A stretch of DNA of 64,000 nt from Scolanthus callimorphus (lineage: Eukaryota; Cnidaria; Anthozoa; Actiniaria; Edwardsiidae): NCBI GenBank assembly GCA_033964015.1, contig CM066918.1:248001-312000 (forward strand), in the 5' to 3' direction. Shown here in pieces: positions 1 to 64,000 of the stretch. The position numbers and the translations under genes were made by a program. A model generated the notes under the pieces. That model saw only the letters and a program-made list of their open reading frames with translations. It had not been told where the DNA came from and made no database searches. Within the stretch, counting starts at the first letter, position 1. Every line of letters begins with the position of its first letter.

Positions 1-3000
1 AGCATCACTCCAGGCAGTCTCGGCTCCTCCCCGTTGGTGCGTACCCAGTTCTGGTAGGCCTATAATAGAACAAGGAAGTTCTTATTAGAGCTCCGAAAGT
101 TTAGCTGCTTTTTGCTAAATCCGATTGGTAAGCTCGGATTATATGCATCCTGTAAGGGTTTGTAGTGGGTTGAGAATGGTTTAGGTTTATAACGCGTTTC
201 TTTAGTGTGTTCAAGCTATGCAGCTTGACATACTAAACACTTTTTAGCCTTTAATCGACCGATTTCGGTACCTGCGCCCATAAGTAGAAAGCAAACACAT
301 AAGGCGCTGCCTTTAAAACTAAAAACAAATGTTTTTTTTCTTTCAAGATTTACTCAACCCATAAACTAATACTGATGAGTTGATTGTCTAATATTTATCA
401 ACCCAAAAAGAAATCACGAATCCTAGTACGCGAAAAAATTATTTGCGCATGCGTCGAAAGAAAGTTGCTCAAACTGATACCAATAGACATGTTTGTATCG
501 GGAATGTTTAAATCAGGGTCATAACGATACTCAAAACAATGCCGATAAAAAGCTGTCGGGTTTATTGCACAACCGTAAATGTAGAGAACAAACTGTCCCA
601 CATGGATCAGGTGAACAGAGTGCCGTTAATTGTTCACTTCTCGTACAAAGGGCGTCTATCTATGGTCTGGTGGTGTCAGGGCGGAAATCTCTGGCGTGGG
701 GGTAAGAACCGTTCATCGGACGCCATACGACGCTTCAGCTCTGTCTGGAAGTATGGTCCCTTTTTTACGTTCAATTTCTGCGGTTTTCATAATTCTACGA
801 ACTCTGCACAGACTAATTTATATGTTCATCACCTGTTATTGTGTTCCCTGGATCAAACAACCCAGCTTTTGCAGAATCTCAATGATGTTTGTGGATGCTA
901 AATGTTAGTTGTGAGGTCGAAGGAAGCTGCTAAAACACGGTTTCTTCCGAGTTCGGAAGAATATACTAGAAGTAGTACTTCTAGTATTCTAATCATTTTT
1001 TTTTCATTTCCGTGGTAAATTCATGGGTTTTAATCGTTTGTCAGTACGTAAATTGAGTCTACTTTTTAGGTTGTTGAAGGTTTTACCTCAAACGCTTGCT
1101 TTACCCCGCCATTATCAGCAATATTTTCAGAGAGAGTTAATTTTCCATCCACCTGAAAAAGCAGACACAATATACTATTGTCAGCTGAAAATAGGTCCCC
1201 CTAGATTATACATTGGCTGATTCCTTATCGCTCACCTGTAGGCCATAGAAAGTAAAGTTGTTGTACTGATCCACCAGACACTGGGACCTGTTGTTAAAGT
1301 TCCCTATGGTGTAGTTAGTCCACCACTTGATGTTATTACCGTCCTTGTTATAGTCTTTCCCTGAAAACACAGTATCACGTGACATGAGCGGGGGGGGGGG
1401 GGGGGGGGTGGGGGGGTGGAGCCGGGTCAGTGGCATTTTTGACGGACTCCCTAGGGTAATGTGAGGTCTACTTGTAGCTAAGGATGCCTGAGATCGGGCA
1501 TTCAAAAGGGCTTTAGGAATACTCAGATCTGATTTGTCCTGCTATTCATTGCCTCAGATATACCGCCAGCCAACGCCTAAGACTAAGCTTGCGCAATGAC
1601 TCTTGCACTACGTACGTTGCATGATGCTGCTTGATCACCTCGCAGCGAGGAAAAGAAATACGTGGAAAAGGAGTCGATATGATCTATACACAGGGTAATA
1701 CCGCTCGATAGCCTATTAATCTCCTCCTCGCCTGGGTGTGCCATGATCGTAACACTAGTACAATTGTATTGAGTAGGAAGTTTGCTTATCTAGTTAGATC
1801 TACTCTAAAACCATTACCTGTGACGTCAAAACCATGGGTTAATTCATGTGCCATGATCGTCCCTATCGCACCATAATTCACCGCTCTGAAATACACATGA
1901 TAATAGTTTCGCAATGATCGTCTTAACGTCACCATGGCAACATGCACTAACGTAACATCCACTTACTATATAAAGAAAAACATGGGAGATATCTCTATCA
2001 ACTGTAGTTTCTCCCGACCATAACGTTTGGTAAGGGTGGCCTACGTGAAACCGGAGTTGGACTACTAATCGAGTTTCGACGGCAAAAGTACTAAAGGCGT
2101 CCTTGCACGAGGCAAGTTTGGTTGCTACTCAGCAAGAATCGTAGACTGCTAGCAGCCTCTACTTTGGCGCTTCCCCAGAGAAGTGCGCGCGAACCTCCGA
2201 CGAACGCCAGAGGAGCGTTCGTCGGGGGTTCGCGCGCACTTCATTAGGGTTGCGCCAAAGTAGGGGCTGCTAACAGTCTACAAGAATCGTGCATGTGACT
2301 TCCCAGCTGCAATTTGCAATGCATGAAAAAAAGACAAAGAAGCCGAAAAAAGAATCCGAACCAAATGCGTACTATCTCTGTCATTACCTTGGATATTTGA
2401 GATCGTAGAATGGAGCTTGCAGTATTCCAGCTGGGAAAACTAACATCAGGAAAAAAAGGATGAATCAGCGTAAACATAGTGTTTGTCCATGTGTTCACTT
2501 TTCAGAATTGCCACGAAAAATGCGACCCAAGGGATCTCAATGGTACAAAAAAGCCAAACAGTTTTACTTTATCAAAACAACAAGTATCGGTACATGGTTT
2601 ACGAGACCCGTATCCGATATCATGCAACCAGTCCTAGTCATAGGCTCGCCCTCACTTAGATGACTTTACCCGTGGCTGGTAAACTACGTGGTCTCGAAAC
2701 TGGGGTATCATCACTCACGGACAGTTTGTAACGAAAGCAAGAAAAGAGAAATTCTACCAGGGACGGCGGAACAGTTTTGAAAGGGGGGGGAGGGGGGGGG
2801 GGGTACATTAGTAAGATTGTATGGCAAGATGGGGTCTGAGTTCAGTGGAAATGTATGAAAATTGTCGAAATTTTGGGGCTAAACCCCCCTAGCCACCCCC
2901 GTCCCCCCTCCCCCCCCCGGCTCCGTCGTCGCTGTCTACTCACCCATTTTGTTGTTGTTGTAGGAGTAATATGCATTTAACATAGTTGGAGGGAATGGCC

Positions 3001-6000
3001 ACCTTGAATAGAGTTACAAAAAGATCAGCTCATTATTTGTCAATACGAAAAACAGCTAGAAATGTTCTTTCTCATTGAGAAGAATATGATTGCTTACTCT
3101 TTTTTGTCGAATGGTTTTCCCAGCGAAGCGAAATTCCTGATATTATCGTTCGTTCGGAGGTTCAGTAAATTCATGAAGTATGTCTTAGAAGATATCGGGA
3201 CCTGAGTGTCAAGAAAAACATTGGTTAGTATTAGGGAACAGGTATACATCGCGCGAAACTAGAAACCAACTTCTCTATATTGTCTATTACGTGATACTGA
3301 TTTTTTTTCCGTCCTTTTGCCAAGCACCAGGCCAGTTGTTTGCCGATTTGCAAGATTTGTATGCCGATTTGCAAGATTTGTATGCCGATTTGTAAAGTTG
3401 CTGTTGATTACGTACCTTTCTGTATATGGATGCTAAGTGCTTACTGTCCATTACGTAGTCAGGATAGCCGATGTTCTCTAACAGGGTCTGTGCCTGGAAA
3501 GAAATTAACATCATCACTACGACACGGCGAATAAGACACAGTAGGTCAATTAACTGATACTCTTGTCATTTTTGCGCGCCAAACCCGAAACATGAGTGAA
3601 TATTGTATGTGACGTATAACAATGGAATTCGAATGGTTCAGCCGCTATTGAAATACGTGTTAGTGAAATGTGAACAAAAGGAAGCCTGATTAATTGAGCC
3701 ATTGTAACTGAACAGAAGGGCAGGGTTTTAACGGTCACGAGATGACGGGCCCTTTTCTGGTCTTAGTTGCCGGAGTGTTTTATACAAGCCTGACCTTAGC
3801 TTTGGCTTCTTTCTTGGTTACACTGTCCATCCATTCAATAGCCTTCAACTTATCAATGAATACACGTCTAATGCTCTCGCTTATTTCTTGCGCCTGAAAT
3901 TGGATAAAAGAAAATAGAAAAAAAAAAATGAAACCGCACACATCCACGAACCACCACCAAAATGGCCAGAACTTCACTGAGTTTTCTCCGGCTTTACCCA
4001 TCTCTGGAAGTAGAGCTTACTTAGTTAATGGAGTTCGATGAATTTCGCCGTATTAAAAACCCAGTCTATCCGCTATTCAACTCTTTAGACTTCTATTTTC
4101 TGATTTTACTTTGTTTTCTCTATTCAAGTGAACAAAATCATGATAAAGCTGACGCGTAATGTTTCTCAAATTTTTGTGTCACCTAAGACACAAACGACAC
4201 TAGTTCTTTCTCGCCGCGCGCTTTCCTTTCCTAATAATCTAATCATCCCCTCCCTGGGGATTTCCAAAGACACTGTGAACCTAGATCATTAAGCCCTTTT
4301 CTACTAACCAACGCTTTGCTTTTGCCCTTGAATTTCCTATCTAAGTACACTTTGGACACAGGCATCCCGAAATGGTCCGTCAAACTACTCAGGCAGAGCT
4401 CCTTCCGGGAACTGTCGCGCCAGAAGTTGAATGTCCGCGTGTAGTAGTTCTGGAAAACCCTCTCGTATTCTTTGCTTAGTTGGTAGTATTGGATCTTTAT
4501 GAACCGCCACATGATGTAATTAGAGAGCAACCTGAAGAGATGATCAAAACAACATTGTGGTCAACCAGTGGACATGATAAGTTGTCTTGACTTGACTCTC
4601 AACAGATGCAACCTGACTTAACCTGGTCGGGAATCTGGACTTTCCTACCTTTTTGGCGTCTTGTCGATCAACTTGACCAGTTTCTTCAAATAGTTAAGAG
4701 CAAACACAGCGACTTGTTCTTCTTGTGTCACTTTGTGAGTGGCGTCTTTGAAGATTCCTCTTAGAAAACGAAGCCAATCTATCTATACAAAAGATAAATG
4801 CGGGAGGCTCTGTTGACAGCCAATGACGCATGCGTATAAGAAAATGATCTTTTTATGCTTCCCAATTACTTGCAGAGCGCTCAAGCCGAAGGCATTGATC
4901 GAAAAGACGACCAGCAAGCAAATTTCATTGTTATTTTTCCAGAAGCGTTATTCAAAAGCGCGATTAAAGGGGTTCTATGTACGCATGCGCGCCGTTTCAG
5001 CCTGCGAGGTGACGAGCCGGGGAGCTCTGGGTACGAGAATGCCTATTGATGGGGATGTGCTCGCCTGAAAAAAAAAACCTTCGTGTTTGTGACTGCGAAA
5101 AGCTGAAAGGCGCGTATCCCCTCCCAGGTAGTACAGGGCATGGGACACAAGTCGCAAATGATTGCGCGCGCACGTTTTAAGGCCATGTTACGTGAGACAA
5201 GTTTTAATGCAACTCGCACAAAACACATTGCAACGGGATGTCACATGCTCGCAATTTTTTTCACAATTTTGCGAAATGTAGAAATCCGATCTACTGTTTC
5301 TGCAATTCGTAACTTGTTGCCAGGGTGTGTCACACGTGCAATTTCGCTGAAACTGGCAACGCAATTAAAAATAGTATAGGTTAGTAGGTAGTTTTTCTAT
5401 GGCTCGCTGGAAGAGCATCAGATGATGAATGCGATACCATAGTTTATTGATTTTTTTAGATAAAGCTTATGATAATGATGATGATGATGATGGTTGCGGT
5501 GCTAGTTAAAGAAAAAATAGTCTCCTGTAACAAGGCCGATAGCGACGCTATCGTCTTCACTTTCTCATTATCATACCTCTGGGCCCGTAGCCTCTTGCAG
5601 TTGACGCACCGTTATCCTCTTGTAATTTTTGTTGTTGTCTGAACTCGATGATTGACGCTCGATTATCTACGACAACATAAGAATCATCGCTTGTCGGTTA
5701 TTTTGTAGTTCACCGCGGCTCTTCATTATCACAGAAGCAGAGTCCCTCGGTGTACAGGCATTCATGTTTACCTTTGAGAGGTTCTTCTCAAATTCGTAAA
5801 TCTCTTGCACGTCCTTCAAAGAGTCACTATCTCCGCCCAACATGAGAGTGAGGTTCGTCATCAGCTCCTTGTATACCATGCGCATCTGTAGAAAACACAG
5901 AAGACTTACAAGCACACCTTAATAGCATGCATGCAACCTATTTAAAAAAAAACGCACTAGCCTCGCATTGTGCAAAAAAAAAAAAAAATACAAACTGGAG

Positions 6001-9000
6001 GGGGTGATCAACTTTGCTGGCTCTTATCGAACACTTTAATCTCCCCTCAGCAAGAAATTACAGAAGCAAGGGAAATGCAGATTTCCTTTTGTGGACTAAA
6101 GTTAGTAACTCTGTACAGGCCCATCACCAACGGGGAGCCTTTGCGCTCCGTTTTCTTTTGTTTTCAAATTGATCCATTGTTTTTCCGGTGCTCTCTGGTG
6201 ATGGGCCTTTAAGACCCGTGTAGCCAGAACGATCAAAACTAAAACTCAGATCGCGCAAGACCCGTGTAGTCAGACGATCAACCGAAAACCCAGACCGCCT
6301 CAGTGACTTACCTTATTGTATCTCTTGGATTTTCCGGTATACACGCTACTTGAGATTCCCAGATATGACTGATCCAGCTGAAAAATTTTAATTTAAAATG
6401 TCAAAGTCCATACTTAACTTAACCTGAGGATCAGGCCCTCCCTCGTTTCCCTTGAAAAATAAATACCGGAAAATCGCAGTAAAGGTTATTTTTTCTGCCT
6501 CATTTTCTCTTGGAAAAATTAAATTCCGCCTGATACCCAGGCTATAGTATTAAAGATGAGTTCGAGTTTTCTTTTTTGAGCCACTATAGACTCACTATAT
6601 AGTTAACGCATGAACAAGAACGAGTAGTTAATTCTTTAGAAGAAACCCACTTTGAATGCTTTTAGAAAGTATTATGGTGGCATTTCCGGTATCTTTCACG
6701 TAATGGATAGTGAGTAGGGGAACCAATCAGATTGCACTTGTGATAGTATGCGAGTGGGTTCCTACTAAGAGGAAGGTTAATTTCAGGAACACAACTACAA
6801 GTAGCTGACTTACATAGATGATATTATAAGAGCTGTTTTTGATGTCGACGTCCACATAAATAGAGAGCAGTGGCGAAATAGCCAGCTCTCTATGGGCTGT
6901 TATAAAGTTGCTCATAAAATCCCATTTGTTCTCGTCCCAGTTCTTGTCGATCACTGCCCATGAGCCGTATTTCTTGATTATCTGGGTCAGCGGTTCATCC
7001 CCCAGGCGTTCGATCTCGGTTTTGTTCATACATGAGTCGTAGAACTGGAATGCTTTGGTGACTGCTTCGTCCTATCGATAAGGGTGAGGAGTGGAAATTA
7101 ATATATCATAAGAATTAGCAAAGAACAGTAGTGACATATGCGCCACTTAGAAGGAATAACATAGACTACATAGACTAAAAGTAAAGTGTGCAGTGAAGTT
7201 GTAGGTCCGGTCGTCCCAATAACATGTTTGAGGTGTTGGTCACGTTTGCATTCATTCGTGGTCTCTTTCGCATCGAGCAATTGGACCAAAAGCCAACATT
7301 TACTAATTAGTAAGACACTATTCGGCCCTGAAATTCCTGGATCCGCCCCTGTGGTTGATATGTTTTTGACATGTGCACATGTCACATCAATACTATATTT
7401 ATAATATACAGGGCAAAATTACTCGATGCTGATTGGCTAAGAGCGAGGGCATTTTTTAGTAATTGAGGGCAAAATTACTTTGCACACGTCTGAATACAAG
7501 CAGTAACACACGCGCTGAATTTTGCCCTTTTATATCATAAACAAGTAAGCACATGGGTTCCTCGTAAAATTAGGGATTAATTTCACTTGTTTTTTCAATT
7601 TTTTTCAAATTGCCCTCGCCGCAGATGGCTCAGGCAATTTTGGCAATTTTGGAAAAAAATTGAAAACACTTGTGAAATTAATCCCTAATTTTACTCTACC
7701 CCATGCGATTACCTATACTAAGACAAATGACAAGATAACTTAGACCGTGCACAGTAGTACTTATCGGTAAATAAATAGTACATTGGCTTAATATTTCTAG
7801 ACTACTTATTTCTAGACTTTTTTCCACCACTGCCATGGACGGGGTTCTGCATCCCCATAAAAATTTATTGTCCATAGTTTCGCATTTTTAGAATTGAATT
7901 ACTGAGAACTAACTCAAAATGTTTTGTGAGAACATAAGCTTTGTGAACATTTTAGGACTGACCTTATGATATTGTTTTCGTATTTGAATTACTGAGAACT
8001 AACTCAAAATGTTTTGTGAGAACATAAGCTTTGTGAACATTTTAGGACTGACCTTATGATATTGTTTTCGTATTTCTTCACTGTTTATCAGCCTGTTGAT
8101 CAGTGCATTATTTTTCTTCGTCAGCTTGTAGAACTGGTCCCATTTGGGATTGGCATCTGGTCGAATATTGTTCTTGATCCAACCGCCACAGGCATATTGG
8201 TAAAAGTCCTCACATGGGTTGGCAGTGGGGTCAATAGAGGTCAGCAGCTCTACAAAGAACATGACCAAATAATATAGGTACTCTGGATGCATAGGTGGTG
8301 GACCTGGGGGGCAGGGGATGCTTGGCTTGAGAACCCCCAGCCTCGTACCCAGACGCTTCCCGGGTTTTAAGGGCATGCAAAGACTTGTGGGATAGTTTGA
8401 GCAGGGCGCGTAGGGAGTTGTGGGATAGTTTTAACAGGGCACGCAGAGAGTTATGGGATATGTGGAGAAAGAGACGGAAGTTAGGGTTAGGATATCCCAG
8501 AGTTCAGTGCGCACCGTGTGATACTCATTCCCAGTCCCTACACCTCCAAAACAATTTTCACTGAGATAAATCACCTCAAGAGACGGCGAAAAGATCACCT
8601 CAAGAGATGGTGAAAAATAACGTCTGGGTATGAGACTGGAGCACCCCCACTTTTTGAACTGGGGGGCTGAGCACCCCCACTTTTTGAAGCTAGATATATT
8701 TTTTGCTTATTACTTGTAAAGAAGAAAAGGAACAGAAGAACAGAAGCGTGTCCTTTTTTTTTCTGTTTTGACATTAGGCCCAGAGAACGTAAGGGTTAAG
8801 ATTACATTGTGACATATTTTCATCAAAATGTATATGAGGTAAAAACATGAAAAAACAAAATTACGTGTCCACATTTTTTGCCTCTTTGGCACCCCCATTT
8901 TTTAGGGTGCTCCACCGCCTCTGGGATGGGAAAGGATATAGAATACAGGGTGGGATTTTTTCACAACCGTAACAAAACTTGTGTAATTCAATGTCACTGG

Positions 9001-10716
9001 TGGGTGTTTATACCATCAGTTTGCAGAATTTCTTGTTGTCACTTGAGCAACTGGGAGTGTTACCAGACAGTGTATGAACAATACATCTTTGTGGTCAGAA
9101 AAATGTTCTAATAATAATAAAAATAATAGTCTTTATTTGTCTCATAAATTACATAAAGGATGTGACAATGATATTATAATATATTATAATTCATTTTCCA
9201 TCCTCTCTAGTGTCCTGGAGTGCATGCATGCATTTGGGTGTTCATAATAATAATAATAATAATCTTTATTTTGCTCTTGAAGCTTGATATTTTTGGGGGG
9301 GGTAAGTTCACCACAGAGACCAACATTAAGTTCTTCTGTTTTTCAGTTGCCTGCAGAGATTGCTACTGTACTTTGAAATGGCTCATCACATTTTTTGAGG
9401 AATGATGAGAAACTCTGGCTTTGTCTTACTGGTTCTGCTAATAGGTAGGTCACCCTTCCATCCATCCAGGGTTTATTTTTCAGCATAAAGAATAAGCCAC
9501 CATGGGGGAGGGGGAGGGGGGAGTAATGGTAGGGTCATACAAAAGGGTGGAGGCATTTTGAGTCTACAAGAAGGGTACAGAAAACAATAAAGTATTTCTT
9601 AATGAAATGGTGCCTGCGATTTTACTTATAGCTGTAGATTTGTCTTTGGGATTTTTTATAAAACAGATTTTGCATTTTAACCACATTAGTATATAAAAGG
9701 GGTACCCACAAAGTTTAGAAGTACCCTTACCTACACCCTGATTTGTATTTATGCGTTAGTTATGTGTTGTGAAAATATATGATTCAAGAGAACCTACCCA
9801 AGGTCGCATGTAATTGGAAACCACACTAACTAAACAGCAACAATGTGACCTTGCTAGCCTGAATAAGCTACCGGCTTTATTCTGATGAAAGGTGAGAAAT
9901 ATTCTTGTTGCACGGATGTTTTGCTTTGATTTTGTTTCTGAAAATCTAGAAGCTTTTGTTTTTAGTTATGAAATTATCGAAAGCTTGAGGTTGAAAAAAC
10001 AGAAACAAAATCTTTAAGTCCAGAATATTTGCGGTGAAACAAGTATGTCCGTTTTAAAGGACTGTGAAGAATACAATAGTAAAATTGTTCCGCTAATTAT
10101 TTTTTCGCTTGCTATGAACTGGCATTCCAACAAGAACAACAATTCAGACAAATTAAAGAGCTGTCTAATTCTTGAAAACAAAAGGTCAATATTGTACGAG
10201 TTTACCCGAACTATTCATCCGAGAGATTTTCACTTATTTGATGATCAATAAGGATATACTAGGGCATCATTTTAGAATTGATGCGTTTATAAATATGTAA
10301 CAGGAATTTTAATTCCTTAAAAGTGTCTAGGACCAACAGCAAATGATATTCCTACCTGAAGCAGTGTGTATACAGTCTGCAGACCAGCAAATTTGCGACC
10401 AAATTTTCGCTGCTTTGTAACTCTCACTTTTTGTCGTCTGGTTTCCAGCGACACGAGCTACGTCCTTCAAGGCGTCATTTCTCTGTCTCTCGTTCAAGTA
10501 CAGACATAACAACACCACGCAAAATATTAGCATCAATGCAATAACCAGAATCAAAAACTTCTCAAATCGACTACAGCCTTGTTTTTTCGTCGCTGGTTCT
10601 TCAATTTCTACAAGAATAGATCTTGGCCGTCTCCTGGGCTTGTAGGCGCTGGAGTCCGTATTTGCTGTGTTGTTTGACACGAGAAGGCTAAGCCGGTTAG
10701 ATTCTGGTGTTTCCAT
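1..10716 (-). CDS. M13 zinc metallopeptidase (neprilysin/ECE-like), 17 exons, 3' end outside window
   Basis: Type II membrane ectopeptidase expected to cleave short extracellular peptides; the substrate cannot be inferred. Exons in transcription order: 10716-10356, 8249-8053, 7071-6814, 6377-6312, 5885-5714, 5638-5577, 4782-4649, 4531-4309, 3893-3795, 3493-3416, 3201-3098, 3002-2944, 2439-2388, 1885-1818, 1360-1236, 1152-1087, 59-1. All junctions are GT-AG with matching phases, giving about 727 residues without a frame break. Residues 54-74 are a membrane anchor. Family landmarks in order are DPTANPCEDFYQYACGGW, LNAYY, FPAGILQAPF, HELTH (about residue 635) and ENIAD (Glu about 695). The last exon begins AYQNWVRTNGEEPRLPG, typical of the region just before the C-terminal zinc-domain end, so roughly 40-50 residues are missing by comparison with the family's usual 750-780. 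The exon chain rests on homology and phase; no transcript was available. Confidence 0.93.
575..772. repeat. Partner copy of the 52.2-kb dispersed segment
   Basis: Same backbone as 52,226-52,520 with an internal deletion and about 90 percent identity elsewhere. It lies in the last M13 intron in the window. No function is recognised. Confidence 0.6.
1087..1152 (-). CDS. M13 peptidase exon 16: third zinc ligand
   Basis: A 22-codon exon encoding VDGKLTLSENIADNGG. The Glu of ENIAD supplies the third zinc ligand in the M13 family, and the Asp supports the catalytic His region. The residue before it is Ser where the family nearly always has Gly. Acceptor TTTTTCAG and donor GAG|GTAAAA are both canonical. 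Confidence 0.9.
1818..1885 (-). CDS. M13 peptidase exon 14: HExxH zinc-binding exon
   Basis: It encodes VNYGAIGTIMAHELTHGFDV. The two His of HELTH are zinc ligands and the Glu is the catalytic base by family knowledge. The family usually reads GFDD after the motif; here the second Asp is Val. Phase 2 in, phase 1 out. Confidence 0.93.
2142..2280. mobile_element. Foldback MITE with 9-bp target-site duplication
   Basis: 139-bp near-perfect palindrome in an M13 intron. It begins TAGACTGCTAGCAGCC and ends GGCTGCTAACAGTCTA, with matching GC-rich arms meeting near 2205-2212. The direct repeat CAAGAATCG flanks both sides (2133-2141 and 2281-2289). A 9-bp duplication fits a Mutator-like family (inference). 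There is no coding capacity. Confidence 0.85.
3339..3396. repeat. Short tandem repeat, 21-bp unit, about 3 copies
   Basis: The unit TGCCGATTTGCAAGATTTGTA is repeated nearly perfectly with a degenerate third copy. It lies just inside the intron after M13 exon 10. Confidence 0.8.
4801..5045. mobile_element. GAGCTCTGGGTACGAGAATG MITE family copy
   Basis: It starts GGGAGGCTCTGTTGACAGCC and ends GGGAGCTCTGGGTACGAGAA. It sits in the M13 intron between exons 6 and 7. Confidence 0.75.
6118..6208. mobile_element. Small MITE, AGGCCCATCACCA family, copy 1
   Basis: The ends AGGCCCATCACCAAC and GGTGATGGGCCT are inverted. The interior matches the copy at 44,568-44,689 almost base for base except for a shorter right half. 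It lies in an M13 intron. Confidence 0.85.
7396..7719. mobile_element. Dispersed 320-bp repeat with internal foldback, copy 1
   Basis: It opens with ATTTATAATATACAGGGCAA and contains an inverted pair, TTAGGGATTAATTTCACTTG with its complement, around a GC-richer loop. About 90 percent identical by eye to 54,133-54,447. The shared stretch includes CTGATTGGCTAAGAGCGAGG. No ORF. Confidence 0.85.
7894..8073. repeat. 90-bp exact tandem duplication across an exon-intron junction
   Basis: Two adjacent, essentially identical 90-bp copies. The copy nearer the exon contains the 3' end of M13 exon 2 and its GT donor; the other copy lies in the intron and repeats both. The identity suggests a recent event or an assembly artefact. 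Confidence 0.9.
8053..8249 (-). CDS. M13 peptidase exon 2, with duplicated 3' end
   Basis: It encodes LLTSIDPTANPCEDFYQYA and CGGWIKNN, the hallmark start of the peptidase_M13_N domain. The acceptor is TTTGTAG and the donor AAG|GTCAGT, phase 0. The last 27 coding bases plus the donor are repeated 90 bp further into the intron (7894-7983), so a second identical donor exists; using it would read into a stop codon. Confidence 0.93.
8377..10320. other. M13 intron 1, no gene seen
   Basis: Contains ATAATAATAA microsatellites near 9110 and 9245, G-rich stretches near 9295 and 9505, and a repeat with GAGCACCCCCACTTTTTGAA in two copies (8640-8690). No convincing exon was found. Confidence 0.6.
10356..10716 (-). 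CDS. M13 peptidase exon 1: cytosolic tail, membrane anchor and first cysteines
   Basis: It starts at the only good ATG before a hydrophobic stretch (residues 54-74) preceded by a basic cytosolic tail of about 50 residues, as in type II peptidases. It ends CWSADCIHTAS followed by a phase-1 GTAGGA donor, and joins exon 2 to give the conserved C-x4-C...LL..DP entry into the M13 domain. The tail has proline/arginine-rich PRRRPRS, a possible sorting signal (inference). Confidence 0.9.
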
Positions 10717-10822
10717 TTTGTATATCTTTGGTTTCTCAATAAAAAGGAGTCCCGCTCGAGCTCAGATTGAAATTCCAGTACAAAAAGGCCATGACATTTT
10801 GCGCAGTTTTATGGATAACAAA

Positions 10823-10830
10823 TTATATAA
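10823..10830 (-). promoter_or_regulatory. Possible TATA box for the M13 gene
   Basis: On the minus strand the sequence reads TTATATAA about 110 bp upstream of the start codon, which would allow a short 5' UTR. This is a sequence match only; a capped 5' end near 10,795 would support it. Confidence 0.3.
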
Positions 10831-12839
10831 GTAGAAGTGGCTCGTGAAGCAAGCAGAGGCACTAGTTCACTTTGTCTGTCACAGTCTGAATCCCTTGGGA
10901 CGAGTGAAACACGCTTAATGGAGTCTTTAGTGGGAAGTTCACTGCATATTAACGTTTTAATGTCCATAAAATTGCCCCAGATTCGAAATGGAACAACTGC
11001 AACGGCGTAATTCGCTCAAAGCAAGGACTGTCTATGTCGTCGGGTGGCCTCAAACTTGGCACTTGGCAGTTCAAGTGGAGAGGGAGTTGAATCGGTTCTG
11101 TTGAGCTGTTTATAGTAGTGTAGAGTTGTTTAGCCTGTAACGTTGAGCAGTTCATCGGAAAAAGCCAATGAGCCTTTGTGCGCTCTTTGCAATCGGAAGT
11201 GCTACAGAGCTCTTGTCTGTCATCAAGTTACGTTCATAATAGACATACTAAAATAAACACAAAGTTTAAAGATTTGAAGGGTTCAATGGATCCCCAGGAT
11301 GAGCGCAGATAGAATGGAAGCACTTTACACTATAAAATGTACTGATGTTTTTTTTTCTAGACTTGGACTGCATTCGGAAAAATGCTTTTCCTCTTGGTTC
11401 AATAGTCGAGCTTTCAGTACCCTTTCAAGGCAAGGGAAATGTCCAATAAACTGTCAGCATTGCTGTACAAGAAGTTTTGACGAGTGCGATGTCAGAGTAT
11501 CATGTTGTCCCGGGATTTGACACGATGCGGCGAGGGCGCAGCGAAGAGACCCCGCGATAAAATTTAATTGCTACTTTGAAAAGGTCGACTCAGAAATTGC
11601 CATCGTATCGTTTTGGCCCGATGTCGCTTTGCTAGCGACGCCCTCGGATACAACGGCATGCTCGTCCGTCCCGTGCTTTTTGTTTTCGCCGGCCACCTGC
11701 GGGATTCTCGACATTATGTATTAGGACTAGTGCCAGGGTATCAAGTTCTTCTTTGAGAAATATAAAACGGGGATAAATAATTTTCCGCCTAAAGCTGGGT
11801 ATGTATTTTTTGCAAGCTGGTAGCTAAAACTGCATGTTTGACAGTAGGAATATTAAATGAGAGGAGGACAAAGAGAAGGCATCGCGGATCTCTCGTACGT
11901 AAACGTATATTATGTGACGTGCAATTTTAAACAAAAACATTTTGTTTGGAAGGATAGACAACAAGAGAGTTTCAGTTCTTAGTCAGCGTGTTCATCCTAG
12001 AAATTGCCAGTGTCACTGTTCATTCTAGAAATTGCCCAGAGCGAAGCATTCGCCCCCTTTTAAAAAACGCAAGAAGAGGGGGGCATCGGCTAAAACTGAA
12101 AGGATCAACTGAACTGAGAATTTGTGTAATCACTTTGCGATTGGTTTCACTACAGTCATATCAAATCGGCTCTATGATTGAAGGCGAGTATGAGAGCGAT
12201 TCTGATGCTACTAACGCAAACGCGTTTTTCAACTCGATCGCGTTGCGTCTAAAATGGTCGGATATGTTTAACTTCAACCATCGGAATACTTCAACCGTAT
12301 TTAGATAAAGGCACTTGCTTCTGTAACATGGTGGTGTTTATGAGACAGAAAGGGGAGTCTGTTTGGAAACCGAGTTAAACCATTCACGGTATGACCGTCA
12401 ACTCAAGATGCGGATGTGAAGAGGTGCGTCATAATGCCTCCAGTGTATTTTGTGGTTGCGGCACTCTTAATTTAAATAACCGTAAAACGCTAACAGCCTC
12501 AAGTTGGTGAAGGCCAGACATGATTGCCGATATTCGCGGCCCGACTGTCATCTTGTCGTCTTGAAATGTGAGAGACACAGCTCTGCTCGTCTCAAAATAT
12601 AGTCACATAGAGCGTCTTGTAGGTAGATTTTGATGCCCGCGCATGCCGCAATCTGTTTCCCGCACACGGTTTAACGACTGCGGGATTAGGACCCAAAACA
12701 TTTGTTTTACAAAACGTGGCCTCGAAAAAGCGCGTTGATGTTTTAGAGCCTGCTTTCTTGGACATGCTTTATCCAGTTAGAAAGGAATTGTAGCACAAAG
12801 TTTATTTGATTAAGTACAAATGATGCTTTTTCTACTCAC

Positions 12840-13158
12840 CTTTCATAAAAACTCCACGAGAACTATCCCGATGTTTCCCCTTGTTTTTCTCTTTTACAAC
12901 ATCGACTGCGCCAGTTTTAAACCCAGCGATGATCTTATGATAGTGAAGTGCAGTTTTTCTCTGCTCCACGAGAAACATAAATAACAAAGCCAAGCACACG
13001 AGAATCAACATGAGCAACACAACGCAGAGTAGTTTTACACGGAGCGTTAGTTTTCGCGGGGAAATCTTGGCGATAATAATGAATGACTTTCTCTGCTGCC
13101 TGGCTACATCAACAACTTGTTCAACTGTCTTCACTTGAAAAGGATTTTCCCCTTCCAT
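12840..13158 (-). CDS. Candidate alternative first exon of the M13 gene (second type II anchor)
   Basis: The open exon encodes 106 residues with a basic cytosolic segment and a strong hydrophobic anchor at residues 42-63 (LLCVVLLMLILVCLALLFMF), ending at AAAG|GTGAG in phase 1. That is the same phase as exon 1 of the M13 gene 2.1 kb downstream on the same strand, so it could splice directly to exon 2 (8249) and give a peptidase with a different cytosolic tail. It lacks the C-x4-C motif that ends exon 1. It could instead be the first exon of an unrelated gene whose later exons I did not find. Confidence 0.5.
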
Positions 13159-13611
13159 ATTAACACGACATTGGTGAGCTCGCTAGCTCTTCTCTCCATT
13201 ACAAAGATATATTCACAATATCTTGTCAAACGTGTAGAAAGGTCAATAAAATTGTTATTTCAGATCATAAGATAACATTTGCTAGAGTCAGACCAATATA
13301 ATAACGACTGATACACTGTAGTGAATATGTTGATGTTTTATTTGAGTGTAAGCAGCGTAAATGTTATTGACACAAGTCTGTTAAAATATACATTCACTCT
13401 GTAAATCTGATAATCCTAATTCCAGGATAATTTCCGCATGGTGTTTCGATTGTAAGTTTACATGAATACTGCGGAAATCGAGACCATGTTTAAACCTCAA
13501 TCTATAGAATCTTTGTGTATTTATACAGTGTATAAATGACCAAATTTCTGAAAAATTAAGAGGAACTTTTTTCAGGAGATTCCCACACTATTGTGGTTCG
13601 ATTGTTCCAGT

Positions 13612-14014
13612 AGGATGGGCCCTCGTGCATCTGGTGTAGTGTGACCAGGACCAATCCCGTAGGATGGGCCCTACATGTATCTGGTGTAGTGTGACGAGGA
13701 CCACTCCCGTAGGATGGGCCCTCGTGCATCTGGTGTAGTGTGACGAGGACCACTCCCGTAGGATGGGCCCTACATGCATCTGGTGTAGTGTGACGAGGAC
13801 CACTCCCGTAGGATGGGCCCTCGTGCATCTGGTGTAGTGTGACGAGGACCACTCCCGTAGGATGGGCCCTACATGTATCTGGTGTAGTGTGACGAGGACC
13901 ACTCTCGTAGGATGGGCCCTACATGTATCTGGTGTAGTGTGACGAGGACCACTCCCGTAGGATGGGCCCTACATGTATCTGGTGTAGTGTGACCAGGACC
14001 ACTCCCGTAGGATG
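13612..14014. repeat. Minisatellite, 49/50-bp unit, about 8.3 copies
   Basis: The unit GTGTAGTGTGACGAGGACCA...AGGATGGGCC alternates two subtypes, one with CCTCGTGCAT (49 bp) and one with CCTACATGTAT (50 bp). It lies just downstream of the stop of the SUEL-lectin gene. Open frames across it are repeat artefacts. Confidence 0.92.
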
Positions 14015-14132
14015 GTCTAACAGTTTCCTGCAATCGGTGTATTTTCCATGCTCTATGCCTAAGTAAAATTTTGGCTTGTCCGACGTAGCAACAGTAACTA
14101 GGGAGTAGAACAAGGAATGCGGGTGCGGTCAA

Positions 14133-14392
14133 TTAGTTGACACAAATGTAGCGAGCTTCCAAGTATTTATAGCATCCACCGCAGGGATCTCCGAAAATCG
14201 ACCGGGAAGGTGTGATAATACAGGAGATGAGTCCGTCGCACAAACTTTGGACTTCTGTCAGCGACAAAGCCTCATCCGCACCAAGACAGTCGCATTGGTG
14301 TGCTGGATGGTGTGTACAAACACTCCTAGAAGATCGTCCGTACTTGGCCCATTCTAGTTTGATAGTGTAGGAGGTGGACAGGACAGATTCCC
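14133..14392 (-). CDS. SUEL (galactose/rhamnose-binding) lectin domain exon with stop
   Basis: Encodes YTIKLEWAKYGRSS, a central CDCLGADEALS segment, then IFGDPCGGCYKYLEARYIC and stop. AxYGR near the start and FGDPC...YKYLE near the end are the SUEL/Gal_lectin signatures, with cysteines in the expected order. It is a complete single domain at the protein's C-terminus. Confidence 0.88.
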
Positions 14393-17300
14393 CTGTTGGC
14401 TTTCACAAATAATTTGGGACTCTATCAAACAGACAAATAAGATTAGTTATTATTCAGCCATGCCACTATCTCGGTTCTGATTGGCTAAGAGTACGCAGCG
14501 AAACCTTGTTGGCGCGCAGTGCCTGACGTCATACTACAGACATTAGGATTGATGCACTCTAATGACGTCATAACGCAAGCCAATAGGTTTGGCCGCAATC
14601 TTGGTTTTCATTTCCGAATTGAAAGCCGGTTTTGCGAATATTCTCGTTGAATCTGTTATGATTTTTGCGAAGAGATCATTGCTCAAGATATCTAAACAAC
14701 AACTAAGGCTATTTGAATTGAATACGAAAAGGAAAATACCAATGGACGTAAGATGAAGTTGAAAAACCGTGTCGCCGTGCACGGCCTCATCGTTGACTTC
14801 GTTTAGCTAGGTAAGAATTCTTGGTTGCTGAATAATAAAACAATTATTGAATTCGGTTTTCGCATGATAGTGAGATTTGTCAACGCCTCGAGTTAGTGTT
14901 ATCCGCCTCAGCTTCGCTTCGGCAGATAACACAAACCTCGGCGTTGCCAAATCTCACTATCATGCTCAACCTCATCAATAAGTGTTAATTATTATACAAG
15001 TATAATTAGAAGGCATTTTCCTTGCCATTCAAGGGAGGTGGTGCACAAGGTACGACGCTCCTCACCCCGCTGGGGAGGCTCTTTTTGACAGCCATTTGAG
15101 GGCCTTCGCTGATTGGATGAAATGGCGCACATGTGTACATAACCAGCTTTACCACGTACCTAATCGACATTGATTTGCCTGTTTTACGGGTTTTAATCTT
15201 TATTAAGTGGTTGTTTACATTTAGCGATAACTCACTGGTCTTGTCACAGTCGGGACAAATGCACGTGTAGGAATTGCTGACGAAATCTGCCTGACATGAC
15301 AATGGCGGACTGCAGGGACTCGAAGCGCATGCATTCTGAAAATGTAAAAAAGGTCATTAATAGGTGAAGTTCCTTGTAATGAAATGCCGGGAGACTCAGG
15401 TTACAGCCACTGACACGTGATTAGATACAGAGCCGCTGAGAAGATCTTTCTACGCATGCTCAAGTTCAGAATCAGCCAATCGGCGAAGGCCCTCAAACTG
15501 ATGTCACCAGAGCCGCCCTGCGAGGTGCCGAGCCGAGGAGTTCTGGGTACGAGAATGGAGAGGCTCTAAGTAACAGCCACTGACGCATGCGCAAGATTGG
15601 ATACAGAGCCGATGAGGGAAGGAGCCTTCTGCGCATGCCTCAACGTTCAAACTCAGCCAATCACAATCTCGTACCCAGAGCCCGTCATCTTTTGGCCAGG
15701 GGCAAGATTCAGGGCTCTGGGGGAATCGATTTTTTTAAAAACCCAGATTCTGGGTTTCCGGTTTGATTGTTGTATGAACGTTGGTTACGTTTTTGACGTA
15801 CCACGCATGCTCACAAACCGGATTCCCCCAGAGCCCTGAATCTTGCCGCTGGCCAAAAGATGACGGGCTCTGGGTACGAGATTGAGCCAATCAGCGAAGA
15901 GCCTTAAATAGCCTGTGTCAGGCACTCTTATTGTGTGTTATTGAGTGTTATTGTTTTTGTTCGAATTAGAAGACCAATTACGTGTAGAAATCTCTAAATT
16001 AACATCTAAAAACAAAGTTTCAGATTTGATTTAAAAATTCAATCGAAAACATTGCTCTATATCCTTTAAATCAGCCGATGGAAATGGATGCTTTCTCTGA
16101 CTTGGTTGCTAGGCTGTCAAAATGGCGACTGACACAGGCTTAAAATAGCTCTCATCAGAGCCCCCTCCTCGCGACGAGCCGGGAGCTCTGGGTACGAGAA
16201 TGCGTTTTACGCCATGAAGACCGATGAAGACCTCGCTGTACTAAGCATGCGTATAAATGAGTCAGGCCTTAAATTCATAAAGTAGATAAATGTTTGCAGA
16301 ATCTAAAGTGCAATTTATCGTGGTCCCATTGTCTAGTTGTTTTATATACTATCGTCTGTGCAAATAAATCCACTACCCCATCTTTTTAGCACTGCTTGCT
16401 GAGTGTTTCCGTCTTTATTACATCCATTTTGAAATCACGCGCGCGTTCTGCAATCTGATTGACTCTCAGCAGGGCAATGTATTCCTAAATTACCTCTAGC
16501 GCGCGCTACATTTTCAGTATTTGATTATTTCCCTACAATCAGAATTAGTTCATATTTTTCAAATCACAATACGTTTTGTGTAATCCTAGGATTTCAACAT
16601 GGATGTAAAAGTAGAAAATTTGAAACTTGTGTCGTGCAATTTTGATCCGAAAACAACATGGAAGGAAGCGAGCGCTTACTACTCAAACTCTGTTATTTTA
16701 CAATTATTTTGGTGCCAAAAAAATATTTTAATTCTAGGAAATTATTTTAACATGGATTTAATAAAGTGGTAATTGGCATTCGTGTCGTCCAATTTTGATC
16801 AGAAATCATACTTGTGATTTCAAATCGATCTCGCACTGTGCGCTCGTGCGATTTTGAAGTAACGCGTATGATTTCTGACCAAATTGCACTCCATTATTGC
16901 TTTACAATAATGGGTTATAAAGAGAAATATTTACAATATGTATGATAAAACACAAAATTACATGGTAGTATTTATGCAAGCTCAATAAATAATGAGGGAA
17001 GCACTAAAACAATAAAAAAATAGTAATGATAAAAACGCAAGGAAAATGTGGTGAAGTTAGGAATAAGAAAAGAAATATAGAAAGGAGGGGAAGCATTAAC
17101 AAAGACATCCAACGACAGCAGAGTCACGCAATCAAGTTGGCCGCTGACACGGGATGTCGATGAAAGTGCAGGGAGGATGGAATAGCGAGGATAGTGACAC
17201 AGATCAAATGCTGTTTTTTTAACCTTGTAAAAACTGCAAAAACTAAAACTAATGACAACTTAGGGCAGGACATGGTGATACCGTTTCTCTCCCATCTTCC

Positions 17301-20300
17301 AACCAATATTCAACATTATGGTTTCTCTTGTAGGATTGTTTGCGACTTCTTGTTAATTTGAGTAAATACAAAAAAACTCTATAATACTGCATCTTACACC
17401 TCTCTCATAATATCAAGGCGTGGATTTAACGCTCATACTTAGTCTTGTACATTCAGAACGTGCAGATGTTTCTAAAGGTTTAAAATTGGAATACGTCAAG
17501 TGTTTGTTTAATTCCTTGTAAACATTAAAAGAAGTCTAATTCGCAACATTTTCGGTTCCCTGTTGCTCCACGTCTTTGCAAGGCAGTTTTTTAATGCCTT
17601 TTATCTGAATGTAAGGGAATATTGCCCCGCCATAGCCACGATTATTTATTAAATTTTGTGTCAAACAAATTAAAAACATGAACACTGGTTATCTCGCATA
17701 TAACTATAAAAGTCCATTGACATTCGCAATACTCAATAACTTTAATTTCATGCAGTCGAATCGCACCATGCCAGGGCTCGGATAACAAAAAGTACTAGGC
17801 TAGTGGGCAACGTCCTAAAGAAGCTCTACCCTACTGTCAAAACCCGATACCAACCTTTCGAAGCTGATGGAAAACTGCCCCTCGATGAAATTTCAATGTT
17901 TCATCGTCACAGCCCGGAATTACATAACTATTCAACTCGCAAACTCTGTCTTGTGTGTCGTAATTGTAGGAAGTGCAGCTGGTGTCTTGAAAACAAGCCT
18001 CAGTACACTCTAACCAATCCATGTTTACAAGGCCTTTATACGAGAAACCAACCATCACCCTTTCTAGTGTTGTAAATGCATTAATAGAAGCTACAAGGCC
18101 AGACTTTCCAGTAAAGGCGTGGAAAATAATAACGCCTGCCACGAAAAGGGTGGTTTTCATTTCAGTTCCCTTTCGTACCTCATGTTTCGAAAGACGAAAT
18201 ATCTTAGTAGGACTATCAAGCTCGCATAGCTTGAATCCAAGCGCCCCACTTAAGCACACAATGAGCTCGAAACAGGTGCACTCTGATTTCATCACATTTG
18301 TCATGCATTTAAGCATGGCCTACGCGCATATTAAATAGTTCTATAAGTAAAACAGTGTTAGTTGGCGTGCACATAGCCTGAAAAGACTGAAAATGCGTGC
18401 CAAGCGGCGTTCAAGCTGCTTAAACAAAATATGGATTGGCTTGGATAGCATATTGCAAGCCCACAGCGCCCGGGGAGCCCCCATTCTGAGGCGTAGTACT
18501 TTTGCCGGGGAAAAACGCGTTACAAATCTGTCACAATAAGCAAACAGAGGCATACAGGGGGTGGGGGTGGGGGGGGGGGGGGGGGGGGGTATGCCGCAGG
18601 AGCAGCCAGGACTACTCACCAACTTCAAACGGAACAAGTCATTGTAAAGATAAAGACAGTTATTAAGCAGTTTATACTGGAAAAATCTGGAATATGTGTC
18701 GTTAGAAGTGGTATAAATTCTCTTATAAATTTGTGTCCAATCTTTTTTTTCGCTTACGCTTGCATTTGTTCTTTTACATATATTAGCTTGCGCTGAAGGA
18801 AGTTGAAATTTACTATCTGCTATATAATTGTACACAATCCTAGTCGAAATGTTATCTATTTCGAAATATTTATCACCCAATCGTACCTGTGACGGTGAAG
18901 GCGTCGTTCTTTAATCTTGTTTTTCATTAATTTGGACTTTCGGCTCTCCTATCTGAAATTCCTGGATCCGCCCCTGAACCAGCTGGTAAACTAGTGAGTA
19001 GGCGTTGGGTCCCTTACCTTTGTCCCTACATACAAGAACCCCTCTCGAGTAACCAGATCGTTCGCGTGTTCCACGTGATCCGAATCACTAATCTCACACA
19101 GCATCGCCTCTTGTTTATAATTGTATGATCGGCACTTGTCAGTCAAATAGCATTCCAGTAAGCACTGGTCAGCAGTCTTTTCCGTTAGGGCGTGAATCAC
19201 GTGATTTTGAAAGTAGCTTCCGTTTTGTTCAGGATAAAAGTGTACAATTTTACAGCCTGCCCCTAAAAATAAAGGCACAAAGATGGTCTTATATTTTAGA
19301 ATAATAATACAATGTATAGTATAATTATTCAAGCGATTTAACGCGCTGATTGGTCGAGACGTTCGTTATATTTTGCTATATTCACCCATAAGTGAATATA
19401 AAAAGAAAATTAAAAGAAAACTAATGAAAAGGTGCATGAAACAGTTACAATATTGTAACAAAACCTCGTAATTGGAGCCTCGCTCTGTGAGGATTTCCCC
19501 GCCCTTTGGCAAATCATATAAATAAACAAAAAAGGAAAAAATGCTAGCTGTGGTCAGAATACTCGATGCCTTTATTTTTTCCTTTTTTTAAATAATGTTT
19601 TGGAAATCCATATAGCATCTTGCCTCTAAAATACCAACAATCACGACATCATTGTTTTTTTTTGGAGGGGGGGGGGGGGGGGGGGGGGGGGGATGAGGCA
19701 GGGCCACGAATAGAAGATCTCGTTTCTTATTGGCTAAATTTGCGCTATTTGGGTCGATACCAATTTAGATTGACTGGTGCTAGTGAATGGCTCACACCAC
19801 TCGATCGTATTATCCTTCACGCAGTTTAGAGACAGGAGCTCAGTCTAGTCGCACTGAGTGATCTCATCTTCCAAAGTCAATAATCTTGCTTAGAGCGGAG
19901 GCCCCTTCTGTGTACAAATTGCGGGTGGTTGGACGGGGTATGCATATGTTTTCTAACTAATTAAGACCGGGTAGTGATCGCTTTCAGTTACGAGGCATTA
20001 ATTAGCTTCGGAGTTTTGTTGAGCCTGCTTGTAGCCGGTACTAGGTGTTTTTATCGCGGAAAAACCGGTCCGTTCTCTTCTCTCCTCCCCCATCCCCCCC
20101 CCCCCCCCCCCCATTCCAAGATGGCGTCCGATCAGCGAACGGACCGGATTTTTCCCGCGATAAAAACAACCAGTACCGCTTTCAAGCAGGCTAAGTTCTG
20201 CTCTAATATGTCTAATATGACACGAGTATTTGGCTAGTAATCTTTGTTGATATAGTATAAAGCGTTCTATAGAAACGCTGGCTCCCATGCAAGTGCCATT

Positions 20301-22635
20301 GCACTCAAAAACTAATTGAACTTATCAATTTTCCGAGGTCTGATATTAAAAAGGCTCAAATCACATATCTTGTTGACATTTTAATACAAAGATATATTTC
20401 TGATATTTACATAATAGCGGAGCTCCAGCGCGGGCCGAAGGCCCGCGCAAGCGGAGCACCATACCTAAGGGAAAAACGTATACCATCGAGTTGAGTTTTG
20501 AACGTCACGGGCAGTATGGCTCATTTTGACGACGTCTTTGATGACGTGAGGGCACGTGACTTTGGTGTAGAGTTCCTCTTATGGTCTTTAAAAGTTTTTC
20601 CAAGTTTGGCTTCTATAGAAGCTTCACTTCGGGAGATATGATTTTTTCTTTATTTTTCTGGTGTTAAACCTATAGCGTCCGCCGTCCGCCGTCCGTGTAC
20701 ACATGGGAACCCTGTGGTATGCAAAGAAAAAATTATATCTCCTCAAGGGAACATGCTAAGACAACCATACTTGGGATATTTTGTCTATGCCACAAGGGGA
20801 CTGCTGTAACACGCACACGTGATATGACGTCATCGATGACGTCATCTATGCTTGAAAAATCAATATCTGGTGAAGGGAAGACTCTAAAACAACCAAACTT
20901 GGGTATTGTAGTCTAGGCCACCAGATGACCGAAATGAGGTGCTCACGTGATGTGACGTCATCGATGACGTCATCTATGCTTGAAAAATCAATATCTCGTG
21001 AAGGGAAGACTCTAAAACAACCAAACTTGGGAAGTGTAGTCTAGGCCATGCACCAGATGACCGAAATGAGGTGCTCACGTGATGTGACGTCATCGATGAC
21101 GTCATCTATGCTTGAAAAATCAATATCTCGTGAAGGGAAGACTCTAAAACAACCAAACTTGGGTAGTGTAGTCTAGGCCACCAGATGACCGAAATGAGGT
21201 GCTCACGTGATGACGTCATCGATGACGTCATCTATGCTTGAAAAATCAATATCTCGTGAAGGAAAGACTCTAAAACAACCAAACTTGGGTAGTGTAGTCT
21301 AGGCCACCAGATGACCGAAATGAGGTGCTCACGTGATGTGACGTCATCGATGACGTCATCTATGCTTCAAAAATTTATATCTCTTGAAGGGAAGACTCTA
21401 AAACAACCAAACTTTGGTAGTGTAGTCTAGGTCACCAGATGAGCGAAATGAAGTGGTCACGTGATATGACGTCATCGATGACGTCATCTATGCTTGAAAA
21501 ATTTATATCTCGTGAAGGGAAGACTCTAAAACAACCATGTAAACCATGTACACATGGGAATCCCTTTCATTCACACAGAAAATTTTATAACCAGGAGCTC
21601 CGCTTTTAGCCAGTGGCTAAATCTATATATTAATTATAGAAAACCGCAGTTTTGATAGCCAGCTGATAACACGGCATAAGTTAGACCAGAGGAAGAGTTA
21701 GATTCAACCATAACTTGGACACTACATACTCCGGGGTATTTTTGTCAGACCATGGATCATCCAAGATTCTTGCGAAAAACAATAAATATTGATATGCGCA
21801 ACTGAAAGTGCTATTGTGACTCATTTGCTTGCCATTGGAACTTGTTCTGGCATATGTCTCGAGGTACTGAGAGTCAATGATTTGACAGCGTGATGACCAC
21901 GTTTGTCTTAAGTGAGGTCGTGGAGCGAACATAACCCACACTCATCTATCGAGATATTAATAAAACCGAGGTCCCGTTTGCCATAAAGATATTTTCAGAT
22001 ATTTTTGATGCCAGTTTTTAGGGGATTAATCCGATCTTATTGTGGTTAAAGTTAAGCTCGCTTTTGATTTACACCCTCGCGTTAAAAGTTTAATTTTTGA
22101 AAACTAAACAATCATAAAAACTACCATACTGATGTCATTTTTAAGTTCTGTTTATCAGCTTAGGTAATCTTCCCAGATTTAGATAACAAATGGGTACAAT
22201 CACCTCATTTTGGGTAGAGCTTTAATCATCGAGTACTGTGTCAAAATGTGGCCAGCGAAAACAATGACCGTTCCAAGCTTTACAATTATTATAAAAGTTT
22301 GTTTGTTAAGATGAATTTATGAGCTAACGATAACCCCAGAACTGTTAGAGCAACTGATCAGAACTTGCTTGACTGGTGAAGAATCATTTAAAAAAATATC
22401 CAAACCGACCTAGTATCACCTAGTAGATCTTACCTTGAGTCAAGTTACAAAAGCATACGAGTGCCATGCATGCGAAAACGATGCATGTTGAAATGGAAGG
22501 TGTTTCAATTTGTTTTCTGTGTGCTCGTAACTTTTTCCACGCAAAGAGAGATTTCCACATGGCTGCTCGCTGATCAACATGCCCCTTTAACAATTCACTC
22601 AAAAGTGCTGATATAATCATCCTTGCAAAATGCAA
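14133..22635 (-). CDS. PAN - short EGF-like - SUEL lectin protein, secreted or membrane anchored
   Basis: Exons in order: 22635-22434 (signal/anchor), 19262-19018 (PAN), 15335-15236 (EGF-like), 14392-14133 (SUEL lectin and stop), with 18160-17855 as an alternative PAN exon. Phases 1, 0 and 1 match at every junction, giving about 268 residues. The N-terminus is basic and then hydrophobic (CIVFACMALVCFCNLTQG). PAN modules bind protein or carbohydrate, and SUEL domains bind galactose or rhamnose, so an extracellular or surface adhesion or recognition role is likely (inference). The start could be at 22635 or at the in-frame ATG 75 bases later, which gives a better signal sequence. The exons are far apart and separated by mobile elements; the linkage rests on phase and strand. 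Confidence 0.65.
15045..15561. mobile_element. GAGCTCTGGGTACGAGAATG MITE family, degenerate copies
   Basis: Pieces of a family typified by GGGAGGCTCTG, CGCTGATTGG, GCGCATGCGTCAGTGGCTGT and the end GAGCTCTGGGTACGAGAATG. At least two rearranged copies lie here around the EGF-like exon. Others lie at 4801-5045, 15,562-15,920, 16,140-16,205, 26,650-26,965, 40,815-41,150 and 51,538-51,852. Confidence 0.75.
15236..15335 (-). CDS. Short cysteine-rich EGF-like exon
   Basis: Encodes NACASSPCSPPLSCQ then SYTCICPDC: six cysteines in about 30 residues with EGF/follistatin-like spacing, though the last loop is shorter than in a standard EGF module. Acceptor TTTTCAG, donor A|GTGAGT, phase 1. Confidence 0.75.
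15666..15884. mobile_element. Foldback MITE, AATCTCGTACCC family, copy 1
   Basis: Ends AATCTCGTACCCAGAGCCCG and CGGGCTCTGGGTACGAGATT are perfect inverted repeats. Arms of about 70 bp surround a core containing AACCCAGATTCTGGGTTTCC. It is inserted within a copy of the GAGCTCTGGGTACGAG family. Matches 27,271-27,476. Confidence 0.9.
17855..18160 (-). CDS. PAN/apple-domain exon B, possibly with its own signal peptide
   Basis: Encodes MKTTLFVAGVIIFHAFTGK, a plausible signal peptide, running straight into WLECTEACFQDTSCTSYNYD and CELNSYVIPGC, a PAN module. The donor AAAG|GTTGGT is phase 0, as in exon A. An internal acceptor (CCTTGTAG) would admit it from the phase-1 exon at 22.4 kb. It may therefore be an alternative promoter and first exon, or an exon mutually exclusive with exon A. 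Confidence 0.75.
18600..18880 (-). pseudogene. Non-LTR retrotransposon (LINE) ORF2 remnant
   Basis: The translation contains DWTQIYKRIYTTSNDTYSRF and FQYKLLNNCLYLYNDLFRLK followed by CSCG. This resembles the segment after the reverse transcriptase, including the start of the zf-RVT cysteine motif, of animal LINE ORF2 proteins. The frame then runs into a poly-G tract and loses similarity. Only this fragment remains, in the intron between the two PAN exons. Confidence 0.75.
19018..19262 (-). CDS. PAN/apple-domain exon A
   Basis: Encodes CKIVHFYPEQNGSYF, then TADQCLLECYLTDKCRSYNY, then AMLCEISDSD, the cysteine spacing of a PAN module. The acceptor is TTTTTAG (an alternative CAG lies 6 bases on) and the donor AAG|GTAAGG, phase 0 out. 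Confidence 0.85.
20022..20193. mobile_element. Foldback element with poly-C centre
   Basis: Ends AGCCTGCTTGTAGCCGGTAC and TACCGCTTTCAAGCAGGCT are inverted, as are CGGTCCGTTC and GAACGGACCGG inside. The loop contains a run of about 17 C. No coding capacity. Confidence 0.85.
20412..21612. mobile_element. GGAGCTCCGC element carrying a 128-bp tandem array
   Basis: Left end TAGCGGAGCTCC followed by the hairpin GCGCGGGCCGAAGGCCCGCG; right end GAGCTCCGCTTTTAGCC. Related ends border the core of the composite element at 23.9-25.6 kb. There is no transposase, so it is non-autonomous or satellite-like. Confidence 0.7.
20810..21540. repeat. 128-bp tandem repeat with double-CRE palindrome, 6 copies
   Basis: Copies start at about 20,825, 20,953, 21,085, 21,211, 21,339 and 21,467. 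Each centres on the perfect 20-bp palindrome TGACGTCATCGATGACGTCA (two CRE/ATF sites), most with a CACGTG E-box a few bases away and the text AGACTCTAAAACAACCAA. It lies in the first intron of the PAN-SUEL gene. Confidence 0.93.
22434..22635 (-). CDS. First exon: signal peptide or signal anchor
   Basis: Encodes a basic stretch followed by SISTCIVFACMALVCFCN and ends ACTCAAG|GTAAGA in phase 1. That phase fits the acceptor of either PAN exon downstream. I see no other gene on this strand for several kb, so linkage to the PAN-SUEL gene is the simplest reading. Confidence 0.5.
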
Positions 22636-23662
22636 ACACAGTGACCATATTTGGCGCTGTTTACGCTGACGCCCATTGATATTAATGTAAAAACATATTA
22701 ATGGAAAAGTCTACACAACGTAGAGAATATAGTTTTAAGTACAATATTGGAAACAAATGGAGATCACGTATTTGTAACTTCTTTGTAAAATTCAAACAGA
22801 CTTTTTTCATTTTTTTTTAGAAAAGGAATAAATATCACTAACAAAAATTTAATATTCGTAACAGTAGCCAATAATTTGGCAATTCAAGAAGCGCAGGTGA
22901 CTTTCAGTGTTTTAACATACATGTATACAACTTATTCAATATGGGTTGCCTTTGGATTTTGTCGTTGAATCACGAGATATAACTACATTCTCTGCTTGAG
23001 TGATCACAAAACAATGGCGTTCGACGACCAAAGACTAACTCCAAAAGCAACCATTTTTGAATTAGGTATATCTTGGTGGCCAGAATTGTGGAGAGTAATG
23101 CCAAGAGTCTAACTAAGATTAACGGCCTGTCATCAAAATTAGCATTTATAAAGCCTCAATTAATTTTCCGTTCCGTAAATTCGCCCTTGACAGCGTGGCG
23201 TTCAAACACGTCATAAACACCTGCAGAAGATCATTCTGGACTTTTCACGAGAAAGCGATGATGAAGCATCTTTCGACTGATCGGTCATGTGGCCACGCAA
23301 CCTTTTTTGCGGTATCGAGGCGGATTGAGCATATGGGCTGCGTCACTCAAGGGCCTAGACGACACAATTTGACCGCCATTTCTTTTAAAGCTTTTCATTT
23401 TGTCCTACTAATAAGAAAGTAATGCTATAAACATATATTATGTAATGTTACAAAAGAATAATTAAGAAATAATAATACAAAACACAAACTGATTTATTGC
23501 TGTTTAGTAAATGAAAACGGAGTACTTCACCAATAACAAAATAGCTCTTACCCTTTATAGTAGGGTCTGTTAGCGATTTTAACGTACTTGGGTAGCATAA
23601 AATAATTTTAGGGGGTGTACCTAACAAACCGTAACAAACCCTACTATTAGACAGGTCTTCAA

Positions 23663-23762
23663 AGGGGGCAGCGGTGATTCCTTAGGGAGGTTACAATTGT
23701 TTTTTTTAGAATGCATAACAATTGTAACTTGCCTAATGAATCACATGATCCTGCTGCCACCT
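23663..23762. mobile_element. Small foldback element
   Basis: GGGGGCAGCGGTGATTCC...AGGTTACAATTGTT pairs with AACAATTGTAACTTGCCT...GATCCTGCTGCCACC. It is related in sequence to the elements at 32,514-32,685 and 44,291-44,473 (shared AATCACATGATC-type arms). Confidence 0.75.
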
Positions 23763-23907
23763 AATAATTATGCCCCATTTGGGATGTAAACTCTGTTAGC
23801 CGATTTTCCCTCTATCTCTTCCATACAATTACTTTTTTGGGGGCTAAATAAAAACTAAATTTTATACATGGAAGTTTAAAGTTTGGCTGGGAAGTGGACC
23901 AGGGGCG

Positions 23908-25561
23908 TGTTGAGGCCACATTTGTAATAACCTGCCACATTTGTAATAACTGCCACATTTGTAATAACATTGTGCCACATTTGTAATAACAGCCACATTT
24001 GTAATAACATTGTGCCACATTTGTAATAACAGCCACATTTGTAATAACATTGTGCCACGTTTGTAATAACTGCCACATTTGTAATAGGGGAGCTCCCGCG
24101 GGTGCCAAAGGCGCCCGCTTGCGGAGCCCCATAGCTACATGCAGGCATGAGAAAGGAAAAAACACAAAAGTGTATTTGAATCGACTTCCGGTTTGTGCAT
24201 TCGTTCGTTCGTTCGTCCGGCATGACATCATCAAACTAGAAAAGTATATCTCAACATCGCCAGGTGACCAAACTTGGGCATATCAAGTTTTGGTTAACTA
24301 TTTCGCTTTATCTACAGTTATATCTTTCCCCTTAAAGACACTTGAGCCCCGCCATGGATGACAAGCTCAAGTGGTTCCATCCAGTGTTTGGCTCTGATAA
24401 ATATGATACGGACTTTCGAAGCAAAAGGTCGATTTTCACTATTTGCGTGTAGTATTTTTCCCTCGATGTCAAATATCAAAAGTACCACCCGTATACCGCC
24501 TGACGTATTTAAAATAAAGTATCACTCTAAAAACTACCGAAAAAGTCAAAGAATTGGCATTTGCTGGAGATACATATAATAATACGATACACACACTTGA
24601 CCTTTAGGGGGTGCACCCCAAGGTCACGTGGCATTACGTTATCGATACGTCATCAAAACTGGAAAAGTCGATCATACCTCGATGACAGTAATATATTGAT
24701 TCGAGCTCCGCTTTTAGGCAGGGCTAAATCTATATATTATCTTTGTGACAACGAAAAATTCTACCATATTTTACACAGATAATTCATTTACTGTTGTCTG
24801 TTAGTGTTCTCGAACGAACGTGTTCGATTGAGTTCCATTATTACAAACGGTCGGCTAGATACGTCAGGTTTGTGAGAATGTGTCATTTTGACTTAGCGGC
24901 CTCGCGAAGCAATGGTGTACGTTTGTTTTGTAATTGTTGTGGAATTTAATAAAAACGTTTCTCAGCTTAAGACTATCGATTCAGAAATATACTCACACCG
25001 GCCTGCACTAACCTGTAAGTTCAGCTCCCAATCTTCTTTACCTATTTTAAAGCTTGGCATTATCGTTGACGTCATCGATGACGTCATGCCACGTGACATC
25101 GGTGGTGCATCCTCCTTGCCTCCATGATAACCTAATCCAAGTTTGGTCGCCTAGCGATGTTGCCTTCTCCAGACATTGATTTTCAAGTTTCGATGACGTC
25201 ATCGATGACGCCATGCCACGTGACGTTGGTGGTGTACCCCTCTTGCCTCCAAAATAACTTTACCCAAGTTTGGTCCTTTCTGCCTGCATGTAGCTATGGG
25301 ACTCTGGGAGCTCCGCTATTACAAATGTGGCACAGTGGTATTACAAATGTGGCAGTTATTACAAATGTGGCACAATGTTGTTACAAATGTGGCACAATGT
25401 TATTACAAATGTGGCACAATGTTATTACAAATGTGGCTGTTATTACAAATGTGGCACAATGTTATTACAAATGTGGCAGTTATTACAAATGTGGCACAAT
25501 GTTATTACAAATGTGGCAGTTATTACAAATGTGGCAGGTTATTACAAATGTGGCCTCAACA
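23908..25561. mobile_element. Composite foldback transposon with tandem-repeat inverted arms
   Basis: Left arm TGTTGAGGCCACATTTGTAA and right arm ending CAAATGTGGCCTCAACA are exact inverted termini. Each arm is an array of units reading TTATTACAAATGTGGCA(CAATG) on one strand, about 7 copies left and 10 right. The core carries GGAGCTCCGC-type ends with a hairpin and CRE-like palindromes at about 25,070 and 25,195. GGGCG flanks both sides (23,903-23,907 and 25,562-25,566), a candidate target-site duplication. It interrupts an older repeat beginning AGGGGCGGATACAGGGGG. Confidence 0.85.
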
Positions 25562-26649
25562 GGGCGGATACAGGGGGGGGGGGGGGATTGGGTGGATTTC
25601 CACCCCCCTTTTTTCTCATCTTTCTGGTATATTCTTTGTATTAGCCACCCCCCTTGTTTTGAAATGTCTGGTACATTCTTTGTATTATCCACCCCCGTTT
25701 TTTCATTTCTTGATCCGCCACTGGTGGACTATTTGTTCCTGGGATTTGTTGTTGTCCGAGCTGGTCTCAGCGCTTGGTTTTCAATGTAGCCTTCATGAAA
25801 CTGTTTCAAAATAAACTCCAAAATAAAGACAAAGACCTCATTCGACATGTATCATGCTACCAAAACGAGGGTTGTCCAATACACTGATAAATTTATGCAA
25901 GGCATTGTCTAAAACAATGGAGTGCAATGGAGTGTATTATAGAACGAGGCAATACAATGGAGGAGAACAATTCCATGCATAAAGTTGTCAGAGTATTGGA
26001 CTAGTATGTAAAATTACTAGCAAAAGTCACGTGACTGAATACAAAGAATTCTAAATGTGTATACTTCACCGCCCTTAAATGGGGGCTCTCTCCAAATTCA
26101 AATATCAATTTTCAAAACTTCCAGTGTACCAGATGAAAATACAAATCCCCTTATTATTGTCTATTGTATTCAATATTTTAAATTCGTGTCACAGCCCTTC
26201 CGTACGTTCCATACCAACGCCCATGCATCTGTACACCTTGGACGAACAAGACCGTTGCATATAGCTTCCCCGTGCGCATTGCGTACCTATGTTTTTTTCG
26301 GCGGATTACCTTTGAGTTTTTTTAATAACTGATGAAAATTATACGTGGGTGTTAAGGGTATGAACACCGGTTAATAAACCGAATCAGGACTTGACAGCTA
26401 ATTTGTCACGACTGCTAACGATAGATTGTTTTTGTAAAATTCCGATTCTTCCATAGTGTTATTACTACTTTGATTTGTCTCTTTGATGTTTTAGGACAGA
26501 ACAGCGAAATCAAACCATTGTAAGATCAAGGGATAATTTGTTGAAATGTTTTTTTTTTGTAAACTTGATTTGACCTCGAATAGAACCTTTTTAATTTGAT
26601 GCTTCAGGATTAGAAAGTTTTGCATGAACACCACTGTACTGCGCATGTC

Positions 26650-26965
26650 CGAGTGCCGCTGTCCGCACAATTCTCATGAACACATTCATTCTCGAACCAA
26701 CAGCTCGCAGGGGAGGCTCTGGTGACATCCATTTGAGGTCCTTCGCTGATTGGCTGATTTTGAATGTTGGAGCATGCGCAGAAAGGAGTTTCTCCAAATG
26801 GCTCTGTATCAAACCTTGCGCATGCGTCAATGGCCGTCACCAGATATAGAGCCGTTGAGAGAAACTCCTTTCTGCCCATGCCCCAACGTTCAAAATTAGG
26901 CAAGGACCACAATTGGATGTTGCCAGAGCCTCCGCTGCGAGCAGAAGAGCTCTGGGTACGAGAAT
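26650..26965. mobile_element. GAGCTCTGGGTACGAGAATG MITE family, best copy
   Basis: Left end CATTCTCGAACCAACAGCTC followed by GGGAGGCTCTGGTGACATCC; right end GAGCTCTGGGTACGAGAATG. Internal halves with CGCATGCG motifs are inverted relative to each other. Confidence 0.85.
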
Positions 26966-26979
26966 GGAACGCACTGGTG

Positions 26980-27262
26980 AGTTGAAAATAGCCTATTTCG
27001 CGGTTAAAAACGCGGCACTGTGGGCAGCCTGTATTTAACACCAAAGAGAGGCTCAAGCGGGCACTGTTTCTTCAATCGCGCGTGTTGTTCAAATGGAGGG
27101 AAGAAGTTAAGAAATACATTTTCGCCACTATTGGCAGGTAGATCGAAATGACTTGTTACAGTATTTTGGCAAAGGGAAGTGCCCACAGAGAACATTGCCC
27201 GTCTGAGCCTCTCTTTGGTGTATACAGGGATTTCAACCGCGAAATGGGCTATTACATCAAAG
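26980..27262. mobile_element. Foldback element with AATAGCC...GGGCTATT arms
   Basis: Inverted arms share ACACCAAAGAGAGGCTCA and GTTGAAAATAGCCTATTTCG with their complements. Directly abutted by the element at 27,271. Confidence 0.75.
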
Positions 27263-27270
27263 CCGACACC

Positions 27271-27476
27271 AATCTCGTACCCGGAGCCCGTAATGTTTTG
27301 TCCAGTGGCAAGACTGGGGAATCGACTTTTTAAAACCCAGATTCTGGGTTTCCGGTTTGATTGTTGTATGAAATTTCGTTACGTTCTTGACCTACCACGC
27401 ATGCTCCAAATCGGATTCCCCAGAGTCCCCGAATGTTACCGCTGCCCAAAAGATGACGGGCTCTGGGTACGTGATT
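27271..27476. mobile_element. Foldback MITE, AATCTCGTACCC family, copy 2
   Basis: Same layout as 15,666-15,884: AATCTCGTACCCGGAGCCCG at the left and GACGGGCTCTGGGTACGTGA at the right, with the shared core ACCCAGATTCTGGGTTTCCG. Confidence 0.9.
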
Positions 27477-27686
27477 GAGCTCCTACTATCAATACAAGGA
27501 AATGGGAATGAATGAATGAATGAGTAAACTGGGAAATGTGAAGTGTTCAACATCCATGTGTTTGTCCATAAGAAACAATTCACATTCTTGTGTCGTGGGG
27601 TTTCTATAGAAAATTCCGGTGAGAACCACAAGACTAGTTTATGTCCTACAAAGAGCACAAACTACACAATGACAAGCCCATAAAAC

Positions 27687-27692
27687 TTTATT
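27687..27692 (-). terminator. Polyadenylation signal, minus-strand lectin gene
   Basis: AATAAA on the minus strand, about 100 bp after the stop codon at 27,792-27,794. The position fits the proposed short terminal exon. Confidence 0.55.
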
Positions 27693-27791
27693 ACCAATAA
27701 ATAGATTGATTTACATATAAATTTGAGATATATTCCGATCTACTCGTCTTGGGTTGAACCCGCCACTTGTCCTATTTATCCTTCTGTTACT

Positions 27792-30700
27792 TTAGGTTCC
27801 TGAAAACGAAGTTAAGTTAAAGTAAAATTTCAGGCTGTAGCACTTACTGCAAAGACTGTCAGCTTAGTGAGTAGTCAGTAAAACCGAATCGAATGAATGC
27901 TATTTAGACCTGAATGTCGTTTGAATGAATAACAGACTGCTTGTATTGATTGGAAACACTAACATATCTTCAGTTAAAATATTTTTTATTAGAATTCAGG
28001 TCCAGCTCGTTTTTCGTAACCAAGCCACTCTTTGCAGGGGCGTAGCCAGCACTTATGAGAGGGGGGGTTCCAAAATTCAAAAAATAAAAAAACTCTATAT
28101 AAATCGGACGTTTTTTGCGTTCTCGCCACAGGAAACCCAGCCAAAATATTGATCTCGGGAAAAAACTAGCTTTTGAAGAAATTTGCTACATTTTATTGGA
28201 GCTTTTATTTGTTGTCTATTAAATATACCGAATTTTAGTAATAAGTCGGTCCAGAATAGAGGCGAGGGGGGGGGTTCCGCTGCGGGAGAGGGGGGTTCCG
28301 GAACCCCTGGAACCCCCCCCTGGCTACGCCCCTGCTTTGAGAGAAGACTTACCAATGATAAGCGAGTTCAAGGTGACGGGATCATATCCATTAGGGGTGT
28401 GTAGCTCTTTGATACAGATCTTCGCACCGCCCTTACTGATATACTGAGACGAAAATCGAACAAAACATGGGGTCAACTCACTTCTCAAATTATTGTTATA
28501 ACAGGAGATGCGAGAGGAGTGTTGTAATATCGTAACATTGCTGGGATGTGGGAACGACACATGTCATTTTCGTGAGCAAGAGGGGAATGCCACTGCGCAT
28601 GCGTGCGAGGCTGGACAACCAAACCACGCTATGCATGGATTTAGTATTTTTTGTATATCACGTGACAGTGAACCGGGACCACGTACCTCCACCCATGATG
28701 CAATGCTGTTGTACTCCGGTATAACACCTCCTACGGCTGTGCTGTGACGTGACGTCACTATCATGGTCGGGGGGGACGCGTACACTTTGCCGAATGAAAT
28801 GATCTGGATGACGAACAAAATAGGATTGGGAGTATCGAGTTACTTCCTACATGGCGTTCGCTGTAGTCATATCAATAAATCACTGGCTTTGCTAATTGTA
28901 CTTGGGAGGGCTGGGACGAGCCGCTTCTCTAATTCATGTATTTTTCACAATTTCACCGTTTTGCTTGCCAATTCTTATCAAAAATAGATCTTCTGTCTGT
29001 TCCTAGCAAGGGATTCCAAATATGCGTTTGGCCGTCTGGACATTTTTTTTATGTGTCACTAAAAACCTCATGGCAAAATGTAAAATTCATGATTTAGATC
29101 GTCTCGGGAAATCTTGAAGTTAATCTTATGGGAATTGTCATTTAAGCACCGTCTATGCGACAATATTCGTTACTGACAAACTTGTTTGGATGTTAAACAA
29201 AAAAGGTTAATTTATTCGGTATCGATCGCGGCATGTCCTGCACTATGGAATAAATAAGGTTCTGTATGATTGTGCATTTAATACCTTGCAGAAGGCGTTG
29301 TGGTTTTCCACGGGTGGAAGGACATTATTCGGGAAGCTGAGTGTCTGTCTCTCGGCGGTCATGGCGGATGGTAGGGTCTGGTAGGCCAACCAGTTCTGTA
29401 AAAAACAATTACAGCTTATTGATGCTTCAGTTCCAAGCCAGACTAATCCCTGTTGTATTGTTTTCAAAAGCTATTGGCAAATGCGGCTGAAAAATGGGCG
29501 TATCTTTACAAGTAATACCTCATTTTAAAGCTTATATCCTGGGCTAAACTATGGTATACAATTTCATTCAATTGTACAAAACACAAGTTTTTTTGATGGA
29601 GTTCCCTTTCCGGTGCATCAGTTCACCCGTTAGATTCACTTTGCGAATATTTGCTATTTTCGTTCATTGACCCCATATTAGCGTTGACTACGATTTGTTC
29701 TAAAAAAACCGTGTCGGAGATTTTGGAAATTCGATCTCCTGTTCAAGTTTGATTTTTTAAATAAAAAACAAACATTAAAATTATGGCATTAACGAAAATT
29801 ACCACGAAGGTAGTCTGTAACCTTAATATTCATGATGTTGTTACTTTATCGCATGTCTCGTTGAAGTAACGAAAATTATCGAATCACTCGTCTAAGACAC
29901 GTGCCAGGAACAAGTTCAAGCGAACCTTTTTCAAATTGTATCGTTTGTCCAACGTTACCAATAGACCTTTTTCCAAAATGGCCGCCGAAAATTCAAATGG
30001 ATTTTTGTTAAAAATGAATACCAGCACTAGAACACACATCATCATTTTAGTAAAACTACAAAATTTCGCTGCAGTATATCCAATATCTTCCGATAAAACG
30101 AAGTTAAAAATGTGAAAATTTACAGACGTTTGTATAACGGGGGTATGACGCATACCCCCAGTCATACAAATCCCTGTAAAAGTTTCAATTTTCAGACTCT
30201 GCTTTCTCAGCCAACATTGGCATTTGGCATAACGAAAATTTAAAGTATTACTAATGTGAGGATACTCTTTCTAGTGCTAGTATTTGATTGTCAGTCAGTT
30301 TAATTTTAAGACATGTGCGGCCATTTTGGAAAAGGTCTATTCAACAGCAAACCATAATGTCGTCTCTTACCACTTTGATGCTACTGTGCAGACCGTCGAA
30401 GTTCTGAAGCTCCCTCAAGCAGATGCGGAAGGAATTGGGAGTGACGTCTTCAACCCATGTGGTCGCTGCATCGTGTTTCTGACCGACGACACCGTGTATA
30501 GCGGATGTGACTATTTGTGGCGTGATGCTGAATTTTCCCTGTGCGAAAAAAAACAAGGATTGTACATTTTATCTGGGTGATCGATATACCATTAACACCA
30601 GGTCTTGCTTCAAGTTTGAAAGTGCGTATTCGAAAAAACCGAGTTCCCACAACAGCCGCAACCCTCAAATTTTGCGGCCGTTATGCGACTTGGATGTAGC

Positions 30701-33700
30701 AGAAATTTGGACAAGGGTAGCTACCAATTATACAATCCCCTAACCCAACTGTCGGGGGGGGGGGGGGGTGGAGCGACTACAAAGCCTTACCGAAGGTAGA
30801 GACTTGTTCACACACTTCGTTCCGTCCCACCAGTTTGAGAGTTGAACAACCCCTGCGGCGGCCCCCACAGGAGACCCCTGATAGGCGATGTAGTCAATAT
30901 AAGTCTTGCCAGAGTCAGGCGTGGCACGGTCTAATCTGCCGGCTTTAAGTGCACATGCCGTGAAGCAGGTTGTTGCGACGTTTTCAGTCCACACCACAGC
31001 CGCATCGTGTACGAAGGTGGAGTTAGGGTCGGAGTAATAGTAGTTGATACTCGTCTGCACGTGCACGTTATAGTGAGCAAGGAAGGTCGGGGCGGGCCAC
31101 GTGACCGGTTTGCATTGGACTTCTGTTGTGTCGAGTGTGAGGAGAACACGGCCACGGTGCATGATAAAGGCTGATGGACAATTAAACGAAAGTTGTTAAT
31201 CTTAAGATTTGAACCGGGGAGTGTCGAATTTGGGATCCTAGTACAGAAAACCTGATCAACGAAATTGAGAAAGTTCGACGAGTTTCTCCTCAGAAAAAGT
31301 TCCTCCCTTATGTCCATTCTACTCAGAAACACTTGCTTGTTATCTGTCTAAACTTTCTTCTTCAAAAAAATTGTTTTCGCGTGATCACAGAAGAACAGGA
31401 AACCATATTCAAGGAGAGAAACTCGTCTCAGACGAGTTTTCCGTCTCTAGTGTATATTTTATACAACTTACGGAAACAGGGTCCAGGATGTTTGATAGGG
31501 ATATCCGCCCTGGCGTTACAGACTGCCATTCTCCATTTGCAAGGGTTGAGGTAGGTCACGTTGTTAACACCACACAGCATGTCCTCAAGCTCCTCGTCGC
31601 ACACTTCTTCGCAAACGCATCGAGCGTCTTTTTCGGCGAAAGCTTTACAAATGGCGTAGAAATCACATGTGACTCCGATACAGGGATCAAGATCTGGGGA
31701 GAGAAAGGGAAATTGAAAGGAATTCACAAATTTGGAGTTATCAATACGAGCGTCAAACAGCGTTTGATAAGAGTTTTGCGACAAAAAAAAAATCCTCTAT
31801 TACCACCGTGCGGTTCACATTCTTCTTTAATCATTGCCGGAAACTATTAGTCGAGTCCTCACCATATAGTTCTTCCATTTCACATTTTCTATCACGGAAC
31901 AGTGCTAGTTTTTGTTCAAGATGTAATACCGAAACGAATGACGTTATTCCCTTTATTTCCATACTTACATCCAATAGCCAAGTATTCAATGTCCACAGGA
32001 TCATGATGCCCGTCGTAGGGTTGGATATCCTTCATGCACACATGGAAATTCGTCTTGTCGATAGTCTGCAAAAAAAAGGCGGGGTGAGTTCCTTGTAACA
32101 ATCGCCTTTCAGCCACGTGTGACCGTGTAATAGTTGCCATGGAAACAAGCACACAACTTCGATAACATCTCCCTCAAAATGGTACGAATTTTTTTAAAAC
32201 ATTTGGTTGAATTTCGAGCACCTCTAACGAGACGGGTACTCATCAGCTGTCCGCATTAGACTGGTTCTTACCACGATCCATTCCGTAATGGCGTTGTGAT
32301 CAGGTGAGATGGACTTGGCAGAGGTCGTGGAATGAAGGGCCGTGGTTATGAGGACGGGGGGAGAGTAGAAGTCGTCAGCAAAGTTGACAGTCTGCAGGGT
32401 GAAAAAAAAAAGATTAATGTGAAGAATCTTGTCTTGGGTGAGACGTGCTGGCCGTCATAAACGTCAAAAAGATTGTAAACATTCCAAAAGTAGATTTCAC
32501 ATACGTTGTCTAATAGACCTCCTCGGCTTGGGCGTACTGTTTTCCCATTTCAGATCACGTGGCATTCCCACGAGTATTCTCTCTTTTTCTGCTACGCACC
32601 TTGAATATGGAAGCGTTCCAAACAAAGAGGGAATGCCACGTGATCTGAAATGGGCTAAAGATTACGCCCAAGCCGAGGAGGTCTACTGCTAAGGAGAAGA
32701 GATAGGAGCTCAAGTATACATCTCAGAAGATTTGAATCGTACTTTGCATAGCAGGGGAGAGGTAGGGTGCTTCATTGTCTATCACCTTGCAGAATGTATA
32801 GTCGTTTGCATAGTAGGGAGGGGGAGGGAGGGTGCTTTATTGTCTATTAATAGAACGTATGTCTATTAATAGACAATAAAGCACCCTCCCCTCCCTACTA
32901 TGCAAACGACTACATATTCTGCAAGGTATTACCGTGGGGAGGGAGAGGGTGCTTCATTGTCTATTACCTTGCAGAATGTGTAGTCGTTTGCACGCGACAA
33001 AGTCTCCGTGTTTGGAAAAGTGACTGAAGCTCCTACGGGTACTGTCCATCCAGATGGGACGCCTTTTAGGGCCAGCCATTCCTATAGCAATACAAGAATA
33101 GTTAGGACCAAGTTTCTTTAAAAATCGTGTATTCTGTTTATGAGTACCACATGCGCTTATATCTCCCTATAAATCCTGAGAGAAGTTTTTCTTTCATGGT
33201 AATTTACTGATTTGTGTCTAAGCCAATAAAATCGCCTATATTTAATATAAAATAATTGCATTCCAGCATGCTTTGCCGTTGGCTTGGGAAGTTCAATGAC
33301 TGGTACTACCAAGTTTGTCAGGTGAGTGACCTGTGCTTACACGAACACTATACACATTCCTGACATTTGTAGACAATTTTTCATCTGTAATGCATGATGG
33401 AATTTCAATTTCATAAAAATTCTCGACGAACCAGACATATCCAGTCACCCGAATTGCCGGGAGAGGCGTGTAATTTTTTATTGTTTGCACCTATTCTCGC
33501 TAAAGCGTACGCTCTACTGCGAACGATATCATCAAAAGCTTATCGAGAGCGATTGCTCGGCGCGTGATGCTTCCTTATGAACTCACCACGTAAAGGTTTT
33601 CGTGTACCCCGTCAAAGTTCTTCAATTCTCGTAGACATATCTTAAAAGAGTACTGCGTAGCTCCCTCGGCCCAGACGGACGTCGCATCGTGGCTATTGTT

Positions 33701-36700
33701 GTAGCTGGCTGTGTGTACGGCCGTTGCAAACACGTACGGAGCTGTGCTGAAACTCTGAAACAGAAAAAATTACAGATCAAAAACAGCTATCACAAGGGTG
33801 GTCTCTTTGATGCCCCATAGTGTCCCTCATATTTACATATTCGTGAATTATGCCGTCACTAAAAAGAAGTTTTAAAGCTTATTAACCCCATCGAATAATT
33901 AACCGCCACTATTTTCTGATAATAGAGTAAGAGACCATGCTAGTTCTGTACTATTCTATCAGATCATTAATTATTCGTTTTATAGAAACGCGGACCATTT
34001 CACCCTGTGGCAAAAGTCGGACTGCAAAATACGAAACATGCTGGTAGTGAAGTAGCAATGCATAATGAGAGTTGGATGACTTATAAGAGATGGAAACTCT
34101 TGTGGATGAGTAATGAATGATCTCACAATTCCAGTGAAGTCCACGTCCACACATTCCGTGCCGGCGGTAAAGAGAGGTACAGGTACGCGTCCTGCGAGCC
34201 CGTTAACTGGGTTACCCGCGAAACCCATCCACTGAAGAGTGATGACTCGGCGACCAATCATCTCGCCCGCAGTCTCGACACACGCCGTGAAACCAGAGGT
34301 CGTTACAACCTGAAAAAAAAAAAGGGTCAGAAATGCAAATTACTATCTAAACCGAGTCCTTTTTGTAGTCTTGATGCCCTCCAAGCCCTTTGAGGCCGAG
34401 CTTTCGAGACTATCAGCCTCCTTTTTGTTGAGGGAAGTATCCATTTCCTTCGGCTGATTCGGATTGTATTTGTATGTTTTTTTTTATGAATTACAAGGTA
34501 AATCAAGTATTGCATTTTGATTGTAGATGGTTATTTGTACACTAAAGCCCCATTTACACGACGGAAATTTTTGGCACGGCTCGGATAAAAATGGTTCTTG
34601 GACTACCTCACCACGTAGTCCCGGCACGGATGAAATTTCGGTCCGGCTCTGTGAAAATTCAGTACGGCAAAGCCATTTACACAGCGCAAATATACCCGAG
34701 CCGTGCCATTAAATTTGGTACCCGTACTGCTTTTTATCGGAGCCGTGCCAAAAAATCCCTGTCGTGTAAATGGGGCTTAAGTCCTACTTACAAATTTTTG
34801 GCACGGCTCAGAAAAAAAAAATGGTTCTTGGACTACCTCGCCACTAGTCCAGATGAAATGGTTCGGCTCTGATAATAAAAATTTTAATACGGCAAAGCCA
34901 TTTACACAGCGCGAATATAGCCGTGCCGTTCCAATAAATTTGGTACCCGTACCACTTTTTATCCGAGCCGTGCCGAAAAAGAAAAGCAAATCCTGTCGTG
35001 CAAACGAGAGGAAACCCATACCTCTACCCATGCCACCGCAGCTTCTTTATAAAGTTTAACTTCCGTCGTGACTAGCGTGATTTGGACGTGGATTCCTGCG
35101 GTCTGTTCGGTGGATGTGAAGATGGGGTTGAACGCAAAAGACTTGCATTGGAACTCGGACGGGGCGTGTATTATGAACGCTCCCTTGCCAAACTGCATAC
35201 CTGCGGCTAAGGTTGAAAAAGAGGAACAAATGAACTAGTCTAATTCAAAAGCTCTAGTGCTCCGAATCTACCTTCTATCGGCCAAATCGTGTATCTATAA
35301 CAGGAAGGTATCCAAGTCTAAATAAAGTTCCACTAGATAACAAGGCCAGATATGAATGATTTATCAAGTCGGCGGTCGACTCCTGATCGTTGTTAAAATG
35401 GTCGCCAACTGAAGCAAAAAAAAAAATATCCATTGCGCGAGTATTTGCCCTATGTTGTTTTATTCAAATAGGGTTTTTGTACTTGGTCACGTGACCCTAC
35501 CAAATGATGCTCTGAAATGAAAAGAGCATATTGATTTTAGCGAACCTGAATTTCAGCAAGCTACTATGCTAACTCAAAGAGTGAGCTCAAAAATGTTTAT
35601 AGAATACACCGAATACAAATATGCAAGGGCGGATCTAGGGGGGGATTAGGGTGGCTAGCCACCCCCCTTGTTCTCATATTTCTTGTAAAAACCTTAAGAT
35701 TAGCCACCCCCTTGGTCTGAACCCTGTAGTATATCTTTGTACTAGAGCAGATTTCGTATGACTGTGAAAAGTACCGTGACAAAGTTGTTCCGCGCCGCGA
35801 CCGTGACCGTACCGCGACTACGCGATTTCATTGGCGATTTCATTCCATTATTTACAGCAGGCCAGGTTCCGTACCGCCACCGCGACAGTACCGCGCCGTA
35901 TCGCGGCACTTTTCACAGTCATACGAAATCTGCTCTAGCCACCCCCCTTAAGGGTCTGCATCCGCCACTGATATGGCGCCCAGTTTGAAAAGCTGGGTTT
36001 TCACGTGTTTTCACGTGATTTTGAGGTTAGTCAGTCCATAGTTAGTACCTTTGCTAACTATGGTCAGTCCAGAGCAATGGTTTTTCGACTGGGAGCCATT
36101 TTGAATTTTGTGTATGTGTATGGCTGGAGAGCAATTATACAAATTCCAGTTATACCAAGAGTTTTGTTTTTGCTTTCTTTTTTTCGGATACTCATAGTAC
36201 GTCGCTGAAACCCTGGCTTCGTACTAAAATCACTATTATTTTTTCTGTGCATCATTATTTGGGCAAAGCTGCTCATTTTATGGGTGACCGAAGTAGAGAT
36301 CTAAACGTTTGCCGCAGAGCGAGAAATCTAGTCCCATAGCAAATGTTTTGGTTGAAAAAAAATCTGCTCACTTGCACTACTATTATATGCAGTTAAGGTA
36401 GTTACTATATGAAATCATGCAACTTCGAGTTCAATTTTTGAACGAGAAAAGTCTTATGATTTCCTTTTAATAATACACATGTAACAATTCTAAGGAGTGA
36501 CATTCACAAATCTGCTTACAAACTGAACAGGCCGCACACATTTTTTCTTGATTGAAATCTGGACTAAAACCTGACAGAATTTAAACATTAACAAAAAACA
36601 AAGTTTCCATAATATAGCTCTATGTTACCAAAATATTTTGTAATCCTATTAGCATTTCAAAAGAATTTGCATTCTGTTAACCATTTCTGCACCTCGTGAC

Positions 36701-37288
36701 CTTGACACCTTTTTTTACTTTGTAACCTAAAAACTGCACTGCTCTCAGCCAATCAGAATCCAGAATTTTTTTTTCATATAATTTGCTAGTTTTTCAAATC
36801 TTGGGAGGAGTTTCACCGTGTATAAATAAAGATTGATTGATAGCGCAAAGAACGTTCCTGTGAGTTCTACATTTTAGTTATTTGCACTTGAAATACATCG
36901 TTTTCATAAAAATCATCATCATTTTTTAGAAATAGTGCAGAAAAACAAATTTGGTTTACAGAAGCATTGTACAAACGCGGACGTAGATTTGTCTCGTGTT
37001 TGAAAACTCTAAACCCCAAGTTTGACGATTTTGCTAGGCCCTAAGACGGACAAATAATCTGAAAGCAAGTTTTTGAAATTCTTTAAGGAACTGCATCGTC
37101 GTATTTCATATTCTCTCGTATCGAACACAGATACGAAAACGAAAATGTTTGAGAGGTTATTCAGAAGAAATTTTGGCGAGAAATATTCCAAAGAAGCTTA
37201 TTACAAGTATTCAGTCAAATATGAAATTCTTACCGGAGTCGAACGCCATCACCGCAAGAAGAAACGCAAGTCTTGGAAGAATATTCAT
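27792..37288 (-). CDS. Secreted H-type lectin / follistatin-Kazal protein, [lectin x3]-Kazal-[lectin x3]
   Basis: Coding exons in order: 37288-37234 (signal peptide), 35206-35022, 34309-34127, 33754-33587, 33081-32968, 32391-32272, 32065-31969, 31693-31472 (Kazal), 31170-30791, 30538-30371, 29395-29285, 28803-28687, 28443-28353, 27799-27792 (stop). Every junction is GT-AG with matching phase; 2,019 nt gives about 672 residues. Exon pairs form H-type lectin units with the recurring pattern FxxxPxVxVT...WVExVT...FxxCxREL..FDGxH...WLA. Units A, B and C precede a follistatin/Kazal module and are repeated after it. H-type lectins bind GalNAc or galactose in other invertebrates, and Kazal modules often inhibit serine proteases; a role in mucus, matrix or microbe binding is inference. 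No membrane anchor is seen. The terminal exon adds only two codons and stop. Confidence 0.88.
28035..28334. mobile_element. CAGGGGCGTAGCCAG foldback element, copy 1
   Basis: Termini CAGGGGCGTAGCCAG and CTGGCTACGCCCCTG are exactly inverted, and CTTTG flanks both sides (28,030-28,034; 28,335-28,339) as a target-site duplication. It sits 19 bp from the donor of lectin exon 13. A shorter derivative lies at 60,745-60,871. Confidence 0.88.
30791..31170 (-). CDS. H-type lectin exon (unit A2), intact single exon
   Basis: Encodes a whole lectin unit of 126 residues with HDAAVVWTENV, FTACALKAGR, TYIDYIAYQG and NWWDGTKC. The equivalent unit before the Kazal module is split over two exons (35206-35022 and 34309-34127), so an intron was lost or gained between the copies. 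Confidence 0.9.
31472..31693 (-). CDS. Follistatin/Kazal exon of the minus-strand lectin protein
   Basis: Encodes LDPCIGVTCDFYAICKAF, then RCVCEEVC, then CGVNNVTYLNPCKWRMAVC, the agrin/follistatin-type FOLN plus Kazal pattern (C-x3-C...C-x-C...CGxNxVTYxNxC). Phase 1 in and out, so it is a clean shuffling-type module between two lectin blocks. Confidence 0.92.
32514..32685. mobile_element. Foldback element, TAGACCTCCTCGG ends
   Basis: TAGACCTCCTCGGCTTGGGC...CATTTCAGATCACGTGGCAT is inverted at the right end as ATGCCACGTGATCTGAAATG...GCCCAAGCCGAGGAGGTCTA. Arms of about 60 bp and a short loop, in a lectin-gene intron. Confidence 0.88.
32752..32985. repeat. Direct and inverted copies of a lectin exon end with its splice donor
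   Basis: The end of exon 33081-32968 (coding TFCK) and its donor, reading TTGCAGAATGT.TAGTCGTTTG on the plus strand, occurs as the real copy at about 32,966-32,990, a direct copy at about 32,787-32,812 and an inverted copy at about 32,900-32,930. Intron flank (CATTGTCTATTA) and G-rich sequence are copied too. Confidence 0.85.
34543..34780. mobile_element. Foldback element, AAGCCCCATTTACACGACGG ends
   Basis: The left end is inverted at the right as GTCGTGTAAATGGGGCTTAA. The inside contains repeated GGCACGGCTC / GAGCCGTGCC. A second, partial copy follows at 34,781-35,005, abutting the donor of lectin exon 35206-35022. Confidence 0.88.
35626..35975. mobile_element. Nested repeat: GGGCGGATC element containing a foldback
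   Basis: The outer element has GGGCGGATCTAGGGGGG and CCACCCCCCTT with GCATCCGCCACTG at the other end. Inside, 35,744-35,938 is a foldback with TAGAGCAGATTTCGTATGAC inverted as GTCATACGAAATCTGCTCTA. Confidence 0.8.
37234..37288 (-). CDS. Signal-peptide exon of the minus-strand lectin gene
   Basis: Encodes MNILPRLAFLLAVMAFDS, then a split Gly (phase 1). The exon begins CTCTTGT after acceptor TTTCTCAG, as does the corresponding exon of the plus-strand paralogue (39,189). Confidence 0.88.
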
Positions 37289-37624
37289 GATGAATACAAG
37301 AGCTGAGAAATAAAACAAAGGAAATGTTAGTGCTCAATGAATACAGAGTTCGTGATAGGGGTATAAAAAAAGAATGGAGTCAGGAAATAAGGCAAAGTTT
37401 CAGTTTTGCAAAGAACTCGAGTGATTGATCATGCTTCCCCTAGTACATTGAAAGACAATTAGAGATACAGTCTCACTTCCAGTGAAATACTAGGGGTACT
37501 GTCGCTCAACGAAATAGAAGTATGATAAAAAAAAACATGGCGGGAAATTTAAAAATGCCTTCCAGTGTCGAAGAACTCGTCGTTTCAAAATGTCAAGGCG
37601 AGGAGAAGCGAGATGTAAGCTTAC

Positions 37625-37660
37625 CTTGTCTGAGATCCACTGCCGAGTCCTGAGTGAGGA
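37625..37660 (-). other. Likely 5' UTR exon of the minus-strand lectin gene
   Basis: Ends CTCAGACAAG|GTAAGC, about 30 bp downstream of a TATATAAA box. It contains no start codon in this short form. The 5' boundary is estimated from the TATA spacing. Confidence 0.5.
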
Positions 37661-37685
37661 ATGGTTTGGAGTGTGTGGCCGTGAG

Positions 37686-37693
37686 TTTATATA
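37686..37693 (-). promoter_or_regulatory. TATA box, minus-strand lectin gene
   Basis: The minus strand reads GGTATATAAACTC, about 60 bp upstream of a good splice donor at 37,625. It fits a TATA-driven promoter with transcription starting near 37,658. Confidence 0.5.
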
Positions 37694-37699
37694 CCAATC

Positions 37700-38100
37700 T
37701 GTTGTGAAACTCGCATGGTGGAATTGACAAATCTGCTGCTGTCAAATTATCCGTCATTGAAATGAACATAATAAAACTACACACTTGTTGATTACATCCT
37801 TTAGAAATCTTGCTGATTACGAAACTACCGGTGATTTTAATTAATCATTACTATTGCCTATGAAAACTAATTACATTGTTACAAATTTGTTTTTATAGAA
37901 ACGATAAAATGTATCAAAACAACATTTCATGACCTTAAAATTGGTGTTTCCTTTATTTCGTTTTCAGTAATATGATACTACAATCTAGAAAGTACAGCTC
38001 TTTTTCCCAATAATCATATTATCGTATGTGAACAAATGGATTAATTACAACGGTAGGGCGAGGGGCAGGATCAGTCAATCAGAAGTCAGTCACGCATGCA
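37700..38100. promoter_or_regulatory. Shared upstream region of the head-to-head lectin genes
   Basis: This interval separates the minus-strand TATA box (37,686) from the probable leader exon of the plus-strand gene (ending 38,331). It has no coding frame of note. A bidirectional promoter is an inference from geometry only. Confidence 0.35.
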
Positions 38101-38199
38101 ACTTGAATTCGAATGAGCTGCACTTTCTATCGCTCAAGGAAATTATCACGAAAGTCAACAGAAAAGGTCTCGCGTGGTATTCATTTGATCACAAGGTTC

Positions 38200-38331
38200 G
38201 TAACACTTGGATACCGTTTCAGTGTCGAATGTTTTTGTTCCAGTTTTTCAGACTCTTTCACACTTTCTTTCACGCGTTCCGACAGTGGGTTCCGCCTACA
38301 GAGTTTGCGCAGATCGCTTGAGTTCGCCCAG
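38200..38331 (+). other. Possible 5' UTR exon of the plus-strand lectin gene
   Basis: Ends GTTCGCCCAG|GTAAGAG, a strong donor, upstream of the signal-peptide exon whose acceptor is TTTCCTCAG at 39,188. The 5' limit is not determined. Confidence 0.35.
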
Positions 38332-39188
38332 GTAAGAGATGCACAGTATTAAGCCTCGTAAATTGTTTTTTGCTCCGCATTAACTAATGCTAGAATAAGT
38401 TTTAAGAGAACTACTAGTTGTACCGTGTAAGGTTTTAAACTGAATGGTTACACACGAGTGGCGGCGGATGAAGAGGAGGAAGAGAGTGAGCGCGAGAGAA
38501 AGGAAAGGCATAGAAAAGGTACCAGCAAAAAGTTACCGCGCTCTGACAGCATAGATTCCCAAAGTTCGATATACATCACATCCTCAGTGAAAACTGAATC
38601 CCCAGTGCAAACTGAATTCACTTAAGATTAGTTCTAAGCTTCTAAGTTGTTGTATTTTAAACAAAAATGAGTCTTATTGTTTTTTGCTCGACATGTGAGC
38701 TCAATGCACGAATTGAAAATGTAGCGATGCGACGATTAAATGGACTTTTACGCTGACAGAAACGTTTGAAAGTTAACAACTCCGTATACTCAGTATTGAT
38801 GCTTATTTTTATATAGTCATGACATACTGGTAATTGTATTGTTTTATCTACGGTCGATTCGGATAATATTACGAATGTTCTTACTTTATCATACAAACAG
38901 GCCGCGAATCACGGAAAACGGCGCAACCAACTACATTTGTCGTGGATTTGTTTATTACATTTTTCATGAAAACGTATGTTCTTGCGCAGCGTGTAGGTTT
39001 TCTTATTTATAATTTTATATAATTGCAATCTTTGTTAATTTATGAAAGATGAAATATAATTCTTAGCAAAAGATCATAAACATATATTGCCTTTTGCTTA
39101 TAATCCGTAATAATTTGTAATAGATATTACTGTAAACATTGTAGCAGAGAGAATCAGGAAAGACTAAGTGATTTTGTTTTTTCCTCAG

Positions 39189-39275
39189 CTCTTGTCTGGA
39201 TTGTCGTATCGATCATGATCATAACACTGCTGGTTTTCTTATTGACGCTTTTTATACTGGAAAGACAAGTCATTG
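39189..39275 (+). CDS. Signal-peptide exon of the plus-strand lectin gene
   Basis: Begins CTCTTGT, then ATG at 39,215 encodes MIITLLVFLLTLFILERQVI and a split Gly (phase 1). The layout matches the minus-strand gene's first coding exon. The phase fits the exon at 41,943. Confidence 0.75.
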
Positions 39276-42200
39276 GTAAGAGAGTTAAGGTTACTGAGAA
39301 CCTTCGCGTACGTCCTCGGAAAAAAATCATACACCTCCTTAGTCTAACCAAAACATGTCAACCTATATATCACTGGAAAGCTTATAGAATGGACTAATTT
39401 ATTTTTTTAATTTTTTATTAATATATTTTTTTGAAGGTTTTATTTAAAATGTGGGTGTGACACTTTCAAGAGCTATCGCCGCCGAACTGCTTGACTTTGA
39501 CTCCCAAGTAACACATTGTTTTAAATCCTTTTAAGGTTTCTCAATCTCAAAAACCGTGTCTGCGTTTTTTAAAATTTTGCTTAGTTTAAAAGTTATGGAA
39601 GTTTTAAATTTCCAAGGTCAAATTTTATAGAATTTTCACGCTCTAAAAATTAAAAAAAAATCATAACTTTTGAACTAAACAAAAAAAAAAAAAAACGAAA
39701 AACGAAGACACGGATTTTGAGAAACACCTTTAAGGATTAAAGCAATGTGTTTCTTGGGAGTGAAGGTAAAGCAGTTCGGCGGCGATTGCTCTTGAACTTT
39801 TTTATAAAAGCTTTAAAAAAATTATATCTATTAAAAAATTACTTCTTTTTGCCATAGCCCGCTAGTCCATTCTATAAGCTTTCCAACGATATATAGGTTG
39901 ACATGTTTTGGTTAAACTAAAGACGAGCATGATTTTTTTTCCAAGGACGTGCGCGAAAGTTCTCAGTACTTAAGGAGACACTCGCAGGGTCGTGTCAAAC
40001 TAGTTTAGCAGGTGATTCAAACATCCTTCAACATTTGTTAAACACGCCATGACTAGCTAGTTCAATTTCCTAGTTTTAACCAAGCGAGTTCAACAAAAGT
40101 TGAAATGTGTTGAATCCCCCCCGGGGGGGGGGGGGGGACTCCCCATAAAAGTAGACTGGGGTACTCGTCGGGAAAATTGATTTTAACCCTAAGGGATAGC
40201 AAATAGTGTGTGGTCAACAGTGAATTTTACCCCTAAGAGACAGCAAATTGGTTGCGGAAAATGTCCCAGGGTTTTACGAGCAACGCTAATTGACGTATAA
40301 ACAGTAAGGCTGCGTACACACTTTCTGCCCAAGGTCCGGACCTTGTACTCGGGCACCAGTGCTGTGCAGGAATTTTGGCTTCGGCACTCGAAAAACTAGA
40401 GTGTTCACATTAGTACTCGGGCACCGTGCCTGGGCGCCAAGTGTGTACGCAGCCTAAGTTTCTGAGAGCGTCGGTTCGCATCAAAGTCTTGACGCACAAC
40501 GAAAAGAGAAACATGGGCGATTCTTCGCACCCAGTGATTAGATTACAATATTTTTTTTTCTGAGATCACATATGTCAACCATGGCCATGCTTGTTGATTT
40601 CAAGCAAATAGATGTTAATTATTTTTTGACAAGCGTGGCTTAGGTCCACACGTATCCGAATATCTTCGGAAACGGAGATTTTTCTCCGTATTTTAAAAAA
40701 TCCGCGTCCACACGGACCGTTTTTAAATCGTATCTGCCCTTCCACACGTATACGCGAAAACGATTCGATTTTTTTACACAAGACTTCAGCTATCGGGTAT
40801 GCGCCATTCTTGAGCCCAGAGCTCTCCGGCTCGTCTGCTGGCAGGGGAGGCTCTGGGAATAACCATTTGAGGGCCTTAGCTGATTGGGTGATTTTGAGCG
40901 TTGGGGCATATACGCAAAGATGTTTCTCTAACCGGCTCTGTATCAAATCTCGCGCATGCGTCAGTGGTTGTCACCAGAGCCTCCCCATTCTCTTACCCAA
41001 CGGCTTGCCTACTCGCGGGGGAGGCTCTGTTGACAGCCACTGACGCATGCGCGAGATATGGTACAGAGCCGCCGAGAGAAAGATTTTTCTGCGCATGCAC
41101 CAACGCTCAAAATCAGCCAATCAGATACCTCTGGGTACGAGAATGCCTCTGGGCATGCGCGGGATGCAAGCGCATGCAGCCTTCGAAATGCAAGTGCACT
41201 GGACCCTTACTTTGACGTCGTCGTATTTGAAAACCTCCGTTTTCGGCCGTCCACACGAATACGATACAGTCTGGAGAGCGTTTTCGAAAATCTTCGTTTT
41301 ATTGTCAGAAAACGCAAGAAAAAAGAAAAAAATATCCGTTGACGAAAATATTCGGATACGTGTGGACGGGGTAGGTCTGCATTACCAGGCTTTATAATAA
41401 TTTAATCCCTGTACCGGTTTCTACCTACAGCCCGTACAGCGGATATCAGGCCCAAAATGTCCCGGGGTTTTCGTAGTTGATTCTCGGCTCACAATTAATT
41501 GCATTTCTTACCATTTATGATATCCTAATGTACCAAATTTGGTATTTAATGGATTAAAGATTATTATTATTATTATATTTATTATAATAAATTAAGCCCT
41601 CTTCTGGTTTCTATCTGCAGCCCGTACAGCGGATATCACCCCCAAAATGGCCAGGGGTTTTCGTAGTTGATTCTCTCGGCTCACAAGCTAATATATATAT
41701 TATAATAAATTAAGCCCTCTTCTGGTTTCTATCTGCAGCCCCTCCAGTGGAGATCACCCCCAAAATGTCCCGGGGTTTTGGTAGTTGATTCTCAGCTCAC
41801 AAGCTAATATATTTATTATAATACTGGTTTCTATCTGCAGCCCCTCCAGTGGATATCTCCCCCAAAATGTCCCGGGGTTTTGGTAGTTGATTCTCGGCTC
41901 ACAAGCTAATATATTTATTATAATACTGGTTTCTATCTGCAGCCCCTCCTGTGGAGATCGCTCATGGTCGTCTCCCCGTCACGATCCTGGACGTTCAGAC
42001 CTACGCATGTGCCACCCACGTGTTTGCCACGCCCTTTTCTAGTGACAGCCTCGCCGTCCATCTCAGCCCTGCGCGCGTGGCGAACACACCGCCTTTGTAC
42101 GACACTTCGACTGTGTGGATTGATCACGTGTCTAAAACTGAATTCACCGCGTGCGTAGATCCATCGGCTTTGGTACCCATGTTACGGGTAAGTGATTACC

Positions 42201-45200
42201 ATGGCAACGAGACTAACATGGTATAAAGGAATCGGAAGCGCTACGATAATCAAGTCGTCTAAATATTTTTAACGTCCAAAGTTTCGAGTGTTCGGGCGCT
42301 TTGCTCTAACTTGACCATGCATTTGCCATTCCAAAGATTTTGCACATTTTGGAAGCGCAGGCCTAGTAGATATTCAAGCAGTCCCTATTTGCCTAATGTA
42401 CTGAAATGTACTGTAATGCTTGTTTAGGCCCTTGAGGTTCACTGGCTGGCGTACCTGTACAAGCCAACTACTGGTGTGTCCGGTGTGGTGTCCGTCCCAG
42501 TCTGGACGTCCGGTACCAAGTGTGTTGTCATCACTTATCCAACGGTAAGTGTGTCACGTGACGCAAACCGTGTACTTGACATTTGTAGCAGAACTACCAA
42601 GGCATCTTGCTTCTGTAGATCAATGGCGTATTAAGTACTGCTTTTTTTCCTCAGAAACAAACATACTTGTATCAGTACCTTGGCGAGACTGCTATTAATA
42701 TACCAACGAACTTTCGGAAAATCGTACTTCATGAGGCATTTTTTAGTAAAAGCTGGCAACAAGTGCCATCTTATGCAAAATTTTACGCTCAATCCGAATT
42801 TTTTTGTTGCCGACGCCGATTTTCCATTTTAAGAGGTGAAATGATGTCATGATTGACAGCTGTCACACAAACCTCTACAATGAATTTTTCGCCGATTTTT
42901 CTTTTCAAATTTTAACGGCCAGTAAAATTCAAATGGATAAGTGGCAATGCGGTATTCAAAAAATGTATCTATATTATGGGATAGGTGATTGATGGGCGTA
43001 GAACTTCATCCAAAATGGCGGATCCAAGATGGCCGCCGTGCCGCCATTTTGGATATCTGGCGATTTTTTGAGGCCATCACGTTCAAAGACTATACTTTAA
43101 AAAAATGAAAGACAAAAACTTAAACGATTTTGCAATACATAAAAAATAGCAACAGACGATTATGGCGGAAAGACAATACTATATAGGCAAATATATGATT
43201 GTCGTTAAGTGAATTTAGGTAGGAAGCGCAATCCACAAAGTTAGTCCTTCCTACTTTAAAAAATTCTTATTTTGACTATTGATTTCAAAGCCTATCACTG
43301 AGTCAAATACATCTACGACTATTGTTTTAAATGCATGCAGAATATTCCTCTAACACGCTCAGGAATAATAATAATAACAAAAAAGCAAGGATAAAGGGGA
43401 AAATTCTCTATGACAATTTAGAGGCGTTGCTCCAGCCTTTTCCGTATCTTTTTTATAGCCTGGTGGTGGCAGCTTTGAACTTATAAGCAAAAGTGCCGAA
43501 TGTAAGACTTTAATTCGACCTCGGAGTAGCTTTTCTCTCTATGCCTGAAAGCCTTCTCCTATTCCAACCCTTTTCTTGTCTGAGGTTTCCTTTTGTGGTT
43601 TCCTGCTGGTCCTGAGGTTTCCGCGATTTTTCGATTATGCCACGGGGGCAGCAGATTGCATGATCGTTGTGACTCAACTCTTTATATAAGGACTTCAAAG
43701 CACAGTTTTGTGGCCGGGACCAAGGATGATCATCGAAAAATGGGGATATCGTTTAGATCGAAAAATCAAGCGGCGGTGAATCTGATTCACCTTTTTTATA
43801 TGATTTGCCTTTTATATATTAAATATGGCTTCATTCGACCAGCAGCACTGCAGTTCATACTGTGATACCTTGAATTCATTGTCAGCTGTTTATTTCCATG
43901 CCTTTTTTGACTACCAGACTGATAGTTTTTTAAAAATCAAATTTGACGATATGACGGCCATCTTGGATCCGCCATTTTGATTATCACAGCAGCGCCATAT
44001 CCGAATAATACGACACTTTCTCGTATAGAACATTCTAAACTATCCTGTTCAAGTTAAATATTCGTTCGAATTTGAAAAATAGCGACAAAAATATTTTAAG
44101 GGGTTCGCGAACAGCTGTCAATCATGATGACGTCGTTTTCACCCATTAAAACGCAAAATCAGAGATGGCAACAAGAAAATTCGGATTCAGCGTGAAAAAT
44201 TACATAAGAAAACTCTTGTTGCCAGCTTTTACTAAAAAATGCCTCATGCGCCTTAAACATTGCAATTTTCTGATATTTCGTCTAGTCTATACGGTGTTTA
44301 CATCTTGTTGCCACCCAATTCAGATCATGTGATTATTCCTCTGGGTGGTTACAATTGTCAAATTTTCCTCACTAGATCGCGTGCACGAGTGTATGTGCAG
44401 AACTAACAAAAGTATCCACCAAAAGGAATCATCACATGATCTGAATTGGGTAGCAACAAGATATAAACACCGTTAGCCGATTTGGTCTATGGAAAAAAAT
44501 TGTTGTTGCTTTATTGTTGCTGGAGTAGCTTTGATGTCGTCATTGTTGTTGTTGTTGTTGTTGTTAAAGGCCCATCACCAACCGGGAGCCTTTGCGCCCC
44601 GTTTTCTTTTGTTTTCAAATTGATCCATTATTTTTCGGGTGCACTGATTGGCTAAGAGTCCGCAAAGGCTTTCTGTTGGTGATGGGCCTGGGCAGGTGTC
44701 ATTATGGAGTTGGTCTTCCCTACTCTGCGACAAACAAATAATTTAATTGCGCAACTTTTGCTGACAACTTTCTTTTTTTTGTTGTGTTGCCATAGAGACT
44801 ATCCGTGGTGCCTAGTGTTTAGCAACAGCAATGCACGGCAAACGCCTTAAACGCCACGATTCTACGGCCGTCTGGACAGAGGACATCACCTCTGAGGATT
44901 TTAAACTGTGTCTGCGCGAGATTAAAAACTTTGATGGTGAACACAAAGACATAAAAGTGGTACGTATGATATCCCTATTGCATTATTCTCGTGCATTTTG
45001 TCCTTAAAGAACCGCACTAAATATTGGATAGCTGGTGTGAAATCTAATGGTCGCCAGACAAGTCTCAATCCACCATTCCAGCTGTTCGCACACTAACCGG
45101 CATGTAGCGCGCGCCTAATGTGGCTGTCAAATGGGATAAGGGCCGGGGGGGGGGGGGGGGGGGGACCATTGATTTTGTTTGCTACTTTTTCGTTCTCATA

Positions 45201-48200
45201 TCATGTGATGTACAACTGATTTCAGAACTGGTTGGTGCTCAGCGATCTTCCCCCGGAATGGGTTAAAGCCAAACACACAGGGATGCTGAACTTTCCCAAC
45301 ACCCTCCCACCGCTGGAAATCTTTAGATATAGTTATTGTCAGGTAAGTAATCATTTAACGACGTAATAAGTAATTTTAACTCAAGTTGCTAGCATTAAAT
45401 AAGATTGCCATAGGTAAGGGGGAGGGGGGTTAAGAGGGATGGATGATAAGAATGCAGAATTCATGGATCCAGAAACAAGTGAAGTTACTGCTACCAACTC
45501 TCGTACACCAGTAACTTGCTATTCACTCGCGCATACATTTTCATACTCACGTCACTTTAGAACCCCTGCGCAAGCAAACCATTTAGTGCAGACTACACAG
45601 AGAAGATTTTTAAAGATTTAATTATTGAATTAAGACACACTTTGATCTCATGAACCGATAGGGTTATCCGGTATAATTTTTGAAACTGGCATGGCTTTTA
45701 TACACTTGCTGGTTGTTGATGCCAGAGAGACAAACTTTATTTATACACGACAAAACTCTCAGAGCATGCGTGTCACACACGACTTTTGTTCTTGCAGGAG
45801 TTCACATTTCCTAAGATGTTTTTCACCGTGCCGACTATGATCGCAACACCAAGCCACAGGAACAACCTCTATAGTTCACGAAACATCTGGCCCGAGACTA
45901 ACTCCATTACATATTGGATAGAGGTAACTAACACTATTACATACTGGATAGAGGTAACTAACGCTATTACATACTGGATAGAGGTAACTAACACTATTAC
46001 ATATTGGATAGAGGTAACTAACGCTATTACATACTGGATAGAGGTAACTAACGCTATTACATACTGGATAGAGGTAACTAACGCTATGACATACTGGATA
46101 GAGGTAACTAACGCTATTACATACAGGATAGAGGTAAATAACGCTATTATATTACATACTGGATAGAGGTAACTAACGCTATTATACATAGTGGATAGAG
46201 GTAACTAACGCTATTGCATACTGGATAGAGGTAACTAACGCTATTACATACTGGATAGAGGTAACTAACGCTATTACATACTGGAAAGAGGTAACTAACG
46301 CTATTACATACTGGATAGAGTTATGGTGTGATTCGCTCGAAATACAACGTGCGTCCATCGACCTTTGTGACTGATAGCAAGTGTCAATGACTTGTTTTAC
46401 CCACTATATGGTATTCAGACCCTAATATGATCTAATGTGGTGATCCCTACAGAGCATTACTAACCAGCAGTACACGATTTGTGTGAAAGATCTTCAACCT
46501 TATCGAGTTCACCACGATCCCATACTAGTCAGTTTTCTAGTGCTTGGAGGTAAGCAACCTGCCTGATAGACCATAAAAATGCTCAGAAAACTGTAAGCTT
46601 TCTTCAACTTCCCTGTTATCACCATATCCACTCACCTTGAAAAATAAAAAGGAATTGTCAGGGAATTTTGTAATCGATCGGCAAAATTTGTAAAAACTGG
46701 CCAAAGGTCAAGTTATTTCATTGATCCACAAAAAAGGGTTAGCCTGTCATTGACAACCAATATATACACGCGCAAGCACTGATTTCATGTTCTTCTCTGC
46801 TATTGTTGTTCTAATCATGCGGGACCGCAGCGGCATAGAAATAAGACTAAATACCAATCTAAAAAATAACTTGGACTTTTAAAACGCCTTATCAAGAGTA
46901 TATATCAGAGGAACGCCCCTATTTCTGAGTCCCATGTGTAGTATCATCATAATTATTATCGTTCTAGACCTCCATCCGTGTCTGACGGTGACGTGCGGGA
47001 ACTACGCCTCGTGCGCGGCCTACTCATCCAGTGACGTGCGCTGCGAGTGTCCGAAATCATGTCCGTACTACGAGGAACAGTACTGTGGTAGTAACGGAGT
47101 CACCTACACCAACAGGTGCTCGTATAACCAGATGGTGTGTACCACAGGGAACCAGTTTGCAATCAGCCCAGGCAGCTGTGAGGGTACGTTAGATGTCTGT
47201 GTCTGTCTGTCTGTCTCTTCGTCAGTATGTCTGTGTCTGTCTGCCTCTTTGTCAGTCTCTGTCTGTCTGTCTGTCTGTCTGTCTCTTCGTCAGTCTTTCT
47301 GTGTCCGTCTGCCTCTTTATCAGTCTGTTTGTGTCTGTCTGCTTGTTTGTGTCTGTCTGCCAGTCTATTTGTGTCTGCCAGTCTATTGTGTCTGTCTGCC
47401 AGTCTATTTGTGTCTGCCAGTCTATTTGTGTCTATCAGTCTATTTGTGTCTGTATGTATGCCTGTCAGTCTGTTTGTGTCTGTCTGTCAGTCTGTTTGTG
47501 TCTGTCTGCCAGTCTGTTTGTGTCTGTCTGCCAGTCTGTTTGTGTCTGTCTGCCAGTCTATTTGTGTCTATCAGTCTATTTGTGTCTGTATGCCTGTCAG
47601 TCTGTTTGTGTCTGTCTACTTGCTTGTGTCTATCAGTCTTTTGTGTATGTCTGCCAGTCTATTTGTGTCTGCCAGACTATTGTCTATCAGTCTATTTGTG
47701 TCTGTATGTATGCCTGTCAGTCTGTTTGTGTCTGTCTAATTGTTTGTGTCTGTCTGTCTGTCTGTGTGTGTCTGTCTGTCAGCCTGTATGCCTGTCTGTG
47801 TGTTTGTCTATGTGTCTGTCAGTCTGTTTGTTCCGTGTCAGTCTGTTTGTGTCTGTCTGTCTGTTTGGGTCTGTTTGTTTGTGTCTGTCTGTGTGTGTCT
47901 GTCTGTCAGCCTGTATGCCTGTCTGTGTGTTTCTGTGTCTGTCAGTCTGTTTGTTCCGTGTCAGTCTGTTTGTGTCTGTCTGTCTGTTGGGTCTGTTTGT
48001 TTGTGTCTGTCTGTGTGTGTCTGTCTGTGTGTGTCTGTCTGTCAGCCTGTATGCCTGTCTGTGTGTTTGTCTGTGTCTGTCAGTCTGTTTGTTCCGTGTC
48101 AGTCTGTTTGTGTCTGTCTGTCTGTTTGGGTCTGTTTGTTTGTGTCTGTCTGTGTGTGTCTGTCTGTCAGCCTGTATGCCTGTCTGTGTGTTTGTCTGTG

Positions 48201-50750
48201 TCTGTCAGTCTGTTTGTTCCGTGTCAGTCTGTTTGTGTTTGTCTGTCTGTTTAGGTCTGTTTGTTTGTTTGTTTCTGTCTGTCTGTCTATCTGTTTGTTT
48301 ACTTGTGTCTGTCTGTCTAAAAATATTGGTACTATTAAACAAGTGCAAATGCATTACATTACATCTTGAACCATTGTTCATTTACCATTGCAGCATTTGT
48401 ACTAAAAAAGAGGACGTGTAGCGCTCATGCTCGACAGGGAATACCGCTGTCAGACGATCGCATTTGGTTACGACTTCTCCCTACCAAACTCCACACTTCA
48501 TGTCTTGGTGTCTGTTGACTATTTTAAACACCACTCAGACGGTACCACATGACAGCGCCGTGGCCTGGACCGAGAATATAACGCCATTAGCATTTGACGC
48601 ATGCGTACTGAAGGCAGGCCGCAATGATATGATGCCGCTTGATGGCGGGCTCACATATATTAACTTCGTGGCGTACCAAGGTGCTCCCGCCGAAAGTGTG
48701 TCAGCTGTGGTTTTCTTGGATATGTGGTGGGATGGAACCCAGTGTAAGAGTGCAACATTCCTTCGGTGAGCTTATTACCTACACACACGCAACTTTGCGC
48801 GGTTTATATTTTATTATTCGCTAATTATTTTAATCGTTAGTAACCCAAACACTCGTAGGCGCCTTATTTGATGCGTGATCCTCTGCGCGTCCAATATCGC
48901 GCCCGCGGTTGTGAATTTCGGGACTTTTAACATAACCACAGCCACTTACGCCTGCTTCAAGGCTAAAACCTTAGTTTATTTTCGTATTCAATAACATCGT
49001 CGGGTTCCGCTTTTATCTACAGAACAAATTCAACACGCCGCCTTATGTGATATTGACAGCTCACCACCAACTGCCTGGGATGAGACGAGATGCGCTCGCC
49101 CTGTGGTAGAGGATCTGACTTCGTCCTCATTTAGAATGTGCGCCCGCGAGTTACAGACGTTTGATTGCATGCATTTAGGCGTCGATGTGGTAAGAAAGGT
49201 TTCTATATTAGAATGCTTTTCTCTGTTCGTGACCCGTGTATAGGAGATCTCCGTGTAACATATTTTATTCAGAGGACCTCAACGCGCTGAAGGTGCAGCA
49301 GCAGAGCCTGATAAAAGCAAGCGCAAAGGGCGGGAGACGGGGAACGCGACCTTTAATGGACTTGAATGACGACTGCATGCGTTTTTTTTTTTTTTTCGTA
49401 ATCCTGACTGGCTCTCGCAAGAATACACCTCAAACTATGTTATTTGTGTTGCATTGTTTAGTTACCAGTTTGTGTTATTGTTTGGCAGCACTGGTTAGCA
49501 TTTGAAGTCCTGCCGGAAAACATGCATGCTGAACGTCACATGGTCACCTTACTAAACATGGACTTACCTCCGTCATTACAAATGGCCAACGCCTTTTGTG
49601 AGGTATGTTTGTAAGTCTGATAGACTTAGCACCGTCATTACAAATGACAACGCCTTTTGCGAGGTATGTTTGTAAGTCTGATGGACTTACCACCGTCATT
49701 ACAAATGACCAACACCTTTTGTCAGGTATGTCTGGCCACCTTACTAAACACCTTAAAACCTTCATGACAAATGGCTAACGCCTTGCCGGACTCATTGTCG
49801 ATTTTTGTGCGCTTTTTTCATTATAGACGGTGATATTTAACAGGAACTATACATCTACACCCACAATCCTACTCTCGCCTATTCATCAAATGGCACCGGG
49901 AGGGCTGGAACCAGAGTTCAACACTATCACGGCGTGGGTGGAGGTAACATTGACTGGGTTTTCCTGGCGGGTTTTCGTCGCGACGGAAAGCCAGTTGATT
50001 GCACTAGGCTAAACAGGGCACGAACCTGATTGGCTTAGGCGGTTTGACTGACGGACAGAAAAATTCCAAGTCCCAAAGCAAATGCGCCGCGCAAAACAAC
50101 GCCTACGATTCACTTTGGTTTGCCTCAAAAGCGAAAAACCGTGCTTTTATAGCAATTCTGTTAGTGTTCTATCTGGCGCTGCACTCCTGTAGAAGCAGAA
50201 AGCTTGATTGGCTGCATTGTGGTTATTCCTCTTAAGGAAATGGGCTTTTCCCACACTTTAGAATCCATAAAAGAAGATTTCTGTGGCGATTAGTACTGCA
50301 CAACCAAACAATGTTATATTTGTTCCCTCGATAGAATTCAAACCGGAAGAGTTGCCGCGTGTGCCTGCGGGAATCCCGCGGACTGAGTGGAACACGTGAC
50401 CCAGTGAAAGTGTCTGTTGTAGTTATAGGTAAGTTGGAGAGTAAGAATTAACGACTCCTACCGTTCTAATAGAGTCGCGTGTAGCTAGCTAGAGCTAGAT
50501 GTTGCCGTTTCTTGGAATGCATGCTCACTGCTCGAAGTTTTAATTGTTGTTCGAATGCCTTTCTTCCCTAAACCCAATTTTTAGAACTATCAAATTTGTA
50601 CAACCATTCCTGTAAATGAACATTTTAGTTGGAGGAAAAGTAAGAATAGGGCACTGAGATCTTATCCTACTGGGCTTTTCGTTTAGGCGAAAGGACATGC
50701 AGGTCACAGCCAAGTCAACATGTGCCTCTTGTCGCTTCTCAACAGGTTGA
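39215..50750 (+). CDS. Paralogous H-type lectin / Kazal gene, head-to-head copy with frame breaks
   Basis: Same [A-B-C]-Kazal-[A-B-C] plan as the minus-strand gene. Exons: 39215-39275 (signal), 41943-42187, 42428-42544, 44796-44959, 45226-45342, 45798-45923, 46453-46549, 46968-47183 (Kazal), 48394-48775, 49023-49189, 49489-49602, 49827-49943, 50335-50428, and a tentative stop exon at 50746-50750. Lectin exons keep HDSTAVWTEDIT, LCLREIKNFDGEH and similar motifs. Unlike the minus copy, exons at 44.8, 48.4 and 49.0 kb each need 1-nt shifts to stay in frame, all at short homopolymers. It is either a young pseudogene or a real gene with consensus indels; the lack of substitution stops favours recent loss or sequence error. 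The product would be secreted. Confidence 0.78.
39296..39973. mobile_element. Large palindromic element in intron 1 of the plus-strand lectin gene
   Basis: GAGAACCTTCGCGTACGTCC...GGAAAGCTTATAGAATGGAC is inverted at 39,868-39,970 as GTCCATTCTATAAGCTTTCC...GAAAGTTCTCAG. The inner arms (CGCCGAACTGCTTGACTTT with its complement) are also paired, so most of the 680 bp folds back. No ORF. Confidence 0.85.
40315..40457. mobile_element. Foldback element, TAAGGCTGCGTACACACTT ends
   Basis: The right end AAGTGTGTACGCAGCCTAA is the inverse of the left. The interior holds CGGGCACCAGTGC and CGGGCACCGTGCC. Confidence 0.88.
40644..41367. mobile_element. Foldback element, GTCCACACGTATCCGAATAT ends, split by another MITE
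   Basis: Left GTCCACACGTATCCGAATAT and right ATATTCGGATACGTGTGGAC are perfect inverses. The middle (about 40,800-41,160) is occupied by a copy of the GAGCTCTGGGTACGAG family, giving a nesting order of insertion. Confidence 0.88.
41416..41942. repeat. Tandem copies of a lectin-exon splice acceptor
   Basis: Four copies (starting about 41,416, 41,603, 41,722 and 41,824; spacing 187, 119, 102 and 102 bp) of TGGTTTCTATCTGCAG plus CCCCTCCAGTGGAGATC precede the genuine exon start at 41,943. Each has the polypyrimidine tract, CAG and the first ~17 exon bases, then diverges into CCCCCAAAATGTCCCGGGG. Confidence 0.9.
42725..44255. mobile_element. 1.5-kb element with long imperfect terminal inverted repeats
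   Basis: Left GAGGCATTTTTTAGTAAAAG...AAATTTTACGCTCAATCCGA and right TCGGATTCAGCGTGAAAAAT...CTTTTACTAAAAAATGCCTC are inverted arms of about 200 bp. Inner GGCGGATCCAAGATGGCC pairs with GGCCATCTTGGATCCGCC. No transposase frame is seen. It lies in the intron between lectin exons ending 42,544 and starting 44,796. Confidence 0.82.
44291..44473. mobile_element. Foldback element, ACGGTGTTTACATCTTGTTG ends
   Basis: The right end CAACAAGATATAAACACCGT mirrors the left. Arms contain CCAATTCAGATCATGTGATT and its inverse, close to the element at 32,514-32,685. Confidence 0.85.
44568..44689. mobile_element. Small MITE, AGGCCCATCACCA family, copy 2
   Basis: Ends AGGCCCATCACCAACCGGGA and GTTGGTGATGGGCCT. 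A fuller version of 6118-6208, with the right arm CTGATTGGCTAAGAGTCCGC that copy 1 lacks. Confidence 0.88.
44796..44959 (+). CDS. Lectin unit B1 first half, with a frame break
   Basis: The exon starts AGACTATCCGTG (RLSVVPSV) after acceptor GCCATAG, but the conserved rest (LATAMHGKR..., VWTEDITSEDFKLCLREI) lies in another frame. One base appears missing in GTGTTTAGC at about 44,818. A second possible acceptor (GTGCCTAG at 44,815) enters the good frame directly in phase 0 and would drop the first strand of the domain. Confidence 0.75.
45798..45923 (+). CDS. Lectin unit C1 first half, donor repeated as a minisatellite
   Basis: Encodes FTVPTMIATPSHRNN and ends SITYWIE|GTAACT, the expected H-type lectin split point (phase 0), matching the 120-nt exon of the paralogue. 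The final 18 coding bases and the donor start a 30-bp tandem array. Confidence 0.88.
45904..46320 (+). repeat. 30-bp minisatellite repeating an exon end plus splice donor, about 14 units
   Basis: Unit ATTACATACTGGATAGAG|GTAACTAACGCT. Every unit except the last keeps GAG|GTAAC(T) or GAG|GTAAAT; the last reads GAGTTATGG. The first eight units stay in the lectin reading frame, each encoding TNAITYWIEV, before an extra ATTAT breaks the frame at about 46,145. Confidence 0.95.
46968..47183 (+). CDS. Follistatin/Kazal exon of the plus-strand lectin gene
   Basis: Encodes DLHPCLTVTCGNYASCAAYS, RCECPKSCPYYEEQYC and CGSNGVTYTNRCSYNQMVC. Same phase-1 in/out module as 31,472-31,693. Acceptor GTTCTAG, donor GAGG|GTACGT. 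Intact. Confidence 0.92.
47190..48315. repeat. CTGT-rich microsatellite/minisatellite, 1.1 kb
   Basis: Degenerate TGTC/TGTT tetranucleotides, with a higher-order unit of about 115-130 bp ending CCTGTCTGTGTGTTTG and CTGTTTGTTCCGTGTCAGTC. It begins within 10 bp of the Kazal exon donor. A 495-codon open frame through it encodes only Cys/Leu/Ser/Val repeats and is not a gene. Confidence 0.95.
48394..48775 (+). CDS. Lectin unit A2, whole unit with two or three frame breaks
   Basis: Frame changes are needed near the A6 run (48,404-48,409), near TTTTAAA (about 48,532-48,538) and probably at the donor, where the phase does not match the next exon. Conserved pieces read ALMLDREYRCQT, then DSAVAWTENITPLAFDACVL and NFVAYQGAPAES...WWDGTQC. 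Length 382 versus 380 in the intact paralogue. Confidence 0.75.
49023..49189 (+). CDS. Lectin unit B2 first half, one base short
   Basis: KFNTPPYVILTAHHQLP...ALALW is followed by an in-frame TAG. Adding one G at TGTGGTAGAG (about 49,104) would restore VEDLTSSSFRMCARELQTF. The exon is 167 nt against 168 in the paralogue, confirming a single-base deletion or error. Confidence 0.8.
49561..49745. repeat. 61-bp tandem copies of a lectin-exon end plus donor, 3 copies and a remnant
   Basis: Copies begin at 49,561, 49,623 and 49,684. Each repeats GACTTACCTCCGTCATTACA...GCCTTTTGTGAG and the donor GTATGTTTG. A degraded fourth piece lies near 49,760. The first copy is the real end of exon 49489-49602. 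Confidence 0.9.
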
Positions 50751-50847
50751 AAGATGCATAAGGGTGTATATTTGATGATAGAAGAGTAGAGGAAGTTGTC
50801 GTACAAAATGTATAGTCAGGCTGTGGAAGGTTGTAAAGTAAAACACT

Positions 50848-51115
50848 AAAGGCTGGCACAGACTAGGGGACAAGTCCCAGGGATTTGTACCACGAACCTG
50901 CTTCGAAGACAAGTCCCCTAGTGTGTACTCCTGTTTTTACGTTGAAATTTCAGTCGCGGGGAATAAATATTTGTCCCAGGGACAAGTCCCAGAAATCAAA
51001 CTGGTTTGATTCGTGGGACTCGTCCCTGGGACAAATTGCGCATTTTTTCTAGTGTGTATAGGCCGACACAGACTAGTTCCTGGGACTTAGTGTCCCCTAG
51101 TCTGTACCGGCCTTA
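50848..51115. mobile_element. Foldback element, AAGGCTGGCACAGACTAGGG ends
   Basis: The left end mirrors CCCCTAGTCTGTACCGGCCTT at the right. The interior repeats GGGACAAGTCCCAG in both orientations. Confidence 0.88.
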
Positions 51116-51411
51116 AGCTATCACTGCAAAGAAACGAAGCAACTTGCATAGTTTATTTAAAGGGGCTCTCCCACGCTTGCTGGCCACTTCTCTGACAAGA
51201 AAATAGCTCAAATCGCAATCCAATTCCATCCTCTTGATAACAGGTCAAAACAACCTAGAATTGCATTTGTCTAACACTTGAAAGGTTTGTCTATAAATCT
51301 GAGGATTATTTTGATTAATACGGGCAAATGTACATGTGTTTACACGGATACAATTTTACTTAATTTAAGTCCACGGTGGACGAATATTAAGCGTGCGAGT
51401 GCCCCTTCGCC

Positions 51412-51449
<38 letters not shown>

Positions 51450-51537
51450 AATTCCCAAAGCCGAACTGGAAACTCAAAAGGCTTGGTCTTTCGTAATGAG
51501 CAATGTAATTTTTTAAAGAAGATGCAATCTCGAGCCC

Positions 51538-51852
51538 AGGGCTCCCCGTTTCGTCGCCTCGATCGCAGGGGAGGCTCTGGTGACATCCATTTGAGGGTCT
51601 TCGCTGATTGGATGAAATGGCACGCACGCGTACATAAAAGTAGCTGAATCTGGCTTTACCTGTCAAAATAACATGACATTCGTTTCCTAGTCGTCTTTTC
51701 AACCTATGCCTTCGACTTGAACAAGTAATTGTGAGGCATAAAGCCACCAAGTTCTTTTACGCATGCGTCGGTGGGTGTGGATGTCAACCCATTCCCCCCC
51801 CCCCCCCCCCCCCGCGAGACGACCAGCTTGGGGAGCTCTTGGTGCGAGAATG
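51538..51852. mobile_element. GAGCTCTGGGTACGAGAATG MITE family copy
   Basis: Left CGAGCCCAGGGCTCCCCG with GGGAGGCTCTGGTGACATCC; right GGGGAGCTCTTGGTGCGAGA. A run of C interrupts it near 51,800. Confidence 0.75.
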
Positions 51853-52225
51853 AAAGAAGATGACAAAACAAATTGGTGTTAAATCCAGATGCAATAAAAC
51901 ATTGAAAATAAAATTCTTGAGCAGTTCTTTTTGTCCATTTGCTGCCAAATAAAAAAAAATTGAGGGTGGTACACATTTCCGCGTGGGAAGTAGGGAAAAT
52001 CGTTAAAAATCCCCCCACAGAACGTATACAAACCCGTAGCTCGCATTCTTTGTGGAATTGATTAAAAAGAGTGTATGCGCATGCGCATGCGCAAATGAAA
52101 TATGCCAAAATAAACAACGTTTGGTATTTAGAAGCGCTTGGTATTTACTAGTAAATATATATTTTACTAGTAAATATTAATCAACAGGCATTCTGGTCAA
52201 ATGGCGTTTTGTTGAACTCGCACAC

Positions 52226-52520
52226 AAAATAGTTGTCCCACATGGAACAGCTCGATCACTTATCAGGATATATATATGTTGAGTGCGGTAGAGTAATCGT
52301 TAGTTGTTCACTTCTCGTACAAGGGGCGTCTATCTATGGTCTGGTGGCCGGGCGTTCCCTCACCCTGTGGTACGAGTCGCTGCGAGCAACTAACACCAGG
52401 ATAGCGACTGTCAGGGCCGAAATCTCTGGCGTGGGCGTAAGAACCGTACCCACGGACGCCATACGACGCTTCAGCTCTGTCTGGAAGTATGGTCCTTTTT
52501 ATACTCGTACGTTGCCGGTC
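52226..52520 (+). repeat. Dispersed segment also present at 575-772
   Basis: GTCCCACATGGA...AGTTGTTCACTTCTCGTACA...GTCTATCTATGGTCTGGTGG...GCCATACGACGCTTCAGCTC recurs near the start of the window, where about 60 bp (CCGGGCGTTCCC...AGGATAGCGA) are missing. It is open over about 119 codons here, but I recognise no domain and the other copy is interrupted. Probably a mobile-element or gene fragment. Confidence 0.6.
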
Positions 52521-53086
52521 GAATTTCGGGACGATTGGAGATTCAACGAGGACACGCAGATTAACACGCGAAAACCGTTCAGTATGTCATAACATTCCGG
52601 TTACAAACTGGCATGCTCAGCGTATGTAGTCGATCGTTGTTCCTGGTGTTCAACTGAAAGTATTCTATTTTTGAAGAGTGAGAACTGTCAGAGAACAACC
52701 TCTGACCTGGTTAGTTTCGTTAAATCATGGAGTTAGCTAATCAATGGCGAATACGACTGACTAAAGCAAAAGCAAGTCACTTTAATTTTATTAATTATAT
52801 CTTAAAAATTTCGTCCGGTCAGTGCCGGAGAAACATCGGTAATGGCTGGAAGAAAAAAAAAGTTTAAAAGTTTTTCTCTGATTTTTGCGCCCATTCTGGA
52901 CATTTGACGTCAGTCCAAAGCGTGCTAATAAAAATCACCCTGGCAACAGTAAACCAAAACAATTGACTTCATGCAAATCGATTATCGATTATCTACTACA
53001 AAGCGAATTCCTACGGGGGCTAGTTAATTATGCGGAACAAGTAGTCACTTCGAACAAATAGACAGTCGTTTACTTATAAAAGCGAA

Positions 53087-59489
<6,403 letters not shown>

Positions 59490-60099
59490 AACGCTCGAGT
59501 GGACTTGCGTTACGGTATGTCCGACATAGAGAAGCTTACTAAGACATGTATGGTCGCATAAACAGGGGAAATCCGGGCAAGCCGAGCACAGAGCTAAGAT
59601 CATGGCTGCGAACGATACGGAAGGTATTAGAGAAACGAAAGATGGAGTTAGGGTTCCGTATAGAGAGTTTTACTAAGGTTGCACTAGGTACCAGCACAAG
59701 GTGTGTTCGCTACAGTGAGGTTCTGTTTGTCCGAGATTGTGCACATGAGAGGCAAAGTTAGGGGTGTAGCATGGCATGTACCCAACATAGAGAGGTTTGA
59801 CTCAACTAGAAGTCCTAGAATGGTCGGTACTGAAGGGGACGACACCACAAATACATTACGGAGCATTTTGGAAATGCAAAGTCTTGTCCGGTTCGACTGT
59901 CATGCCCCGCTGTCACGTCGTAAAATGCTAGAAAATGTTCTCGAGGAAACGCTGCGATAGATACTTTGACATGATTAAAATATACGCGAAATAGAGGGAG
60001 TTTACTATCTCATTGTAAATAATGTCTTTGCAAATGCAGTTTCAATATCTAATTTATTTTTTATATATCACACAATAATCTACTCTATTTATATTTACG

Positions 60100-60105
60100 A
60101 ATAAA
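60100..60105 (+). terminator. Possible polyadenylation signal of the TMEM26-like gene
   Basis: AATAAA about 610 bp after the stop codon in AT-rich sequence. No closer canonical signal was noticed. Confidence 0.3.
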
Positions 60106-60744
60106 CTGGTAATTGTTTACAAGTAACTGTCACTTCTGCATGAGTTATTTTTTGCCGTAAAATGTGCAAGTAGTGCATTTGTATAATACCAGATGAAAAC
60201 AGATTAACATTTTATCTTTTCTCTGCCTCATTCAAGATTTATGAGCTTTTCACGCGCGCACGTTATGCTCCTTACAGTACAGTAGCGTATATCCAGGGTA
60301 ATCGGTGGACTATTGAGCACTCAAGATAAAATAGTTTCGCGATTATGGTCTGTCTTTATAAATGTAAGGCTTCTCATTTGCATACTCACTCTTCTATAGT
60401 GACCAAAAACTACAAGAGCTTAACCCACGCAGGATTTAAAAAAATTGCAGTCATGCAGCCTCGGGCATACGCAGGATTTTCCAAATCTACAGGCCAATTA
60501 CAAGAATGCAGTACAGTACTTGTACCAAGGCGCAAGCTACGTACGCAATTGGCCTCGCGAATGGGCCGCGCACGCAACGACAAGGGAGTCTATCGAGAGG
60601 GAGTCTATACGTATTTTTCTTGACTCACCTGTTGCTCTTGAGCTTATTGGCAGGCCCTAGACCAAAAAGAACAAGTTGTGCCCACTGAAATCAAGTTACG
60701 ACAAAAAATCTCAAGTGATTCTCTTATTTGTTATAAGTAGAGTC

Positions 60745-60871
60745 AAGGGGCGTAGCCAGCACTTATGAGAGGGGGGTTCCAAAATTCAAAAAATAACAAA
60801 CTCCACATAGATCTCGGGGAAAAACTAGCGTTTGAAGAAATTTGCTACATTTTATTGGAGCTACGCCCCTG
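60745..60871. mobile_element. CAGGGGCGTAGCCAG element, deletion derivative
   Basis: Starts AAGGGGCGTAGCCAGCACTT and ends GGAGCTACGCCCCTG. It lacks about 170 internal bases relative to 28,035-28,334. Confidence 0.85.
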
Positions 60872-61391
60872 TAGAGGGAGACGGCCGGTTCACTACGGCC
60901 GAAGAAACAAAAAATATCCTCCGGATCAGGCGGATGTGGTTCATCCGGATCAGGCGACGGTTCAGGCGGATGTGATAGATCAGAATTAGACGTCATAAAA
61001 TGATCACGGAAGCGCAACCAATTGTTAGGGTCTTCAGGGGGATAAGCTCACGTTGATAACTCATCCCCTTGGTAAACACCTGATCCGGAAGTCACCCCCT
61101 TGGGAATTCCGCAGCCGATCCGGATTGGTCTATGACTCATCACCTTGGCCGATACTCTTGAGTCTGTGGTCATATCTGAGAAATGCGATGATGTCATGTT
61201 TTATTCTAGATTTGTGTAAGAGGTGGTACAGTATGACACGGTTTAGACATTTACGATGTTCATTTACGCTCTCATGCTCAGATGCTCTTGATCGTGATAC
61301 TTAATTAGATAATGCATTGAATTATCGACTCTAGAGGATCACGTGTCTTGACTGTAATTGTAATTCAGTTTTCTCGCGCAGGTTCACGTAT

Positions 61392-61474
61392 CTGCACCGG
61401 GCTGCCTGTGGTTTTTACATTTCGTCTCAGGCCCTTTGGCCGAGAAAAAGAAAACAAAATATGCGACCAAGAGT
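61392..61474 (+). CDS. Isolated candidate exon of an unidentified downstream gene
   Basis: CAG|GTTCACGTATCTGC...GCGACCAAGA|GTAAGT has good splice sites and an open frame (VHVSAPGCLWFLHFVSGPLA, EKKKTKYATK). No family is recognised. It could be chance. Confidence 0.2.
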
Positions 61475-61520
61475 AAGTTTTTTTTTTCTGGCGAGATCTA
61501 CTCTATAACTAATTGATAGC

Positions 61521-61662
61521 CATAACGGTGCATAAATACAGTAGGAGCCTCAACTTGAAGCCGAAATAGTTGCGAATTTTGTCTCAATTCAAACTTCATA
61601 AGTCCTCCTCGTATTTTTTTCGGTATCAAATTAAGGCTCCCACTGTTTTTATGCACCGTTAA
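61521..61662. mobile_element. Small foldback element, CATAACGGTGCATAAATACA ends
   Basis: AACGGTGCATAAATACAGTA...GGAGCCT is inverted as AAGGCTCCCACTGTTTTTAT...GCACCGTTA. About 140 bp. Confidence 0.8.
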
Positions 61663-62654
61663 TTTTGATGCCTATTCAGCGATTGAGCATGAGAGAATTT
61701 GAAACTGGACTTTTCGTCGTTTTTATACCCTGCGCTTTTTGAAAACACCGAATCCGAACCAATCATGTAGTAGGAGGAGACAGAACATGAGATACAGTTT
61801 AAAGTCTGTGAGGCAAAGCGAAAATAACATTTGGTGATCATTTTTTTTGAAAATTGTATTCGCCTGCAGTTATTTTTCATTTGCTACCTTTACCTTCTAT
61901 AATTTTTACACGGTCTGTACATAGCTGGTAAAACAGCAGACAAAGTGCGCAGAAACATAAACGTTTTAGAAGGTCTAATTACGTAAAAAGACAATGCCGC
62001 AGTAAAATAAACATCCAGTGGTGTACCAGAGCATGCGCAGCACTGCCAGTGCAGCGAGGACTGGGTGCAACTCCCAGCTGGGTGATTCTGTGGTTGCAGG
62101 AGTAAGATACAGCGAACCCTAAAGGGAGATAGGCGAGAGGAGATAGAAAAGATATCAAAATGAGAGATACCGGTTTGTTTTTCATATGCTTGTTTCATAT
62201 GGCCAAAAGCCTCGAAAATGAACACTTTTTAAATAAATAGATACATCTTGTACTAAAAATTACAGGGACGCTGCTTAATAATGCGCTGCTTAACGTGCGC
62301 AAGAGGACACGCAGACAAATCAAGGCAATTGAGATCCAAAGGACAGACAATAGAGCGACTTAATTGTTTTGTGACGCAAATATTCCTTATATCTGGTTAC
62401 GTAAGGCGCTTTAGTAAAGCGAATCCCCGATTGCTTAGTGACAGAGCGCACAAGCTGGTGCAGGTCTCTGTTAGTTCGAGTCTAGGGAGAAATACGCATG
62501 TCTTCCTTTTCAATTAAAACTACCAATCCAGCAACAATTGGACCCTTGGAAGTCAACAGACGTTTGCGAAAAGAAAATCTAAAGTGTCAGGAATAAAACT
62601 TTGCGATGCGTGCAGACAAAATCTAGTACGATGATGGTAGAGAGAACCGTTCGA

Positions 62655-63080
62655 GTAACTAAGTGGTTTAAGTTAAGAACGCAACCGGAAACTTATACAT
62701 TGTACAACTATTGAAGATCATACCAGCGCTCGCTACAGCGCACAGTACTTCAAGTGAGACGTATCTGAGTGGTTTAAGTTAAGAACGCAACCGGAAACTT
62801 ATACATTGTACAACTATTGAAGATCATACCAGCACTCTCTACAGCGCACAGTACTTCAGCTTACATGTAACTCCATAACGCATAGTAAGGCATCTCAGAA
62901 AAAAGCCCTCAGATGAGATAAGTTACCAGGAAGAGTGAGTTAGGGTAGGGAGGTTATAACTTCTACAGCGCACAGTACTTCAACTTACATGTAACTCCAT
63001 AACGCATAGTAAGGCATCTCAGAAAAAAGCCCTCACGAGATAAGTTACCAGGAAGAGTGAATTAGGGTAGGGAGGTCATA
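62655..63080. repeat. Two overlapping local tandem duplications
   Basis: AGTGGTTTAAGTTAAGAACG... through CTACAGCGCACAGTACTTCA occurs twice (about 62,660 and 62,770). TACAGCGCACAGTACTTCA... through GGTAGGGAGGT occurs twice (about 62,840 and 62,963), sharing one joint copy. Near identity indicates recent events. Confidence 0.9.
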
Positions 63081-63683
63081 GCGTCTTGAACTGTTGAACG
63101 TCCCACAAGAACACCGAGAAGACATGAAGCACTATTTCTATCTTTGAATCGCTCCAAAATGCGCAAAATAAAAATAAAATCATTCCAAACCAGTGCTGCA
63201 AGTCTGACATTGTATTTTAATTAAATCTAATGAGATTTCGTTTTGATTTTAGCGCGTTGCGAATTTATGAATATTTTTCATATAGAGTTTCGTTAATGAG
63301 ATCTCATCAGGTCTGCTAAACCTCTCACTCATTGCCTCTTGTGAAAATATTCACACAGCTATAACTTTATCAAATCTTAACCAAATCATATCAGATTTAC
63401 ACAAGAAATAATGCTTTACCTGTAGGACAGTTTGACTTAAACCTTTTTTTATTTTACGCGTTTTCTAAAATTCAGCATTTTCGGCTTTTTAGGCCAAAAA
63501 ATCAAGTCACTCAGTTTTATAAGTATGGAAACAAATCTTGCATAATTAAAAAGAGTATCAAAAGTTTGACACAATATCTAAATAAAGGCTTGATCAGATG
63601 GTTATTGATCGAATTATGGTGGTTTGAAATTTTTGGGAACTCGACTAATATTCAGCCAGAAGTGTCAGGCATTCCTGGCGAAA

Positions 63684-64000
63684 TGAAATGTTTATTCTTT
63701 TTAGTTTTTTTTCCGCCAAATTCATGATAAATTGAAACATAGACTTGAAGTCAGTTTGCCAATTTTGTGCATTTATATCTTACTAAAGAGCATGACAATT
63801 TTGACAAAATACCTAGACAAGTCTATGCGTTCAAACTTGATATCTCGGTCAGTATTGATATCCGATCAACACCAGAGTTTAATCATTTTGACGTCTCAAG
63901 CGTGGTACAAAAGAGTATTCAGTTGTTTGAAATCTCTTAGACCATGTTTTAATTTATCATGAATTCGGCGAATTTATTTTAATAAGAATAAACATTTCAT
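63684..64000. mobile_element. Foldback element reaching the window edge
   Basis: GAAATGTTTATTCTTTTTAG...CGCCAAATTCATGATAAATT at the left is inverted at 63,945-64,000 as AATTTATCATGAATTCGGCG...AAGAATAAACATTTC. The element is almost complete in the window. Confidence 0.85.

Follow-up and report, generated by a model that had tools for sequence, protein, structure and literature searches.

A probable mirage-type minisatellite with thirteen near-identical 5' splice sites in a putative lectin gene of a sea anemone

The minisatellites called mirages were reportedly first described by Canestro in 2002. In amphioxus they are tandem duplications of the 5' or 3' boundaries of exons together with their splice signals, and Adh3, the globins BflGb6 and BflGb9, troponin C and PGBD5 are named as genes that carry them (PMC3087553, PMC3902484). 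These arrays are alike inside and have a diverged copy at their border, their length is unstable and splicing is reportedly undisturbed by their presence (PMC3087553, PMC3902484). Internal tandem repeats at exon-intron boundaries were also described by De Grassi and Ciccarelli (2009) for human genes of segmental duplications (PMC2812944). Other studies, by Rogers, Zhuo, Gao and Lynch, concerned the gain of introns by tandem duplication, as cited in PMC3087553. Finally, a C-type lectin family of prawns is reported to present variable coding repeats of 30/33 bp (PMC7536079).

The array described here lies on the plus strand of the window, by which we mean the whole 64-kb stretch of sea anemone DNA that was analysed, and extends over 45897-46320, where Tandem Repeats Finder gives a period of 30, 13.9 copies and a score of 701, against a best score of 62 in 20 dinucleotide-shuffled windows. 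A preliminary description had placed its start at 45904, which is too far downstream, and had recognized in it an exon end that is repeated about 13 times together with its GT donor. This second observation stands: an exon end of 27 bp is present 14 times in the array, the copies being linked by 13 GTA triplets, with 13 GT joints. The GAG|GT joints run from 45924 to 46291 and read GTAACT in 12 cases and GTAAAT in one (donor 8). The motif GAG|GTAACT, formerly attributed to each joint, is therefore present at 12 of them, and a fourteenth joint (46321..46326, +), which adjoins unique intron sequence, reads GAG|TTATGG and is without GT. The 9-mer GAGGTAACT has 12 plus-strand copies in the 64-kb window, every one of them within the array, and none on the minus strand. 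The division of the unit into 18 exon and 12 intron bases, proposed at first, leaves out nine exon bases at the start; 27 exon bases followed by GTA describe the unit best. On the left, the array borders on ACTAAC within the exon; on the right, GAG is followed by three bases of which two still agree with GTA. In the simplest reading, the segment originally duplicated would comprise the 27 exon bases and GTA, and the joint on the intron side would have lost its GT afterwards; the loss of an original donor, of which GAG|TTATGG would be the remnant, is suggested by this matching of the borders. The donors are spaced by exactly 30 only through donor 8, the next two units having 35 and 32 bp. Growth by a process resembling slippage, also suggested in the preliminary description, was judged plausible.

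Like the amphioxus mirages, the anemone array spans an exon-intron boundary, covering the terminal 27 bases of exon 5 (the end of which was set by homology) and the start of the intron, and its units carry a splice signal, with GAG|GT at 13 of the 14 joints. Its units are also alike inside: 11 of them have exactly 30 bp and show a mean pairwise identity of 95.9%. Its first exon copy, of 27 bases, is the most diverged copy of the array, identical to these units at 23-25 of 27 positions, as reported for the border copies of the mirages (PMC3087553); with one array this is a weak test of the likeness. The array differs from the amphioxus mirages in its cnidarian host, its 14 copies, a unit that is divisible by three and leaves the frame open, and an intron-side joint without GT. 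The human boundary repeats, for which 27 intron modifications were reported, are likewise minisatellites that lie at gene boundaries, with a mean unit of 30 bp; unlike the anemone array, these repeats were found via young paralogs, have RNA support and comprise about four units on average (PMC2812944). As in the gain of introns by tandem duplication, the duplicated anemone segment carries AG|GT. That mechanism was rejected for the present case, because the position of the intron is common to the paralog on the other strand, the spacing in the homologs is identical and no new intron position has arisen. The prawn C-type lectins resemble the anemone case in being lectin genes with short in-frame units, but they belong to another lectin family and their repeats lie inside a coding exon, whereas the anemone repeats follow the first donor (PMC7536079). 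Searches of a library of open-licence articles listed no cnidarian case of a boundary minisatellite or of duplicated donors. In our opinion, 45897-46320 is most likely a 'mirage'-type minisatellite, that is, a tolerated by-product of repeat growth of which the outermost donor is used, and not a device for lengthening the protein.

The gene that carries the array was modelled by homology as 12 exons on the plus strand (41943..50428), coding for H-type lectin units and a Kazal domain. Its exon 5 (45798..45923, +), delimited by tblastn with Actinostola P0001, Exaiptasia P0002 and Nematostella P0007, is of phase 0 at both ends, follows the acceptor TTCTTGCAG| and ends with ...TNSITYWIE| at the donor GAG|GTAACT. 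Exon 6 (46453..46549, +; SITNQQYTICVKDLQPYRVHHDPILVSFLVLG), also placed by homology, codes for the second half of the lectin unit that is split with exon 5. The Kazal_2 profile matches the gene with 23.2 bits for a cut-off of 22.8, and the H_lectin profile (PF09458) is matched by nine of 11 homologs with E up to 0.01, Nematostella P0007 being without match; the pieces from the window itself stay below the cut-off, with 12.6 of 24 bits. In the protein collection, the best match of a 531-aa query is from Nematostella and covers 50% of the query with 60% identity. When PDB sequences were searched with a profile, Kazal/follistatin-type relatives were listed and no H-type lectin appeared among the 43 entries, and the model of the Nematostella homolog had no Foldseek match at E up to 0.001, lectin matches coming in a second look. 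Judged by its sequence relatives in Nematostella, Actinostola and Exaiptasia, the gene with the donor array is an H-type lectin/Kazal gene. Elsewhere in the same gene, a 1.1-kb array of TGTC type (47200-48318, +), with several frames open, fills the intron that follows the Kazal exon. In the intron at 42700-44300, inspection by eye revealed similar sequence near both ends (~42750 and ~44210) in opposite orientation, as for an inserted element.

Donor 1, GTAACT at 45924..45929, is followed on the plus strand by donors 2-8 (45954, 45984, 46014, 46044, 46074, 46104 and 46134; 45954..46139) and by donors 9-13 (46169, 46201, 46231, 46261 and 46291; 46169..46296). Splicing from any of donors 1-8 to exon 6 would keep the frame and leave it open, giving at most seven extra decapeptides VTN(A/T)(I/M)TY(W/R)IE, while each of donors 9-13, which come after the onset of the 35- and 32-base units, is preceded by a stop that is met after ...ILHTG. 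The earlier statement that the first eight units extend the lectin frame is thus correct for donors 1-8. The frame is open because 27 of the 30 bases of a unit are already coding in the same frame and only one codon is added; the unit length by itself accounts for the open frame, which is therefore no evidence of selection. Most units of the array read NAITYWIE, as in the Actinostola and Nematostella homologs, against NSITYWIE in the first copy. Mild as well as strong changes (A/T, I to M and W to R) occur among the seven in-frame units that would be added. When the changes were counted in the 11 units of 30 bp, excluding the 35-bp and 32-bp units and the first copy, none was found at the 99 sites of the donor 9-mer and seven at the 231 sites elsewhere, a difference that points toward constraint on the donors though it is not significant (p = 0.11). 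An explanation through exceptional donor strength was not supported, the pairing of GAG|GTAACT with the 5' end of U1 (-6.6 kcal/mol) being in the middle of the range for the 24 donors of both genes (-11.6 to -4.4).

The homologs point to the donor that is probably used. Fifteen were fetched, of which P0002 ends near the junction and P0010 is without the segment; in all of the 13 that cover it, the spacing is that given by donor 1, with nine residues from W-x-x to the next cysteine and no added decapeptide, which, coming from other species, demonstrates a conserved joint and not the usage in this animal. The motif W-(I/V/M)-E does not occur twice ten residues apart in any of the 15 homologs fetched. 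On the minus strand, the window contains a paralog with 12 matching exons (28353..35200), our comparison gene, in which the corresponding exons end at the same place as those of the plus-strand gene. From these comparisons we infer that donor 1 (45924), which yields the single-copy spacing of the homologs, is the splice donor used. In the predicted model of the Nematostella homolog, the junction is at 278|279, with a strand at 273-280 and the next one at 284-291, and an insert would fall where a strand ends, just before a hairpin turn, within a single predicted beta-sandwich unit. The idea that additional units would lengthen a linker between the two halves of the lectin unit does not agree with this model, which places the insert inside the predicted beta-sandwich and not in a free linker between lectin units.

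Exon edges are duplicated elsewhere in the window. A second donor array, where exon 10 of the plus-strand lectin gene ends (49561..49731, +), has a 61-bp unit present 2.8 times, with GTATGT donors at 49603, 49664 and 49726, and reading on from its first donor gives VCL and a stop. An acceptor array (41574..41959, +) with a unit of about 102-118 bp presents tctatctgcag and the exon start four times (units of 118, 102 and 102 bp), with acceptors before 41621, 41739, 41841 and 41943, the last being that of exon 1; the three upstream acceptors all meet stops. On the minus strand, the donor of an M13-peptidase exon is duplicated (7894..8075, -) in two identical 90-bp copies with donors at 8052 and 7962; the M13 homology stops just ahead of the duplicated donor and the open frame reaches a stop in the intron part. 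The donor edge of exon 4 of the paralog (32754..32992, -) recurs 182 bp downstream and an inverted copy lies in the interval, so that direct and inverted copies form a fold-back structure within 240 bp; here too a stop is met on reading on. Among these five exon-edge duplications, a lower bound for the window since the exons of other genes may hold more, the frame is open in the 45897-46320 array only; as the four others meet stops, edge duplication is not tied here to a coding gain. That both donors and an acceptor are affected and that reading on leads to stops supports the interpretation of the main array as a tolerated by-product. The window also contains minisatellites at 20816-21537, 23915-24086 and 25317-25554, among them palindromic GATGACGTCATC units and TATTACAAATGTGGCA-type units that have opposite orientations at two places.

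The frequency of local copies was also determined with a 32-base probe, the probes overlapping so that the positions are not independent and the simple array at 47180-48330 of the plus gene being masked: copies were present at 17/132 edge, 261/1816 intron and 8/526 exon-interior positions in the plus gene, and at 5/135, 82/1535 and 0/526, respectively, in the minus gene. Unmasked, a local copy was found at 19.6% of the sampled positions of the plus gene and 4.1% of those of the minus gene. At the level of the junctions, three of 24 edges had a copy in the plus gene and one of 24 in the minus gene. No enrichment of arrays at exon edges was detected, random placement of the three arrays of the plus gene in 41500-50500 having put all of them on an edge in 15% of 20,000 trials. 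Edges behave like introns and exon interiors are protected, which fits neutral tolerance, because a duplication at an edge leaves the outermost copy in place.

The preliminary description had left the choice between a source of isoform diversity and neutral noise with use of the first donor; homolog spacing, stops elsewhere and a frame that is automatically open agree better with the latter and less with the former. If isoforms were produced, the spliceosome would pick among donors 1-8 and add 0 to 7 strand-like decapeptides to one lectin unit, over a range tuned by the copy number. These donors are indeed 30 apart and open, but their openness is a consequence of the unit length and, beyond divisibility by three, gives no support. 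The likeness of the donor 9-mers, all the same save donor 8 (GTAAAT) and free of changes at the 99 sites counted, speaks for such a function, and the domain might accommodate an insert as an extended loop. Prawn C-type lectin repeats are reported to raise activity with the repeat number (PMC7536079). However, the insert is present in 0/13 junction-covering homologs, the four other edge duplications of the window give stops, and the added peptide would, according to the model, repeat a core strand inside the domain, so that we regard an adjustable isoform range as unlikely. A Pfam search with isoforms containing 0, 1 and 2 extra units matched H_lectin for none of the three and gives no indication either way. 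A bolder version, which we also hold to be improbable, would make the array work in the living animal: the intron-side joint being without GT, splicing would rely on the minisatellite copies and use several of them, the array length would set the isoforms (0-7 extra strand-like decapeptides) of each individual or tissue, and somatic instability would add diversity.

The array might also belong to a pseudogene, in which splice sites would be free to drift or duplicate and no isoform would matter; if the plus-strand gene were dead, the array would have no protein meaning. Four frame changes affect this gene, one in exon 3 (44796-44959), two in exon 8 (48394-48765) and one in exon 9 (49023-49189), without counterpart in the minus-strand paralog, where the homologous frame is open in 12/12 exons, and the plus gene has three tandem edge arrays, where the paralog has a single fold-back copy and no such array. 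Yet the homologous frame is open in nine of the 12 plus exons, exons 4-7 match Nematostella at about 61-74%, and the intact paralog and the M13 exon show edge duplication as well. Some of the frame changes, moreover, coincide with short single-base runs or adjoin them and could be due to errors of the assembly; the gene may have undergone decay, or its sequence may contain errors or a misassembly, and decay as the origin of the array seems to us improbable. The Nematostella homolog P0007 ends with ...HGRVAVMLDR, a short way into the part encoded by exon 8, where the window gene changes frame. Tandem repeats are frequently misassembled, and with possible sequence errors nearby the number of units could have been inflated in this manner. 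This is very unlikely: of the 13 units that follow the first copy, eight depart from the consensus, two of them through different insertions, which duplicated reads would not do, and independent arrays with other unit lengths are present nearby.

For the tolerated mirage-type minisatellite that we favour, the history would have started with a short tandem duplication across the boundary, with 27 bases from the end of exon 5 and three from the start of the intron, followed by growth to 14 copies, probably via slippage or unequal exchange. Such growth at an edge would keep the leftmost copy on the true exon and turn the remaining copies into intron, and with splicing at the exon-proximal donor 45924 the mature mRNA would stay as it was. 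The loss of GT at the intron-side joint would be tolerable because identical donors lie upstream, and edge duplications would persist since the outermost copy continues to yield a correct mRNA; the array would then be neutral. With its 13 near-identical natural donors, it would offer a clean test of position-only choice among equal 5' splice sites. Mirages were reported from amphioxus, with related cases in human, and the anemone array is most likely the same type in another animal group. As four tandem arrays at exon edges and one fold-back copy occur within a single 64-kb sea anemone stretch, such duplications may be a general side effect of the growth of minisatellites, restricted chiefly by the need to keep the outermost splice site functional.
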